From a virus, in IMG/VR virus record IMGVR_UViG_3300020477_000037, positions 1 through 52,535 of that record: a stretch of 52,535 bases of DNA; one strand, written 5' to 3'. Under the pieces are notes generated by a model. It saw only the letters and a program-made list of their open reading frames with translations. It was not told the DNA's origin and made no database searches. Shown here in pieces: positions 1 to 52,535 of this stretch (position 1 is the stretch's first letter; every line of letters begins with the position of its first letter). The position numbers and the translations under genes were made by a program.

Positions 1-130
1 GCTGCTGAAATGGATGGTTGGATTGATGAGTTTAGATTTAGTAATGTAGATAGAGGCTGGACTGGTGCAACAATTACTGTTCCAACCTCTGCACATTCCT
101 TAGATTCGGATACACGATGCTTGTTGCATT
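1..130. repeat. Left copy of the 130-bp window-end overlap
   Basis: Matches 52406-52535 at 126 of 130 positions. The mismatches are at bases 2, 33, 51 and 54; three are synonymous and one changes Ala to Gly in the fibre frame. The clean in-frame continuation of the fibre gene argues for a circular or permuted molecule cut here rather than a true terminal repeat. A duplicated LamG domain with missing sequence between the copies is the main alternative. Confidence 0.8.
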
Positions 131-909
131 TTGATGGTTCTAATAATTCAACTACTTTTACTGATTCAAGCTATGACACCTACCATTACTACTCAGTCAT
201 ACATATGCCGACAGGCCCAAGTAATTACAACCACGCTGACGTTAAAGTAGTTGTATGGACAGGTACAGTATGGAAGGAAGTGGTCAGATACTATAGCTCT
301 GCTTGGCAACGTAATACTAATACAGCTGATTCTACTGCTACGACTTGGACTAACGCTACTGTCAATGACATGGTTCATGCTATTAGTGAAGCTATTGAAA
401 ATAACACTAGACTTCGTATGAAAGAAGCTGACGTTGAGGGTATCTCTGATGCTAATTGGAAAGCTGCTGGCGGTCTGACTATTGGTACAACGGTTAAGGT
501 GGGTATGGCTGTGACCATGAAGTCGGAATCTACTACGGGTAATTCAACTACTGACTTAGTACAGTTTAATTATGACGGGGCTAACTTACAGGGTACTTGG
601 AAGACAAGAGTATTTGGCGGTACTAATATGCCACCACTCGCAGGATCAGCACCAAGTAACATTATACTAGAGGTAATTGATAATCGTGTTAGTGGTACGC
701 CAACCTATAAGGTTTCCCGTGACGGAGGTAGTAACTATGACACTATATCTTCATGGGACATAGAAGACACTTTAGCTGATGGTACTACGGTTAGATTAGC
801 AGACGTAACCATGACTGCTACTTCAGGTACTAGCCCTCTTGTAAGTATTGAACAGAGTGGCACGGGTCAGGATTACAGGTTATATTCACTTGGATTGAAA
901 TATAAATAG
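1..909 (+). CDS. Tail fibre protein, C-terminal part (5' end lies at the right edge of the window)
   Basis: The frame is open from base 1 and has no start of its own; the first ATG (base 10) is an internal Met. Its first 43 codons repeat the last 43 codons of the fibre frame that leaves the right edge, so on a circular map this is the end of one protein of about 1,595 residues. It completes a LamG/concanavalin-A-like domain (GWIDEFRFSN, then a DSDTRCLLHFDGS strand). After that comes a Thr/Ser/Gly-rich beta-looking domain of about 250 residues that I cannot assign and which would be the distal tip. A lysis cassette follows 10 bases later, as in many podoviruses. What is seen is the frame and LamG motifs; receptor binding is inferred. 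Confidence 0.75.
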   Translation, partial: AAEMDGWIDEFRFSNVDRGWTGATITVPTSAHSLDSDTRCLLHFDGSNNSTTFTDSSYDTYHYYSVIHMPTGPSNYNHADVKVVVWTGTVWKEVVRYYSSAWQRNTNTADSTATTWTNATVNDMVHAISEAIENNTRLRMKEADVEGISDANWKAAGGLTIGTTVKVGMAVTMKSESTTGNSTTDLVQFNYDGANLQGTWKTRVFGGTNMPPLAGSAPSNIILEVIDNRVSGTPTYKVSRDGGSNYDTISSWDIEDTLADGTTVRLADVTMTATSGTSPLVSIEQSGTGQDYRLYSLGLKYK

Positions 910-919
910 GAGTAGCTTG

Positions 920-1105
920 ATGTCTATTACTAGGATACATACGCCAGAGAATGTTAAGAAAAATGAAGAGGAAAGTATTTATACAAATACAATGGCATCT
1001 ATTGATACTAACGATATTACAGACGCTAAGACTAAAGCTGTAGTAGATAAGATTATAGATCTAATTAAATCTCTTAAGGAAACATCTAAGAAGACATGGG
1101 CATAG
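920..1105 (+). CDS. Small hypothetical protein, 61 aa
   Basis: The ATG at 920 follows an AGGAG box (908-912) by seven bases, which decides this start over the TTG one codon earlier. The protein is hydrophilic with a predicted helical C-terminal half (ends LIKSLKETSKKTWA). No signal peptide, membrane segment or known motif is visible. It is the first gene after the fibre and precedes the lysis genes, so a fibre-assembly or lysis-accessory role is possible but not shown. Confidence 0.55.
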   Translation: MSITRIHTPENVKKNEEESIYTNTMASIDTNDITDAKTKAVVDKIIDLIKSLKETSKKTWA

Positions 1106-1152
1106 CTTTATTATTAATTTAATATTAATTATTTTGAAGGCTTCGGATATAA

Positions 1153-1404
1153 ATGGAATTTGATCAATTAAAAGATGACATTAATAATATCCATAAAACT
1201 CTAATCAGAATGGAAACTAATCAGGGTAATATATTAAATATGGTAACTAAGCATGATTCTGAACTATATGGAAACGGTCACGATGGGTTAAAGATTAGAA
1301 TAGATAGAATAGAGACTTCTGGTCGTTTATTTAGCAAGATTGCTGGACTTGGTTTTTTAGGAGCCTTCGGCAAAATTATTACTGATATTTTTAAAGGAGC
1401 TTAA
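1153..1404 (+). CDS. Helical protein with C-terminal hydrophobic segment, possible lysis accessory
   Basis: Eighty-three residues. The first 55 are charged and heptad-like (short coiled coil; HKTLIRMETNQGNILNMV). The last 25 are hydrophobic and Gly-rich (IAGLGFLGAFGKIITDIF), enough for one membrane segment. This layout recalls small XhlA-type lysis accessory proteins, and the gene sits two bases before the holin-like gene and just upstream of the spanins. The function is inferred from shape and neighbourhood only. Confidence 0.55.
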   Translation: MEFDQLKDDINNIHKTLIRMETNQGNILNMVTKHDSELYGNGHDGLKIRIDRIETSGRLFSKIAGLGFLGAFGKIITDIFKGA

Positions 1405-1405
1405 A

Positions 1406-1576
1406 ATGGACGCAATGTTGAAAGGTAAGAAGACTTACTTAGTTGCTATTATTGGTGGTGTGATGGCTGGACTTGAGTGGTATGGAATTACTGTGCCTGA
1501 GTTTGTTTATGCCATGCTAGGCTCAATGGGTCTTATTACTCTTCGTCATGGTATGAAAACTGAGGGCGGAAAATGA
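1406..1576 (+). CDS. Holin-like small membrane protein, 56 aa
   Basis: Starts at ATG 1406, preceded by AAAGGAG. It begins MDAMLKGKKTYLVAIIGG and has one or two short hydrophobic stretches (about residues 10-27 and 33-46), with a positively charged tail (LRHGMKTEGGK). Phage genes of the pattern 'L-K-G-K-K-T-Y-hydrophobic...LRHG' beside lysis genes are commonly annotated as holins or holin-like. The stop overlaps the start of the next gene (ATGA), so the cassette is translationally coupled. A second holin-like gene lies at 14734. Confidence 0.6.
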   Translation: MDAMLKGKKTYLVAIIGGVMAGLEWYGITVPEFVYAMLGSMGLITLRHGMKTEGGK

Positions 1577-1839
1577 CAGTTTATTTGCTCATGGGTGGGT
1601 TGGTAATGTTAATTGGTATCTACCTATATGCTAAGAGGGAAGGATTCCGTAGTCACGCTCTAGATAGTTTGGAGCGTGGCAACGAAATAGCCAACAAAGT
1701 AAATGATCAGGATATAAAAACAGATGATGAAACAAATAAAAAGGTTAAGTTATTTTCTGGTAGTAATGCTGTTAATTTCTGGATGCGGAGGAACGGTTCA
1801 AAGAAGTCTGAAGATGTATCCAATACCAGAGATGCCTAG
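1573..1839 (+). CDS. Inner-membrane spanin (Rz-like)
   Basis: Eighty-eight residues with a single N-terminal membrane segment (about residues 2-19, VYLLMGGLVMLIGIYLYA) followed by a charged, helical, periplasm-length domain: the usual i-spanin topology. A lipoprotein gene starts inside it in another frame (1724), the classic nested Rz/Rz1 arrangement. Together they would bridge inner and outer membranes and fuse them at the last step of lysis, which implies a Gram-negative host. It is shorter than lambda Rz, and the sequence itself is not family-specific, so the call rests on topology and nesting. Confidence 0.65.
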   Translation: MTVYLLMGGLVMLIGIYLYAKREGFRSHALDSLERGNEIANKVNDQDIKTDDETNKKVKLFSGSNAVNFWMRRNGSKKSEDVSNTRDA

Positions 1840-1972
1840 TTTAAATATTACTTCGAGTGCTGATATGGTTAGTATGCCGGAAAAAGATTTCTCTGATCTA
1901 ACTCAATATGTGATCAGATTAGAAGGGCAACTGGGCAAATGCAATGATCAATCTAGGGCGTTTAATGAATAG
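1724..1972 (+). CDS. Outer-membrane spanin lipoprotein (Rz1-like), nested in the i-spanin gene
   Basis: Eighty-two residues. It has a basic N-terminus (MMKQIKRLS), a hydrophobic core and lipobox LISGC, giving a predicted acylated Cys at residue 21. The mature part carries a proline patch (YPIPEMPS) as often seen in Rz1, then a short helix. The start (ATG 1724, or 1727) lies inside the i-spanin frame and the gene runs 133 bases beyond it. Signal and lipobox are directly visible; the spanin role comes from the pairing. Confidence 0.65.
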   Translation: MMKQIKRLSYFLVVMLLISGCGGTVQRSLKMYPIPEMPSLNITSSADMVSMPEKDFSDLTQYVIRLEGQLGKCNDQSRAFNE

Positions 1973-2381
1973 ATGGGGATTATATTTACTATGGGGTGTT
2001 ATAGGGTTTTTACTTTCGATTGGTATTTTAGTTCAGAAATCAAATGGAGAGAGTATTAAGGAGCCACCATTGGAAGAGGTTGTTAAGTGGAAACCCGACA
2101 GATCTCTAGGTCTTTTATTGATGTATCAAATAGAAGGTAGAGACATTATATTTGCTCATCCAGTTAAGAGTCAGGGAGAGTACAGACAATGCAAGGAATT
2201 ACAGTTTAAACCTAAATATAATGAGATTCACGTTATTCTAGGAGGAACAAATCCTTGGATATATATTGTTACAGGCGATGCTACAATGTACCGGCTAAAA
2301 AATTCTGTCAAATGGGAACGTATTGGCAATCTAGCAAAAACTATATGGCAAAAACCATATCAATTTATAGTAAAGGAGTAA
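1965..2381 (+). CDS. Membrane-anchored hypothetical protein, 138 aa
   Basis: ATG 1965 is chosen because AGGG lies six bases upstream; an in-frame ATG at 1944 would add seven residues without a better site. One N-terminal membrane helix (LYLLWGVIGFLLSIGILV) is followed by a soluble domain of about 110 residues with several hydrophobic strands (GLLLMYQIEGRDIIFAHP; NEIHVILGGTNPWIYIVTG). I recognise no family. It closes the lysis group and overlaps the o-spanin end by eight bases, so it may act at the envelope. Confidence 0.5.
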   Translation: MNRWGLYLLWGVIGFLLSIGILVQKSNGESIKEPPLEEVVKWKPDRSLGLLLMYQIEGRDIIFAHPVKSQGEYRQCKELQFKPKYNEIHVILGGTNPWIYIVTGDATMYRLKNSVKWERIGNLAKTIWQKPYQFIVKE

Positions 2382-2385
2382 TGTA

Positions 2386-3609
2386 ATGGGAGAGTTCAAG
2401 GAAGGATCTTATGCACATCCAGATATCGGCAATGTGCCAACACCAACTATCAGCAATGTGTCTCCGTATCCAAGTATAGCTGACAGAATACATAGCCCCC
2501 AAGATTGGACTGATAGTAAAGCATTGGCCCACGCACTTCAGCACCAATCCGATTATACAATATCTCCAACAGATGCTATGGCTCAGTCTTTAAATACGGG
2601 GTTCTTTAATAAGGCTGGCGAAGTGAAAAGTGATTGGTCTTGGCCATCTTGGGATGATGTTGTGCAAAGTGCAAAAAATCTTGCAAAGTCAGCATGGAGT
2701 CTCAAAGGGTTACAAGTTGTATTAGGTGGTATTGATGCATGGCAAACAAGAGAAGCTGAACAAGCTAATAATCAATTAGGCCGTGATCTTTTAAAGCAAC
2801 AAGGGGATTTGCAAAGAGAATCACTTGATTATGCTAGACAACGTCAGGAAACTATTGATGCTCAGAGAGAGCGTGATCGTCAAGAAGCTCAAGCTAAAGT
2901 CAGGGAGCGAGAAGGACAGCTTAGTAGCTTAACGTCACAATTTACATCTCCAGAATATCTTGAAGAAATGCGACAGTTAGCTAAGACACAAGCACAGCCG
3001 GTAATAAACCAAATTGAACAGAATTACAAACAAGATATGATTGATTTTGAATCTCGTAAACAACAAGCTGAGAGTCAGTTAAGTTCTTCTAGGTATAGAG
3101 GTACAGTATTTGACACAAGACGTAGACAGGTGAATGAGCAATTAAATAGGGAGAGGGCTATTATAGATAGAAAAAGAACGGATAGTCTTTCTAAGGTTAC
3201 CGCAGACATAGAAGGTATTGCACAGAATACTTTACAGCAAAACTATGCCCGTGCAACACAATTATTTAATACAGGCATTGGTGTAGATCAAATAGCAAAC
3301 CAGATCCGTCAGGGTAATATCCAGCAAATGAATCAGAGTTTACAGAATATTGACAGAGCTTATGGTCGTGCCGGACAATTTGCTGGCATACAACAAGCAG
3401 GTGTTAGCGGATTAAAAATACCTTCTACTTTTGCTGGTATGGCTAGTGATGTAACAGGGACTGTGTTTGAAAAGCCTGACTTTGAAAAGAAATATGATTT
3501 TGTTTTAGCAAAGACAGAAGATGAAGATAAGGCTTTAAAAGCTATTTCTGGTTATCCGGTGAAGGGAGGTATGTTTGGACAACCCACCCCCACCCCCACA
3601 ACACAATAA
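2386..3609 (+). CDS. Coiled-coil internal virion / ejection protein, 407 aa
   Basis: Starts four bases after the previous stop behind AAAGGAG. About residues 125-330 are Gln/Arg/Glu-rich and strongly helical, consistent with a long coiled coil; the N-terminal 80 residues are Pro/Ser-rich, and the C-terminus ends in a Thr-Pro run encoded by a C-rich tract. Its place, immediately upstream of two more large helical proteins and the 2,280-residue giant, matches T7-like clusters of internal core proteins ejected with the DNA. No motif names it, so the role is inferred from composition and order. Confidence 0.5.
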   Translation: MGEFKEGSYAHPDIGNVPTPTISNVSPYPSIADRIHSPQDWTDSKALAHALQHQSDYTISPTDAMAQSLNTGFFNKAGEVKSDWSWPSWDDVVQSAKNLAKSAWSLKGLQVVLGGIDAWQTREAEQANNQLGRDLLKQQGDLQRESLDYARQRQETIDAQRERDRQEAQAKVREREGQLSSLTSQFTSPEYLEEMRQLAKTQAQPVINQIEQNYKQDMIDFESRKQQAESQLSSSRYRGTVFDTRRRQVNEQLNRERAIIDRKRTDSLSKVTADIEGIAQNTLQQNYARATQLFNTGIGVDQIANQIRQGNIQQMNQSLQNIDRAYGRAGQFAGIQQAGVSGLKIPSTFAGMASDVTGTVFEKPDFEKKYDFVLAKTEDEDKALKAISGYPVKGGMFGQPTPTPTTQ

Positions 3610-3618
3610 GGTATAGCA

Positions 3619-5295
3619 ATGAACGATAACAGCACAATAAATAGTTTAGTCGGTAGGGATATTCCTCAAGTTAGTCTAGATGAATTGATCTATGGTGGTT
3701 ATACGTCTAGCTCTTTTAAAAGCCCGTATGAGACAAAAGCAAAAAACATAGCTAAAACTGTGCAAGATTTAACTGCACTTGAAGCACAGGGAAAGCTGAC
3801 GGCTCGTGGCAAGACTAAGCTGATGCTTGCTCAATCAAAATATGATAATGCTTTAAAAGACTTAGAGGTTGATATCCAGTCTAGGTATGGAAGGTTTGAT
3901 GCTAAGAGAAAAGCCAAACAAGCAAAGGATTTAAAGAGTTCTTATGAATCAGAATTTAAAAATGTCCTCAAGGGTTACGATAGTAATGATATCCAAACTG
4001 AGAGAATACAAAACTATATATATAATTTCCCAATCAGAAATCAACCTCAAAGTAAAGAGGATATTCCAAAATTGTTATCTAAATTTCGTCATGGGATGTC
4101 TAACCTTGACGTAATTAATATAACATCCCGCAATACTCTTATTAAAACAACTAAGGAGTTAAATGATATAAGAAAGGGACGTATATCTGCTGCTAAAGAT
4201 GCCGGTGAACAATGGTTGGCTGATGACGTAAGGGTATATAGGATGCAGACTAAATTACTAGATTTGGTAAAAAACCCTAAATACAGAGGTGTTGAATTTC
4301 AAGAATGGTTTAAGGATATTCAAAAAGAACTCAAAGATAAATCGCCAGACCCAAAAGCATTCGTACAATATAAACCAACTGAAAAAGAATTTAATCAAGC
4401 CGAAGAAGCTTTTAAATATTTGAATGGTGCTGTATTTAGAGAAGGGTTCGACAAGAATTTCGAACCAGAAGGATACGCTAGAAATTTTTTTAAATACATG
4501 GGCGATTTTAATAAAGTTTTTTACGGTAGGGATATAGCTAGTGAAGAGGGGTTACAGGCTATTGGTGAAAGATTTAAACAGGTATCTGACTATGTTGATA
4601 AAAGTTATAGTAAAGAGAGTAAGTTATATAAAGATAGGCTTACCACAGATAAGTTAAGAGATCTTAAATTTGCTTATGCTATAGATCCAGATCCGAATGT
4701 TAATTTAAAAAAAATAAAAGGTTTTTTTGATGACGTTCTAGTATTACCAGTACAAGTTTCAGAAGTTAATAAACATTTATCGAATTGGAAGGATGGTGAG
4801 AAGCTGTTGGAAACTGGCGAAACTAAAAAATTAGAAGACTCTGCAAATATGCTCGAAGCCTTTCTATCAATACCACAAGCAGTCAGGAGGAAGTTTGCTA
4901 TAAAGGGCAAGTTTCCACTTTTACCAAATACAAGGAAATGGTTAAGGGATAGTGTTGTTGATTATTTAAATAGTGACGTTGGCGGGGCTATGCTTCATGA
5001 AAGAGACGCAGAATTTAAAGATTTAGATCTTAATAAGCCAAGTGCTTATTTTGAAAAAACAAAGAGACCAAGTCAGGCTAAACTTCTTAAAAAAGCGGTG
5101 GAGGAGTTTAAGAAGTCAGAACATTATTATACTGAAGATGGTCAAGTTGATCAAACATCTGCTGCAAAACTAGGCCAGATGGGTACTGACAATATTAAAG
5201 AGTCAAAAGAAAAAAATTTAAAAGAATTTTTAATTCAATTTCTTGCTGATAAATTTATGACAAGTCTTCTCAACCCAGATTTAAACGGGGGCTAA
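3619..5295 (+). CDS. Large helical virion-associated protein, 558 aa
   Basis: A charged, Lys-rich, mostly helical protein without signal peptide or membrane segment. Predicted helical runs occur near residues 30-100 (LTARGKTKLMLAQSKYDNAL) and 170-270. It ends in DLNGG, its stop abutting the ATG of the next gene. I recognise no domain. It lies between a coiled-coil protein and the LysM-M15 peptidase, so a part in the internal core or ejection apparatus is the simplest reading. Confidence 0.5.
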   Translation: MNDNSTINSLVGRDIPQVSLDELIYGGYTSSSFKSPYETKAKNIAKTVQDLTALEAQGKLTARGKTKLMLAQSKYDNALKDLEVDIQSRYGRFDAKRKAKQAKDLKSSYESEFKNVLKGYDSNDIQTERIQNYIYNFPIRNQPQSKEDIPKLLSKFRHGMSNLDVINITSRNTLIKTTKELNDIRKGRISAAKDAGEQWLADDVRVYRMQTKLLDLVKNPKYRGVEFQEWFKDIQKELKDKSPDPKAFVQYKPTEKEFNQAEEAFKYLNGAVFREGFDKNFEPEGYARNFFKYMGDFNKVFYGRDIASEEGLQAIGERFKQVSDYVDKSYSKESKLYKDRLTTDKLRDLKFAYAIDPDPNVNLKKIKGFFDDVLVLPVQVSEVNKHLSNWKDGEKLLETGETKKLEDSANMLEAFLSIPQAVRRKFAIKGKFPLLPNTRKWLRDSVVDYLNSDVGGAMLHERDAEFKDLDLNKPSAYFEKTKRPSQAKLLKKAVEEFKKSEHYYTEDGQVDQTSAAKLGQMGTDNIKESKEKNLKEFLIQFLADKFMTSLLNPDLNGG

Positions 5296-6777
5296 ATGCA
5301 GAAGTTAGGTTCTGATGCGGATATAAATATACAATATGGTCTTGAGCATTCAGAAACGCCTTGGCATCGTATTTTAATACAGCATAATCCGGGCAATGAA
5401 GATGGTCGCTATGCTCGTGAACAACTAGAAGATTATTTCATAGATAAGGCGGAAGAGACAGGATTGCTAAATGACGAGTCTGGGCATCTTATCCCAGAGA
5501 TTGCTGTAAAAGCTTCTCGTTTTGCATGGGCTGATTATGATACAGCTATGCGTGGTACTCCGTTAAAAAAATTATGGGATAGGTTTATAGAAGTATCACT
5601 TGCCTTTAAGCACCAGCATCTTGATTCTAATCAATATGATAATACAGTCCTCTCAACAAAAAGTGACTATCAGTATAAACCTTTACAAAAAGCTTCTGAA
5701 TTAGAGGTTGTACGAAAAGGGACTCACCACCAGATTGCTAGAGGTGATACTTTAACAAAGATAGCTCGTAAATATAATGTATCATTAGAATCATTAGTAG
5801 AGGCAAACCCAAAAGAAAAATCCCCTTGGCTTAAAAATATAAATCTCATTATGCCCGGTGGCTGGGTTCGTATCCCAGAACCAATGCCATCAGAAGAATA
5901 TACTGAGGCTCAATTGGGCTTAGTGGGGGTTCGTCCTCCAGAAACTGCAAAAGAAGCGTGGGCTAAGACTTTTCTAAAAGAAAGAAAAACGTATGTTAGT
6001 CCAGAACATCTTACGGTAGAATTAGATAGACTTTCTAATATGAAAGATAAGGATGATCTTAGTGCAATTCAGGGGTTTCTTGGGAAACCAAGCAAAGAAC
6101 GGTACTCTGACTTTGGTAAAACTTTTGGTTTTTCAATAAAATCTAAATCTACGAAACAAAAAACTTGGGAGAGAATTAAAGCTGTTTCTATTGTTGCAAA
6201 AAATAATAGAGATTTTTTTGATACTGCCGTTAGTCTTATGCGATCTCATGATCAAAACATTTTAAACGATAAAAATGTGTATCCTGTTATAACAGGTGGG
6301 AAGGAAGATGATTTCCATGCTATGTCAGGGCCACATCCAGTATCGAATAAAGGCCTTGCATTAGATTTTAGGATGCAGGGGAAGCTAGGTGGAGATAAAG
6401 ATAAAAATACAGTAAAGATGTTACATGATCTAGCAAAAAAAGACTTTGGACTGAAAGATATGGATTTATATAGTGGGTTAGACTTGTTCAAGCCTGTATT
6501 AAGAAGGGATGATATCAAAGAGGGAGAAATTAGTCCAACAACGATATTTAAAGGCTATGAAGGTAAAGAAGAAAAAAAATCAAAATACGGTTATAAATAT
6601 GATTTTTATTTCAAAAAAAATAACATCTTATATCATGTGATAACTGAGGGGGATCATGTTCATTTTGATAATATGCTCACAGAAGATTATAAATTAAATA
6701 AGTTTCATGTGCAAGGGATTTATCCAGAAGAGATAGTAGAATCAAGTGTACGCCCAAATGAAGAGGACGATAATTAA
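5296..6777 (+). CDS. LysM plus M15-type peptidase, virion-associated peptidoglycan hydrolase
   Basis: A 493-residue protein. Residues about 143-196 form a LysM module (HHQIARGDTLTKIARKYNVS, then LVEANP and a closing RIPEP), which binds peptidoglycan. The C-terminal 180 residues carry the hedgehog/DD-peptidase metal signature: H347 and D357 in a HxxxxxGxAxD motif and H454/H456 in GDHVHFD. These predict a zinc peptidase that cuts peptide cross-links. The H-D spacing is three residues longer than the usual SxHxxGxAxD. The first 140 residues are unassigned. Flanking internal virion genes suggest it travels in the particle and opens the wall during entry; since no other wall hydrolase is visible, it may also be the lysis enzyme. 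Confidence 0.75.
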   Translation: MQKLGSDADINIQYGLEHSETPWHRILIQHNPGNEDGRYAREQLEDYFIDKAEETGLLNDESGHLIPEIAVKASRFAWADYDTAMRGTPLKKLWDRFIEVSLAFKHQHLDSNQYDNTVLSTKSDYQYKPLQKASELEVVRKGTHHQIARGDTLTKIARKYNVSLESLVEANPKEKSPWLKNINLIMPGGWVRIPEPMPSEEYTEAQLGLVGVRPPETAKEAWAKTFLKERKTYVSPEHLTVELDRLSNMKDKDDLSAIQGFLGKPSKERYSDFGKTFGFSIKSKSTKQKTWERIKAVSIVAKNNRDFFDTAVSLMRSHDQNILNDKNVYPVITGGKEDDFHAMSGPHPVSNKGLALDFRMQGKLGGDKDKNTVKMLHDLAKKDFGLKDMDLYSGLDLFKPVLRRDDIKEGEISPTTIFKGYEGKEEKKSKYGYKYDFYFKKNNILYHVITEGDHVHFDNMLTEDYKLNKFHVQGIYPEEIVESSVRPNEEDDN

Positions 6778-9700
6778 TGCAACCATTTGCTGATTTTTTA
6801 AAAACTTTCAATCAAAGAGCTAGGAATATAGAGAAGGCTCGTGGTCAATCCCCTGATACTGTGGTTGGTGGTGACCCTGTGATGACAACTAAAGAATCTC
6901 TCATTACAGAGAAAGAAATCCCTAAGTTAAAAGATACTAAACCTAAAGTAAACACACCTAATGTAATGCCGGAGCTTACATTGTATCAACCCCCGGTAGA
7001 TGAAGATTTCTCTTATGACTTTCAAGGAGACATAGATTCTCCTAATGCAAATATTCCTCCTGAAACAGAAACGAAACCACTTATACAATGGGATAAAGAT
7101 ACAACACCATTATCAGAAAGATTTGATTGGAAGATTCCATTGGAAGATGTTGATGATCTGATTGCTATGGGTGCTGTAGGTTTTTGGAAAGATATAGTAG
7201 GTGGTATGGATGTGTATTCTAAGGAAGAGCTACAGGAAAGATTAAAAAATATCGCTGAAGATGCAAGTAGAAATATGGATACATCTGATATGCCCAGTAA
7301 TTTTTGGGAGTTAGGAAGTCTTACCAAAAAAGGTGTAAGAGGCATACTATCAATGTTAGGGCCAGCAGGTGATACAGATAGATTGCAAGAAAATGTTAAC
7401 GAATTCAAAGCTAACTTATCAAAGGAAACACAAGATGCTTTAGAAAGAAACTTTGTTACTCAAGATGCCGAAGGGAATTATCATGTTGGTAATGCCGATA
7501 TCAATACATTACTTGCTATGGTTGCGGTGCAATCCCCAAATATTATAGCAACATTAGGATCGGCTTATATTGGAGGTGCTTTATTAACAAGACTAGCTGG
7601 GATACCGGCAGCTTTAACTCCCAAAGCATTAGCATCTGTTAGAAAAACTGGTTACTTTACATCAGCTATTGGGACTCAATATACCGCAACGGCTCTTTCT
7701 ACATCCAGTCAAGTATATGAATCTTTATCTGAACAACCCGCACATTTATGGCAAGAAAGTCCACTCTATAATCGTGTTATGGATAAGTTATTAAATAATC
7801 CAGAGCATGGAGTTCCCACAGAAGACTATGACAAGCTACATGATTATGCGGTTGAATCAGTATCAAGACAATTAGCCTATGAAGCTGGGATTGTTAGTGG
7901 TGATATTTCTGCTTTAGCCATGACTCCGTTTGCCGGATGGCTTGGTAAAATTATGAGTGGCAAAAAAGTACAATATAATAAAGCATTCTTTAATAAAATA
8001 GGTGCTGTTAAAGAAGGGTTAAAGGGTACTGGTTTAGAAATGGTTGCGGAGGGGATGCAAGAAGGTTTTGCTGAAACTATGACAAGGAATTATTATCTCC
8101 GTGAGGGTGGTCAGCCTGTTAATATTTGGCATAATGTAATTAATGATACTATAACTGGCTCACTTGTATCTGGCCCAACCGCCCTTACTATGACTACTGC
8201 TGTAGCAATTACAGCACCAATACAAATAGATAAGATTAATAAAGAAATTACTAAAGGATTAGAGGGTGAAGGGTTGTTTGATGTTGGATCTACATTAGAT
8301 GAAACTGGACTATCTTATGTTATAAATCAAGACATTAATATAAGTGAGTCCGATAATAAAACATTGCAAGACTTGGTAGATAATGCTGATGAAGTTTTAG
8401 CTAGAGAGCCTATAGCAGAACAAGATGCTGATGGGTCTGATGACCCAAGCATGATAGCAATAGCCAATCAATATAATGTTGTTAGACAAAAAAGAGATGA
8501 TGCTCTAGCAGAACTTGCAAGAAGAACTGATGAAAGAGTTAATGAAACTGAAGAGGAATCAACACAAAGTGCTTTATTAGATCAGCCGGTTGTTCTTGAT
8601 CCGATTATTGTAGAAGCGGAAGACCCGTCTAAGTTTAAGGTTGAAGAAGATGAAGATGGTAAATTTTATATTAATAATCCAGTTACAAAAGAAAGAATGG
8701 AGAAACAATATAATAATTTAAACTCAGCCCAACAAGACGCAAACGAATTGAATAATTTAAATCAAAGGCCGGATGATTTGGAAACTCCTTTTACGGTTTC
8801 TTTTCAAAACCCAGAAACTAGGCAACGAATTGTGGATACTGCAAAAAAATATAAGTATCGACAGGGATCTGGTAGCAAACAAAGACGGGAGGCGTTTGAA
8901 GAGGATCTACAAGTTGGTGAGAACTGGGTTCCAAAAGCAGATGATGATAAGGATATTGTTAAAAGTGTTTACCTTATGTCCTATTATATACATCAACGGC
9001 AGAAATCAGAGAAGAAAAGGGATAAAAAAGTTTCGGATGAGATGCATAGTCTTTTAAATGAAGTTGGATATACGGATGAACAAATTGCTTTTATGGCAAA
9101 TGAAGCTAAACAAGCAATTATTAATAATAAAAAGATTAAATTTTATGATGTTAACCCTAATCTCACAAAAGAGCCGTATGAGTTTACTTGGAAGGGGATA
9201 GAAGATCCAAGTGGGGAGCCTGTCATTTCCACAGATAGTCCTCGTATTATAGATACTCCACAGAAAAAATCTATTTTTAATAGATTTAAAAAATTATGGA
9301 AGCGATTAGATGATAAGAGAGCTTCTGTAAAATTAACTACGGCTGAAAGAATCCGTGAATTATTATCTGAAGGGATTGGTATTAAATTTAAGCCCGGTTT
9401 TAAAACACAGCTAGATCCAACTAACCCAAGAAAGTGGAAGATAAAAAACCTTTCAGATGTTCAAGAGTTAATCCATTTATTTGGATCAGCTTTAAGTGGC
9501 TATCATAAGAGTTTACATACGGCTTATTATCGTGCTGTTAAGGCTGAAAAAATAAAAGGATTACATTTAGATCAAGCAATACTTGGTGAAAATATAGGTG
9601 AGTTTAAAACAGAAAACGAAAAAATTAATGCTATATGGGGGGAGTTTTTAAATCAATATATATATGACAGCCAGACGACAGCAAAGAATTATCCGGCACT

Positions 9701-12700
9701 ATATAAAGAGTTTGTTGCATTTTTAAACAAGAAACCAACCGTTGCTACTTGGGTATTTCAAATGCATTCTGCCGGTCAAAAATGGTATCACGCCTCTGAA
9801 TTAACAAAAGGCTTGTCTCTCATGGTAGGTGGTTTAGGTAAACAGGAAGAGGTGGATCGTAAAATAACAGAGGTTAATACTGTAACAAAAATGGATACAA
9901 TTATTAATAAGGCGTTTGATGCCGGTCATTCTTTAGGTTTGGCAAGAACTTGGATGACTAACGATGGTAAGAAGTTCAAGCTCCACGCACATGAAGATCC
10001 TCAGTTAGCTTACCAGTTAATGTCTGGTGAGGGTTCTAGTATTAGTTATGGATTATCAGGTAACTTTGTAACACCGTTTGATATGAGAATGCGTTTATCT
10101 TTAGATAAGTTAGCTTCACAAATGGGTATTACAACAACGAATTATAGTAGTAAAAAGGGAGCGGAAAGATTAGAAAGATTTTATAACACCATTTTAAAAG
10201 ACTCTGATGGGAAAGATATCACTAGAAGAAAGTCTAAAATGGTTGATAAGTTAGATGATGAGGGTAATGTAGTTAAGGATGAAGATGGGAATGTCATACA
10301 AGAAGTTGAATGGGAATGGGTACCTGTTAAGGCGGGGGATTTTAGAAGTTTAAAGTGGATTCTTTTGCCAATAGAAAATCTCAATGGAAGAAAATCTATA
10401 CTTGGTAAAGAATTAGGTGGTGGTAGATACACGGTTTCGGATGCCAACAAAGATAGTATCAATAAGGATATCACCTATTCAACTATGTTTAGTGCGTATG
10501 CATTAGCTAAAAGAGCCAAAACATTAAAGACTCGTGATAAAGAAAATTTATTTACAGATGAACAGATTAAGGCAATTATTGATGAAGTAGAAAAGCACAT
10601 GAAAAAAAATGACGTTGATGCATACAATGTGTTTGTTAAAGCACATAGAGAGCTAGTTGGGTTTGGTGAAATGTTAGCTGATTATGCAGTTGATGCCGGT
10701 TTAATTTCTCCAGAGGTAAGAGAAAGGTTTAGGATTGAAACTGATTATGTCCCATATATTAGGAAAAGAGATATGGATACTGGGGAGACTCTTCATTCTT
10801 ATAAAACTGGACGCTTAGATTTCTGGCAACCAAAAGCTATGAAAGGTGGGACTCATAGAATAATTGATCCGATTGAAAGTTTAATGAGAAATTATTCTAC
10901 TATAGTTCGATCTGCAAATCGCAACGATGTTATGGTTAAGTTATATGATATGTATCAATATATGTCAGCAAAAGATTTTCCTGAAAAAGGAGCCACAGAT
11001 CCAGTTAATGAATCAGATAATCCTATTACATTTCATGATGAACCGCAAAACAAAGAGGCAATATTTTTATCTAGAAATGAAATTATTCGTGAATTAGATA
11101 AAGACAATATATCTGTTACAGATGCAACTTTATCTAATAAAAATATGAAAGCTATAGAAAAAAAGCTATCTGAACTTGAGTGGGATGTTGGTATTGGTGA
11201 AGTTCTTGAATACAATATGATTGATGTTGATGAGGATGGAATACTTATACATTCTATTGCTAGCGAGAATACACAAAATAAATTTGTTATTTATAAACCT
11301 AATGAAAATTATCAGAATATTAAAGAAGAATATTCAGATAATAAGGTGAAGACAATTCATGATGGCAGGATGGCTCTACAGTCTTTCTTTAGGCCTTCGA
11401 TTGACTCAAGCACAACATATGTGTTTTATAAAAATGGAGAACGTAAGTTTCTAGAGATAAAAGATACAGAGGAAGGCAGGATACTGCAAGATACATTAGA
11501 CTTATTACAGCCGAAGGTTGTTAGGTTTGTTGATAATTGGATGGGTAAGCAAGCTGTAGATAATTTAAAAAGAGCCTACCAATTATTTGGTAAGTTACCA
11601 GCTAAGATCCAGCGTGAAATGATTGTTTTAAGTCCAGACTTTATTATAAGAAACTTTATGAGGGACACTATAGTTTCTGGATTCCAAAGTTCCGCTCGAT
11701 CAAAGCCTTGGCCTATCGTTAGTGCAATGCGTGGATTGAAAATATTCATGTTTGATAAAGAAGCAAGGAATATCATGAATAGTTTCGGTGGTAGTTTCGC
11801 AAGCCAATGGGAGAATCCTTTCGTTTGGTCACAACCTAAAAATGTTAAGGACTTACAAAAACTGATATCTCCAAGAATAATGCAAGATAAAGTTCTTTCC
11901 CCGGTTGCTCTTCTTAGGATGCTCGCTGATTTTGGTAAGATGACTGAGAGTTTATCTAGGATAAGAGAATTTAAAGTTGTCAAAGAAGAGTTGATGAAAG
12001 GTGATAATCTAGCTAGGCTTGGGGATAATGCATCTTTATTAGATAAAATTAAATTTAAAATATGGAGTCCCGTTCCACCTGAATATGCTCAGTTTATACA
12101 AACAGATGAAGATGGTGTTGCTTTTTCAATGAACGAGATAGATGCCACATTGTTGGCTGCTAAAGCTGCCAGAGAAGTATCGGTTGACTTTGGTAAAGGC
12201 GGTTCTAGTAGCTTTATAAGAGGACTAGCAGCTACTATTCCTTTTATGAATGCTAGAATGCAGGGTTGGCTTCAAGCTGGGAAGACATTAAAGAGAAATC
12301 CAGCTTTATTTATGACTCAGTTTTCTATGTATGCTTTAGCTTCTCTTTCAGCTTACGCTTTTACTAAAGAAGAAGGCAAATTAGATGATCGTAAAGAGTG
12401 GGAATTAGATATGTACCATTTTATTCCAGCTAGTATTATACCAGAAGAAGCTAGGGAAATGATGTCTAAGTTATTTCCTTGGGTATATGGCGAAAAAGAT
12501 GCTGATGTTAAGTATTTTAAAATACCAAGAGCTTTTGAGTGGGGGGCTATGACCCGTATTATAGAAGGTTTCTATGATTGGTTTCAAAAAGATTTAAAAC
12601 CGGCAGAGGCAAAAGCTTTATCTCATCTTATTGTTAGGACTATTGGTGATACTTTTTCGCATTCTGGTGCTTCTGGTCTTACACCTGCTTTATATCAAGC

Positions 12701-13619
12701 ATACAATAATTATAATAGTAATATAGATACATTTCTTGACAGGCCAATAGACCCAACAAAAAGTCAAGCTAAACCTATGGAAGATCGTGCCTATTCTACT
12801 ACACCATTATCTATTAGAGCATTAGCTAAAATGGTTGGGATGCCAGCAGCTAAACTTGCTTACTTAAACCATACATTCTTGAGTTCTTTTGGTCAGTTAT
12901 TAGCTTTAATCGCAGACAAAATGCTTTACGATAAGGAATATCCAGATAAACATTTTACATCTTATCCTATATTTAAAACTATCTTTTGGTCTGAGGATGT
13001 TAATTTAAATGCTTCTGTCGATAAAAGTTACAAAACCTTTCTTCATATTGCAAGGGTGAGGGAAACCGTAAAGAGTTTATTTGACGCACAAATATCTGGA
13101 GATAAAGATCTAGAAAAATCTGTAAATCCAAGAAGGCCAGAGTCTTATCATAGGGAACATTTAAAATATTTATATGAAGATGACCCATCTTTTAGTCCTT
13201 ACTTATCCTATTTAGCACAGAACAATGGCTATAGATTTAAAACTAGAATTGATCGTGCATATAAAGAAACAAGAAAGTTTTTTAACGATAAAAAGGAAGA
13301 GCGTAAACTTATTCAAACAATGGATAAACCTACAGAATACTTGCAAACATTAATAGAAGAAAGCTATAGTCAGCAAAACAAGAAAGCAGAAGAATTTATT
13401 AAGGTTGTGGAAAAGGAATTATCTACTGTTAAAGATTATGAAGAGACTGCATATAAAACAGATCCTTTTGTTAAGCCATTGATAGAAGGCGATATAGGCG
13501 ATATGGTTGCAAAAGTAGTTGAATCTATTTTAACCAAACCACGACAAATTTCTAATTTGATGAAGAGTGCGTTAGGTAATATGATTAGAGATACAACTAA
13601 CGAAGAAAACCAACCATGA
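6777..13619 (+). CDS. Giant internal virion / ejection protein (LPD38-type polyvalent protein), 2,280 aa
   Basis: The largest gene; its ATG overlaps the previous stop. The first 120 residues are Pro-rich and disordered-looking. Hydrophobic, Gly/Ala-rich segments near residues 245-285 and 455-485 could insert into membrane. About residues 1610-1900 carry motifs I recall from the large-polyvalent-protein domain LPD38 (VLSPDFIIRNFMRDTIVSGF; IPFMNARMQGWLQAGKTLKR), and an upstream YVPYIRKRD motif is typical of the same giant proteins. These proteins are packaged and delivered with the DNA. No catalytic motif was recognised. It is probably the functional equivalent of the largest T7 core protein, though not recognisably homologous. 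Confidence 0.65.
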   Translation: MQPFADFLKTFNQRARNIEKARGQSPDTVVGGDPVMTTKESLITEKEIPKLKDTKPKVNTPNVMPELTLYQPPVDEDFSYDFQGDIDSPNANIPPETETKPLIQWDKDTTPLSERFDWKIPLEDVDDLIAMGAVGFWKDIVGGMDVYSKEELQERLKNIAEDASRNMDTSDMPSNFWELGSLTKKGVRGILSMLGPAGDTDRLQENVNEFKANLSKETQDALERNFVTQDAEGNYHVGNADINTLLAMVAVQSPNIIATLGSAYIGGALLTRLAGIPAALTPKALASVRKTGYFTSAIGTQYTATALSTSSQVYESLSEQPAHLWQESPLYNRVMDKLLNNPEHGVPTEDYDKLHDYAVESVSRQLAYEAGIVSGDISALAMTPFAGWLGKIMSGKKVQYNKAFFNKIGAVKEGLKGTGLEMVAEGMQEGFAETMTRNYYLREGGQPVNIWHNVINDTITGSLVSGPTALTMTTAVAITAPIQIDKINKEITKGLEGEGLFDVGSTLDETGLSYVINQDINISESDNKTLQDLVDNADEVLAREPIAEQDADGSDDPSMIAIANQYNVVRQKRDDALAELARRTDERVNETEEESTQSALLDQPVVLDPIIVEAEDPSKFKVEEDEDGKFYINNPVTKERMEKQYNNLNSAQQDANELNNLNQRPDDLETPFTVSFQNPETRQRIVDTAKKYKYRQGSGSKQRREAFEEDLQVGENWVPKADDDKDIVKSVYLMSYYIHQRQKSEKKRDKKVSDEMHSLLNEVGYTDEQIAFMANEAKQAIINNKKIKFYDVNPNLTKEPYEFTWKGIEDPSGEPVISTDSPRIIDTPQKKSIFNRFKKLWKRLDDKRASVKLTTAERIRELLSEGIGIKFKPGFKTQLDPTNPRKWKIKNLSDVQELIHLFGSALSGYHKSLHTAYYRAVKAEKIKGLHLDQAILGENIGEFKTENEKINAIWGEFLNQYIYDSQTTAKNYPALYKEFVAFLNKKPTVATWVFQMHSAGQKWYHASELTKGLSLMVGGLGKQEEVDRKITEVNTVTKMDTIINKAFDAGHSLGLARTWMTNDGKKFKLHAHEDPQLAYQLMSGEGSSISYGLSGNFVTPFDMRMRLSLDKLASQMGITTTNYSSKKGAERLERFYNTILKDSDGKDITRRKSKMVDKLDDEGNVVKDEDGNVIQEVEWEWVPVKAGDFRSLKWILLPIENLNGRKSILGKELGGGRYTVSDANKDSINKDITYSTMFSAYALAKRAKTLKTRDKENLFTDEQIKAIIDEVEKHMKKNDVDAYNVFVKAHRELVGFGEMLADYAVDAGLISPEVRERFRIETDYVPYIRKRDMDTGETLHSYKTGRLDFWQPKAMKGGTHRIIDPIESLMRNYSTIVRSANRNDVMVKLYDMYQYMSAKDFPEKGATDPVNESDNPITFHDEPQNKEAIFLSRNEIIRELDKDNISVTDATLSNKNMKAIEKKLSELEWDVGIGEVLEYNMIDVDEDGILIHSIASENTQNKFVIYKPNENYQNIKEEYSDNKVKTIHDGRMALQSFFRPSIDSSTTYVFYKNGERKFLEIKDTEEGRILQDTLDLLQPKVVRFVDNWMGKQAVDNLKRAYQLFGKLPAKIQREMIVLSPDFIIRNFMRDTIVSGFQSSARSKPWPIVSAMRGLKIFMFDKEARNIMNSFGGSFASQWENPFVWSQPKNVKDLQKLISPRIMQDKVLSPVALLRMLADFGKMTESLSRIREFKVVKEELMKGDNLARLGDNASLLDKIKFKIWSPVPPEYAQFIQTDEDGVAFSMNEIDATLLAAKAAREVSVDFGKGGSSSFIRGLAATIPFMNARMQGWLQAGKTLKRNPALFMTQFSMYALASLSAYAFTKEEGKLDDRKEWELDMYHFIPASIIPEEAREMMSKLFPWVYGEKDADVKYFKIPRAFEWGAMTRIIEGFYDWFQKDLKPAEAKALSHLIVRTIGDTFSHSGASGLTPALYQAYNNYNSNIDTFLDRPIDPTKSQAKPMEDRAYSTTPLSIRALAKMVGMPAAKLAYLNHTFLSSFGQLLALIADKMLYDKEYPDKHFTSYPIFKTIFWSEDVNLNASVDKSYKTFLHIARVRETVKSLFDAQISGDKDLEKSVNPRRPESYHREHLKYLYEDDPSFSPYLSYLAQNNGYRFKTRIDRAYKETRKFFNDKKEERKLIQTMDKPTEYLQTLIEESYSQQNKKAEEFIKVVEKELSTVKDYEETAYKTDPFVKPLIEGDIGDMVAKVVESILTKPRQISNLMKSALGNMIRDTTNEENQP

Positions 13620-13630
13620 TTGGAGTATTA

Positions 13631-13858
13631 ATGAATAGCAATAAGTTTAAAGAATATATAACAAATAAAAATTCTTTAATAAAAAGCTATAAGAATTTTC
13701 TTAATGTTATAGCGGATTGTTATTGTCATGAAGATATTATCCCAGATGAAAAAATTCGGACACATCTCCATGTTATAAACACAATGCATTTAAATGCGAG
13801 ACAAGTGGATATAATGGGTGATATAATAAGGAGTGAATTAAAGCCGGAGTTAAACTGA
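13631..13858 (+). CDS. Small hypothetical protein before the terminase nuclease gene
   Basis: Seventy-five residues from ATG 13631, which has GGAG six bases upstream; an in-frame ATG at 13616 overlaps the giant gene's stop. It is helical and Asn/Lys-rich, with a C-H pair (DCYCHED) too sparse for a zinc-site call. Its TGA overlaps the ATG of the terminase nuclease gene by one base, so the two are probably translationally coupled. No family recognised. Confidence 0.5.
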   Translation: MNSNKFKEYITNKNSLIKSYKNFLNVIADCYCHEDIIPDEKIRTHLHVINTMHLNARQVDIMGDIIRSELKPELN

Positions 13859-14721
13859 TGCGTGGGATTGTAGATAAACATACTCCAGATGGAATTAGAA
13901 TTTGGCAAATACATTATACGGCAGATCCAGATAAAGACCCAGAGACAAAAGAAGGTGGAGAGTGGTTAGCTAATGAGCTAATGGGATATCCGGGTGGGAT
14001 GGCTTCTCCTAAATGGAAACAGGAGATGGAGGTTGACTTTGACTCTGTAAGTGGACAGCTATTATTCCCAAGGATGGAGGAGTGGAAAGATAAGCTGATG
14101 ATCCCACGATTCGATGTGCCGGATAGCTGGACTTTGTATGGCGGATTTGACTACGCTAGTCGTGGTGTATCCGCCTTCGTTGTTTTCGCCAAAGGAAAGA
14201 ATACAGATGACTATTATGCTATCTGGGAATTCTATGAAAAAAATAGCGGATATTTAAATACGATTAATGCTATCAAATCCTGTCCTTATTATGATAAGTT
14301 GGAATGGATTGTTGCAGACCCGCAGATATGGGCTTCTAATCAGCAAAAACAGGGGTCTGATGAGATGGTTAGTATCGCCCAATTGTTTGGGGAACAAGGG
14401 GTTCACTTCTTAAAAGGATCAAAGGGTGGTGACATTGCCGTAGGTGAAAGAGTTAATCAAGAGCTATGGAATTTTCAGGAGAATGAAGTTCCTAAGTTCA
14501 GGTTATTTGATAACTGCGATAAACTCTGGTGGGAGATGACAAGATTAAGATTTTCTGATTGGAGAAATTCTACGGCTCTCTCAAGGAACGCTAAAGAGTC
14601 TCTTATAGAAAAAGATAATCATGCTTGGGATTGCTTTAAGTACTTTCTGAGAATGATAGAAACAAATTGGATGAGTAGTAATATAGATTCATTTAATCCA
14701 TCTCAGCATATTATTGGATAG
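13858..14721 (+). CDS. Large terminase, nuclease half (separate gene)
   Basis: A 287-residue protein matching only the C-terminal half of a large terminase. It starts at the interdomain linker (IHYTADPDKDPET, GYPGGMASPKWKQEMEVDF) and continues into an RNase H-like nuclease with acidic residues D98 (GGFDYAS), D154 (VADPQ) and D263/D268 (KDNHAWDCFKYF). It would cut the concatemer during headful packaging. The ATPase half is a different gene 2 kb downstream (16764-17492), so the order is inverted relative to a normal terL. The start is a clean ATG coupled to the gene before it, and the frame is intact, so this looks like a working gene. The two halves add to 529 residues, a normal terL length. 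Confidence 0.85.
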   Translation: MRGIVDKHTPDGIRIWQIHYTADPDKDPETKEGGEWLANELMGYPGGMASPKWKQEMEVDFDSVSGQLLFPRMEEWKDKLMIPRFDVPDSWTLYGGFDYASRGVSAFVVFAKGKNTDDYYAIWEFYEKNSGYLNTINAIKSCPYYDKLEWIVADPQIWASNQQKQGSDEMVSIAQLFGEQGVHFLKGSKGGDIAVGERVNQELWNFQENEVPKFRLFDNCDKLWWEMTRLRFSDWRNSTALSRNAKESLIEKDNHAWDCFKYFLRMIETNWMSSNIDSFNPSQHIIG

Positions 14722-14733
14722 GAGATTTTATGA

Positions 14734-15066
14734 ATGGAAAATGTTTCGACTCTTATTTCAGACCTAGGAGTACCAATTACGGTAGCTTTAATGGCGGGGG
14801 CAGGTCTGTGGTTTACAGTAAAATGGCTGATGAATATTCTAATGAAGCGGTTAGACGAGTTGGAGCAGATCAGTCGAGACACCGCAGAAGAAACATTGAG
14901 ATCTATCCAAAAGGAAGAATCAGATTCAAAAGAAATACTGGTAAGATTAATAGATAGAATAAGGGCATTACAAACAGATGTTATTAGAATTGATACAATG
15001 TTTAGAATTAAATATAAGCTACCAATCGATGAACGCAGAATCTCTAGAAATCAGAAAGAGGATTAG
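14734..15066 (+). CDS. Holin-like membrane protein with coiled coil, 110 aa
   Basis: One hydrophobic segment (about residues 9-33, LGVPITVALMAGAGLWFTVK) is followed by a long charged helix (residues 36-85, RLDELEQISRDTAEETLRSI) and a basic tail. This topology is widespread in small phage proteins called holins or holin-like. AGGAG lies nine bases upstream; an out-of-frame ATG at 14730 uses the same site but gives an implausible basic peptide. The stop codon TAG overlaps the first two bases of the tRNA gene. Confidence 0.6.
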   Translation: MENVSTLISDLGVPITVALMAGAGLWFTVKWLMNILMKRLDELEQISRDTAEETLRSIQKEESDSKEILVRLIDRIRALQTDVIRIDTMFRIKYKLPIDERRISRNQKED

Positions 15067-15136
15067 CGGGGTAGAGCAATGGTAGCTCATCGGGTTCATT
15101 ACCCGAAGGTAGGGGGTTCGATTCCCTCCCCCGCAA
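15065..15136 (+). tRNA. tRNA-Met (CAT) with initiator-type identity elements
   Basis: A full cloverleaf can be drawn. Acceptor arm 15065-15071 pairs with 15129-15135, leaving 1:72 as an unpaired A:A. D stem GAGC/GCTC has A11:U24. The anticodon stem has three consecutive G:C pairs above loop TTCATTA, with anticodon CAT at 15097-15099. The T arm has loop TTCGATT, and the discriminator is A. An unpaired 1:72, A11:U24 and the GGG/CCC anticodon stem are the three classic hallmarks of bacterial initiator tRNA; an elongator Met tRNA lacks them. CCA is not encoded (CCT follows), so it needs host CCA addition. It sits between the two terminase halves. Confidence 0.9.
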
Positions 15137-15159
15137 CCTCTGATGAGTATAAAAATTGG

Positions 15160-15312
15160 GTGTATAAATATAATTCCTGTGATTGTTTAGCTAAAACAGA
15201 GTGTATATATGAAGGTTATTCATCGTGTAGAAGGGAATATCTTCAGGAAGAAATACCAGATTGGTATTGTGACCACCCATTTTATAAGGAACAATTAAAA
15301 AGATGGAAATAA
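15160..15312 (+). CDS. Small Cys-containing hypothetical protein, start uncertain
   Basis: The frame is open from inside the tRNA (ATG 15079) to 15312, but translation through the tRNA is unlikely to be meaningful, so I start at the first in-frame GTG after it (15160); no good ribosome site decides this. The resulting 50 residues contain five Cys (SCDCLAKTEC, YSSCRRE, WYCDHP), which could bind a metal. It overlaps the next gene by ten bases. Reality is moderately supported by the overlap and Cys pattern only. Confidence 0.35.
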   Translation: MYKYNSCDCLAKTECIYEGYSSCRREYLQEEIPDWYCDHPFYKEQLKRWK

Positions 15313-15896
15313 TTACTAAGGATGCGGGTGGTAATCAATTCATAGCTGTTACAGAATATAAACCATGCCGGAAATTAACAGCCTGTTTATATCTAGGTAA
15401 CGATGAGTTCCCTAGATCTTATGTAGTGGTAGCATCAGAAATACCACATACCAGACGGGCTATTATTAATGGGCAGGAGAGTGAGTCCCATGACCCTGAG
15501 TATGTAGTCTTTGATGAATTTTCAGGAAGGCTTTCTCCTTATTTTATAGATGAATTGAAGCGATTTCTAGGAAGGAATTATGTCGAGAAAGTTATCTGTA
15601 TATCTTCCAATGAAGACCTAAGAACAAAGATTAGAAGAGAATGTAATATAAAACCAATATATATCGAGAATAAGAAACGAGATGATTGTGCTGTTATATT
15701 GCAAGATTGGTTTAAGAGATTAAGAGATAATGGAGAACCCACATTAAAGATAAGAGAGAATTGTATAGAGGCTAGGAGTTTCAACTATTTACCAGCTAGG
15801 CTTTCTGTGGTATATTTACTTGAGTACTTTGAAAGACAAAGAGGTAAGAAAGTATTTCTTCCAAAGGTACAAAAATTAAGAGGCGGATATTCATAA
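15303..15896 (+). CDS. Hypothetical protein, 197 aa, between terminase halves
   Basis: A soluble, mixed alpha/beta protein with strand-like stretches (SYVVVASEI, YVVFDEFSG, EKVICISSN, KPIYIENKK) alternating with helices, suggesting a Rossmann-like or RNase H-like fold, but no motif is decisive. Residues 120-140 (KKRDDCAVILQDWFKRLRDN) resemble a helix following a strand in such folds. Its last base overlaps the ATG of the next small gene. I do not recognise a family. Its position in the packaging region makes a packaging accessory role possible, with no direct evidence. Confidence 0.6.
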   Translation: MEIITKDAGGNQFIAVTEYKPCRKLTACLYLGNDEFPRSYVVVASEIPHTRRAIINGQESESHDPEYVVFDEFSGRLSPYFIDELKRFLGRNYVEKVICISSNEDLRTKIRRECNIKPIYIENKKRDDCAVILQDWFKRLRDNGEPTLKIRENCIEARSFNYLPARLSVVYLLEYFERQRGKKVFLPKVQKLRGGYS

Positions 15897-16009
15897 TGAA
15901 ACTAATGGATGTTGTTAAGGTAGTATGTGTCATTGTTATTTTTTTTTCTTTAATGCTTCTTCTTACTCACTTTGTAGGGAGTCAAGTTAATTTCCAATCT
16001 CATGGGTAA
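15896..16009 (+). CDS. Single-span membrane peptide, 37 aa
   Basis: ATG 15896 overlaps the previous TAA (TAATG). The peptide is MKLMDVVKV plus a hydrophobic run (VCVIVIFFSLMLLLTHFVG) and a short polar tail. The coupled start, tight spacing to the next gene (five bases) and clear membrane segment support it as real. Function unknown; it could be a lysis or envelope peptide. Confidence 0.45.
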   Translation: MKLMDVVKVVCVIVIFFSLMLLLTHFVGSQVNFQSHG

Positions 16010-16014
16010 TAATA

Positions 16015-16305
16015 ATGGATGACATAGAAAATATAGTTGTAAAAATAAAAAGTGCTGAAGAAAAACTAGGTCAACTTGTTCCAAAAAACTTTTTCAGTTG
16101 GGAAATTTACATGGTTAATAATACTGAAGTATTGAGAGATGTTCTTGACCTCGTTAGATCGACAGCAAATATAATCAGGAAATGTGCTTGTACTGAATGT
16201 AATATTGTCTTTCAAAGTCACCACGCACTACAACGCCACATGACCTCCAATCATAAGGAATCGAGCGATGAAAGGGTTAACAGAAAAACAGGAAAAGTTC
16301 ATTGA
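16015..16305 (+). CDS. Protein with a classical C2H2 zinc finger, upstream of the small terminase
   Basis: Ninety-six residues. After a helical N-terminal domain, residues 59-80 (CTECNIVFQSHHALQRHMTS, then NH) fit the eukaryotic consensus exactly: C59-x2-C62-x3-F66-x5-L72-x2-H75-x4-H80, including both hydrophobic core positions. Such a finger binds zinc and usually DNA, RNA or protein. It overlaps the small terminase gene by 38 bases, so a role in recognising packaging DNA or regulating packaging genes is plausible but inferred. A prokaryotic Ros/MucR finger would have shorter C-H spacing. Confidence 0.7.
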   Translation: MDDIENIVVKIKSAEEKLGQLVPKNFFSWEIYMVNNTEVLRDVLDLVRSTANIIRKCACTECNIVFQSHHALQRHMTSNHKESSDERVNRKTGKVH

Positions 16306-16885
16306 TGAATACCTTAAAACCCCAGATGATAAGTCGGGTAGTGCTAAACGTGCGGGTTTTTCTCATCCAGAAGTTACGGCAAATAAATTACTACGCACCG
16401 ATAAAATTATTAAGGCTATAAAAGAAAAGCAGAGCAAGATATCAGAGGCAGAGGGGGTAACGGCAGATTGGTTAGCGAAATATTATAAAGCAATTATAGA
16501 AACACCAATTACAAACATATGTGATTGGGATAAAGTCAGCGGGTTAAATACAAGACCATCATCTCAGATAGACCAGATGTCTGCCTTTGCTATTAAGGAA
16601 GCATCGGAGGGAAGACCTAGAGAAGGTGAAGACCGTAAAGTTTTTCTAAAGATGGAAAGCAAATTAGAAGCAATGTCGGCCTTACGCAGTATGTTGGGAA
16701 TAGATGCACCGAAACGGCAAGAGGTTAAGGCTACTACTGAAACTTACAATATGACGGGTACTAATGAAGAAATCGCAAGCTCCCTCATTGGAACGCTTGA
16801 GAGCCTTATTACAAAATCCGATTATACAGGGGAAAATTTCGGAGTTACCTCATCAGGAAATCCTGAAAATAGAAAGACAAATTAG
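16268..16885 (+). CDS. Small terminase subunit
   Basis: A 205-residue protein beginning LTEKQEKFIDEYLKTPDDKS, then a helix-turn-helix (SAKRAGFSHPEVTANKLLRT, residues 24-43), the typical small-terminase DNA-binding start. The central region (SKISEAEGVTADWLAKYYKA) would be the oligomerisation part. It recognises the packaging site and recruits the large subunit. It overlaps the zinc-finger gene in front and, by 122 bases, the terminase ATPase gene behind. The disordered C-terminus (NMTGTNEEIASS onward) coincides with that overlap. Confidence 0.75.
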   Translation: MKGLTEKQEKFIDEYLKTPDDKSGSAKRAGFSHPEVTANKLLRTDKIIKAIKEKQSKISEAEGVTADWLAKYYKAIIETPITNICDWDKVSGLNTRPSSQIDQMSAFAIKEASEGRPREGEDRKVFLKMESKLEAMSALRSMLGIDAPKRQEVKATTETYNMTGTNEEIASSLIGTLESLITKSDYTGENFGVTSSGNPENRKTN

Positions 16886-17492
16886 CCTACTGTCTTTCAG
16901 GGAATCTCCTGAGAACTTTATATTTTCTGGGGTTCTATTAACTCGTGATGAAAGAGATCCTGACAGCCCAGTAAAAGCATTTTGTGATAAGGACTATTTA
17001 AAAGCTACACTAAAAGCGATTCATGAGTCAAAGATAATTTTTATCCCCAAGTCTAGACAGGTTCAATGCACTTGGTTGGTATGTGCTTATTGTTTATGGC
17101 TTGGGATGTTCCGTCCCCACCAAATGATATTCGTACAGAGTAAGAAGGAAGAAGACTCTGCCAACCTCGTATTCAACCAGAAGTGGACTAAAGGAAGAAT
17201 CTCTTTTATGTACCATCATCTTCCTGATTGGCTTAAAGTTGCCTGTCCGGCTGAAGGAGCTTACGCTAAACTCAATTTCGACAATGGCTCCATGATTTGG
17301 GGAGTGCCGGAGGGTGGAGATGTTGTCCGGCAATATACTGTCAGCCTACTCTTTGCTGATGAGGCAGGGTTTCAGCCTGAGTTTGAGAACGCCTACCAAA
17401 GTTGTAAACCTATGAGCCAAAAGATTGTAGCTGTAAGCTCTGCTTGCAGTAGTACTTACTTTGCACAGATTGTTCAATCTGCAAATGAGTAA
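16764..17492 (+). CDS. Large terminase, ATPase half (separate gene, ends before the nuclease domain)
   Basis: A 242-residue protein with only the N-terminal motor domain. It has an atypical Walker A (PKSRQVQCTW, 95-104; the usual G-K is Q-C, with the conserved KSRQ lysine kept), QSKKEEDSANLVF, Walker B SLLFADEAGF (194-203) and coupling motif AVSSACSS (223-230). It then stops exactly where the linker to the nuclease would begin; that linker opens the separate gene at 13858. It powers DNA translocation into the head through the portal. The assigned ATG lies deep in the small terminase gene and lacks a clear ribosome site, so the true start could be a later TTG. A terminator follows within 100 bases, so nothing is missing downstream. 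Confidence 0.85.
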   Translation: MKKSQAPSLERLRALLQNPIIQGKISELPHQEILKIERQISLLSFRESPENFIFSGVLLTRDERDPDSPVKAFCDKDYLKATLKAIHESKIIFIPKSRQVQCTWLVCAYCLWLGMFRPHQMIFVQSKKEEDSANLVFNQKWTKGRISFMYHHLPDWLKVACPAEGAYAKLNFDNGSMIWGVPEGGDVVRQYTVSLLFADEAGFQPEFENAYQSCKPMSQKIVAVSSACSSTYFAQIVQSANE

Positions 17493-17582
17493 ATCCCCTA
17501 GTCTTTGACACAAAATATTGTAACCCTAAAAGAAATTGAGTTGATCAATCACTCGTAAACCATTAGGTTTATATTTTAAGAC

Positions 17583-17600
17583 AGGGTCACCAGACCTTTT
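17583..17600 (+). terminator. Rho-independent terminator ending the late block
   Basis: Hairpin AGGGTC-ACCA-GACCT followed by TTTTC lies in the 118-base gap between the converging gene blocks, 91 bases after the terminase ATPase stop. A weaker hairpin AAACC-ATTA-GGTTT at 17557-17570 precedes it. The first serves the rightward block; leftward transcripts could use either only weakly. Nothing else is visible in the gap. Confidence 0.55.
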
Positions 17601-17610
17601 CGGGGAACCT

Positions 17611-18078
17611 TTATTGAAATTTATTTAATTGATTTTCAGGAACGAAGTATGCCGGTGGTCTACCATTTCCTTTATCGGTAAACTCACCAACATTCCTAGC
17701 ATCCTCTCCTGAAATCCACCCAACTATATTAAAGTTTGGTGTTCTACCTTTCACTAAAACAAAACGATATTCTACTGGGGTATCAGGTCTAACGATCAGC
17801 CCATTATTTTTATTAGTTGTTTTTATTTCTACAGGATTTCCGTTAATTATAAAATCTGGATGTCCCATTTTATTAACAGAGCCATCCCAATATATACCTT
17901 TAAACTTAGCAAAAGCTAATTCACCACAAGCACCCTGTATATTATCCTCCCAAGTATGTCCCTTATACCCATACGCATCCTTCATATTTTTACGCATAGA
18001 TTCAATGCACCGAAGGACTCCTATTTCAGATGCCATCTTTACTTCATACCAAGTTAGTTTAATAATAATCTCTGCCAA
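17611..18078 (-). CDS. PD-(D/E)XK-type nuclease-like protein, 155 aa
   Basis: Signature residues are a helix with GELAFAKFKG followed by HPDFIINGNPVEIKTT, giving the E...PD...ExK order of PD-(D/E)XK nucleases, and a later GWISGEDARN...RPPAYFVPENQL tail that I recall from a widespread phage family. It probably acts in recombination, junction processing or host DNA degradation. The start is TTG at 18078 with GGAG ten bases upstream; LTWYEVKMA in the extension looks conserved for the family. It overlaps the preceding lipoprotein gene and is the last gene of the leftward block. Confidence 0.65.
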   Translation of the reverse strand: MAEIIIKLTWYEVKMASEIGVLRCIESMRKNMKDAYGYKGHTWEDNIQGACGELAFAKFKGIYWDGSVNKMGHPDFIINGNPVEIKTTNKNNGLIVRPDTPVEYRFVLVKGRTPNFNIVGWISGEDARNVGEFTDKGNGRPPAYFVPENQLNKFQ

Positions 18079-18371
18079 TAATAAAATTCTCCATCTCTAT
18101 TATTTTTTTTATATTCAGTATCCTCGTTAAGTTCTTCAGTATCCTCTTCTTCTATTTCTTCTTCCCAATCCTCTCCCATCTCCTCTTCCATTTGTTTTTC
18201 AAATAAAGCGTCTGCTTCTAATGCTTTTTCTACTTTATATTCATCAATCTTATCTTGCATATGGTTGGTTGCAAGGCCACCCATTAAACCACCTAATGCG
18301 TTGGCGATTAAACCTTCACCTAATCCACCGCACCCCCCAAGTAAAAACAATAAAGGTATTAATTTTATCAT
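18054..18371 (-). CDS. Small lipoprotein with glycine-rich segment and acidic tail
   Basis: A signal peptide with lipobox LLGGC (Cys at residue 14) is followed by a Gly-rich stretch (GLGEGLIANALGGLMGGLA) resembling a glycine zipper that may self-associate in membrane, then a strongly Glu-rich region of about 50 residues. AGGAG precedes the ATG. Envelope localisation is well supported by sequence; function (superinfection exclusion, envelope remodelling) is unknown. Confidence 0.6.
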   Translation of the reverse strand: MIKLIPLLFLLGGCGGLGEGLIANALGGLMGGLATNHMQDKIDEYKVEKALEADALFEKQMEEEMGEDWEEEIEEEDTEELNEDTEYKKNNRDGEFYYWQRLLLN

Positions 18372-18418
18372 GATATGCTCCTATAAGGACACAGAATGGA
18401 CTATTTCATGTCCGGTTT

Positions 18419-18658
18419 TTACTGCCTCTTGTTATCTATACCAGTAAATTCTAAAGCCAAACCAGAAACAGATGCTCCTACAGATAATCTAAGCTCAATT
18501 ATTGCCCCCGCAATACCAATCCTAGCATTTATATTTTGCAAAGGATTTATCCCTAGAGACTCTAATTGTTTTCTATATAAATCCATAGTGGTTCGCTGTT
18601 TTGAATTCGCTGTTTTATCAAAAGATATAAACGTAGAATGCTCTTCATGTTCAGGCAT
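18419..18658 (-). CDS. Hypothetical protein, 79 aa
   Basis: GGAG lies upstream of the ATG and the start overlaps the stop of the LPP20-type gene, so the two are coupled. The N-terminal half is polar and helical (TTMDLYRKQLESLGINPLQN); the C-terminal half is hydrophobic and Gly/Ala-rich (ARIGIAGAIIELRLSVGASV). No family recognised. Confidence 0.5.
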   Translation of the reverse strand: MPEHEEHSTFISFDKTANSKQRTTMDLYRKQLESLGINPLQNINARIGIAGAIIELRLSVGASVSGLALEFTGIDNKRQ

Positions 18659-19269
18659 TAAAAGCTCCCTAATTTATAAGAAATATGATTCTTTCTTTCA
18701 TCCCAATGCTTTGAGATTTCTTCTTCCATTTCCTTATGAAGTTTATCCGCACGTTTTCTAACCCTCTGTTTGATATCTTCAGATAGGGTAAGATAACTTG
18801 ACAAACTTTTCTTAACCTTATCCAGATCGAGTTTAGCTAAAGAGAACAACTCATTCCTTTGAGGATGCTCCCAATGATCAATAACAACAACACCATGATG
18901 CATTGAGTTTGTAAAAGTTTTCATAACTGTTTCGCTTAATTGTTCCTCCTCTGAATTCATAAAGTCTCTAGCTGTAGTACTACCCATATAATCTTTTAAT
19001 AAAGACCTTGTATAAAATTCTATAACTTTAGCGAGATCGTTTCTAGCTCTATCATCTGCGACAATCCTTTGCAGAGAGAAATTTCGGATACCAGAAGCGG
19101 AGCCAATCCCGTAGAACACCTTACCTTCTTCATCGGAAAAGGCTCCACTACCTTTCATTACCCAATCGGGAGGGCTAACAGATTGGAGTAACGGAGCGAC
19201 CCTCTGTGTCTCCTGAGTTGTCGAGCATGACGTTAGAACCAGAAGTAAAATGCCTAATATGGTTCTCAT
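18658..19269 (-). CDS. LPP20-family lipoprotein
   Basis: A 203-residue protein with signal peptide and lipobox LTSC (Cys15). The body matches the pattern of bacterial LPP20-type lipoproteins: PPDWVMKGSG, VFYGIGSASGIRNFSLQRIV, DDRARNDLAKVIEFYTRS, a Ser/Glu-rich region, then VIDHWEHP and LFSLAKLDLD. Cellular members are outer-membrane-associated proteins of unclear function. GAGGATAACG precedes the ATG. Carriage of this bacterial envelope protein by a phage suggests acquisition from a host; its codon use looks like its neighbours, so not very recent. Confidence 0.75.
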   Translation of the reverse strand: MRTILGILLLVLTSCSTTQETQRVAPLLQSVSPPDWVMKGSGAFSDEEGKVFYGIGSASGIRNFSLQRIVADDRARNDLAKVIEFYTRSLLKDYMGSTTARDFMNSEEEQLSETVMKTFTNSMHHGVVVIDHWEHPQRNELFSLAKLDLDKVKKSLSSYLTLSEDIKQRVRKRADKLHKEMEEEISKHWDERKNHISYKLGSF

Positions 19270-19474
19270 CGTTATCCTCTACATTAGGGTTAATATCTAT
19301 ACAATTATCATGTCCATCAAATGCATAAGACGGATGGTCTGTTACCCTTGTATGAATTTTCACCGCCTTATCAATCAAGTCTTCTGGGAATTGTGTTAGA
19401 ACAATATACAAAAGACCACCAGAAAATACAAATGCAATAGCAAGCGGGGCTAGGAACTTCTTATAGCTAACCAT
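19175..19474 (-). CDS. Single-span membrane protein, 99 aa
   Basis: ATG 19474 overlaps the previous gene's stop and is preferred over a TTG six codons earlier. One membrane segment (KFLAPLAIAFVFSGGLLYIV) is followed by a polar, Asp/His/Asn-rich domain with two Cys. It overlaps the LPP20 gene start by 95 bases in another frame, unusually deep for this genome, so the C-terminal third is less certain. No family recognised. Confidence 0.45.
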   Translation of the reverse strand: MVSYKKFLAPLAIAFVFSGGLLYIVLTQFPEDLIDKAVKIHTRVTDHPSYAFDGHDNCIDINPNVEDNDENHIRHFTSGSNVMLDNSGDTEGRSVTPIC

Positions 19475-19694
19475 CAAAGCCACCAGTATCAAATGCTTCT
19501 AATGCCTCAATATTTTCTTTGGCCTGTGCTATACCAGAGATATGTTTATGTGCTTCTTCTGTATAATTCGTATGTTCTCCAATACCTACAGGATTGTTTG
19601 TAAGAATTTCCAACGCTAAATTGTGTTCTTTTATTTCAGATTTATATCTCTGTAATAAAGCGTGATAAAAAGTTTTACTATATTTACCAACCAT
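19467..19694 (-). CDS. Hypothetical helical protein, 75 aa
   Basis: Preceded by AGGAGT. Charged and helical (KTFYHALLQRYKSEIKEHNL; AQAKENIEALEAF), with no Cys, signal or membrane segment. Its stop overlaps the next gene's ATG by eight bases. The heptad-like spacing suggests a helical hairpin or small coiled coil. Function unknown. Confidence 0.5.
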   Translation of the reverse strand: MVGKYSKTFYHALLQRYKSEIKEHNLALEILTNNPVGIGEHTNYTEEAHKHISGIAQAKENIEALEAFDTGGFDG

Positions 19695-19708
19695 AATAAT
19701 ACTCCTTC

Positions 19709-19879
19709 CTAGTGATTAGGATTTGGTTCTATTTGATCATCACGGCCCTCATAATATGGAGGCGTACCACCAACATGGATATTATTTTTTTCTTGAACAA
19801 TATCCATCTCTTCTGCCGGCGTACCAAATAAAATAAAGAATAAAAAATAAACACTTACTGTAATTTCAATAATTCCCAT
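19709..19879 (-). CDS. Small membrane-anchored protein, 56 aa
   Basis: AGGAGTTTATT precedes ATG 19879. The N-terminal 20 residues are hydrophobic (GIIEITVSVYFLFFILFG); the rest is polar, acidic and Pro-rich (HVGGTPPYYEGRDDQIEPNP). It is tightly spaced to the next gene (14 bases) and preceded by a potentially structured leader (19922-19989). Function unknown. Confidence 0.5.
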   Translation of the reverse strand: MGIIEITVSVYFLFFILFGTPAEEMDIVQEKNNIHVGGTPPYYEGRDDQIEPNPNH

Positions 19880-19921
19880 AATAAACTCCTGTAATTATTA
19901 TATTGTTTTTATGAAGCCAAA

Positions 19922-19989
19922 GGTCTACCTGAGAATGTCAGGGAGGAGGAGGCCGGATGATGGCACAAACCTAACAGCCCAAGTAGACC
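19922..19989 (-). ncRNA. Potential structured RNA element in the leader of the 19879 gene
   Basis: In the 122-base gap between two leftward genes, GGTCTAC (19922-19928) pairs perfectly with GTAGACC (19983-19989) and encloses a hairpin CCTGA-GAATG-TCAGG (19928-19942) and a possible GCC/GGC hairpin (19952-19964): a three-way-junction layout. It matches no riboswitch class I know. It could be a small RNA, an attenuator or a processing site. Confidence 0.3.
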
Positions 19990-20001
19990 AATAGCAAAAT
20001 G

Positions 20002-20202
20002 TTATTGACTTACTTGCACATCATTATTAGTTGTTCTTACTTCTTCAATTAATGTTTGCAATGCATCTACTTGTTTTTGAGTTGCATTGCGTTTACCAGT
20101 AAGATTACGCCATATCCTAGAGAACTGAGTATTACCGGCAACGAGTTGTTCTTTTTCCATACCTTTGTAATTAATTGGGATGTTTACAAACCGGAATTCC
20201 AT
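20002..20202 (-). CDS. Hypothetical protein, 66 aa
   Basis: ATG 20202 has GAAAGG seven to eight bases upstream; an in-frame ATG at 20217 adds five residues and overlaps the stop of the small frame before it (TAATG). The protein is polar and helical, with a Trp-Arg cluster (SRIWRNLTGKRNATQKQVDA) suggestive of nucleic-acid binding, but no domain is recognisable. Confidence 0.5.
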   Translation of the reverse strand: MEFRFVNIPINYKGMEKEQLVAGNTQFSRIWRNLTGKRNATQKQVDALQTLIEEVRTTNNDVQVSQ

Positions 20203-20216
20203 TGGCTTACCTTTCA

Positions 20217-20324
20217 TTAGAGTTTAATAAATCGGCTTTTACCACTAAAAGCAATGGTGACTAGGTTGTATATTCTGATGGAGAACGCATAACCAACACG
20301 TTGGACAGACCCGTAGTAATCCAT
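20217..20324 (-). CDS. Possible small protein, 35 aa
   Basis: The frame from ATG 20324 has GGGGA eight bases upstream and ends with a TAATG overlap onto an in-frame ATG of the next gene. The peptide (starts MDYYGSVQRVGYAFSIRIYN) is basic with aromatic and hydrophobic residues. Small size makes it uncertain; the coupling is the main support. The rest of the 20203-20383 gap shows only a CCAAC/GTTGG dyad and no other gene. Confidence 0.35.
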   Translation of the reverse strand: MDYYGSVQRVGYAFSIRIYNLVTIAFSGKSRFIKL

Positions 20325-20383
20325 TTTACATCCCCACTAGCCGGAAGGTAGATGCAAAAACCTGCCCACTTTCGCACCGTCAA

Positions 20384-20767
20384 CTAGAAATCAAAGTCTT
20401 TCTTTTTCTTACCACTTCCGTTCTCCCCAGACCCATTGGCACGTTCCGCAAACTGAACCTTATTCGCCCTGATCTGGACTTTCTGATTAGTCTGACCGTC
20501 CTTCTCCCACCTTTGTTGCTCAAGCTCTCCGTAGACAAGGACTTTCACTCCCTTAGTTAAACGGTTCATAACATTAGATGAATATTCTTTATCCATCCAC
20601 CAATCCACATCCAAATAATGTGGCTTACTCACCCACTCTCCAGTCTTATCCTTATAGCTTTTGTTGTGACCGATAGAAAACTTAGCGACAATATTCTTAC
20701 CGATCTCTTTTGATTCAGCATCTCTGGTTAAGTTGCCGGACAGCCTTACTTCATTAACATTAAACAT
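20384..20767 (-). CDS. ssb: Single-stranded DNA-binding protein
   Basis: A 127-residue OB-fold protein with typical SSB order: NEVRLSGNLTRDAESKEIG, IVAKFSIGHNKSY, HYLDVDWW, GVKVLVYGELEQQRWEKDGQ, then a disordered Gly/Ser/Asn/Lys linker and acidic tip DFDF corresponding to the partner-binding SSB tail. ATG 20767 follows GAGAGGAAAG and is chosen over a TTG six codons earlier. It lies beside the ERF annealing protein, so it protects ssDNA during replication and recombination. Confidence 0.85.
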   Translation of the reverse strand: MFNVNEVRLSGNLTRDAESKEIGKNIVAKFSIGHNKSYKDKTGEWVSKPHYLDVDWWMDKEYSSNVMNRLTKGVKVLVYGELEQQRWEKDGQTNQKVQIRANKVQFAERANGSGENGSGKKKKDFDF

Positions 20768-20781
20768 AATAATCTTTCCTC

Positions 20782-21666
20782 TCAATTAATAATGTTATAG
20801 ATTTTATCCACCATTACTTCAGACCATTCAGACGTTTTCATTTGTGCGTATATCTTAATTTTTTCTAAAGCTTCATCTGGTGGCGGTGAATTTGGGTTAT
20901 CCTCGTCAATCCTATAGGCTTGCTCTACGAGCTTACTTTTCACCAAGTCAGGTGAGTCTTGAGAGTTTCCTATGTACGTCCTAATTGCTTCTAACTTATC
21001 CCCCCTTGCTTTCTTAAAACCATTTTCTTTTACAGGTCTTTGGGTTCCTGTATCACCATTCTGGAAATCGTTAAAGTCTGTATCTTCTCCAGTTGGCAGA
21101 ACAAACTTCTTTAGGTAGGCATACTTAATTGCGTAGGATACAGCCTTCCCTATTCCTTTATCGTTTTTATCCCAACCATAACCATAGGAATAAACTGTAT
21201 CTGTGTCGGAAGGGTTGTCAGCATTAATAAATTTAACGCCAACCTTAACAACGGACATAATGTAACCCTTGTCCATTTGTTTTATATCATGGTCTTCTAT
21301 GGACGGTGAAACAGTAATCCCGGCATCAACCATAGCCCCATGTAATACATTAGCGACAGCATCATGGCTTGCAAAACTGTAACCCATTTGGTGTTTAGCA
21401 TCTTCAGCAACACCCCTAACCTTATCCATGACCTGTAATATTTTTTGCTGAAGATTTGGGCTTGATATTTTCCCCTCTAAAACAAGATCATCTTCTATAG
21501 CATCTAACCTAGCTTGTAAAACAGGGATTGTTTCATATGAATTTTTAAACAACGTAAGCGAATCTAATAATTTTTGAAAATTAACCTTTTGTTCTTTACT
21601 TAAAAGCAATGGCTCTAATTCTTCCTGTGTTTCTTCCTCTACTACCTCTTTCTTTTTTCTACCCAT
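20782..21666 (-). CDS. ERF-family single-strand annealing recombinase
   Basis: A 294-residue protein from ATG 21666 (AAGGA seven bases upstream). The ERF core is seen in MGYSFASHDAVANVLHGAMV, an AGITV strand, and the hallmark DKGIGKAVSYAIKYAYLKKF followed by PTGEDTDFND. These proteins anneal complementary strands in phage recombination. The N-terminus is Lys/Glu-rich; the C-terminal region is linker-like. With SSB and the YqaJ-type exonuclease in the same block it forms a Red-like recombination module. Confidence 0.8.
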   Translation of the reverse strand: MGRKKKEVVEEETQEELEPLLLSKEQKVNFQKLLDSLTLFKNSYETIPVLQARLDAIEDDLVLEGKISSPNLQQKILQVMDKVRGVAEDAKHQMGYSFASHDAVANVLHGAMVDAGITVSPSIEDHDIKQMDKGYIMSVVKVGVKFINADNPSDTDTVYSYGYGWDKNDKGIGKAVSYAIKYAYLKKFVLPTGEDTDFNDFQNGDTGTQRPVKENGFKKARGDKLEAIRTYIGNSQDSPDLVKSKLVEQAYRIDEDNPNSPPPDEALEKIKIYAQMKTSEWSEVMVDKIYNIIN

Positions 21667-21764
21667 CGGCAAGTCCTTTATAATATTGTTAATAATTTAA
21701 TAGTTTTTTGATTACGATATAACCCTCCCATTAAAGATTTCAACTGCATAAGCAACAATCGGCT

Positions 21765-22214
21765 CTAATCCTTTTTTTTTAATTCCACAAAATCATTCTT
21801 AGGGATCTTGTATGTTAATCCACTTGGTATTACATATAAATCTTTTAGCGGTTCTGTAATTTTTACATATCTGTAAGGCTTGCTCCCAACTATAACGCAT
21901 GGTAAGGAATTAAGATGGTAATTAATATTTTCGCCAATCCTATGGGACAACCAGTACTCTGCCATCGTATCTTTTTGTTCAAAGAATTCGTTATCATAAA
22001 GAAAATACTGAGAAACCTTTCCATTTTTAATCCCCACACCCTCTAAAAAACAATCTTGGTTAGAGAATATAGTCCCGCCCCACATATATAACTTAATTTC
22101 AAAGTTAGGGAATCTATCGCTGAACTCTTTAAAACATTTCAGTCCATTCTTTCTGACAGATTCATTGGATACTGGGCTGAAGTCTACATTCGTTGTATTA
22201 TTTTTTGAAGTCAT
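21765..22214 (-). CDS. Hypothetical protein, 149 aa
   Basis: Lies between the exonuclease (overlapping its end by 17 bases) and the ERF gene. A mixed alpha/beta soluble protein with strand-like stretches (NFEIKLYMWGGTIF, LPCVIVGSKPYRYVKI, LYVIPSGLTYKIP). No motif recognised; co-expression suggests a replication or recombination accessory. About 100 bases after its stop are non-coding. Confidence 0.5.
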   Translation of the reverse strand: MTSKNNTTNVDFSPVSNESVRKNGLKCFKEFSDRFPNFEIKLYMWGGTIFSNQDCFLEGVGIKNGKVSQYFLYDNEFFEQKDTMAEYWLSHRIGENINYHLNSLPCVIVGSKPYRYVKITEPLKDLYVIPSGLTYKIPKNDFVELKKKD

Positions 22215-23271
22215 ATCCTAATCGCTCATTTAACCTAATCTCATGATCTTCCCAACTGATGTTGTTACGAAACTGCTTCCATCCTTTTGGGACATTAGTA
22301 TACTTCTCTTTAGTTTTTTCGGAATACCCCGCCTCATTAGCGAGTCCCTGCCAATCAATTCTTGGCTTTGGTTTAACCGTTGACCAATTTACTAATACCT
22401 TATCACCGGGGTTCTTTAGCTTGGTGACTTTTTCTTTAAGCATTTGTGCTTTGATGAGGGCTTCATGTTCCCTTGCGAGTTTCTCATGTCTCTTAACCTC
22501 ATCGTTATGATATCTATTCTTGCATAAATGAAAGTAAAAGTCAAATCCTTTTTCATGTTTTTCATCAAAAACTACTTTATCTGCTTCGATAAATTCTGAT
22601 TGATCTACCTGATCAAGTAGTTCTAGGTCAATCTTATCTCCACTTGGGTCAGGCGGGACATCATACTGAACTCTTTCCCAAAAGCTTAACTCAGCCTCTA
22701 GCAATCTATCCTTATCTTCTTTTGTAACCTTTATTTTAAAACTTTTAAAATCATTTACTCCTATTAATGCAAGGACATACCAATCATTTATGCCGGTGAC
22801 ATTAGCATAGTGGACTACCTGCCAATAATAATAATTAGGCACTCCATTTCTCCAGTCATCATATCTCTGTGAAGTTTTTACTTCAACTCCATACTCAGCC
22901 TTATTAACAAGTTTCCATGCGTTCTCGATGCCACCATGTATTTTATATTTTTTATATAGATCCTCATCGTAGCAAACCAACCCATCAATATGGGCGTGGA
23001 TAAAGCTATGCTCTGGATGCACTAAAGTATCCTCAACATCACAAACAAAATCCCCCGTTTTCTCTTGGTGAAATTTCTTAACCAACGGCTCTTGTTCTGT
23101 ACCCCACCACATACGATCCATCGCTTGTTCATTAAAACTTCTTTCAACCTTACCTGTATACCATTGGTGTAAATATAAAGGAGATTCCCAAGGGTTTACT
23201 TTCATAATCTTTGAGGCATCCGTTCCTCCAATTGACTTCTTTTTTAATTCCAATTGTTCTGGTGTTAGCAT
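22198..23271 (-). CDS. YqaJ-type phage exonuclease (RecB-like nuclease)
   Basis: A 357-residue protein with the YqaJ/lambda-exonuclease-like order: SIGGTDASKIMKVNPWESPL, a conserved WWGTEQEPLVKKFHQEKTG helix, HPEHSFIHAHIDGLV with the catalytic Asp, then GVEVKTS (ExK) and a YYYWQVVHYANVTG helix. It should digest double-strand ends to expose ssDNA for the ERF protein. A Lys-rich C-terminal 140 residues is extra. The stop of the primase-helicase gene lies four bases upstream. Confidence 0.8.
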   Translation of the reverse strand: MLTPEQLELKKKSIGGTDASKIMKVNPWESPLYLHQWYTGKVERSFNEQAMDRMWWGTEQEPLVKKFHQEKTGDFVCDVEDTLVHPEHSFIHAHIDGLVCYDEDLYKKYKIHGGIENAWKLVNKAEYGVEVKTSQRYDDWRNGVPNYYYWQVVHYANVTGINDWYVLALIGVNDFKSFKIKVTKEDKDRLLEAELSFWERVQYDVPPDPSGDKIDLELLDQVDQSEFIEADKVVFDEKHEKGFDFYFHLCKNRYHNDEVKRHEKLAREHEALIKAQMLKEKVTKLKNPGDKVLVNWSTVKPKPRIDWQGLANEAGYSEKTKEKYTNVPKGWKQFRNNISWEDHEIRLNERLGYDFKK

Positions 23272-23275
23272 GGTC

Positions 23276-25099
23276 TTATCCTCTTGTTAAATTATTTGAA
23301 TAGAACCTTCCAGTACTTCGATCATAGTCGAGGCTACATTTTCCTAATTTACCTATATGTTTACTTCGCATTTTTTGTACATAGATATTGACACGGTTTG
23401 CCAGAACACCATCATCGGTCATGGGTCTTGCACAACAAATAATTGAATCACCTTTATCAGACCAATGATGAGATCCTGCAATGTCAGATCGCTGTGGAAT
23501 CCATTCCCCAACCCTACCCCTGTATTCAGATGGCGGTTTAGTTGGATGAACTACCACCCAAATGTGAAGGTTATGCATACGGGCAAACTTCCTTATTCTT
23601 CCTAGTGCTATAGAGATATATTCTGTCTCTGTTAAGCCATCATAAACATGGGATACTTCATTCCAAGGATCAATTATAATTCCATTGATATCTCCTTTTT
23701 TAAGTTCCATTATTTTCTTAGATATTTCCAGTATCTTATATACCGTTGGAGGAGAGTCATGGAAATCTAAGAAATTAAAATGATCCCTAAACCATTTGAT
23801 CGCCTGAGGTACTTTATGTTTATGGTCTGGATGACTAGCACCATCGGTTATATTCATACCAATCTTTTTTTCTATGAGCTTAGAGAGATGGTCTTCTGGT
23901 TGATTTTCTGCGGAGTATAAAATAAACTTCCAATCATTTTGTTCTGCGAGATTAATAAGCCATTGATCCAGAAGCTCTGATTTCCCCATGTTACCCTGAC
24001 CATGCATCCAAGTGCATTGTCCTGAGAGTACAGTATAGAATTCATCGACATCTTTAAATCCGGTAGATAACCCCTTCGGTCTACCATTCTTTACGATATT
24101 ATAAAATGACTCCTCTAAGACATCCCATCCCACCAACCCTTCTACCGGCAAGTCTTGCCCTGCTTCGATAATAAAACTTCTAAGCTTTTCCTTCCCATGC
24201 TTTAAAAGAAATTCATTAGCATCTTTAATACCGCCATCTTCAGCGGGTTTTAAATCCCAATTTAATATTCTTATTTTATCTTTACCGCATAGTTCTGATA
24301 GGTAGTTAATTAATACTCCTCTTACTTCCTTCCCTTTAGCGTCATTATCTACAGCCAATATGATTTCGTTTACCTCACTTAATGTGCCGGATATTTTATC
24401 TAGGTACTGTAGATTTTTACTAGCCCCATTAGGAAGTGATACGACAGATATTAATCCGCTCTCATAGACGGACAGACAATCGATCTCTCCCTCAACAAAG
24501 ATAACCAACGAGGTTTGTATTGCGTCTTGATTATAAAGATATAACTCAGCACCCTTCTCTAGGGTAAAATTTTTATAAGTCCCATCACCGCTATCAGACC
24601 TGCATTTAATATTTACAACTTTCTTATCTACGATATATGGAAACTGGGCAATTGATTTACCTGCCGGTGTATATTTTGTAGATATCTGGAAGTGTTTAAT
24701 AGTTTCCTCAGATATACCTCTATCAGCCAACCATTTTTTAATTCGGCTATCAACTAATCCTGATACAGGGAAAACCCTTGGTTCATCTAGTATTCTAAAT
24801 TCTTTTAATGTGTCCTGTGGCGTTGTTAATTTTTGTGGTTTAGTCCCGTTGCCATTAAAGTCACTACACCCACCAAACTTTTCACAATGGTGGCAGTAGT
24901 ATGTAACACCTACTTTACCTGTATCTTTGAATACTTTATTAAAATGAATTCTTAAACATGGTCTGTCTTGATGCGTAGAACCTCTAGCCTCACAACATAA
25001 CGGGCATGGTACAGATATCTCTCCATCTCTAACCTTACCCGAATCCACCAGTATACCCTGTAGTGTTAACCAATCTAATTGATCTGTGATAGAACTCAT
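23276..25099 (-). CDS. Bifunctional primase-helicase (T7 gp4 / Twinkle type)
   Basis: A 607-residue protein in three parts. An N-terminal zinc site has C32, C35 and C69, C72 (CPLC, YYCHHC) for primer-site recognition. A TOPRIM core has FVEGE (201-205) and AVDNDAKGKE (249-258). A RecA-like hexameric helicase has Walker A GQGNMGKS (367-374), NGIIIDPWNEV as Walker B, a VVVHPTKP motif and DIAGSHHWSDKGDS near the end. It unwinds DNA and lays primers at the fork. No phage DNA polymerase is visible, so it probably works with the host polymerase. Its start overlaps the end of the replisome-organiser-like gene. Confidence 0.9.
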   Translation of the reverse strand: MSSITDQLDWLTLQGILVDSGKVRDGEISVPCPLCCEARGSTHQDRPCLRIHFNKVFKDTGKVGVTYYCHHCEKFGGCSDFNGNGTKPQKLTTPQDTLKEFRILDEPRVFPVSGLVDSRIKKWLADRGISEETIKHFQISTKYTPAGKSIAQFPYIVDKKVVNIKCRSDSGDGTYKNFTLEKGAELYLYNQDAIQTSLVIFVEGEIDCLSVYESGLISVVSLPNGASKNLQYLDKISGTLSEVNEIILAVDNDAKGKEVRGVLINYLSELCGKDKIRILNWDLKPAEDGGIKDANEFLLKHGKEKLRSFIIEAGQDLPVEGLVGWDVLEESFYNIVKNGRPKGLSTGFKDVDEFYTVLSGQCTWMHGQGNMGKSELLDQWLINLAEQNDWKFILYSAENQPEDHLSKLIEKKIGMNITDGASHPDHKHKVPQAIKWFRDHFNFLDFHDSPPTVYKILEISKKIMELKKGDINGIIIDPWNEVSHVYDGLTETEYISIALGRIRKFARMHNLHIWVVVHPTKPPSEYRGRVGEWIPQRSDIAGSHHWSDKGDSIICCARPMTDDGVLANRVNIYVQKMRSKHIGKLGKCSLDYDRSTGRFYSNNLTRG

Positions 25100-25800
25100 A
25101 TCACCATCCTTTCCTGAACCTTCGTTGATTGTTTAGCTTGATTGAGATACTTATCAAAATGTTTACTGGCATAATACACATCAGGGTCAATATAATTTCT
25201 CATCTTCTCGTTATCTCTCCACTCTTTTGTTTTAAATTCATTAACTGTTTGGAAATCCTCAACCTCATAACCATCCCTTAGTCTTGCGGATATTGTTTTT
25301 AAAATTGGAGCGGTAACCTTCCTTCTTTTTCCGGCACAATTATTAAAGTGATCAATGATTTTTTGTGCCTTGATTTTTAGTTCTGGATTATCCTCTCTAT
25401 CTTTTATAATAGTATTATTATATATATTATATATATCCGTTTTCACTTTCTCCCCATCAAAAGACATAAGCCCCTTGTCTATAAGGACTTGGATTGCTCC
25501 TTCCAACTCATTCATATATTCTGGATTATCTATATGGAGTTCAGTACAAATCCAACTAGGATCGTTAGGTAAGAAGCCGTTATTCTTTATATATAATAAG
25601 ACCATAAAGTGCAGATAAAACTTAATTATATCTGCGAGCTTATTAACTTCATAATTATCTATAAGATCTAAAGGAAACTTAACCCATTGTAATCGTTTGT
25701 TTTTCTTAGGATCTCTAGTAAAATTATAATATTGATCAACCAAAGGGATAATTAAAAGTTTGACATTATCTTTTTTGTGGTGTAAGTTATCATTTCTCAT
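25096..25800 (-). CDS. Replisome organiser / helicase-loader-like protein
   Basis: A 234-residue protein. The N-terminal half looks like a winged helix (LADIIKFYLHFMVLLYIKNN, LEGAIQVLIDKGLMSFDGEK). The C-terminal part matches the pattern of the conserved phage C-terminal domain found on replisome organisers (IIDHFNNCAGKRRKVT, LKTISARLRDGYEVEDFQTV, KTKEWRDNEKMRNYIDPDV). Overlapping the primase-helicase gene, it is well placed to recognise the origin or load the helicase. Confidence 0.65.
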   Translation of the reverse strand: MRNDNLHHKKDNVKLLIIPLVDQYYNFTRDPKKNKRLQWVKFPLDLIDNYEVNKLADIIKFYLHFMVLLYIKNNGFLPNDPSWICTELHIDNPEYMNELEGAIQVLIDKGLMSFDGEKVKTDIYNIYNNTIIKDREDNPELKIKAQKIIDHFNNCAGKRRKVTAPILKTISARLRDGYEVEDFQTVNEFKTKEWRDNEKMRNYIDPDVYYASKHFDKYLNQAKQSTKVQERMVI

Positions 25801-26332
25801 GTTCCTTATCCTCCTTTAAGGGGGGGCTTGACTGATCATCTGCCCCCTCAACCTCCTTCATTTGTCTTTGATGTTGCTCATATAAACGGTATTGTCTAAC
25901 CTTCCAACAAAAAGAATGATAGCTAACCCCGCATTCCTTCGCCATTTTTGTGCCGGTGATTTTAGTTTTACCGTCAGCCCAATCCATCATCTTTTCTTTA
26001 GCCTCATCAGTCCAATAGTATTTCTCTTGTCTTGGTTTTCTTTGAAAGCCAGACGGCCTGACCCCTCTAGGTAAAGTATTTTTAAGGGGCGGTACTTTCT
26101 GGAAGAATTTATTATTCGTAGTATTCTTCGGCTTAACGTCTCCTTTATTGATACTATGCCTAGTGTTTAACACCTTATCTCTTTCTTCTATTAGCTTAGA
26201 GGTAGGTATTACTTTTTTAAGTGTTCCTTCTGGCGTGTAAACCTTTACCTCAAATAAGGCTGTAGTGTTTTCATTCGATATAATCTTGGACTTATATCCA
26301 CCCGCACTCCATTTCCCGCCAGATTTAAGCAT
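25790..26332 (-). CDS. Putative DNA-binding protein with helix-turn-helix, 180 aa
   Basis: The N-terminal region is strand-rich (TTALFEVKVYTPEGTLKKVI), the middle basic and Pro-rich, and residues about 107-150 form a helix-turn-helix-like unit (YYWTDEAKEKMMDWADGKTK, then TGTKMAKECGVSYHSFCWKV). The Arg/Lys-rich linker supports nucleic-acid binding. It overlaps genes on both sides and may be a regulator or replication factor; no family is certain. Confidence 0.5.
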   Translation of the reverse strand: MLKSGGKWSAGGYKSKIISNENTTALFEVKVYTPEGTLKKVIPTSKLIEERDKVLNTRHSINKGDVKPKNTTNNKFFQKVPPLKNTLPRGVRPSGFQRKPRQEKYYWTDEAKEKMMDWADGKTKITGTKMAKECGVSYHSFCWKVRQYRLYEQHQRQMKEVEGADDQSSPPLKEDKEHEK

Positions 26333-26531
26333 GAGTACCCCATTCTTTTTCTGGCATATTTTCTAGCCATTGGTTTAATTCGGATTCTTTAATCCGCAAT
26401 GAACCGCCCACTTGATACACCTTTGGTGTTCCATCTCCACGCTTTAACATTCGATAGAAGGTGCTGTATGGGAAATCTAATCGCTTAGATACCTCGCTTA
26501 TTTTTAAAAACTTATCTTCTTTACTAATCAT
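26325..26531 (-). CDS. Excisionase-family (HTH_17-like) DNA-binding protein
   Basis: Sixty-eight residues from ATG 26531, preceded by GAAAGGGGATCAAG. It is nearly all one MerR/excisionase-like winged helix: LKISEVSKRLDFPYSTFYRM, a turn, YQVGGSLRIKESELNQWLEN. No integrase is visible in the genome, so a regulatory role is more likely than excision. It overlaps both neighbours by a few bases. Confidence 0.65.
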   Translation of the reverse strand: MISKEDKFLKISEVSKRLDFPYSTFYRMLKRGDGTPKVYQVGGSLRIKESELNQWLENMPEKEWGTHA

Positions 26532-27096
26532 CTTGATCCCCTTTCTTAGGAATTTCAATATCGTCTACATCGTCCATAGGTATAAGCTTTACCGATTCGA
26601 TATATTTATTAACACAAACGCTTAACCCATGAAGTAAGACCTCACCTCTATCATCAGATGGTTTGATATTATTTCTTTTATAAAAACTACCCATTATCCA
26701 TGAGATAGCACAATCAACTCCAATACTTTCTTCTCGTTCTAATTGATCCAGTTCTTCGGATGTTATTTCAGAACATCTCTTTTGGTTTTGGTAGACATCA
26801 TGAAGTAAATCTTCAAATGTTCCTAGTGGAGCAAAGGTAATTATATCCATAGCTAAATCACATAACATTTTAGTAAACTCTTCTGATATTCCATCTATAT
26901 TTTTATTTCGCATAAGATTTAATATTCTTCGTTTTCTTATTTCATATGATGGCTTTGTTTCTTCTTGATATTGTTTCACCTTATCTTTTTGCATATCAAT
27001 TCCACTATCAGTTGCCTTGCTATTCATTTCTTCTTCAAGTCTTTTGATAAGATCATCGTTAAGTCTTTTGATACGGTCATTGTTAGGTTCTTTCAT
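26524..27096 (-). CDS. Hypothetical helical protein, 190 aa
   Basis: ATG 27096 follows AAAGGG. A soluble, charged, mostly helical protein (NNDRIKRLNDDLIKRLEEEM; EFTKMLCDLAMDIITFAPLG; EDLLHDVYQNQKRCSEITSE). It overlaps the next gene's start by eight bases. No domain recognised. Its place between two DNA-binding-type genes and a small coiled-coil protein suggests an early regulatory or replication cluster. Confidence 0.5.
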   Translation of the reverse strand: MKEPNNDRIKRLNDDLIKRLEEEMNSKATDSGIDMQKDKVKQYQEETKPSYEIRKRRILNLMRNKNIDGISEEFTKMLCDLAMDIITFAPLGTFEDLLHDVYQNQKRCSEITSEELDQLEREESIGVDCAISWIMGSFYKRNNIKPSDDRGEVLLHGLSVCVNKYIESVKLIPMDDVDDIEIPKKGDQDD

Positions 27097-27388
27097 TATC
27101 GTCCCTTTCATGTTCTAAGTTTTCTTGTTCTATTTTTTTCTCGTCAATCTCTAGAATCTCATCCATAACCCTTCGTAGTGTATTGACATTTTCCATTAGG
27201 GTTTCTATCCCTTCCTTAATTCTTTCACTTGGTTCGCTTGTCGCATCAAAATCTAATGCTTTCTTTACATCAAATTGTACTGATGGATTCCTAATAGAAT
27301 AATCAGAACTACCAATCAGGTTATTATTTTGTAGCTTTGCTATTGTATGAATAAATTCGTTGGTTAGGTTTTGTATTTTTTTACTCAT
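27083..27388 (-). CDS. Hypothetical coiled-coil protein, 101 aa
   Basis: Helical throughout, with a C-terminal heptad region (ERIKEGIETLMENVNTLRRV, then EILEIDEKKIEQENLEHERD) suggesting dimerisation. The stop lies 14 bases inside the following gene, and the start is one base after the DUF1064 stop. No known family. Confidence 0.5.
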   Translation of the reverse strand: MSKKIQNLTNEFIHTIAKLQNNNLIGSSDYSIRNPSVQFDVKKALDFDATSEPSERIKEGIETLMENVNTLRRVMDEILEIDEKKIEQENLEHERDDNERT

Positions 27389-27389
27389 G

Positions 27390-27716
27390 TTATGTTTCCT
27401 CTATTTTAATTGGATATTGAGATTCAACCCATGTCTTTTTTAGTTTATAGGTTTCGGTTCGGTAGCCCTTAACATCCTCGTATGCCAGATCATACGAACC
27501 GTCCTTATTAATCCAGACAATTAGAAAATCAACCCGGTATTTCTTTCCGTCTGCGAGATCAATCGGAACCTGCCGGAGAAAGTACAAGATCTCTCCGGCC
27601 TTTTGTAGTTCTTTTAGTTCCGAATACCTACTAGCCTCTCGCTTGGAATCAAATCTAATCCCATCAACAAGAGTAGGACTTGAATTATATTTTTGTCTTC
27701 TTATATTGATTCTCAT
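27390..27716 (-). CDS. DUF1064-family nuclease-like protein
   Basis: A 108-residue protein with the family pattern: KYNSSPTLVDGIRFDSKREA, SRYSELKELQKAGEILYFLR, QVPIDLADGKKYRVDFLIVW, LAYEDVKGYRTETYKLKK. The E in SKREA, D in VDF and ExxK-like EDVKG fit a small PD-(D/E)XK nuclease; members are often considered Holliday-junction-resolvase-like. It probably resolves recombination or replication junctions. Its ATG overlaps the preceding TGA. Confidence 0.8.
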   Translation of the reverse strand: MRINIRRQKYNSSPTLVDGIRFDSKREASRYSELKELQKAGEILYFLRQVPIDLADGKKYRVDFLIVWINKDGSYDLAYEDVKGYRTETYKLKKTWVESQYPIKIEET

Positions 27717-27982
27717 GTTGTATTTAAAATACCCTTAACTTCTTGTGATGCATTAGCTTTAAATTTTTTCTCCTCTAGGTTATAGTTTTCATTAATAGCC
27801 CAATCTACACCTAAAAATTTAGTCAATGAATCATGTAAAAATTCAGTAAAGTAATGGTTAAACGAATCTTCAATATCCCCTGCTATTTTATCAAATTCTT
27901 CATTACTTATTTTATTTGGGTCAATATCCCAATTTAAAAGGTCATCATCATCAAGCAAAGTTATTTTCCAATGACGTTGCAT
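27713..27982 (-). CDS. Acidic hypothetical protein with the KFKANASQEVK tail, 89 aa
   Basis: AAGGAG precedes the ATG. Acidic and helical in the first 65 residues (LLDDDDLLNWDIDPNKISNE). The last 17 residues (KKFKANASQEVKGILNTT) are nearly identical to the end of the otherwise unrelated protein at 28417-28740, and the DNA is similar too, so a gene-end segment has been copied. Function unknown. Confidence 0.5.
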   Translation of the reverse strand: MQRHWKITLLDDDDLLNWDIDPNKISNEEFDKIAGDIEDSFNHYFTEFLHDSLTKFLGVDWAINENYNLEEKKFKANASQEVKGILNTT

Positions 27983-28025
27983 TTTTAGCTCCTTTTATTT
28001 CCTTTCACAAGATTTTATTGCATGA

Positions 28026-28373
28026 CTAGAATAAAAATTTATAGACATAAATCATGCGGTGTATGTATATACATAGTTCATCTCCTGCCTTTGCATACTT
28101 ATTAAGCCCTCTAATACTTAGGCGTTTATTTCCACGCTTCGTTGTATAAAACCTCATTACAGTTTCTATGTCATTATTCATGTCCCGATCAAGGGGATCG
28201 CTTCGCAATATGCATTTAATTCCAGTTTTGTTTTTGAAATTTATATTATGTTCAAGGGCTATATCTAGTATCGATTTATTACAATCAATGATACTCTTAT
28301 CAAGCATAGTTTGAGTGACCTTGAGTAATCCACTCCTACCTGAATTTTTAGTTGGTTTTAGCAGTCCACCCAT
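28026..28373 (-). CDS. Basic hypothetical protein, 115 aa
   Basis: GGAG precedes the ATG. Basic and mixed; IDCNKSILDIALEHNINFKN is helix-like, and SIRGLNKYAKAGDELCIYIH could be a helix plus strand. It sits between the two genes that share a C-terminal tail but lacks that tail itself. No family recognised. Confidence 0.45.
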   Translation of the reverse strand: MGGLLKPTKNSGRSGLLKVTQTMLDKSIIDCNKSILDIALEHNINFKNKTGIKCILRSDPLDRDMNNDIETVMRFYTTKRGNKRLSIRGLNKYAKAGDELCIYIHRMIYVYKFLF

Positions 28374-28416
28374 AATTAGTCTCCATTTTTTTTAGGTTTA
28401 AACTTAAAGATAATTA

Positions 28417-28740
28417 TTAGGCTGTATTAAAAATATCCTTAACTTCTTGCGAGGCGTTAGCTTTAAATTTTTTCCAATGACCGCCCCATCTATTACCTCT
28501 CTCATCTTTTCTTCCATACTTGTAAAATCGGAGAGCGAGATCTATATCATACTTATATTTGCCGGACTGATTTTTTACTTTACTCTTAATAAAAATAGCG
28601 TCTCTTACATCATCACGTTGCATCTTGCGGATTTTATAATTTCTCAATTGCAGAACGTGAAGATGTTTACTGCCCTGTTTAACTAAGATACCAGAATGCC
28701 ATTGGTTGTACTTTCTTTCATACCACTCTATCAGTTTCAT
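28417..28740 (-). CDS. Basic hypothetical protein with the KFKANASQEVK tail, 107 aa
   Basis: AAAGGAGG is a near-perfect ribosome site. A basic, aromatic-rich body (MKLIEWYERKYNQWHSGILV, LRFYKYGRKDERGNRWGGHW) suggests RNA or DNA binding. The final residues KKFKANASQEVKDIFNTA duplicate the tail of the acidic protein at 27713-27982. No family recognised. Confidence 0.5.
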   Translation of the reverse strand: MKLIEWYERKYNQWHSGILVKQGSKHLHVLQLRNYKIRKMQRDDVRDAIFIKSKVKNQSGKYKYDIDLALRFYKYGRKDERGNRWGGHWKKFKANASQEVKDIFNTA

Positions 28741-28783
28741 ATTACCTCCTTTATTATTTTTGAATTATTATCTTACCATACTT

Positions 28784-28924
28784 TTATTCTGTAGTCAAAT
28801 TTATTTTCGGATCGAACCCAACATCACTTGTATTCCACTCCGCACTACAGGCTATAAAAGAGAGTATAAACAGAATAAGTATAAGTGTACTTAATTCTAT
28901 CCATATATATGGTTTTCTATTCAT
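28784..28924 (-). CDS. Small lipoprotein, 46 aa
   Basis: ATG 28924 overlaps the previous TGA (ATGA). A hydrophobic stretch (STLILILFILSFIAC) ends in a plausible lipobox, followed by 20 polar residues (SAEWNTSDVGFDPKINLTTE). It is too short for any function call. An in-frame ATG at 28960 would extend it into the gene before. Confidence 0.45.
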   Translation of the reverse strand: MNRKPYIWIELSTLILILFILSFIACSAEWNTSDVGFDPKINLTTE

Positions 28925-29157
28925 CCTAGCTTCTTCACATCTTGCTGTTTCATAGTCCATAAATTAAATATCCTCCTAAGAATAAAACTTCTACATAAAG
29001 ATACGAGTGTAAACATCCCGGCTATAATAAAATGTTTTTGATAAGTTACATAAATACCTAATACTGGATATATTAGATACTGTGTCCATATTGCCAGACC
29101 ATATCCAACTGTTATGTTTGCTAGTGATTCTATAAAGCTATGACTAAGTGTTTGCAT
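28921..29157 (-). CDS. Two-to-three-span phage membrane protein, 78 aa
   Basis: The pattern SFIESLANITVGYGLAIWTQ, YPVLGIYVTYQKHFIIAGMF, TLVSLCRSFILRRIFNLW matches a small membrane-protein family common in phages (I recall it as DUF7220-like). Two hydrophobic segments are followed by a basic RRIFNLW end. The inner membrane is the likely location; function unknown. AGGAGG lies 11 bases upstream. Confidence 0.65.
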   Translation of the reverse strand: MQTLSHSFIESLANITVGYGLAIWTQYLIYPVLGIYVTYQKHFIIAGMFTLVSLCRSFILRRIFNLWTMKQQDVKKLG

Positions 29158-29184
29158 TACTTCTTTGTCCTCCTATATTTTAAA

Positions 29185-29622
29185 TTAAACAACCCTATCT
29201 ATAAACTCAGAGGTTTTTCTCATACGCTCTGACAATACTCTTAATAGTGGCAGGAGTATTTCTGGTTTCTCTTTACACATTTCTATATATTGATCATGTG
29301 TTATCTCAGCCAAGATAACCGTAGATCTTGCTATACACGATGCTGATCTACGCAACCCGTCTATCATTGCCAACTCACCAAAGACTTGGTTCTCCTTAAG
29401 AGTAGTAACGTATTTAGGTATGCCATCATCACCGCCTCGCCTGACTTCTACCTCCCCATATAAAATGATATAAGCTTGGTTAGTTGCTTCTCCTTCTTGG
29501 ATAATTACTTCTCCTTCCTCTGCCCTTATAGTTTCGTGTAATCTATTATCAGTCATGACTCTAATGAATAGATCGTTACCGTTTAAATCTTTTGTTGGTT
29601 CTCGCATATTAATACGTTGCAT
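29185..29622 (-). CDS. Stand-alone cyclic-nucleotide-binding-domain protein
   Basis: A 145-residue protein from ATG 29622 (GTGAGGTGATT upstream). Nearly all of it is one CNB beta-barrel: GEVIIQEGEATNQAYIILYG, EVEVRRGG, then the phosphate-binding cassette FGELAMIDGLRRSAS (81-95) with the conserved Gly-Glu and Arg. Helix C follows (HDQYIEMCKEKPEILLPLLR) and the protein ends; there is no Crp-type helix-turn-helix or kinase domain. The Ser after the Arg pair gives no firm cAMP/cGMP prediction. It could sense or soak up a cyclic nucleotide in the infected cell. Confidence 0.8.
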   Translation of the reverse strand: MQRINMREPTKDLNGNDLFIRVMTDNRLHETIRAEEGEVIIQEGEATNQAYIILYGEVEVRRGGDDGIPKYVTTLKENQVFGELAMIDGLRRSASCIARSTVILAEITHDQYIEMCKEKPEILLPLLRVLSERMRKTSEFIDRVV

Positions 29623-29624
29623 AA

Positions 29625-29810
29625 TCACCTCACTTTTTTAACTCTAGTATCACCGTTTATATTAACTGCCCACTTAACTAAGACTGGTGTTTCATCGTAG
29701 CTAATTTGTTCTATCTCATATTTGTATTCTGTTTTTGATTGTGGTCTGCCAATACAACCACATAAGCTAATTCTTTTAAAACATTCTAAACATCTCTTCT
29801 CATCACTCAT
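29625..29810 (-). CDS. Small Cys-rich protein, probable zinc binder, 61 aa
   Basis: AAGGAGG five bases before ATG 29810 fixes the start, excluding an upstream extension. CLECFKRISLCGC gives C-x2-C...C-x-C, a compact metal site, followed by strand-like polar sequence (YKYEIEQISYDETPVLVKWA). It is coupled to the cyclic-nucleotide-binding gene (two bases apart), so it may act with it. Confidence 0.5.
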   Translation of the reverse strand: MSDEKRCLECFKRISLCGCIGRPQSKTEYKYEIEQISYDETPVLVKWAVNINGDTRVKKVR

Positions 29811-29820
29811 TGGAACCTCC

Positions 29821-30054
29821 TTATATAGTTTTAGACTCATTATATTTTTCCCACCATATTGTTAACGATATATGCATTCCATTATCACTTTCCCCTCTAA
29901 ATTTATACGACCAATTTTTACCTAGTTTTCTGATTAAAAATTTTTCAAACTCATGAAGGAATACATCACTCAACACCTCATGATCAGCAATCTCTTCCTC
30001 TTCCTTTGAATTCTTAAAGCTTGATACTCGTTCTATTAATAATCTTGTTCTCAT
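29821..30054 (-). CDS. Hypothetical protein, 77 aa
   Basis: GGAGG precedes the ATG, which overlaps the HNH gene stop (ATGA). The N-terminal half is charged and helical (EEEEIADHEVLSDVFLHEFE); the C-terminal half has strands (WSYKFRGESDNGMHISLTIW). Its FLHEFEKFL...LGKNW segment resembles FLHDSLTKFLGVDW in the protein at 27713-27982, hinting at distant paralogy. Confidence 0.45.
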   Translation of the reverse strand: MRTRLLIERVSSFKNSKEEEEIADHEVLSDVFLHEFEKFLIRKLGKNWSYKFRGESDNGMHISLTIWWEKYNESKTI

Positions 30055-30386
30055 GTTACCTCCATTTTGTTTTTAGTGATAGCACCTCTACGCCCACCAT
30101 GAACCATCCTTAAACGTCCATCTTTAGAAACGTTCCTCACTCCAAAGGTTGGTGTTTGTGAGTGGCAGTTAGGACAAAGTAGTCTTACGTTGTCCAATGT
30201 GTTTCGCTTGTTATCCCCATCAATATGATCGAGGTGTAGCGTTAGTTTATTCCCTAGCCATGTTGAAATATTACAGGTGTTACATTTATCTATATTCAAT
30301 TGGTTTTTAAGGTATCTAATCATGACCTTTTTACTCGCCTTACCATTCTTAACTACTTGTTCTCTTTTCGAGTTCCACCCGCTCAT
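30051..30386 (-). CDS. HNH endonuclease (free-standing)
   Basis: A 111-residue protein with two CxxC knuckles (CNTC, CPNC) flanking the HNH core HLDHIDGDNKRNTLDNVRLL. Such small phage HNH proteins are nicking or homing enzymes, or assist packaging; here, far from the terminase and inside the early block, a mobile selfish role is likeliest. AAAGGAGG upstream. Confidence 0.8.
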   Translation of the reverse strand: MSGWNSKREQVVKNGKASKKVMIRYLKNQLNIDKCNTCNISTWLGNKLTLHLDHIDGDNKRNTLDNVRLLCPNCHSQTPTFGVRNVSKDGRLRMVHGGRRGAITKNKMEVT

Positions 30387-30457
30387 GCTACCTCCTTTAA
30401 TCCTTTTTATTTTAAAATATATTAAAACAATTACAGGGATTAATTACTCTATTATGA

Positions 30458-30477
30458 GGGGAAAGTTTCCCTTCCCC
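30458..30477 (-). terminator. Hairpin after the DUF932 gene
   Basis: GGGGAA (30458-30463) pairs with TTCCCC (30472-30477), just after the DUF932 stop and before the HNH gene. No long T-run follows on the minus strand, so it is a weak terminator, an attenuator or an mRNA stabiliser. Confidence 0.35.
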
Positions 30478-30491
30478 CCATCCTAGAATAA

Positions 30492-31331
30492 TTAAGCAGT
30501 CACCTCGATCTCGATTTGTTCAGGTTGAAAGCGAGGATTATAGAGGTTGTCAAAATTCTCTACCTTGTTATATTTTTCCATGAAATTAATGATATTCATT
30601 CCCGCAGTCATAGTTTTGTCTGGGGAATATTTCTTCCAAACCTCGTTAAATGAATTATATAAAGAATATGCTGTACGTCCCTCAAATTCCTTATATTTCG
30701 GGGATAACCAATGCTCTGCCACGCTGTTACAATGTGATTTGCCGGTCAATATAGGAACCTCTCCTTCTTGGAAGGATGAATCCATTGCAGACAATTGGAT
30801 TAATGCTAATCCCTGAGCATTTGAAATAGGCATTTCCCTTAGTTTCGTTTCAAATTTTTGAAATTGGCTGATCGATTCAAGCCAATGTGATACTCCGCCC
30901 ATCATCCAAGCATCGATTCCCATCTTACCGATCTGAGAAGTTTGTTTTGCTCCCCATGTGAAATCAGCGTTATACATTCCATTAGTGCAAACAAAAAGAG
31001 ATTTTCCCATAAAGATTTGTTTGCGGAATTTTCTCATGTTACTAGCCCGCATAATTAGTGAGTACTGCCCGTCTTTGGCTTCCCAATGCGGTGTTGACTC
31101 GTTGAAAAGATACTCGCAATACATTGATCCAGAATCGGGTGAAAGGAAATAATTTTTATTATTAACGTGTTCCATTAACCCCTTGCCGATTAACGCTGAT
31201 TCTAACCCTTCCACTTGGTCTGCGAATGCTGTAGGACAATGTCTAGATGAAGCATCCTCAGGGACTACCAAACTACAATTTTTAACTTGACTCTCATTTA
31301 CTTTGTTGAATCCGCCGGCACATAAGCCCAT
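30492..31331 (-). CDS. DUF932-family protein
   Basis: A 279-residue protein with the pattern of the phage/plasmid DUF932 family (Tyr/Phe/Trp-rich, FVCTNGMYNADFTWGAKQTS, NAQGLALIQLSAMD, then EHWLSPKYKEFEGRTAYSLY and NSFNEVWKK near the end). The biochemical role is unresolved; members are common early phage and plasmid genes. It has its own promoter and a palindromic operator just upstream (31354-31417), and AAGGAGG before the ATG, so it should be strongly expressed and regulated. Confidence 0.75.
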   Translation of the reverse strand: MGLCAGGFNKVNESQVKNCSLVVPEDASSRHCPTAFADQVEGLESALIGKGLMEHVNNKNYFLSPDSGSMYCEYLFNESTPHWEAKDGQYSLIMRASNMRKFRKQIFMGKSLFVCTNGMYNADFTWGAKQTSQIGKMGIDAWMMGGVSHWLESISQFQKFETKLREMPISNAQGLALIQLSAMDSSFQEGEVPILTGKSHCNSVAEHWLSPKYKEFEGRTAYSLYNSFNEVWKKYSPDKTMTAGMNIINFMEKYNKVENFDNLYNPRFQPEQIEIEVTA

Positions 31332-31353
31332 GATATCCTCCTTGCTTAGTTTC

Positions 31354-31375
31354 GATTAGACGTTATTGTCTAATC
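31354..31375. promoter_or_regulatory. Palindromic operator upstream of the DUF932 gene
   Basis: Perfect 8-bp arms GATTAGAC and GTCTAATC separated by GTTATT. It lies in the leader just downstream of the -10 box (31389-31394), where a bound dimeric regulator would block or modulate the promoter. As RNA it could also form a hairpin just before the ribosome site. Confidence 0.55.
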
Positions 31376-31388
31376 TCATTGTTTCTAT

Positions 31389-31417
31389 ATTAGATCATAC
31401 TACTCGTTTTAAGTCAA
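31389..31417 (-). promoter_or_regulatory. Sigma70-type promoter for the DUF932 early operon
   Basis: On the minus strand: -35 TTGACT (31412-31417), a 17-base spacer and -10 TCTAAT (31389-31394). Ten of twelve positions fit consensus with ideal spacing. It probably drives the long leftward operon from 31.3 kb. Confidence 0.65.
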
Positions 31418-31440
31418 TAGGTGTTTTTCTTTTTTTTTAT

Positions 31441-31569
31441 TTAAAATTTAATTGTATATATTACCGCCGTATCTTTTTCTCTTTCATATAAGTTTGAATG
31501 TTTATATTTGTATTGGTTTGTGGCAGAACATCCAATACATAAGAAAAGAATTAAGATAATTAATTTCAT
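31441..31569 (-). CDS. Small lipoprotein, 42 aa
   Basis: MKLIILILFLCIGC is a compact lipoprotein signal (lipobox CIGC), followed by a 28-residue basic/acidic mature part (SATNQYKYKHSNLYEREKDT). A GGGGA-type ribosome site precedes the ATG, and the previous small frame ends eight bases upstream. Function unknown. Confidence 0.5.
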   Translation of the reverse strand: MKLIILILFLCIGCSATNQYKYKHSNLYEREKDTAVIYTIKF

Positions 31570-31577
31570 GGTATCCC

Positions 31578-31628
31578 CTAAAAAATAGCATCCAAAATCG
31601 TTAATAAAATATAGATAATTGCGTCCAT
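31578..31628 (-). CDS. Possible hydrophobic micropeptide, 16 aa
   Basis: MDAIIYILLTILDAIF starts at ATG 31628, five bases after an 18-base repeat containing GAAAGG that also precedes the gene at 32634. Very short; supported only by the ribosome site and its fit between two other small membrane genes. Confidence 0.25.
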   Translation of the reverse strand: MDAIIYILLTILDAIF

Positions 31629-31633
31629 TTTTT

Positions 31634-31651
31634 GCCTTTCTATTAAGGTTA
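31634..31651 (-). repeat. 18-bp ribosome-site repeat, copy A
   Basis: On the minus strand TAACCTTAATAGAAAGGC, identical to 32641-32658. In both places it ends five or six bases before an ATG, supplying the GAAAGG ribosome site. It may be a recombined 5' leader or a shared regulatory site. Confidence 0.6.
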
Positions 31652-31732
31652 ATATTGAATGATTTTAATTGTAAACCAAGCGATAATTAATACCCAAGTT
31701 ATCGCCATTAATATTTTTTGATTTATCGTCAT
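31649..31732 (-). CDS. Single-span membrane peptide, 27 aa
   Basis: MTINQKILMAITWVLIIAWF plus seven residues; GAGGGG precedes the ATG. One hydrophobic helix. Part of a run of three tiny envelope genes after the terminator at 31794. Function unknown. Confidence 0.35.
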   Translation of the reverse strand: MTINQKILMAITWVLIIAWFTIKIIQY

Positions 31733-31793
31733 GTTATCCCCTCTTTAAAGATTATTAATGTCTACCCTACCCTATCTATTAAAAACTTTATAA

Positions 31794-31820
31794 AATCCCT
31801 TAGAATTGATCTAAGGGATT
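31794..31820 (-). terminator. Strong hairpin terminator after the orphan early gene
   Basis: Perfect 11-bp arms AATCCCTTAGA and TCTAAGGGATT around a five-base loop, directly after the stop of the 32634 gene; on the minus strand TTTTATAAAG and another T-run follow. It separates that gene from the tiny membrane genes and the DUF932 operon. Confidence 0.65.
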
Positions 31821-31830
31821 CTAAAAACCT

Positions 31831-32634
31831 TTAATAATTTACGATAAAAGGATTCTTACCGATTTGTTTTAAAGCTTTCCCCTTTGCTTTCAAACAAACT
31901 ATAAAACCATGTTTGTCTTTTGGATCTAAAAACCGATTGTCGGAAATTTCACCGTCAATAGCTAAATAAGAATGATCTTTCCATAACTGATATTTATCCG
32001 GAGAAAAACAAACGGCAACATTTATTCCTAACTGAAAAGCTTTTTTAACCTTTTGACAATCTAGAAAGTTACTCGTATTTCCATCAAAGGAATACGTTAA
32101 ATGATAGTTTTCATATGTATTATTTTTGACTTTGTCTATATCCTTTGTATAGTCATAAAATTGAATTTCTGGGAATAGTTGAAAAATTGATTCATAATAT
32201 TGATTTTCCCAAATAAGCGAGATTTTAGAATAATCAATGTCACTAAAACAATTTAAGCGAATTGCCGGTTTTAAATTTCTCTTTTCACAAAAATTTCTAA
32301 ACTTTAAAATTTCTTCCACTAAAATAGTTATAAACAATTCCCTATCATTTTCAAAGAATTTTAGTTTTTGTAAACGAGCCTTTTGTACACTAGAAAATTT
32401 CCCTCTTCCCGCATAAGTCAAGCAAATAGACTTACAAAGGTTTCTAACGGCCTTTAAGCAAACATTGTCATTCGGATATAATGAAACATTAGCAGTCAAA
32501 TATTGACTTCCATTTTTCGATTCTTTAATTATTTTTGAGTTTGAATTCCAAGAAAGTAATTTTCCAGATTCGGCTAGAAAATCATGTTCTATTAAATAAT
32601 TTTGAAAAACTTTTCTATAAGATTTTCTTTTCAT
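31831..32634 (-). CDS. AT-rich orphan early protein with Cys motif, 267 aa
   Basis: First leftward gene, with its own strong promoter. Motifs: AVRNLCKSICLTYAGRGKFS (C-x3-C then AGRGK), QKARLQKLKFFENDRELF, RLNCFSDIDYSKI, FYDYTKD, and LTYSFDG. I recall this pattern from a conserved phage protein family without assigned function (possibly DUF7227). The paired Cys and order of blocks suggest an enzyme or metal site. Base composition is visibly more AT-rich than the replication genes, so it may have been acquired separately. Confidence 0.6.
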   Translation of the reverse strand: MKRKSYRKVFQNYLIEHDFLAESGKLLSWNSNSKIIKESKNGSQYLTANVSLYPNDNVCLKAVRNLCKSICLTYAGRGKFSSVQKARLQKLKFFENDRELFITILVEEILKFRNFCEKRNLKPAIRLNCFSDIDYSKISLIWENQYYESIFQLFPEIQFYDYTKDIDKVKNNTYENYHLTYSFDGNTSNFLDCQKVKKAFQLGINVAVCFSPDKYQLWKDHSYLAIDGEISDNRFLDPKDKHGFIVCLKAKGKALKQIGKNPFIVNY

Positions 32635-32640
32635 TTTATA

Positions 32641-32658
32641 GCCTTTCTATTAAGGTTA
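32641..32658 (-). repeat. 18-bp ribosome-site repeat, copy B
   Basis: Identical to 31634-31651. On the minus strand it ends six bases before the ATG of the 32634 gene and contains its GAAAGG ribosome site. Confidence 0.6.
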
Positions 32659-32672
32659 CTCATTTCTTCCAT

Positions 32673-32701
32673 AAACTATCAAATTTGGAATATCTTGTCA
32701 A
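32673..32701 (-). promoter_or_regulatory. Strong sigma70-type leftward promoter
   Basis: On the minus strand: perfect -35 TTGACA (32696-32701), 17-base spacer, -10 TAGTTT (32673-32678). It would start transcription near 32666, just before the orphan gene at 32634, and is the best promoter in the window by consensus. Confidence 0.7.
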
Positions 32702-32728
32702 TAGAAAAACGAATACCTTGTCTAAGCG

Positions 32729-32750
32729 TCTCAGCTAGGCCTAGTTAAGA
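32729..32750. promoter_or_regulatory. Palindrome upstream of the leftward promoter
   Basis: Core CTAGGCCTAG (32735-32744) is a perfect 10-bp palindrome, extended to an imperfect 22-bp dyad. It lies about 30 bp upstream of the -35 box, fitting an activator or repressor site in the divergent region. The half-site CTAGG recurs in the hairpin at 33211-33230. Confidence 0.45.
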
Positions 32751-33241
32751 GATTATTTCTCGTGGCTATAAGACCATTAGTTATATTGAGAAAGTCGATT
32801 CTAGTAAATAACTAATTTTAAATGAGTTATGCCGTTTATTCTTAATAAGTAAAGTTTAATAAAAAAGTTTAATAAAAAAGTTTATATTAGTTTAAAATAG
32901 TTTTTTATAGAATTTTAATTCTATGAAAGAGAATCAAAATAAGTTTAATTGGACTCATAAAAGTTTTAAGAGAAAAAAGAAAATAGGAATGGTATATTAT
33001 TTTTTTATATAGGTTTATTTGAATGGGATATTAAGGGTTGATAAATCGGAAAATCGTTTCATTCCCTAACAAGAAAGCATTTTTTTAAATCCCCAACACA
33101 ATGTATAAGGATTTAAAATGAATATCTATCCAATTAGATCTAATGTGATCGAAAAATGCATATATAATGAATAGATTCTTAATCAAAATCCAAACTCGAG
33201 CCTGAATATGGAACCTAGACCGCTAGGTTCGGTAACTATTA
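32751..33241. other. AT-rich non-coding divergent region, candidate replication origin
   Basis: No convincing gene between the leftward promoter and 33242. It holds two exact 13-base direct repeats AGTTTAATAAAAA (32853-32878) with a partial third, long A/T runs, and a TATAAT box at 33163-33168 that may be the -10 of the rightward promoter (no good -35). AT-richness, iterons and position at the divergence of both gene blocks suit an origin; this is inference. Confidence 0.4.
33211..33230 (+). promoter_or_regulatory. Leader hairpin / operator before the first rightward gene
   Basis: Perfect 8-bp arms GAACCTAG and CTAGGTTC around ACCG, 11 bases before ATG 33242, which has no visible ribosome site. 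As RNA it could control translation; as DNA it shares the CTAGG half-site with the palindrome at 32735-32744. Confidence 0.45.
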
Positions 33242-33439
33242 ATGGATTCCTTCGAAAATATCCGCTCCGTTTTTTTCTCAAAATGTGTTTTTTGCCAAGC
33301 AGAGAACTCGTATATTTACTTGTCTTCTCATTGGGAATGTGTTAACTGTCATATTGTTATAGAAACTTGTTGTGAGGGATATAATGACTGCTCATGGAAG
33401 TCCTCAGAGGCTCATAAAAGCAAAAAAAATCAAAGGTAA
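33242..33439 (+). CDS. Zinc-ribbon-like small protein, 65 aa
   Basis: CVFC (residues 16-19) and CVNC (33-36) form a two-knuckle zinc ribbon, followed by CCEGYNDC and a basic tail. First gene of the rightward block, so a transcriptional regulator or RNA-polymerase-binding factor is possible but unproven. No ribosome site is evident; a hairpin lies in the leader. The end overlaps the next gene by 56 bases. Confidence 0.55.
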   Translation: MDSFENIRSVFFSKCVFCQAENSYIYLSSHWECVNCHIVIETCCEGYNDCSWKSSEAHKSKKNQR

Positions 33440-33695
33440 GGGTAAATATCAATTTCCTAAATGGAAGCCCGTAAAAGTCATCTGGGATGATGCTGTGGCA
33501 GATGACGTATGGATGGGTGAAGCTGATATAGATAAGTTAAAAGATGCCGAAATTGAGAGCTACGGTATGTTTTATAGCTGTTCTAAGCAGTATATTGTTA
33601 TTGCTAGGAGTAAAGCTACTGATGCCAATGATGATTGCATTGAAGGTACGTTAAGAATACCTATGGGTATGGTTAAATCGGTAGAGGAATTATAA
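33384..33695 (+). CDS. Hypothetical protein, 103 aa
   Basis: ATG 33384 follows GAGGGATATA and is preferred over the ATG at 33372. A basic N-terminus (KAKKIKGKGKYQFPKWKPVK) is followed by a compact strand-rich domain (ESYGMFYSCSKQYIVIARSK, GTLRIPMGMVKSVEEL). It resembles small phage early proteins of unknown role. It overlaps the zinc-ribbon gene. Confidence 0.5.
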   Translation: MTAHGSPQRLIKAKKIKGKGKYQFPKWKPVKVIWDDAVADDVWMGEADIDKLKDAEIESYGMFYSCSKQYIVIARSKATDANDDCIEGTLRIPMGMVKSVEEL

Positions 33696-33705
33696 TGGAA
33701 GACCC

Positions 33706-33981
33706 ATGGGATCTAAGATCATCAGTTTTATTTACAATGACTGGAAAGAATACCGGCACAGGTTCGTAGCTGAGATGCTCGGAGTATGTTTTAATTTATC
33801 GGGGGGTATTATTTTAGCAATAACTTCACCAAATCCTTCACTTTTTATTATTTTTTTGTTATTTTTAGTTGGAGGTGTGTTATTATTAAGTGGGGCAATT
33901 GCTAGAAATTCTATTGCTTTAACTTGTTTGTACAGTTTTTATTTATTTATTGATTCATTGGGCTTATATAGGAGTCTATAG
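33706..33981 (+). CDS. Membrane protein with two to three spans, 91 aa
   Basis: The N-terminus YNDWKEYRHRFVAEMLGVCF leads into hydrophobic segments (GGIILAITSP, LFIIFLLFLVGGVLLLSGAI, IALTCLYSFYLFIDSLG). Pattern recalls a recurrent small phage membrane-protein family. Its last base overlaps a GTG from which the next frame could begin. Function unknown. Confidence 0.6.
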   Translation: MGSKIISFIYNDWKEYRHRFVAEMLGVCFNLSGGIILAITSPNPSLFIIFLLFLVGGVLLLSGAIARNSIALTCLYSFYLFIDSLGLYRSL

Positions 33982-34106
33982 TGGATTTAGGCAGACAAGA
34001 ATTAGATTGGATCTATAAGTTGGAGCCGACAACGTATAGGGACGTTCCGGCAGTTAAATCTAAAAGTAATAAAAATCATCTAATTAATCTAAACGGAAGG
34101 AAGAAT

Positions 34107-34451
34107 ATGCGTTTGCACACACGCTATCATGAGATCATCGAGGAATGCAGGGAACTATCAGAAACCAAAAACGAAGACTACGCAAAAGAAGTAGATCCGT
34201 TGTGGAATTTACGGATGTGCGAGAATGCTGGGGTAGAAAGTTGGGTTGGAGTAGTAATTAGATTATGCGACAAGTTTTCTAGGCTATTATTATTTACTAA
34301 AAAAAGAACTCTGAAGGTTAAAGACGAGGGGATAGTAGATACTCTGAAAGATATTGTTAACTACTGCATTTTCTGTATTATATTCTTTGAAGAATGGCAG
34401 GAGAAACAGAAAAGAGTGGCAGAGGGTAACTCTACAGACAATCAGCAATGA
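34107..34451 (+). CDS. DUF1599 / Nmad1-like nucleotide-modification-associated protein
   Basis: The body matches the DUF1599 pattern: HTRYHEIIEECRELSETKNE-DYA, DPLWNLRMCENAGVESWVGV, VIRLCDKFSRLLLF, IVDTLKDIVNYCIFCIIFFE, an all-helical fold tied to nucleotide metabolism or modification. ATG 34107 has GGAAGGAAG upstream. The frame is open back to a GTG at 33981 overlapping the previous stop, which would add 42 residues; I prefer the shorter form because the family starts here. No hydroxymethylase or kinase partner is visible. Confidence 0.65.
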   Translation: MRLHTRYHEIIEECRELSETKNEDYAKEVDPLWNLRMCENAGVESWVGVVIRLCDKFSRLLLFTKKRTLKVKDEGIVDTLKDIVNYCIFCIIFFEEWQEKQKRVAEGNSTDNQQ

Positions 34452-34455
34452 CCCA

Positions 34456-34659
34456 ATGTCTTTTAAATCGAGCCAGATTTTGTCTATAATCAGTAATGAT
34501 GTGCCTTTGGATATTGAAACCATGTCTGAATTTGTCCGGCAAGCACAGGATCATGACCCCAAATTAGGGGCAATAGCAATTAAGATGTTTGAGGAATTAA
34601 ATTATCGCCGGAATGTTATGATTAGAATTGGTGAAATGATAGACGGAAAGATCATTTAA
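34456..34659 (+). CDS. Small helical hypothetical protein, 67 aa
   Basis: ATG 34456 lies five bases after the previous stop; no clear ribosome site, so translation may depend on the upstream gene. Helical (SEFVRQAQDHDPKLGAIAIK, FEELNYRRNVMIRIGEMIDG). The frame extends upstream inside the Nmad1 gene, but that extension is probably a shadow. Last gene before the AT-rich promoter-like gap. Confidence 0.45.
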   Translation: MSFKSSQILSIISNDVPLDIETMSEFVRQAQDHDPKLGAIAIKMFEELNYRRNVMIRIGEMIDGKII

Positions 34660-34677
34660 AATTTCCCTCTCTATCTT

Positions 34678-34706
34678 TTATACTAGTATAATTATATATA
34701 TATAAT
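34678..34706 (+). promoter_or_regulatory. Palindrome and -10-like boxes before the virion operon
   Basis: TTATACTAGTATAA (34678-34691) is a perfect 14-bp palindrome overlapping TATAAT at 34687-34692; a second TATAAT lies at 34701-34706. The next ATG (34723) has no ribosome site and would be only about ten bases from a start driven by the second box. Possible regulated late promoter giving a nearly leaderless mRNA; no good -35 is seen. Confidence 0.35.
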
Positions 34707-34722
34707 ATATCCCTTTTTTTAA

Positions 34723-35454
34723 ATGCCGAAAAATACTAAAAAACGTCTTGCATTAGCATTAGTTAGCAAGGGAGTAGCTAGAACAATTCCATATGCCGGT
34801 CAATTGTTATTAGCTAAAGATTTATACGACCTAGCTAAAGCAGCAAAGATATTAGTATGGGGTGCTGGCAGGGCAGATAATCCTGATAGAAAGGGATATG
34901 ATAAACTATATGGGAAGGATGTAGTACAAGGTGACCCATATCATGACCATCCAGATACATTGGATACAATATTACCTACTCTTGGGAAAAAAGATAAGGA
35001 TCTTGTGATATCTAATTTTGTTTTAAATACTTTGAAGGATAGAGAAAGAGATGAGGCCTTACAGCAAATAGCGAGTAGTGTGAGCGATGATGGGTTCGCT
35101 GAGATAAGGGTTCGTGGTACAGATGTTACTCGTAATGCTATTAAATCTAACTGGCCTAATATATCGCCTAGTGAAAGCGATAATATCCCGGTATACTTAA
35201 CTGGCAGGAATACTGTACAAGTGGGATATACACCACAAACAATTATGAACGAGGTTGGGAAATATTTTGATAATGTTGAATTATCTAAAGACAGTACCGG
35301 TTCGAGAATAACTGTATTAGCATCAAGTCCTAAAATTGGTAAGATGGAATTTAAAAGAGAAGAATTCACAGGTGAATCTGGATCTGCTAAAACTGCAATT
35401 AAAAGACCAGCGACATCGAGTTGGCTCCAGCCATCGACTCGGCTTAATAGATAG
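34723..35454 (+). CDS. SAM-methyltransferase-fold protein at the head of the virion operon
   Basis: A 243-residue protein. Residues 18-37 (VARTIPYAGQLLLAKDLYDL) form a hydrophobic motif repeated in the next gene. Residues 43-130 look like a class I methyltransferase: ILVWGAGRADNPDR as motif I, a GDPYH acidic loop at 70-74, DLVISNFVLNTL (93-104) as motif IV region, then a GFAEIRVRGTD strand. The C-terminal 110 residues are unassigned and end in a Ser/Thr/Pro-rich tail. The substrate is unknown. Position just before the portal suggests a virion or DNA/protein-modifying function. No ribosome site. Confidence 0.5.
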   Translation: MPKNTKKRLALALVSKGVARTIPYAGQLLLAKDLYDLAKAAKILVWGAGRADNPDRKGYDKLYGKDVVQGDPYHDHPDTLDTILPTLGKKDKDLVISNFVLNTLKDRERDEALQQIASSVSDDGFAEIRVRGTDVTRNAIKSNWPNISPSESDNIPVYLTGRNTVQVGYTPQTIMNEVGKYFDNVELSKDSTGSRITVLASSPKIGKMEFKREEFTGESGSAKTAIKRPATSSWLQPSTRLNR

Positions 35455-35463
35455 GAGAGTAAA

Positions 35464-36108
35464 ATGGAATACAAAGATAGACCGCAAGCAAGGCAAACAG
35501 AAACTTACAACAAGGTAATAAGTCGATTGAAGGAGGCAGCTAGGAATAAACTTACACCTGTCAGTATGGCTAAGAAGGCTATTCCTGTTGTTGGGCAAGC
35601 TATGGCTGCCAAAGATATCTATGACATAGTGACAAGCGTTATGGATGTTTTAGGTTCAGAGGGAGTTCTGAATAGAACGCCTGACATTGATTCTGTAGTT
35701 AGTAAAATCCAACAATCATCTACTAAGGGTAGACTTAAGGAGGTTAGTAAAAAGTTATTACCGACTCATGACGATAAGGCTGTTGTGGATAGGATTGCCT
35801 CTGGATGGCGTGACGTAGATCCTTCTATGTTGAAACAGCAACAACGACTTGATCGTGAAACTATAGATAGTTCTATTATAGATTCCAGAGGTTATAGTGA
35901 TGATATGTGGGATAGTTTGTATCAGGAGGAGGCTCCTGATTACGAAGGTGCTGAAGAAAGAGTAGATGAGGCTAGGGTTGAAGAAATGCAAGATATATTT
36001 AGGGAACGATTTCATGAAGCGATAGAAGAAGAAAGGGCTACGAACCCTGTATACGAACGATTGCGTCGCCAAAATGAGGGAACTATAGATGCGGTGGATG
36101 GCTGGTAA
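35464..36108 (+). CDS. Hypothetical virion-associated protein sharing a motif with its neighbour, 214 aa
   Basis: Residues 36-55 (AKKAIPVVGQAMAAKDIYDI) align with residues 18-37 of the upstream protein (IP..GQ...AKD.YD shared). After this amphipathic/hydrophobic segment the protein is charged and helical with an acidic C-terminal half (YEGAEERVDEARVEEMQDIF). GGAGAG precedes the ATG. The last 11 bases lie inside the first copy of a 35-bp duplication. Possibly a membrane-interacting head protein; no family recognised. Confidence 0.5.
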   Translation: MEYKDRPQARQTETYNKVISRLKEAARNKLTPVSMAKKAIPVVGQAMAAKDIYDIVTSVMDVLGSEGVLNRTPDIDSVVSKIQQSSTKGRLKEVSKKLLPTHDDKAVVDRIASGWRDVDPSMLKQQQRLDRETIDSSIIDSRGYSDDMWDSLYQEEAPDYEGAEERVDEARVEEMQDIFRERFHEAIEEERATNPVYERLRRQNEGTIDAVDGW

Positions 36109-36167
36109 TTATTCATATCAAGGGGAATTAAGATGGCTGGTAATTATTCATATCAAGGAGAATTAGA
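36098..36167 (+). repeat. 35-bp tandem duplication over a gene start
   Basis: Units 36098-36132 and 36133-36167 match at 32 of 35 positions. Each begins with the ATG and first ten codons of the next gene; the first unit also supplies the AAGGGG ribosome site used by the second. Because 35 is not a multiple of three, only the second start reads the long frame; the first reads a 22-residue peptide. Confidence 0.8.
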
Positions 36168-36663
36168 TCGTCATTATCGTGATATACGAAGAGAATACCC
36201 TAAAATCCCTGAGATGGAGGTAGTTCCTGATTATGGGAAAAGTTGGGGTCATTTAGAATTTTATCCAGCCGGTGAACATAATAGGGCTGGTAAGCTTGTC
36301 AATCCTTTAGATAAGCCTAGTATTAGGGTTTCTGATAAGACTCTTGTTGGGCCGAAGTTGAAATCAGCTATATTCGGTGATATGCTACATGATCGTAATA
36401 TACCGGGATTGAATAAGTTAAGAGGTGATATTAAAAAATCATTAACAAAAGAACAACGTCAAAGATCAAAATCTAGATATAACAGGGGTAAGCGTTTATG
36501 GAATGAAAAAAGAACATATGATAAATTCTTTGAGTATAGTGATTTAGATGCTTTTATTCGTGGCTATCTTTCTCCTGATTGGAGAAATGAATGGAGTAAT
36601 GCTTATACGGATGAACAAAAATCTATCATGGATCAGTTTATACAGTCATTAAGGGGAAATTAA
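36133..36663 (+). CDS. Hypothetical protein upstream of the portal, 176 aa
   Basis: A basic protein with an unusual segment FYPAGEHNRAGKLVNPLDKP-SIRV and SAIFGDMLHDRNIPGLNKLR, a spacing of G, H and D that recalls phage proteins with a buried His-containing helix, but no confident family. The C-terminus is helical (YLSPDWRNEWSNAYTDEQKS). The start codon sits in the second copy of the duplication, and the stop is one base before the portal ATG. Could be a head or packaging accessory. Confidence 0.5.
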   Translation: MAGNYSYQGELDRHYRDIRREYPKIPEMEVVPDYGKSWGHLEFYPAGEHNRAGKLVNPLDKPSIRVSDKTLVGPKLKSAIFGDMLHDRNIPGLNKLRGDIKKSLTKEQRQRSKSRYNRGKRLWNEKRTYDKFFEYSDLDAFIRGYLSPDWRNEWSNAYTDEQKSIMDQFIQSLRGN

Positions 36664-38757
36664 ATGAGTGAAGAATATAGTCGGAATCAGAGATCAGCGG
36701 GAATTCCAAAAGATAAGGACGTAAAAGATCCTGATTTAAAACCTGACGTTCCTCACGTTCCGCCTATTGGGAAGAAGATTAATCAGGATGAGGTAGCTGA
36801 ATATATCCATAGGGAAGTGGATGATGCTTTATCTTTGAGGACAACTTGGCAAGCTGATCTGGAGAAATGGTATAAATCCTACCGTGGGATCGTGGATACG
36901 AAAGATTTCCCGTGGGAAGGTTGTTCTAATCTGTGGGTTCCGATTACAGCAACAATCATAGATACAATGCTTGCTCGATTAACCAATCCTATTTTTTCTG
37001 TCAAACCATTTGTGACTGTGAAGGGGGCATCCGCACCGAAGCGTAAAGCTGGAGATGATTTGGATGCCGGTAACCCCGCAGGGGCAAAGCAAGAGGGATT
37101 GTCCGATTACGAAAAAGCTCGTGATATAGAGCATATGCTCCACTTTGTTTTGAACAAACGGATTGATATTTATCCAATTGTTCTTGATTGGCTGAAAGAT
37201 GCTCTGATCTATGGGCGTGGAACAATAAAGATTGTTTGGAAAGAGAAGAAGCAGGTATTTAATCGAAGACTGACCTTTGAAGACTTAACGGAAAATATTG
37301 AAACTATCAGGGAGAAGATGGAGAAAGGTACAGCGGTTGATAGCCAGTTAACGCTATTACAGCAGATGGTTGGGTTACAGGAATCGACAGACTGGGTAGA
37401 TAATGATTTTGTAGAAGTGAAGACAGAAGAGATTGTGTATGACAACCCTGAATGGTTTTTCGTACCAGTAGAAGATTTTATTGTAGCACCTAGGGCTAAA
37501 GATATTCAGTCTGCAAGATTTGTTGCACACCGCTTTAGGTTAACTCTTGATGAACTCAGGAAACGAGCTAAAGCCGGGATATACCAGAACGTAGACCTTA
37601 TTGAGGCTGGGTACACACCTGATGACTATCGGTCTGATCCTTCTGGTACTAGGATGGAATATATACAGGAATTTCATGAAGGGCATCAAGGTGAAACTTA
37701 CGGCACTTACGATAAACTTGGATCAGAAGTTGAACTGATTGAGTGGCACGGTAAGTATGACATCGACAACGATGGATTCATGGAAGACATTATTGCAACC
37801 TATGCTGTGGATCAGAAGATCTTGCTATCAGTCATGGAGAATCCCTATCTTCATGGACAGCGTCCATTTGCTGAAATAAAACCATTTCCAATGGAAGGCA
37901 GGTTTGAAGCTCAAGGTGTGCCTGAATTGATCTATGATCTTCAGCTTGAGTTGAATGACTTGCACAACCAGCGAATAGACAATGGCACGATCACTAATGC
38001 TGTTATGCTTTGGGTTGACCCAGCCTCAGACGTAGACCCAGATATACATAAGGTATTCCCCGGTGCCATGTTCCCTGCTAGGAATAATGAAATCGGTGTA
38101 CTCAGAACTCCAGATGTCAAGTTTAGTGCTTTCAGGGAAGAAGAACTAATCAGGCGTATGATACAAGATAGGCTTGGTATTACGGATATACAGATAGGTT
38201 CAGCTAATCCACAGTTAGCAAACAGGACTGCTACCGGCATTATGACAGTTGCACAGGAAGAAGCTCAACGATTAGAGCATATCTTTCGTAACGTACAAAG
38301 TGGTGTTAACAATGCAGTACACCAGACCTTCGGATTGATGCAACAATTTGGTAGTGATGAAATATTTTACCGGGTGGTAGAGAATGCAACTGAAACATTC
38401 AAGACTTTAGATGCTAGGGAAATACAGGGAAGATATGATTTAGAGATATCTGCAAATAGTATTAATGCAAATCGTTTGATTGAGCTACAGGAAATGAGGG
38501 AGAAGCTCCAGTTGGCTGGTCAGTTTGGTGTAAACTTCTTGAATCCGATTCCATTGCTTCGTGAGTTCCTAGAGAAGATGGGAACGAAGAATGTTGACGA
38601 TATAGTTAAATCAGTACCAGAGGCATTTATGGCTATGCTACAGGAAAATCCTGAAATGGCACAGGCATTAATGCAGCAACTACAGGGTATGGCTGGGCAA
38701 CAACCCCCTCAACAACAAGGCAATGTAGCACCTATGCCACAAAGAGGAGTAGCTTAA
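36664..38757 (+). CDS. Portal protein
   Basis: A 697-residue protein with portal hallmarks: N-terminal region (ADLEKWYKSYRGIVDTKDFP, WEGCSNLWVPITATIIDTML), DWLKDALIYGRGTIKIVW crown/wing strand, PVEDFIVAP, then a long helical stem (VPELIYDLQLELNDLHNQRI), and GSANPQLANRTATGIMTVAQ; a Gln-rich barrel end closes it. It forms the twelve-subunit channel through which the two terminase proteins would pump DNA. Followed by scaffold and capsid genes in the usual order. Length suits podovirus portals. Confidence 0.8.
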   Translation: MSEEYSRNQRSAGIPKDKDVKDPDLKPDVPHVPPIGKKINQDEVAEYIHREVDDALSLRTTWQADLEKWYKSYRGIVDTKDFPWEGCSNLWVPITATIIDTMLARLTNPIFSVKPFVTVKGASAPKRKAGDDLDAGNPAGAKQEGLSDYEKARDIEHMLHFVLNKRIDIYPIVLDWLKDALIYGRGTIKIVWKEKKQVFNRRLTFEDLTENIETIREKMEKGTAVDSQLTLLQQMVGLQESTDWVDNDFVEVKTEEIVYDNPEWFFVPVEDFIVAPRAKDIQSARFVAHRFRLTLDELRKRAKAGIYQNVDLIEAGYTPDDYRSDPSGTRMEYIQEFHEGHQGETYGTYDKLGSEVELIEWHGKYDIDNDGFMEDIIATYAVDQKILLSVMENPYLHGQRPFAEIKPFPMEGRFEAQGVPELIYDLQLELNDLHNQRIDNGTITNAVMLWVDPASDVDPDIHKVFPGAMFPARNNEIGVLRTPDVKFSAFREEELIRRMIQDRLGITDIQIGSANPQLANRTATGIMTVAQEEAQRLEHIFRNVQSGVNNAVHQTFGLMQQFGSDEIFYRVVENATETFKTLDAREIQGRYDLEISANSINANRLIELQEMREKLQLAGQFGVNFLNPIPLLREFLEKMGTKNVDDIVKSVPEAFMAMLQENPEMAQALMQQLQGMAGQQPPQQQGNVAPMPQRGVA

Positions 38758-38760
38758 TTC

Positions 38761-39072
38761 GTGAAGCACCCATTAAATATTTTATTTAAAGAATTTGAAA
38801 CAAATGAAGATAAATCAAATCATGATAAGAAATTATCTGTTATAATAGGATCAGATGATTGGAAGGTTATAACAAAAGAATTAAACGAATTGATTGGAAA
38901 AGCGTATATGCGTTATGATTCAGCGAGTAGTGCTGAAGAGTTTTATACGATTAAAGGATATGTCGATGGGTTGAAGACATTAACAGGCATGGATAAGATT
39001 CATTCCATGCGAAGAGTATTAGGAGCTAAAGTCTATAAGGCTCCTAGTAAAACACAACGGTTCGCTACCTAA
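38761..39072 (+). CDS. Small conserved-looking head-region protein, 103 aa
   Basis: Starts with GTG, AGGAG lying about 11 bases upstream. Helical and charged (DDWKVITKELNELIGKAYMR, AEEFYTIKGYVDGLKTLTGM). Position between portal and scaffold suggests a head-assembly role. No motif recognised. Confidence 0.5.
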   Translation: MKHPLNILFKEFETNEDKSNHDKKLSVIIGSDDWKVITKELNELIGKAYMRYDSASSAEEFYTIKGYVDGLKTLTGMDKIHSMRRVLGAKVYKAPSKTQRFAT

Positions 39073-39087
39073 AGCAGAGAGGTTATT

Positions 39088-40110
39088 ATGCCAGAACAAC
39101 AAGTAATACCAACACCGGCTCCACAGGAACAGCCGACTAAGACAGTAGAAAATACAGGTACTATCGTAGAGTCGTCACCTACACAAGCTCCTGACCCGCT
39201 AGATCAGGCAGTTGATCATATGATTAACAATGCATCTGAGTCTCCCACAGTGACTCCATATGGAGATGAGATAGTCAACTCGGAGTTGGATTGGACTCAG
39301 GAAACCGCACCAAAGCCTAACGTCACCTCAGAAGGGGTTCTGGGTGAAGTACCAGTTGAAGGTGAGGGGAATCAGCAAGACCTCACCGATTCCATGTCTA
39401 AACGGATTACTGGGATAAAGCAAAAACACGCTGAAGAGATAGGGCATAAAGAAGCTGAAATCTCTAGACTACAGGATTTAGTAACACGCTTTGAGGCAGA
39501 GGCTCCCCAGCCTTTACCACAGGGACTTCGTGATGAATCATCTATTGCGAGTGAGATGCAACAAATACAGCATCAGTTAGCAGGGGAACAGGAGACTATG
39601 ACCCCGGCAAAGGCAACACTTGCATTGATGAGGGTTAACGAATTAAACCGTGAACTGGATTATGTAAGACAGACGAAGTATGGTCATGAACAAGCCAAGA
39701 ATACTATTGAGAACCAACGTAAACAAAATGATGTGAATGTGGTGTCTCAGTATCAATTCTTAGCAGACCCTAATTCAGTAGGTAGTAAGTTATTTCATGA
39801 TGAGGTGTATCCGATGCTTGAAAAGGTTGTCCCTAATTTTAAGGATAATCCTAACGACATAGCTGTCGCAGCACATATCACTGAAGGTGAATTAGCTAAA
39901 CGTGAATTAGCTTCCATGAGACAACAGTTTGCCCAAGGTAATACACAAACAGTTCCACGCAACATACCACCTATTGCTACAGACAATGCTCCACAAACTG
40001 CCCCACCCCAAAATGATACGAGGGAAAGGATACTTCAGGGTGTCCGTAGTGGCAACATTGGCGGAGGAGAAGCTGCTTTGGCATTAGGTCTTGTTGATGG
40101 ATACAGTTAA
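39088..40110 (+). CDS. Scaffolding protein
   Basis: A 340-residue, acidic, Gln/Glu-rich protein: disordered Pro/Thr-rich N-terminus, central coiled coil (ITGIKQKHAEEIGHKEAEIS, RLQDLVTRFEAEAP), and a small C-terminal region ending LALGLVDGYS, typical of phage scaffolds that line the procapsid. It lies directly before the capsid gene. Composition and order support the call rather than sequence identity. Confidence 0.75.
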   Translation: MPEQQVIPTPAPQEQPTKTVENTGTIVESSPTQAPDPLDQAVDHMINNASESPTVTPYGDEIVNSELDWTQETAPKPNVTSEGVLGEVPVEGEGNQQDLTDSMSKRITGIKQKHAEEIGHKEAEISRLQDLVTRFEAEAPQPLPQGLRDESSIASEMQQIQHQLAGEQETMTPAKATLALMRVNELNRELDYVRQTKYGHEQAKNTIENQRKQNDVNVVSQYQFLADPNSVGSKLFHDEVYPMLEKVVPNFKDNPNDIAVAAHITEGELAKRELASMRQQFAQGNTQTVPRNIPPIATDNAPQTAPPQNDTRERILQGVRSGNIGGGEAALALGLVDGYS

Positions 40111-40132
40111 TATCTAATCAAGGAGATGTCCA

Positions 40133-41017
40133 ATGGCTACCTTTGTTTCTTACAATAATGCAAACGGCAATCGTGAAGATTTGCTTAATATTATTGTAAA
40201 CATCGCACCAACGGAAACTCCCATGCTGAGTGGTTTTGCTAAAGGTAAAGCTACCGCTACGACCCATGAGTGGTTACAAGATTCTCTTGCTGCTGCTGAT
40301 ACGGGTAATGTAGTTGAGGGTAGTGATGCCTCGGCTGGTACGATGCAAGCTCGTACCCGTGTGTCTAATCACACACAAATTAATCGTAAGGTGTGGTTGA
40401 TTTCTGATACTATGGAAGTTGTAGATAAAGCTGGAGTATCCGGCTCTGAGTATTCATACCAACTGGGCAAGGCTTTAAAAGAAATTGCCCGTGATATGGA
40501 ATATTCTATTGTTAATGGTACAGGTAATGCTGGCAATGCAAGCACCGCTCGTGAGGTGAAAGGCGTTAATGCTTTTATCACTAGTAATACGAGTACTGCT
40601 GGCTCGGCTCGTGCATTGACTGAAACGATCTATAATGATCTTCTTCAGGATGTATTTGATGCTGGCGGTAACCCTGATGTTACTTATTGTAATGGTTTCC
40701 AGAAACGTAAGATTAGCGGTTTTACTGCAAGCCAAACTCGTAATATCGAAGCAAGCAATAAACGCTTGATTGCGTCTATTGATGTTTACGAATCAGACTT
40801 TGGTATGCAAAAAGTTGTATTAGACCGCTATCATTCTACGGCTAGAGTAACTTGCCTAGAGAAATCTAAGTGGAAGATTGCTATGCTACGTCCCGTTAAA
40901 GCGACCGAACTTGCCAAAACTGGTAGTTCTCGTAAGGGAATGTGTGAAGCTGAATGGACTCTTGAAGCCCTCCATGAGGGATCAAGCGGACAGATCAGGA
41001 ATCTCACAGAATCGTAA
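40133..41017 (+). CDS. Major capsid protein (SU10 / DUF5309-like)
   Basis: A 294-residue HK97-fold-type capsid protein: NIAPTETPMLSGFAKGKATA, THEWLQDSLAAADTGNVVEG, an E-loop-like SNHTQINRKVWLISDTMEVV, LGKALKEIARDMEYSIVNG, then DVYESDFGMQKVVLDRYHST and CLEKSKWKIAMLRPV. The pattern is that of DUF5309-type major head proteins by recall. AAGGAG precedes the ATG. A GC-rich hairpin follows 20 bases after the stop. Confidence 0.8.
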   Translation: MATFVSYNNANGNREDLLNIIVNIAPTETPMLSGFAKGKATATTHEWLQDSLAAADTGNVVEGSDASAGTMQARTRVSNHTQINRKVWLISDTMEVVDKAGVSGSEYSYQLGKALKEIARDMEYSIVNGTGNAGNASTAREVKGVNAFITSNTSTAGSARALTETIYNDLLQDVFDAGGNPDVTYCNGFQKRKISGFTASQTRNIEASNKRLIASIDVYESDFGMQKVVLDRYHSTARVTCLEKSKWKIAMLRPVKATELAKTGSSRKGMCEAEWTLEALHEGSSGQIRNLTES

Positions 41018-41037
41018 TTCCTAATCTTAATGGTGAT

Positions 41038-41054
41038 GGGGGCTTATAGCCCCC
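41038..41054 (+). terminator. GC-rich hairpin after the capsid gene
   Basis: GGGGGC-TTATA-GCCCCC with no following T-run. It may stabilise the abundant capsid mRNA or attenuate read-through rather than terminate fully. Confidence 0.5.
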
Positions 41055-41075
41055 TGATCCTGTACAGAGGACGTA

Positions 41076-41150
41076 ATGCGTATTCATTGGTTTTATATAT
41101 TAATGATTCATTTAATTGGCTGGGTTGGCGGAGCCATATTCTGTAGCTAG
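41076..41150 (+). CDS. Hydrophobic micropeptide after the capsid gene, 24 aa
   Basis: MRIHWFYILMIHLIGWVGGA plus IFCS; AGAGGA lies four bases before the ATG. One possible membrane helix. Supported by the ribosome site and tight spacing to the next gene. Confidence 0.35.
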   Translation: MRIHWFYILMIHLIGWVGGAIFCS

Positions 41151-41159
41151 GAGATTACA

Positions 41160-41339
41160 ATGCCTAAAGTTGGTGGGGTAAGCTACCCTTACACTAAAAA
41201 AGGGAAAGAGGATGCTAAGAAAGCCAAGGCTAAAGTTAAATCTAAGAAGCCTTCTAAAAAGGTAAAACCTAAACATAAAGGTATTGCTATTGTTATCAGC
41301 ATGGGGAAAAAGAAACGTGGTAGTAAATGCCCTGCTTAG
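41160..41339 (+). CDS. Lysine-rich basic protein, 59 aa
   Basis: AGGAG precedes ATG 41160. Almost a third of residues are Lys (KKGKEDAKKAKAKVKSKKPS), giving a histone-H1-like character, then a short hydrophobic strand (GIAIVISMG) and a basic end. The opening MPKVGGVSYPYTKKGK recalls small phage head-region proteins. It probably binds nucleic acid or the acidic capsid interior; a DNA-condensing role is inferred. Confidence 0.6.
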   Translation: MPKVGGVSYPYTKKGKEDAKKAKAKVKSKKPSKKVKPKHKGIAIVISMGKKKRGSKCPA

Positions 41340-41368
41340 AGAAAAATATATAACTGGAACCTTCACAT

Positions 41369-41674
41369 ATGAATATAGATAATAAAATTAATCAGGTCTT
41401 AACAAAGATTGAGTTTGATAAAAAGAGATTTAGAGTGCAACAAACTCAGGATATTGAACCTGTCAGGAAAGCTTCTCGTGATGATCGTGCTGATAACTGG
41501 AATGGGTTTAGCCATGATAGGCTTATGCGTAAGTTAGGTAGAATTCCCTCTGTATTTCTATATGATCCTAAGTGGCAGGATTTAAACTCCAATGACAGGA
41601 AGACTTTTGAGAAAGCAGCTAGGAGGTTCTTTGCCGAACATCCAGAATTTAGAACGTGTAACAATAACTTTTAA
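41369..41674 (+). CDS. Hypothetical head-region protein, 101 aa
   Basis: A charged protein, Arg/Lys/Asp-rich, with a compact segment (DNWNGFSHDRLMRKLGRIPS, DPKWQDLNSNDRKTFEKAAR) that looks like a small helical domain. It may be a capsid- or portal-associated protein. No family recognised. A frame on the opposite strand here has no ribosome site and is ignored. Confidence 0.5.
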   Translation: MNIDNKINQVLTKIEFDKKRFRVQQTQDIEPVRKASRDDRADNWNGFSHDRLMRKLGRIPSVFLYDPKWQDLNSNDRKTFEKAARRFFAEHPEFRTCNNNF

Positions 41675-41685
41675 GGAGATTTTAA

Positions 41686-42120
41686 ATGGCTATGCCTAAT
41701 ACAATGCCAGAGCAACCACAGCCTCCTATGCCTCCAATGGGTGGATCACCAGCACCTATGCCTAGTGGCCCTCCTATGGGTGGCCCGTCTGAAGCTGGCC
41801 CACCTATGCCTGAAGCTAGTGGCCCCGGCGGTCAACCAGAAATGGAAGCTAAGATCCGTCAGTCACTACAGGGTAAAGTTCCACCAGAGCAAATGGAAGA
41901 GGCGGTTACTCTATTAAAAGATGAAACAGTTTTTAACTGGTTGGTAGTAATGTCTACTAATCCAAAGGTTCAGCGATTGATTGGTATGCTTGAAGGTGGT
42001 GGAATGGGAGGCCGTCCTCCAATGGAAGCACCTCCAGAAGCTCCGCCTGAAAGACCTAATGTTCGTGATCGTATTCAGGGTGCTGGTGGCGGAAGACCGC
42101 CTATGCCTCAAGGAATGTAA
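41686..42120 (+). CDS. Pro/Gly/Met-rich protein with a central helical core, 144 aa
   Basis: Low-complexity P-M-G-rich arms (MPPMGGSPAPMPSGPPMGGP) surround an ordered centre (QPEMEAKIRQSLQGKVPPEQ, EAVTLLKDETVFNWLVVMST). AAGGAG upstream. Probably a flexible structural or decoration protein of the head; no family known to me. The stop is one base before the glycosyltransferase start. Confidence 0.55.
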   Translation: MAMPNTMPEQPQPPMPPMGGSPAPMPSGPPMGGPSEAGPPMPEASGPGGQPEMEAKIRQSLQGKVPPEQMEEAVTLLKDETVFNWLVVMSTNPKVQRLIGMLEGGGMGGRPPMEAPPEAPPERPNVRDRIQGAGGGRPPMPQGM

Positions 42121-42121
42121 T

Positions 42122-43252
42122 ATGATTAGAGTTTTAGGCTTAATGCGTGATGAAGGTGCTTGTATGTTGTATCGGGTCAAGCAACCATTATCACTTATTA
42201 AAAAAGCTGGATTGGCTGATGTTTCTTTATGTGGTGTAGGAGCAGATAAAAACATATCGTTTGAATCTGCAATGCTTGAATCAGATGTGATTCATGTACC
42301 AAGAGTTTCATGCGACACCATGCACCGCTTAATGGAAACACTACAGCCTTTAGGGAAGAAGATTATTATTGATCATGATGATGATATTTTTAATGTCAAT
42401 CCATTTAGTCCTTGGTACAGGGATTTTGGGACTAAAGAAGTCAAGATCAATATAGATGGGAAGGAAGAGGTTCTTTGGAAGAATGGTACTGACGGGGAAC
42501 CTAGAAGTATAGATATAGAAGCCAATATAGAAAAGATGCAAGTAGCTAGGGAATGTTTACGGATGGCAGATGCGGTTACAGTAACCACGAAAGAACTGGC
42601 TGATGTTTATTCAGAATATAATCATAGGGTATACACATTACCTAATTGTATTGATTTCAACCATTGGTTAATTAACCCAAAGGAGAATGAAAAGGTTAAG
42701 ATAATTTGGCAGGGTGGTGACAGCCATTACCAAGATTTGATTAGTATTAAAAAACCTTTGATTAATGTTTTAAATAAGTATAAGGAGTTTGTTCAATTTA
42801 TTTTATGTGGTGAATACTTTGAGGGATTTGCTAATGACTTGCCATCTGGTATCGTTAGGTATTATCCTTGGATTAGCGTTGACGCTCATTCGTATAGAAT
42901 GTCTGCATTGAATGCTGATATAGGGATTGTGCCAATTATTCATGACAAGTTTAATGCAGGGAAATCTCCTATTAAGTTTCATGAATACTCTGCAATTAAG
43001 ACGGCTACATTAGCAAGCGATTATCCACCCTACTCCAAGGTAATAGAAGATGGCGTGAATGGATATTTATTTAAAACTGAACAAGAGTTTGAAGAAAAGT
43101 TGTTGTTGCTCATCGGGGAAAAACAGCTTCGCAGTAAACTTGCGAATCGTGCTTATCATGATACGCATAAGAATTACAATGCTGAAGATACGGTTAAAGA
43201 ATGGATGGAAGTATATAGTTCAGTTTATGAATCCTCTTTAGCAATTTGCTAG
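42122..43252 (+). CDS. Glycosyltransferase (GT-B / GT4-like) in the virion gene cluster
   Basis: A 376-residue protein from ATG 42122 (AAGGA seven bases upstream; the frame's upstream extension is a shadow of the Pro-rich gene). GT-B features: early DVIHVPRV and IIIDHDDDIF, a middle ADAVTVTTKELADVY, PNCIDFNHW, then IIWQGGDSHYQD and KFHEYSAIKTATLAS-DYP with the EX7E-type Glu, and VIEDGVNGYLF. It would transfer a sugar from a nucleotide donor; acceptor unknown. Among head and tail genes, a virion protein is a likely acceptor, though DNA or cell-surface glycan remain possible. Confidence 0.7.
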   Translation: MIRVLGLMRDEGACMLYRVKQPLSLIKKAGLADVSLCGVGADKNISFESAMLESDVIHVPRVSCDTMHRLMETLQPLGKKIIIDHDDDIFNVNPFSPWYRDFGTKEVKINIDGKEEVLWKNGTDGEPRSIDIEANIEKMQVARECLRMADAVTVTTKELADVYSEYNHRVYTLPNCIDFNHWLINPKENEKVKIIWQGGDSHYQDLISIKKPLINVLNKYKEFVQFILCGEYFEGFANDLPSGIVRYYPWISVDAHSYRMSALNADIGIVPIIHDKFNAGKSPIKFHEYSAIKTATLASDYPPYSKVIEDGVNGYLFKTEQEFEEKLLLLIGEKQLRSKLANRAYHDTHKNYNAEDTVKEWMEVYSSVYESSLAIC

Positions 43253-43261
43253 GAGAATAGA

Positions 43262-43906
43262 ATGCCTACAGTACAAGAAATAGTAGAACCTGTATTGCGT
43301 GATCTTGGAATGGATTCCAGTTCTTCCTTGATCAATGATGCTAAACAAAGACTAATTGATTATGTAAACGATTCTATCCAAGAGTTTAATATACTTGCAA
43401 ACTGGAATATTCTTAAAACGCAGGGAACCTTAACATTAAATACTGGTGTTGATATATATGCGTTGGCATCTGATGCAGATGTAAATCGTGTATTGAGTGA
43501 AGAGTTTTATATTCCATCTAAGGACAAGACTCTTGAGCGTGAAGATGATGCTTACTTTGGGGAGAAACTAAACATTGGGGATACGGGGCTTCCGCAGGTT
43601 TGGCGTACTTATGGCAGAAATGCGAGCGGTGTTCATCAAGTTCAGTTCTATCCTAAACCGGCAACTGCCGAAAACAATTTATCAGTTACTTATTATTATA
43701 TTAAAAAGGTTACAACTTTAACTTCCTATACGGATGTTACTACCCACCAAGAAGTTTTATTAAGAGATGCAATTAAAGCGAAGTACCTAGAGTATGATGA
43801 TGACTTCTCTAGGGCAGACAGGTATACGCAAAGAACGAATACACTTGCCCGTAAGTTGATTGCAAGAAACCAAGGGGCTAAACAATTTAAACCGAGATTC
43901 TCTTAA
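43262..43906 (+). CDS. Head-tail adaptor / tail tubular A-like protein
   Basis: A 214-residue protein with the adaptor pattern: TVQEIVEPVLRDLGMDSSSS, INDAKQRLIDYVNDSIQEFN, LANWNILKTQGTLTLNTGVD-IYALASD, a middle strand region (QVQFYPKPATAENNLSVTYY), and a C-terminal helix (LLRDAIKAKYLEYDDDFSRA). It resembles the podovirus gp11/gp4-type ring that attaches the nozzle to the portal. Followed immediately (TAATG) by the next gene. Confidence 0.65.
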   Translation: MPTVQEIVEPVLRDLGMDSSSSLINDAKQRLIDYVNDSIQEFNILANWNILKTQGTLTLNTGVDIYALASDADVNRVLSEEFYIPSKDKTLEREDDAYFGEKLNIGDTGLPQVWRTYGRNASGVHQVQFYPKPATAENNLSVTYYYIKKVTTLTSYTDVTTHQEVLLRDAIKAKYLEYDDDFSRADRYTQRTNTLARKLIARNQGAKQFKPRFS

Positions 43907-46197
43907 TGGCTGAAGAGATTAGACCAGAGGTTAGAGAGTTATTTGATATAGCTGCAAAGATTGCTGTTAATGAACAAAGGCAACGTGGGGCAGAAACACA
44001 AGGGCAAATAGCTCAATATATACCGACAAGAGGTCAACAAGTTGCTGGTATTGCTCGTCCGGTCATCAGTGCAGGTATGCAATTTACCACTCCTATGCCT
44101 GTCCCTCAAGGTGCTTACAGTATGCTTGATTCCGTAGGTATGCAAGACGCTGCTTTTTCTGCTGTTATAAATGGATTGGATTATATAGCTAGTGGCGGGA
44201 AGACGGACTTTGTACAATCTGCAATACCACAAGTCATTGGGCGTATAAGTAATGAAGCTGGTAGATACATAGCTCATGAAGCTGCTTCTAATATGATGCA
44301 AGGGCCAAATTATATATTTTACGATGATGCGGGGGTTGCTGTTTCACCGTCCACAGGTGTCCCGCATGAGCTTGTATATGACAAAGCAGCTATGGATAAA
44401 GCTATTGCTGCTAATCCTGCTGCTACTGGTCTATCCGCAGCGGCACTTGGTTATAGTCTCTATAGGTTAGCCGATGATCCTAATATAATGAATGTTGGCA
44501 GTACATTGGCAAGTGGGGCATCACTGGCTGGCAAGCTAGGTGCTGGAGGCGTATCGGCTGTAAAGCCTGTTATCGGTAAAGCTGCTGCTGCTGGTGCTGG
44601 TAAAGCTGTCGCTGGGGCTGGAATGGCTCAGTTTGGTACTGCTTTAGGCGGTGCTATGGCTGTAGCTATGGCGGTTAAGATGGGCATTGATGCTATGGGG
44701 CCAAAACTCCATGCAGGTGAAAGAACATTTGGTATGACAATGAATAATATTTTAGAGTCTGCCGTCCAATCTGGGAATGCTGTTTTATCTGATCCGCAGA
44801 TAGCATTGGCTATGTCTAGGTTACAACTACCTAATGAAGGATCTGATTCTGTAGGAGATGCAATTGATGCTTATATGTTAGGCGTATTACCCGGAACTGG
44901 TAAGGCTGGCGGATCACCAGAGGTAGACCAGCATACAATAGCTGGTTTTAACAAAATGATATCATTAGGAATGATAACTCCAGAGGCTCTTGACGATCTG
45001 TTTACTCACGATCTTGGTTATTTTAGAGGGAAGATTGGGCAAGGTGTATCATTTAATGACCAGAGCTTACAGCCAGAACCATCCCAAAAAATGATCAACC
45101 AAGTCACAACTAAGTTGACTAATCAATATAACAGGGAAGTTGTTCCTAAGATGCAGGAAACCTATAATGCTTTTTTTAATAATCCTGAAAATAGGGATTC
45201 CTTGACATCTTCAGTACAAGATGCTTTGCGTGAAGCTGGTAGGGTTGATGTTAGATTTAATGCGAGTGCGTTAAGACCTATAAATATTGGTGGCGATGAT
45301 GAGGGCAGTAATGAAATAACAAGCCCAGATCAATATATTGCTGCCGTGAGAAACCAACTAGCTAGGGCTTTTTTAGTAAATGACGGGAATGATGATTTAC
45401 CTATGAATCCTCAAGCGTTGGAAGGATTAATGAATAGGGTTCCAAAACTAAGGCAATTGCTTGGCCCTGTCATGGCTCCATCTCAACCTCAAGCAAGGAA
45501 GTTGCATCCGATAGAATCTTATTCAAAAACAATCAAAGAAGAAGAAGTGCTAGATCAGCCGGTAGAAGAAGTTGATCCGGTACAACAAAAACTAATTCAA
45601 AATGTAACTGAGTCTGTTACAGCATTTGCTGATGCTGGTAAAAGAGGAGAGCAAAGACCTACTGGGTTGTTAGGTGTTGGGTCTTTCGCACAGAACGCTT
45701 TTGTGGCACAAGAGCAGTTTGTGGATCGACATTTAGGCAACCCATTAGTTCAGCAGATGTTAACACAGGAGATTGGTAGGGCTGGTCGCCCTTATGAAAA
45801 TCCTGATAGTCCTTGGTATGATCCTGAACGTGCTGCTAAATCTAAACCTACTATGCATAGTATGATAGTGGGAATTAACAAAACTATGAAGAGATTTGAA
45901 GAGATGGGGATGCCGAAACCTTTAGAAGCTGCTGTGCCACAGCCACAGCCACAGCCACAGCCAAGCCAAGAGGCTACTGGTGGTATATTTAGTCCATCTC
46001 AAGCGGAAGAATATCGTCAAGAAGAGGTAGTGCAGAGAATGCAAGAAAAAGCATCACATACTGGGTCTTTCGGAAGTAGTGTTTTTGGAATCAATGAAAT
46101 ACCGCAGGATATATTTAGTCGTCTTAATGTTCATGCCCAAAAGCGATTGCGTGGGGGTGGTAAAGTTCCATTAAATTTAGCATACTATGAGTATTAA
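43906..46197 (+). CDS. Large Ala/Gly-rich virion protein, probable ejection protein, 763 aa
   Basis: The N-terminal 50 residues are helical. Residues 165-265 are rich in Ala/Gly with several potential membrane segments (TGLSAAALGYSLY, AGKAVAGAGMAQFGTALGGA), like pore-forming ejection proteins. After that come charged helical regions and a Pro-Gln repeat (PQPQPQPQPS) near residue 685. It lies between adaptor and nozzle genes. No enzyme motif is visible. Membrane insertion during DNA injection is inferred from composition. Confidence 0.5.
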   Translation: MAEEIRPEVRELFDIAAKIAVNEQRQRGAETQGQIAQYIPTRGQQVAGIARPVISAGMQFTTPMPVPQGAYSMLDSVGMQDAAFSAVINGLDYIASGGKTDFVQSAIPQVIGRISNEAGRYIAHEAASNMMQGPNYIFYDDAGVAVSPSTGVPHELVYDKAAMDKAIAANPAATGLSAAALGYSLYRLADDPNIMNVGSTLASGASLAGKLGAGGVSAVKPVIGKAAAAGAGKAVAGAGMAQFGTALGGAMAVAMAVKMGIDAMGPKLHAGERTFGMTMNNILESAVQSGNAVLSDPQIALAMSRLQLPNEGSDSVGDAIDAYMLGVLPGTGKAGGSPEVDQHTIAGFNKMISLGMITPEALDDLFTHDLGYFRGKIGQGVSFNDQSLQPEPSQKMINQVTTKLTNQYNREVVPKMQETYNAFFNNPENRDSLTSSVQDALREAGRVDVRFNASALRPINIGGDDEGSNEITSPDQYIAAVRNQLARAFLVNDGNDDLPMNPQALEGLMNRVPKLRQLLGPVMAPSQPQARKLHPIESYSKTIKEEEVLDQPVEEVDPVQQKLIQNVTESVTAFADAGKRGEQRPTGLLGVGSFAQNAFVAQEQFVDRHLGNPLVQQMLTQEIGRAGRPYENPDSPWYDPERAAKSKPTMHSMIVGINKTMKRFEEMGMPKPLEAAVPQPQPQPQPSQEATGGIFSPSQAEEYRQEEVVQRMQEKASHTGSFGSSVFGINEIPQDIFSRLNVHAQKRLRGGGKVPLNLAYYEY

Positions 46198-46199
46198 TA

Positions 46200-48527
46200 A
46201 TGGCAATGTCTAGTAAAACATTTGTAGCAAATAAGAGGGGGTTGTTTGATATAGCTCAATCTGAAGGTTTGATTGGTGATGATTTCGCATTAGAGCTTCA
46301 AAACGCCCGTATTTCTATCAACGGTGAAGTTCGTAAGAGAAGGGGAAGAGTGAAGTTAAATACAACTGCTTTCTCCGGCACACCTGATATTAATACTGTT
46401 ACAGTCTTTGACGGTGATTTTGTCCCATCTTATGAAATCATAGCAACCGCTGGGGAAGATATAAGGAAGTATAATAGTTCTACTAATGCATTTGATTTAA
46501 TAGAGACTGGATATACTAGTGGTAAACGATTTAGTACAACTCATTTTAGGGGTAATTTAATTCTAACGAATGGAGAGGAGTTGCCGTTTAAGTATGGTTA
46601 TGTTGGTAAACCAGCACAACCTACTACCGGCACGAGTGGCAGTGGTTCGTTGTCTGCAAGGACATATTTTGTAAAAACATCGTATGTATCGTCACAGATT
46701 GATCAAAGTCATATTACGAATAGTGGCTCTGATAATATCGGTGATACTTCATCTAATCTTTTTCGCTCTCAAGTGTTTCAGGCTGGGACTACATCCTGTA
46801 TTAATCGAGTGAAGCTTCGATTAAAACGTGTGGGTAATCCTACTGATAACATACAAGTTTCCGTTAGAGCTACGGATGGTAGCGGGGTTCCCACAGGTTC
46901 AGACTTAACCAATCAAGTTTCAGTTGCGATATCTACTATCAAGACTGAATATCAATTTATTGAATTTGCTTTTAGTACTTATGCTTCATTAACTTCTGGT
47001 ACTAAATACGCAATTATTATAACTCGTAGCGGTTCGGCAGACTCCTCTAATTATATCCAAATTGCTAAAGATACTGCCGGTGGCTATTCGGATGGGGCGG
47101 TATATTCATCGAGTGCCGGTTCATCTTGGACTGAGACCACTTCAACGGATTTTAATTTTAATACCTATCTGTTATCTGGAGAATCTAAACCAAGCAATCA
47201 GAAGGAACAAGCTTTATCTGCAAGCAATGTTTTAACAGTAACGGCTCCAATAGCTACGGACGGTGCGGTTGCTTATAATGTTTATGTGTCGGAAACATCT
47301 AATGCTGAAGTTAAACAGACCGAAAAGCCTGTAGCATTAGGGTCTAATTTCACAGAACCTGACAGCGGTCTGGTTAGTTTAGGGGCATTACCAACTCTTT
47401 ATACAAGTTGGTATACTAAGGAATTAGATGCGGTAACGGATTATGGTAAAATAGTATTTAGTATGAATGGCAGGATTTGGTTTGCCGGATTTGAAGATGA
47501 ACCATTAAAGATCCTTGGGTCTGCCCTAGATAAAGATAATGATTATACAACTGCAAACGATTCGGTTGTTCTGGATTTGGGTAGCCATGTAACTCGTGGT
47601 GATGAAATTGTCGCTCTGAATCGTTTTGGTTTAACGAATAATCTTATTATTGCATTAAAGAATCATTTCATTCGTTGGAATGTACCGGCAGAATTTAACA
47701 GTATTGTTGTAAGTGATGTATTATTTAATGTTGGGGCAATGTCACAGAGATGTGTAACGAGCGTACCTTTTGGAAGATCTGACATATTTATGCTGGGCCA
47801 AGAGGGTTTAAGCTCTATTAATGTTGAGGTTATAACGGGTGGTCTTGGGGCTAAAAAACTCACTAAAAATATTGAAGATAGGTTAAAGCCTATTTTAGTT
47901 GGAGTTACAGATCAATCAGAAGTAAATGCGATTAATTTTAAATTTGATAGAGAATATATTGTTTCGGTTCCATCTGTTAGCAAGAGGTTTATTTTTGATT
48001 ATGAATTAAAAGCGTGGTCTGAAGATAGAAATATTAAGGTTAATGATATGACTGTTACCCCAGATGGATTTCTTTTATCTGCCGGAGATGATGGGTTTGT
48101 TTACAGGGAATATCAAACATCTGCTCGTGTGAATGTATATGGGGATAGTAACAATGATTCTGATGTTTCTTTTAGGTGGGACACCCCTTGGTTAACTGTG
48201 GATAGAGCCGATGTAAAGAAAGCCTTTAAGTACTTTCAATTTAAAGGTACAGGTTCAGGAACTTTCAAGTTGGATGTTTTCTATGATTATGATACAACTG
48301 CTTACAAGAGTATCTATTTACAGTCTGATCCGTCCTTATGGGATGAATCAACGTCTGAATGGGATTCCACTTATTGGGATTTCCCAGATATCAACAAGGT
48401 TTTAATCCCGCTTATAGGACGTGGAAAAGTGGTTAAATTTTCTTTTACCGCAACACACCGAGCCGGATTAAGTATATCTTACTACGGTGTTAAATATGTT
48501 AAAAGCGGATTTAGAGGAAACGACTAA
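46200..48527 (+). CDS. Tail nozzle / stabilisation protein with an inserted beta-sandwich domain
   Basis: A 775-residue, beta-rich protein. It opens like T7 gp12-type and P22 gp10-type nozzle proteins (ALELQNARISINGEVRKRRG) and ends with propeller-like strands (IFMLGQEGLSSINVEV, FIFDYELKAWSEDRNI, GDDGFVYREY). Residues about 180-325 are an insertion (FRSQVFQAGTTSCINRVKLR, TSGTKYAIIITRSGS) of the choice-of-anchor-R / carbohydrate-binding-like type, also present in the fibre. It would form the tail nozzle and may contact the cell surface. The stop overlaps the fibre's ATG. Confidence 0.7.
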   Translation: MAMSSKTFVANKRGLFDIAQSEGLIGDDFALELQNARISINGEVRKRRGRVKLNTTAFSGTPDINTVTVFDGDFVPSYEIIATAGEDIRKYNSSTNAFDLIETGYTSGKRFSTTHFRGNLILTNGEELPFKYGYVGKPAQPTTGTSGSGSLSARTYFVKTSYVSSQIDQSHITNSGSDNIGDTSSNLFRSQVFQAGTTSCINRVKLRLKRVGNPTDNIQVSVRATDGSGVPTGSDLTNQVSVAISTIKTEYQFIEFAFSTYASLTSGTKYAIIITRSGSADSSNYIQIAKDTAGGYSDGAVYSSSAGSSWTETTSTDFNFNTYLLSGESKPSNQKEQALSASNVLTVTAPIATDGAVAYNVYVSETSNAEVKQTEKPVALGSNFTEPDSGLVSLGALPTLYTSWYTKELDAVTDYGKIVFSMNGRIWFAGFEDEPLKILGSALDKDNDYTTANDSVVLDLGSHVTRGDEIVALNRFGLTNNLIIALKNHFIRWNVPAEFNSIVVSDVLFNVGAMSQRCVTSVPFGRSDIFMLGQEGLSSINVEVITGGLGAKKLTKNIEDRLKPILVGVTDQSEVNAINFKFDREYIVSVPSVSKRFIFDYELKAWSEDRNIKVNDMTVTPDGFLLSAGDDGFVYREYQTSARVNVYGDSNNDSDVSFRWDTPWLTVDRADVKKAFKYFQFKGTGSGTFKLDVFYDYDTTAYKSIYLQSDPSLWDESTSEWDSTYWDFPDINKVLIPLIGRGKVVKFSFTATHRAGLSISYYGVKYVKSGFRGND

Positions 48528-51500
48528 TGGCTACTGGATACACTAGACAACATGATTTTACTACAGATAGAGATGCAACCCCCCCTATTCCAGTAAAGGC
48601 TGATAGGGTTGACGCAGAGCTTGATGCTATTAAAACCTCGATAGATACTATTGTTGGGTCTAATGGCACAACAACTGCAATGCTTGCTGACCTAGCTGTT
48701 ACCACGGCTAAAATAGCGGATAGTGCTGTGACTACAGCTAAAATAGCTGATAGTGCGGTAACTTCTGCTAAGTTTGCAGATAGTGCTGTATCTACCGCAA
48801 AACTTGCTGACAGTTCTGTGACTACAGCAAAGATTACGGATGCTAATATTACAACCGCAAAGATAGCTGATGCGAATGTAACTACAGCAAAAATAGCAGA
48901 TAGTTCTGTTACAACTGCGAAGATAGCAGACGTTAATGTTACTACAGCAAAAATAGCGGATGCAAACGTAACCACAGGAAAGATTGCTGACGATGCCGTT
49001 ACTACTGCAAAGATAACAAACGCAAATGTAACTACAGCAAAAATTGCAGACTCGAATGTGACAACGGCAAAAATTGCCGATGACGCAGTAACTACCGCAA
49101 AAGTTCTTAACTCAAACGTAACTACAGCCAAGATTGCGGATGTAAACGTAACAACGGCTAAGATTGCTGATAGTGCGGTAACCACTGCAAAGGTGGCGGA
49201 TGTTAATATCACTTCAGGCAAGATAGCAGATGGTGCTGTGGCGGAAGCTAAGATTGCAGATACCGCTGTAACTGCTGGAAAGATAGCAAGTAACGCTGTT
49301 ACTACTGCTAAAATTAATGATGCTAATGTAACCACAGCAAAAATAGCAGATGATGCGGTTACGACAGCCAAGGTTGCAGACAACGCAATTACCAACGCAA
49401 AACTTCCATCTGGGATGGCTTTAGATGCAACTAAAATAGCTGATGGAACTGTTAGTAACGCAGAGTTTCAATATTTAAATGGTGCTACTTCAGGCATACA
49501 AGCTCAATTCGACAGCTTAGTAGATCCCGGATTCAGCGTTGATGAAACTAATACTAATACAGCCAAGAATAAATTCGTTTCAAATAATCTAGCTAAAGGA
49601 TGGCAAGATACCAAGACTGCATTTGATGCCCAAGATATTAGCGTACAGACTAATCCATTGACTATGGATGAAGAGAGTACTCCGTCTGCCCCTGCTTCTA
49701 ATAAACATAAGTTATATTTTAAAAGCGATGAAAAATTATATAAGATAAATAGTAGTGGGACGGAAATACAGGTTGGCGGTGATTCAGATTTAGTTTCTAT
49801 GAATACGGCTGATATATTTTTACTTAATGCTCGTAGATTGTCAGATCATTCAGCTAATGTGCTTAATGTAGTCGATGGATTTACAGATAATATGCAAGAT
49901 GGTAGCACTCAAAACAATACAGCTATAAATATATCTGGTTCCAGTAACATAGCCCATGATAACACTAGTAAATACTGGCAGAATACTAGAGGTAGTGCAG
50001 GACTGACTACTGACATAGCGTATACTACAGAGTCTAACTATACTCAGCAAGAATGGACTACGGCAATCGTAGGTTCATCAAATGCTACCTTTACAAACAG
50101 TTCTGCAACTGTAACTATTTCTTCAGGCACATGGCCTGCTAATTGTGATAACGGTAGGATTACTCAAGACGGTACTAACTGGTATGATATTTCTAGTCGT
50201 GACTCTACAACACAGCTAACACTTGCATCAAACTTTAGTCAATCAACTGTTACTGGAACTTATACGATTCGCATGACTGAATTTGCTACACCAGCATTAG
50301 CTGTCGATCAAAGCAACACCGACGGCAATGATGAGACTCACTTTGGTGCTGCAAGTGGCACAAGAAAAGTTGCACAAAGTTTTGTGGCGGGTTCTACTGG
50401 AAACCTCTCTAAAATCACGGTTGATTTCAAAAAAGCCAGCTCATCAAGCCCAACTGATTCGTTGTCGGCAACTATACAGTCAGACAACTCTGATTCACCC
50501 TCTGGTACTGCACTAAGCTCTGCCACAACTCTTGCTTCTGGCAGTATTGGTGCGGGGTCTTGGGGTACGCATGAATTTGTATTTTCTTCAGGTGCGAGTG
50601 TTGTGTCAGGAACAAAGTATTGGATACATGTTGAGCGATCTCCAGACCCAGATAAATACGATGACGGTGGATATTATGTTAAGCGAGCCAACGGTTCTGT
50701 TACTGGTTATGAAGATGGAAAATGTGTTAAATGGGACGGTTCTTCATGGAGCGATGTGAACGGCACACATGACTTTAACTTTGCCACTTATGTACAACCA
50801 AGTGCCGTGGTCAGTCTAAACACTCGCTCTTCAACCGCTTCTGCCAGTACAGAAACACAAACCACGGGTCATTCGGACAGTGCCCGCAGTAATGGTGTGG
50901 CGATTCTCGGTGCTGGCGGTGGTAACGAAAAGGGTTCGCAAGAATTTAAAGCAAATCAGGCAGGTGACATTACTGCGGTAATTTTCGAAGCGTATAAAGA
51001 CGGCTCTCCGGGTGATAACTATAAGATGGAGCTATACGCATCGAGTACAGCCACCTCAGTGGGCGGCACTCCTACGGGATCGGCTTTAGCAACCACCGCT
51101 GACTTTGGCGCATCATCGCTCTCTGGGTCTGCTTGGACTGAAATCACTGGCACCCTTAGTTCTGCCTATACGCCAACGCTTAACAACTATTATCACCTAG
51201 TGTTTTCACGAACAGGTAGCCGTGATACGAGTAATCATATTAGGTTAAATTCGAGTAGCGGCAATGAATACTCTGACGGATCGCACCGTGAGATGGGTAG
51301 CGGCTCGTGGGGGTCTGCGACAGGATATGATCTGAAATTCACAGTCAAGCAAGACGCCACCACAACGGTTAATCCAATCACAGAGCCTGTAACCACAGTA
51401 CCTACCTTCGCAACTCTTAAAGACGCAAGTGCTTGGTCTGATCTGAATAGTGTGGCTATTACTGATACGCCTTATGATGGTGGACATACCTTTACGGCAA

Positions 51501-52535
51501 CTGGTGGGGCAAAAATAGTAACATCTGCGACTGGTGATTTTGACGCTACTGGGTCAGGTACAGCCTCTGCTAGTCACGACAGTTCTGAGGCGGCAGATTT
51601 GTTTGATGGCAGTTTAAGTTCTAAATGGGGGTTAGCAGAAAGCGACTCCCCCGCTTGTTGGTGGAAGTATGATTTTGGATCAGGTGTTACCAAGACTTTG
51701 ACAAAGATGATTGTATACTCGGCAGATAGCAGTGGTTATGGCCCTGCCAATTTTACCTTCGAAGGCTCAAATAACGATTCTGACTGGACGGTGCTAAGCA
51801 CTCAAACTGGACAGGCATATTCAGCGAATACTTACTACACCTACACATGGTCAAACACGACTGCATATAGATATTATAGGATGAATATCAGTCAGTGGGA
51901 AGATACTGATGGAGGCACTCGTTATCTGGAGTTGCGTGATGTGCAACTCATCGAGGGAACTGTCTCGCCAAAATTCGGTACAGCGATGCTAGACGTAGCG
52001 ACTGGTGGCGACAACTATATCTCTGCACCAGATAGTGATGACTGGGACATGACTACAGATTTTGCTATTGATTTTTGGATGAACCACAGGACGCTAGTTA
52101 ATTCGGGGAATATACTTTTGCAATATGAAGATAGCGATAATTATCATCACTTGTCTTTAAGTGGAACCACGGCACTTGAGTGGAAGGTGAGAACTGGTGG
52201 CTCTAACAACTGGGCCGAAGTCTCGTCTGGCGTAACTATCACTGCGGGTACTTGGTTCCATGTCGCACTTGTCATGTCTGGCTCTGCATCAAATGTCACG
52301 GCATACTTAAATGGCACTAGAGTTATTAATACTACCGTAGGTGCTGGCGCACCTGTTGGTATAGATGCAGTGATGAAGCTTGGTGGTGACATATCTGCCG
52401 CCGCAGGTGCTGAAATGGATGGTTGGATTGATGAGTTCAGATTTAGTAATGTAGACAGGGGCTGGACTGGTGCAACAATTACTGTTCCAACCTCTGCACA
52501 TTCCTTAGATTCGGATACACGATGCTTGTTGCATT
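48527..52535 (+). CDS. Tail fibre / receptor-binding protein, N-terminal 1,336 residues (continues at base 1)
   Basis: ATG 48527 overlaps the nozzle stop (TAATG), and the frame is open to the window end. In order: a short N-terminal region (MATGYTRQHDFTTDRDATPP), 24 decapeptide repeats of the form V-T-T-A-K-I-A-D (residues 57-296), a connector, a choice-of-anchor-R-like beta domain (about 600-765), a discoidin/F5-8C-like domain (about 1010-1145, EAADLFDGSLSSKWG, WWKYDFGSG, YRYYRMNISQW), then a LamG/concanavalin-A-like domain (DVATGGDNYISAP, FAIDFWM, GTWFHVALVMSG) completed at bases 1-130. Multiple glycan-binding folds imply a polysaccharide receptor. It is partial only because the window cuts the circle here. 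Confidence 0.8.
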   Translation, partial: MATGYTRQHDFTTDRDATPPIPVKADRVDAELDAIKTSIDTIVGSNGTTTAMLADLAVTTAKIADSAVTTAKIADSAVTSAKFADSAVSTAKLADSSVTTAKITDANITTAKIADANVTTAKIADSSVTTAKIADVNVTTAKIADANVTTGKIADDAVTTAKITNANVTTAKIADSNVTTAKIADDAVTTAKVLNSNVTTAKIADVNVTTAKIADSAVTTAKVADVNITSGKIADGAVAEAKIADTAVTAGKIASNAVTTAKINDANVTTAKIADDAVTTAKVADNAITNAKLPSGMALDATKIADGTVSNAEFQYLNGATSGIQAQFDSLVDPGFSVDETNTNTAKNKFVSNNLAKGWQDTKTAFDAQDISVQTNPLTMDEESTPSAPASNKHKLYFKSDEKLYKINSSGTEIQVGGDSDLVSMNTADIFLLNARRLSDHSANVLNVVDGFTDNMQDGSTQNNTAINISGSSNIAHDNTSKYWQNTRGSAGLTTDIAYTTESNYTQQEWTTAIVGSSNATFTNSSATVTISSGTWPANCDNGRITQDGTNWYDISSRDSTTQLTLASNFSQSTVTGTYTIRMTEFATPALAVDQSNTDGNDETHFGAASGTRKVAQSFVAGSTGNLSKITVDFKKASSSSPTDSLSATIQSDNSDSPSGTALSSATTLASGSIGAGSWGTHEFVFSSGASVVSGTKYWIHVERSPDPDKYDDGGYYVKRANGSVTGYEDGKCVKWDGSSWSDVNGTHDFNFATYVQPSAVVSLNTRSSTASASTETQTTGHSDSARSNGVAILGAGGGNEKGSQEFKANQAGDITAVIFEAYKDGSPGDNYKMELYASSTATSVGGTPTGSALATTADFGASSLSGSAWTEITGTLSSAYTPTLNNYYHLVFSRTGSRDTSNHIRLNSSSGNEYSDGSHREMGSGSWGSATGYDLKFTVKQDATTTVNPITEPVTTVPTFATLKDASAWSDLNSVAITDTPYDGGHTFTATGGAKIVTSATGDFDATGSGTASASHDSSEAADLFDGSLSSKWGLAESDSPACWWKYDFGSGVTKTLTKMIVYSADSSGYGPANFTFEGSNNDSDWTVLSTQTGQAYSANTYYTYTWSNTTAYRYYRMNISQWEDTDGGTRYLELRDVQLIEGTVSPKFGTAMLDVATGGDNYISAPDSDDWDMTTDFAIDFWMNHRTLVNSGNILLQYEDSDNYHHLSLSGTTALEWKVRTGGSNNWAEVSSGVTITAGTWFHVALVMSGSASNVTAYLNGTRVINTTVGAGAPVGIDAVMKLGGDISAAAGAEMDGWIDEFRFSNVDRGWTGATITVPTSAHSLDSDTRCLLH
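48695..49414 (+). repeat. 24 tandem 30-bp units in the fibre gene
   Basis: Exactly 24 in-phase units encode a ten-residue motif, consensus A/N-V-T-T-A-K-I-A-D-x. The protein motif is kept while codons vary from unit to unit, so adjacent units differ clearly at DNA level. Likely a fibrous trimeric shaft. The region also stays open on the opposite strand because of its composition. Confidence 0.85.
52406..52535. repeat. Right copy of the 130-bp window-end overlap
   Basis: Matches bases 1-130 at 126 positions and lies in the same reading frame of the fibre gene. See the left copy for the mismatches. Longest exact run is 76 bases. Confidence 0.8.

What the first reader, a model, noticed from the sequence alone, without database searches (positions are those of the whole stretch)
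13858..17492. Large terminase split into two genes in inverted order
The nuclease half (13858-14721, acidic residues D98/D154/D263) is encoded about 2 kb upstream of the ATPase half (16764-17492). Their junction is exact: one ends after the coupling motif, the other begins at the IHYTADPDKDPE linker, and together they make 529 residues. Split terL genes interrupted by introns or homing genes keep N-then-C order; here the order is swapped with seven features (TerS, a tRNA, a zinc-finger gene and others) between. Both frames are intact, so a two-protein motor/nuclease terminase is implied, possibly from circular permutation or duplication with reciprocal loss.
Basis: partly seen in the sequence, partly recalled or inferred. 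Interest (0 to 1): 0.85.

Follow-up and report, generated by a model that had tools for sequence, protein, structure and literature searches.

The report
Two-gene phage packaging motor, order swapped
A group of uncultured phages makes its DNA-packaging enzyme (the large terminase, normally one protein) as two separate proteins whose genes lie in reversed order with other genes between them, so the motor must be put together from two chains.

Summary
terL-C (13858-14721, 287 aa) lies 2 kb upstream of terL-N (16764-17492, 242 aa); both frames are intact and no other TerL was found by sequence. It is not a misassembly: 33 other IMG/VR contigs from about 30 metagenomes have the same order, and the swapped rows form one clade in the N, C and joint trees. 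Both halves keep their catalytic residues, are under strong purifying selection (dN/dS 0.02-0.08) and are inherited together. The split is wider than the swap: many related uncultured phages have terL cut at the same place in N-then-C order; others have one-piece terL. The cut is in a variable loop inside the ATPase domain just after motif III, not at the ATPase/nuclease boundary, so the "nuclease half" also carries the end of the ATPase fold. No intron, intein or homing gene fits the breakpoints. A new point: the 197-aa gene between the halves (15303-15896) was found only in the swapped clade and is predicted to have the RNase H fold of a TerL nuclease domain. Best reading: a two-chain terminase assembled in trans. 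Function is inferred, not shown; how the swap arose is unresolved.

The parts
13858..14721 (+). terL-C: end of the ATPase domain (about residues 1-85) plus RNase H-fold nuclease domain with D98, D154, H255, D258
   Evidence: (AlphaFold pLDDT 84; Foldseek to D6E, P22, SPP1, G20c and T4 TerL)
15303..15896 (+). 197-aa protein predicted to have the RNase H fold of a TerL nuclease domain; found only in the swapped clade, between terL-C and terS/terL-N; two of its three candidate acidic positions are lost here (N103, L167)
16268..16885 (+). terS, terminase small subunit (Terminase_2); overlaps the start of terL-N
16764..17492 (+). terL-N: ATPase core with deviant Walker A (PKSRQ, from residue 95), Walker B (FADEAG, from 197) and motif III (SSA, from 225); ends 15 residues after motif III
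13616..13858 (+). 80-aa ORF whose stop overlaps the terL-C start (TGATG), leaving no room for an intron or intein piece there
14734..15066 (+). 110-aa ORF between the halves (phrog_18771, unknown function)
15065..15138 (+). tRNA-Met (CAT) between the halves
16015..16305 (+). 96-aa protein with a C2H2-like zinc finger (below Pfam's curated cut-off); L008 has a gene with a similar Cys/His pattern at the same place
36664..38757 (+). portal protein: here terS-terL-N sits far from portal, unlike L089 of the sister group, where terS-N-C is followed by a portal-sized ORF

Best explanation
The phage makes its large terminase as two chains that assemble without a covalent link. terL-N supplies the nucleotide-binding core (Walker A, Walker B, motif III). 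terL-C supplies the last part of the same ATPase domain, the linker and the RNase H-fold nuclease. The chains pair through the ATPase fold and the N/C pairs act on the portal as one-chain TerL subunits would, packaging and cutting DNA. History: terL was cut in a variable loop after motif III, in N-then-C order; the halves drifted apart in several lineages, and in the ancestor of this clade terL-C came to lie upstream of terS-terL-N, next to an extra TerL-nuclease-like gene. Shown: order, intact frames, conservation, monophyly, catalytic residues, purifying selection, breakpoint. Inferred: association of the chains, ring assembly, packaging activity, order of the historical steps.
For: Same order in 33 other contigs, 21 distinct rows with both halves. 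Swapped rows form one clade: joint tree SH-aLRT 100, N tree 99/98, C tree 98. N and C distances correlate at r = 0.96; the best of 1999 permutations reached 0.78. dN/dS 0.016-0.081 in both halves. Walker B, SSA and the D98/D154/H255/D258 positions are conserved. The breakpoint lies in a loop of variable length in one-piece relatives. Alignment to T4 gp17 puts the end of terL-N near gp17 residue 302, about 60 residues before the nuclease domain (domain border from general knowledge). No second TerL in the record by sequence. The near-identical contig L007 supports the left junction (96% over 13599-14555).
Against: No biochemical, structural or expression data. The complex could not be modelled, since the tools fold single chains only. 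The right junction (15-17.5 kb) has no near-identical second assembly, only relatives at 57% identity or less.
Confidence: 0.82

Rival explanations
1. The halves are joined after transcription or translation, by a trans-splicing intron or a split intein, giving one TerL chain.
For: It would restore a normal TerL; an intein (PMC3670811) and group I introns (PMC12363816) in phage terL genes are known.
Against: No Rfam intron in the window, L008 or nine loci with N and C apart. No extra sequence at either breakpoint: terL-N ends 15 residues after motif III and terL-C begins 17 residues before IHYTADPD. Neighbouring genes overlap the breakpoints (window TGATG; in L060 the upstream ORF ends inside the terL-C start and the convergent gene overlaps the terL-N stop).
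Confidence: 0.04
2. terL-N and terL-C work apart: terL-N is the packaging motor on its own and terL-C is a free nuclease.
For: The nuclease domain is complete in terL-C; in several N-first relatives the halves are separated by unrelated genes.
Against: The cut lies inside the ATPase domain, so terL-N alone lacks the end of the fold, and that end (IHYTADPDK) is among the most conserved parts of terL-C.
Confidence: 0.09
3. One or both halves are decaying remnants and another enzyme packages DNA.
For: Split genes often decay; a further TerL-nuclease-like gene (15303-15896) is present.
Against: dN/dS near 0.05 in both halves, catalytic residues kept, 21 distinct rows, no second TerL ATPase found in the record.
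Confidence: 0.03
4. The swapped order is an assembly artefact.
For: Single metagenomic record; the right junction has no near-identical second assembly.
Against: Same order in 33 other contigs from about 30 data sets, with coding overlaps at the junctions.
Confidence: 0.01

Closest known systems
One-chain large terminase (T4 gp17, D6E, P22, SPP1 G2P)
   Same: Same ATPase motifs and RNase H nuclease fold; N half matches gp17 by sequence, C half matches all four by fold
   Different: One polypeptide there; here two, cut inside the ATPase domain, with genes in reverse order
terL genes broken by group I introns (Jug phages, PMC12363816)
   Same: One TerL encoded in more than one ORF
   Different: Those pieces are spliced at RNA level; here no intron, no homing gene at the breakpoint, and reversed order
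Split terL in N-then-C order in uncultured relatives (L015, L089, L091, L022, L026 and others; this work)
   Same: Same breakpoint after motif III, two intact ORFs
   Different: C follows N, touching or with ordinary genes between; no 15303-type gene found there
Split DNA polymerase A of MEP401-type phages (PMC10580990)
   Same: An essential phage enzyme made by two ORFs with a small gene between, conserved in a lineage
   Different: Different enzyme; order not reversed

Membership tests
Terminase large subunit (TerL) | ATPase motifs (Walker A, Walker B, motif III) | tested here: met
   PKSRQ (deviant Walker A shared by the related family), FADEAG, SSA in terL-N
Terminase large subunit (TerL) | RNase H-fold nuclease with acidic triad | tested here: met
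   D98, D154, D258; Foldseek to D6E, P22, SPP1, G20c TerL
Terminase large subunit (TerL) | ATPase and nuclease in one polypeptide | tested here: not met
   Two ORFs 2 kb apart in reverse order
Terminase large subunit (TerL) | Packages and cuts phage DNA | not testable with these tools
   Needs biochemistry
Intron- or homing-gene-split terL | Intron RNA or homing endonuclease at the breakpoint | tested here: not met
   Rfam negative. In N-first relatives the genes between N and C are assorted and none looked homing-like by eye. L008 alone has an HNH gene overlapping the terL-N end
Split intein | Intein halves at the end of N and start of C | tested here: not met
   No extra sequence at either end
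TerL nuclease-like fold (15303-15896) | RNase H fold closest to TerL nuclease domains | tested here: met
   AlphaFold pLDDT 81.8; the only PDB hit at E<=0.001 is a TerL (8dgc, 1.4e-5); most named viral hits at E<=0.001 are terminases. TM-scores are modest and the profile-profile test was negative
TerL nuclease-like fold (15303-15896) | Intact acidic triad | tested here: inconclusive
   D34 invariant; D103 and D/E167 in most members, but N and L in the window, N and V in L008. Active-site positions assigned by eye

The most novel reading that the evidence does not exclude
A multi-chain terminase in which the ATPase domain is completed in trans and an extra TerL-nuclease-like protein takes part, so that the nuclease chain can be exchanged, delayed or regulated apart from the motor.
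Probability: 0.25. Interest if true: 0.8.

Novelty: new variant of a known kind. Interest (0 to 1): 0.62.

Why it matters
In models of T4 gp17 (general knowledge) the motor works by movement between covalently linked ATPase and nuclease domains. A natural terminase cut inside the ATPase domain, and kept in many lineages, gives a direct test of whether that link is needed, and an ATPase that could be switched on by adding its second chain. It also means that surveys and trees based on TerL may miss or mis-score such phages, because each half falls into a separate short family.

Tried and rejected
Rfam search for introns: none (one search exceeded a size limit). Second TerL in six frames: none. 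HHalign of the 15303 family with terL-C: not significant, although the fold search is clear. PDB sequence search with terL-C: no match. One genome-collection scan for hosts: two distant matches in metagenome-assembled genomes, no host for this clade. Cultured or complete phages near the C half (Rollin, phiKX2, HTVC033P, Hodr, Mwe-JY08, two Manatee Spring phages) have a single annotated ORF there. Literature searches found no terL in reverse order; only open papers are held, so this is weak. The deviant Walker A was considered as a sign of decay and rejected: one-piece relatives share it. tRNA, zinc finger and 110-aa ORF could not be tied to the mechanism.

Full report
Observation. The two ORFs are as described: 13858-14721 (287 aa) and 16764-17492 (242 aa), same strand, both open, with TerS and tRNA-Met between them. 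The first is the C part of a TerL, the second the N part. The window is a whole IMG/VR record of 52,535 bp. Its ends carry a 128-bp near-repeat with three mismatches, which suggests, but does not prove, that the genome is complete. No further TerL was found by sequence in any frame. One detail is wrong: the third catalytic aspartate is D258, residue 263 being F.

Not an artefact. L007 is 96% identical over 13599-14555 and supports the left junction. L008, only 54-56% identical at protein level, has the same order: C, 15303-type gene, a gene with a similar Cys/His pattern, TerS, N. Profile searches gave 33 other contigs from about 30 metagenome data sets with C upstream of N, 1.3-2.3 kb apart. 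The count is 30 contigs, some with one half truncated, plus L130, L136 and L137. Some are near-copies; 21 distinct rows with both halves remain, the window included.

History. In a tree of joined N+C sequences all 27 swapped rows with both halves long enough form one clade (SH-aLRT 100). The N tree (99/98) and the C tree (98, quick method) agree. N and C distances correlate at r = 0.96, against at most 0.78 in 1999 permutations, so the halves are inherited together. In the joint tree the sister group (L015, L089, L091; support for the pairing 92) is split at the same place but in N-then-C order. L089 reads TerS-sized ORF, N, C and then a portal-sized ORF (judged by length and position only). 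More distant relatives are one-piece, or split with N first; the tree needs several changes between these states and does not give their direction. The split therefore most likely came first and the swap later. Where N and C are apart in N-first relatives, the genes between are assorted and none looked like a homing endonuclease (read by eye; three such ORFs had no Pfam match).

Breakpoint. Aligned to one-piece relatives, the cut falls in a stretch of variable length between motif III and the conserved G-[IMV] that precedes IHYTADPD. Against T4 gp17 the N half ends near residue 302. From general knowledge the gp17 nuclease domain starts near residue 360, so the C chain begins inside the ATPase domain. 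The AlphaFold model of terL-C (pLDDT 84) matches solved terminases of D6E, P22, SPP1, G20c and T4. A clean division into motor and nuclease is therefore unlikely: the two chains should have to meet for the ATPase to be complete. That last step is inference.

Function kept. Walker B, motif III and the nuclease triad are conserved in the swapped clade. dN/dS is 0.016-0.081 for both halves in the pairs where it could be measured; some pairs were saturated. The odd Walker A is a feature of the related family, one-piece members included.

Splicing. There is no room and no sequence for an intron or intein: in the window the upstream ORF's stop overlaps the terL-C start, and in L060 both breakpoints overlap neighbouring genes. 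Rfam was negative. In L015 and L031, both N-first, the halves are in one frame separated by a single TAG, so amber readthrough could give a full-length chain there; this cannot apply to the swapped clade.

The gene in between. The 197-aa product of 15303-15896 has relatives in 38 loci, and those with enough flank carry swapped terL parts. Its model (pLDDT 81.8) finds a TerL as the only PDB match at E<=0.001 (8dgc, 1.4e-5), the SPP1 nuclease domain at 4.5e-3, and mostly terminases among named viral matches at E<=0.001. TM-scores are modest (0.35-0.62 by query length among the viral matches at E<=0.001) and profile comparison with terL-C was not significant, so descent from terL-C is not shown. 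Most members keep three acidic positions (34, 103, 167); the window and L008 keep one. It may be a non-catalytic partner of the terminase or a second nuclease; this is open. It is under purifying selection too (dN/dS about 0.07-0.2 where measurable).

Novelty. terL broken by introns (PMC12363816) or carrying an intein (PMC3670811) is known, and N-first terL pairs are known to me from phage annotation practice (general knowledge, not tested). I found no report of reversed order, or of a lasting terminase cut inside the ATPase domain, but only open papers were searchable. I rate it a new variant of a known kind.

Noticed in passing
window 3-130 and 52408-52535: 128-bp direct repeat with 3 mismatches at the two ends; the record may be a complete circular or terminally redundant genome.
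   Followed up: partly
window 48511-49406, - strand: Imperfect repeats with about 90-bp spacing inside a 294-aa ORF; nature not examined.
   Followed up: no
L015 about 660; L031 about 7970: terL-N and terL-C in one frame separated by a single TAG directly before ATG; amber readthrough would give a one-piece TerL.
   Followed up: partly
L008 4369-4650, - strand: HNH endonuclease gene overlapping the 3' end of terL-N; not seen at this place in the other swapped loci examined.
   Followed up: partly
L022, L026, L027, L029, L030, L108 and others: Many uncultured phages have terL split after motif III in N-then-C order, some with stop/start overlap (TAATG); a wider class of two-ORF terminases that deserves its own survey.
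   Followed up: partly
window 6777-13619: 2280-aa ORF (weak match to phrog_18222, unknown function), probably a large virion protein, just upstream of the packaging genes.
   Followed up: no

What the first reader, a model, noticed from the sequence alone, without database searches (positions are those of the whole stretch)
15065..15136. Phage-encoded tRNA with initiator (fMet) identity elements
The CAT tRNA has an unpaired 1:72 (A:A), A11:U24 and three G:C pairs in the anticodon stem, the features that define bacterial initiator tRNA and separate it from elongator Met or Ile2 tRNAs. Phage tRNA genes usually serve elongation; an initiator would raise or reprogram translation start capacity or replace a degraded host tRNA. 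It begins inside the stop codon of a holin-like gene and lies between the terminase halves.
Basis: partly seen in the sequence, partly recalled or inferred. Interest (0 to 1): 0.75.

Follow-up and report, generated by a model that had tools for sequence, protein, structure and literature searches.

The report
Phage start-codon tRNA with altered loop
This virus of bacteria carries, as its only tRNA gene, a version of the tRNA that starts every protein, with one anticodon-loop base (U37) that I found repeatedly in phage copies but in none of the bacterial genomes checked, so phages appear to run a modified protein-start tRNA of their own.

Summary
A 72-nt tRNA-CAU lies at 15065-15136, and three covariance models that I built score it as initiator (75.9 bits) over elongator Met (51.9) and Ile2 (47.8). 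It has A1:A72 unpaired, G2:C71, C3:G70, G4:C69, A11:U24, GGG:CCC and A73.

All 115 matching initiators in 120 Pseudomonadota genomes have A37, and no tRNA with another base 37 turned up in 695 bacterial genomes. The same search in viral contigs gives 24 U37 and 15 G37 initiators, against at least 120 with A37. The initiator is the only tRNA in 15 of 18 whole U37 contigs. In 11 of 15 classifiable U37 lineages it sits in packaging, head or tail genes, as here. These phages have different terminase and capsid families. A relative lacks it at the same site.

Best explanation: an extra initiator made with late genes, whose loop change escapes host initiator-cutting nucleases. The first step is well supported; the second is inferred. 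Pairing of U37 with A just before AUG was tested and is only suggestive: U37 phages differ from A37 phages (p=0.003) but not from random viral contigs (p=0.11).

The parts
15065..15136 (+). Initiator-type tRNA gene (anticodon CAU 15097-15099), 72 nt to A73; no CCA encoded
15100..15100 (+). Base 37 = U, directly 3' of the anticodon; A in all 115 host initiators matched
15064..15066 (+). TAG stop of the upstream small membrane-protein gene; its A and G are tRNA bases 1 and 2, so RNase P cleavage would remove the stop
   Evidence: overlap seen directly; consequence inferred
13858..14721 (+). Terminase large subunit, nuclease half
   Evidence: phrog_5653, E 4e-4; GFDYA motif
14734..15066 (+). Small holin-like membrane protein (110 aa)
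   Evidence: phrog_18771, unknown function; one hydrophobic segment
15079..15312 (+). Open frame that continues the frame of 14734-15066 through the tRNA into a Cys-rich tail; doubtful as a gene
15303..15896 (+). Gene of unknown function; directly follows the terminase nuclease gene in relative L003
   Evidence: 40% identity
16268..16885 (+). Terminase small subunit
   Evidence: phrog_51, E 1e-19
16764..17492 (+). Terminase large subunit, ATPase half
   Evidence: phrog_5989, E 6e-13; LLFADEAGF motif

Best explanation
The gene makes a working bacterial-type initiator tRNA for the phage. It is read through with the late (packaging) genes, cut out of that transcript by host RNase P and 3' nucleases, given CCA by the host enzyme, charged by host MetRS, formylated by host transformylase and used by IF2 to start phage proteins when initiation demand peaks. 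The change A37 to U, recurrent in phage initiators and absent from the hosts checked, most likely keeps this initiator usable when the host's own is cut in the anticodon loop by a VapC-type nuclease or a similar defence. Shown: the gene, its initiator identity elements, U37, its late-gene position and its recurrence. Inferred: expression, processing, charging, formylation, use, and nuclease escape.
For: Initiator model beats elongator Met by 24 bits and Ile2 by 28. The known formylation determinants are present: no 1:72 pair and A11:U24 (PMC4611024), plus G2:C71, C3:G70 and G4:C69 (own knowledge). 1:72 was not part of the search pattern, yet 102 of 131 distinct phage initiators have a mismatch there and only 4 a G-C pair, so the identity is kept while the sequences diverge. 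Base 37: 115/115 A in 120 Pseudomonadota genomes; no tRNA with another base 37 in 398+148+149 genomes; 24 U and 15 G in viral contigs. U37 tRNAs sit among packaging, head or tail genes in 11 of 15 classifiable lineages with different terminase and capsid families. The initiator is the only tRNA in 15 of 18 whole U37 contigs. Relative L003 has the flanking genes but no tRNA. Precedent: phage tRNAs with anticodon-loop changes are predicted to escape host anticodon nucleases, and VapC of enteric bacteria cuts tRNA-fMet (PMC10264068; PMC12482277).
Against: No expression or biochemical data. The host is unknown, so no VapC or other nuclease can be assigned. At least 120 viral initiators keep A37, so the change is not needed for whatever most of them do. 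PMC10264068 reports that the phages it examined mostly avoid encoding tRNA-fMet where VapC-LT2 is present. U37 removes the A37.G29-C41 base triple of free initiator tRNA (PMC4611024) and could weaken P-site use. Late-gene position was not compared with a background rate.
Confidence: 0.5

Rival explanations
1. U37 retunes start-site choice: it pairs with an A just before AUG (AAUG), as host A37 is thought to pair with U at -1, so that phage late genes are favoured.
For: In the window, late-strand starts have A at -1 in 15/23 against 7/27 on the early strand, p=0.01. With the window left out, U37 phages have A rather than T at -1 in 79/115 starts on the tRNA strand against 258/487 in A37-initiator phages, contig-permutation p=0.003, and no excess on the other strand. 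Two contigs with the same tRNA carry an inserted U instead (loop CUCAUUAA).
Against: Against random viral contigs the excess is not significant (170/281, p=0.11). Position -3 shows a similar excess (p=0.005) and G37 phages a smaller one (p=0.04), which pairing does not predict. G+C-rich U37 phages show none.
Confidence: 0.15
2. Plain dose effect: the phage adds initiator to raise initiation capacity, and base 37 drifts freely because a minor extra copy is under weak constraint.
For: Most viral initiators keep A37 and many are lone genes too. U37 and G37 are scattered on the tRNA tree (16 and 12 changes).
Against: No C37 among the non-A37 tRNAs. The 1:72 mismatch stays put, which is odd for drift; A38 and the stems also stay, but the search required them.
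Confidence: 0.25
3. The tRNA is a decoy or a processing signal in the late mRNA and is not used for initiation.
For: The overlap with a stop codon means processing would cut the upstream mRNA.
Against: A decoy or cut site needs neither the 1:72 mismatch nor the transformylase elements, which are kept in divergent copies.
Confidence: 0.08
4. It is an integration-site remnant or captured host tRNA with no role.
For: One U37 contig has an integrase next to the tRNA (L071).
Against: No host tRNA with U37 was found, identity to the host initiators compared is about 80-82%, and most classifiable U37 copies lie in structural gene blocks. No integrase was seen among the window ORFs scanned, though not all were scanned.
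Confidence: 0.04

Closest known systems
Bacterial initiator tRNA-fMet (E. coli type)
   Same: CAU anticodon, no 1:72 pair, G2:C71, C3:G70, G4:C69, A11:U24, three G:C pairs in the anticodon stem, A73
   Different: U37 instead of A37, A1:A72 instead of C1:A72, A15 and A48, no encoded CCA; about 80% identical
Phage-encoded initiator tRNAs (for example Erythrobacter phage R6L, Xanthomonas phage DoCa5, Caulobacter phage CcrSC)
   Same: Initiator-like tRNA in a phage; lone in the stretch read and next to the large terminase gene in R6L, ZS04 and DoCa5
   Different: R6L, ZS04 and DoCa5 keep A37; CcrSC was not read base by base
Phage tRNAs proposed to evade anticodon nucleases (van den Berg et al. 2023, PMC10264068)
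   Same: Changes in the anticodon loop relative to the host tRNA
   Different: The main data set there is large tRNA sets of mycobacteriophages; here it is a lone initiator, and tRNA-fMet was reported as generally avoided where VapC-LT2 is present

Membership tests
Bacterial initiator tRNA | No Watson-Crick 1:72 pair | tested here: met
   A1:A72
Bacterial initiator tRNA | Three G:C pairs 29-31:39-41 | tested here: met
   GGG:CCC
Bacterial initiator tRNA | A11:U24 (purine 11, pyrimidine 24) | tested here: met
   elongators fetched have C11:G24
Bacterial initiator tRNA | Scores best with an initiator model | tested here: met
   75.9 against 51.9 and 47.8 bits
Bacterial initiator tRNA | A37 (base triple with G29-C41 in free tRNA); invariant in hosts checked, but not one of the elements that set initiator identity | tested here: not met
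   U37; hosts 115/115 A37
Bacterial initiator tRNA | Formylation and IF2-dependent P-site entry | not testable with these tools
   needs biochemistry
Elongator tRNA-Met or lysidine tRNA-Ile2 | Paired 1:72 and pyrimidine 11:purine 24 | tested here: not met
Nuclease-evading phage tRNAs | Loop change that blocks a nuclease of the host | not testable with these tools
   loop change seen; host and nuclease unknown

The most novel reading that the evidence does not exclude
Phages have repeatedly evolved an initiator tRNA with U37 that changes which start sites the ribosome prefers (AAUG over UAUG), making late translation partly independent of the host initiator.
Probability: 0.12. Interest if true: 0.88.

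Novelty: new variant of a known kind. Interest (0 to 1): 0.6.

Why it matters
Why phages carry tRNAs is a long-standing question, and an initiator tRNA cannot be explained by codon usage inside genes. Lone initiators placed among late genes in unrelated phages give a clean case for testing supply, nuclease escape and start-site retuning. Pyrimidine 37 is very rare in tRNAs in general (own knowledge), so a natural series of U37 initiators would also test what base 37 and its base triple do in initiation.

Tried and rejected
A first survey pattern had one base too many between A38 and CCC. It matched only G28:C42 stems or 8-nt loops, so its '0 tRNAs among 38 hits in 84,980 genomes' is not a valid host count and is not used; one search exposed this and replace it. 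The exact 15-mer CGGGTTCATTACCCG mostly hits chance sites. The AAUG idea looked strong in the window but weakened with controls. One origin for U37 is not rejected by the short tRNA alignment (AU p=0.14), so independent origins rest on differing phage genes, and transfer of the tRNA between phages remains possible. An elongator search pattern failed once through a spacing error and was redone. The VapC paper itself (PMC3088637) is not held, so its cleavage site was not checked.

Full report
What is there. The window (an IMG/VR virus record, 52,535 bases) holds one tRNA gene, at 15065-15136. Read 5' to 3' its parts are AGCGGGG UA GAGC AAUGGUA GCUC A UCGGG UUCAUUA CCCGA AGGUA GGGGG UUCGAUU CCCUC CCCCGCA A. 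Bases 1 and 72 are A and A, 11:24 is A:U, 29-31:39-41 is GGG:CCC, the discriminator is A, and no CCA is encoded. It folds well (z -3.6).

Class. I built three covariance models from Pseudomonadota genomes: initiator (14 sequences), elongator Met (8) and Ile2 (7). The window tRNA scores 75.9, 51.9 and 47.8 bits; the nine other phage U37 tRNAs tested also score best as initiators. The models rate true elongators the other way, so they separate the classes.

The overlooked base. The loop is UUCAUUA, so base 37 (15100) is U. In initiators A37 forms a triple with G29-C41 in the free tRNA and stacks on the anticodon in the P site (PMC4611024). With a pattern for the initiator D stem, GGG:CCC and any base 37, 73 of 120 Pseudomonadota genomes give 115 matches, all A37. 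With A excluded, 398 Pseudomonadota genomes and 149 genomes of a Clostridia phylum give none, and 148 of a Bacteroidales phylum give one site; that site was already shown not to be a tRNA (L102). In viral contigs the same pattern gives 39 stretches, 38 of them tRNA-like; with the window they are 24 U37, 15 G37 and no C37. A related oddity is an initiator with an 8-nt loop CUCAUUAA in two contigs with the same tRNA.

Setting. The tRNA lies between the two halves of a split large terminase: nuclease part 13858-14721, ATPase part 16764-17492 with the small subunit before it. Its first two bases complete the TAG stop of a small holin-like gene, so 5' processing would strip that mRNA of its stop (inference). 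A relative, L003, has the terminase nuclease gene followed directly by the homolog of 15303-15896 (40% identity), with neither holin-like gene nor tRNA: the tRNA is optional cargo. The phage is far from known ones (best portal match 26% identity).

Other phages. U37 initiators lie among packaging, head or tail genes in the window, L073, L075, L077, L174, L178, L180, L185, L190, L195 and L202, and elsewhere in L071, L176, L198 and L199; four more could not be classed. The terminase and capsid families differ (phrog_38, 6681, 2; phrog_267, 422, 10, 4523). Whole-contig counts show the initiator as the only tRNA in 15 of 18 U37 contigs. Named isolates show the same plan with A37: DoCa5, R6L and ZS04 carry a lone initiator just downstream of the large terminase gene, where the records annotate no tRNA. 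No background rate for late-gene position was measured.

Function. The kept 1:72 mismatch (102 of 131 distinct sequences, not part of the search pattern) argues that these tRNAs are used as initiators. Why base 37 changes is open. Escape from an initiator-cutting nuclease has precedent in kind (PMC10264068) but no host or nuclease is known here. Pairing of U37 with A at -1 was tested. The window's late starts favour A at -1 (15/23 against 7/27 early). Excluding the window, U37 phages exceed A37 phages (79/115 against 258/487, p=0.003) on the tRNA strand only. But position -3 and G37 phages also shift, and random viral contigs are not different (p=0.11). I treat it as suggestive only.

Limits. 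Starts were called by a simple Shine-Dalgarno rule. The survey covers one D-stem and anticodon-stem type. The tRNA tree cannot exclude a single origin of U37 (AU p=0.14). Nothing here shows expression.

Noticed in passing
window 13858-14721 and 16268-17492: The large terminase is split and permuted: the nuclease half is a separate gene upstream of the small subunit and the ATPase half. L003 has the same nuclease gene followed further on by the small subunit.
   Followed up: partly
window 15079-15312: The frame of the holin-like gene stays open through the whole tRNA into a Cys-rich stretch, interrupted only by the TAG made with tRNA bases 1 and 2.
   Followed up: partly
L074 and L076: Phage initiator with an 8-nt anticodon loop CUCAUUAA, read by ARAGORN as a four-base anticodon catt; L086 has another 8-nt loop, CUCAUAAC.
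   Followed up: no
L126, L127, L128, L130: Initiator-like tRNA genes in Xanthomonas phage DoCa5, Erythrobacter phages R6L and ZS04 and Clavibacter phage CN1A carry no tRNA annotation in their records.
   Followed up: partly
L033 and L075: Bases 15 and 48 appear to be U and A instead of the usual G and C, a possible compensated Levitt pair; the window has A and A.
   Followed up: no
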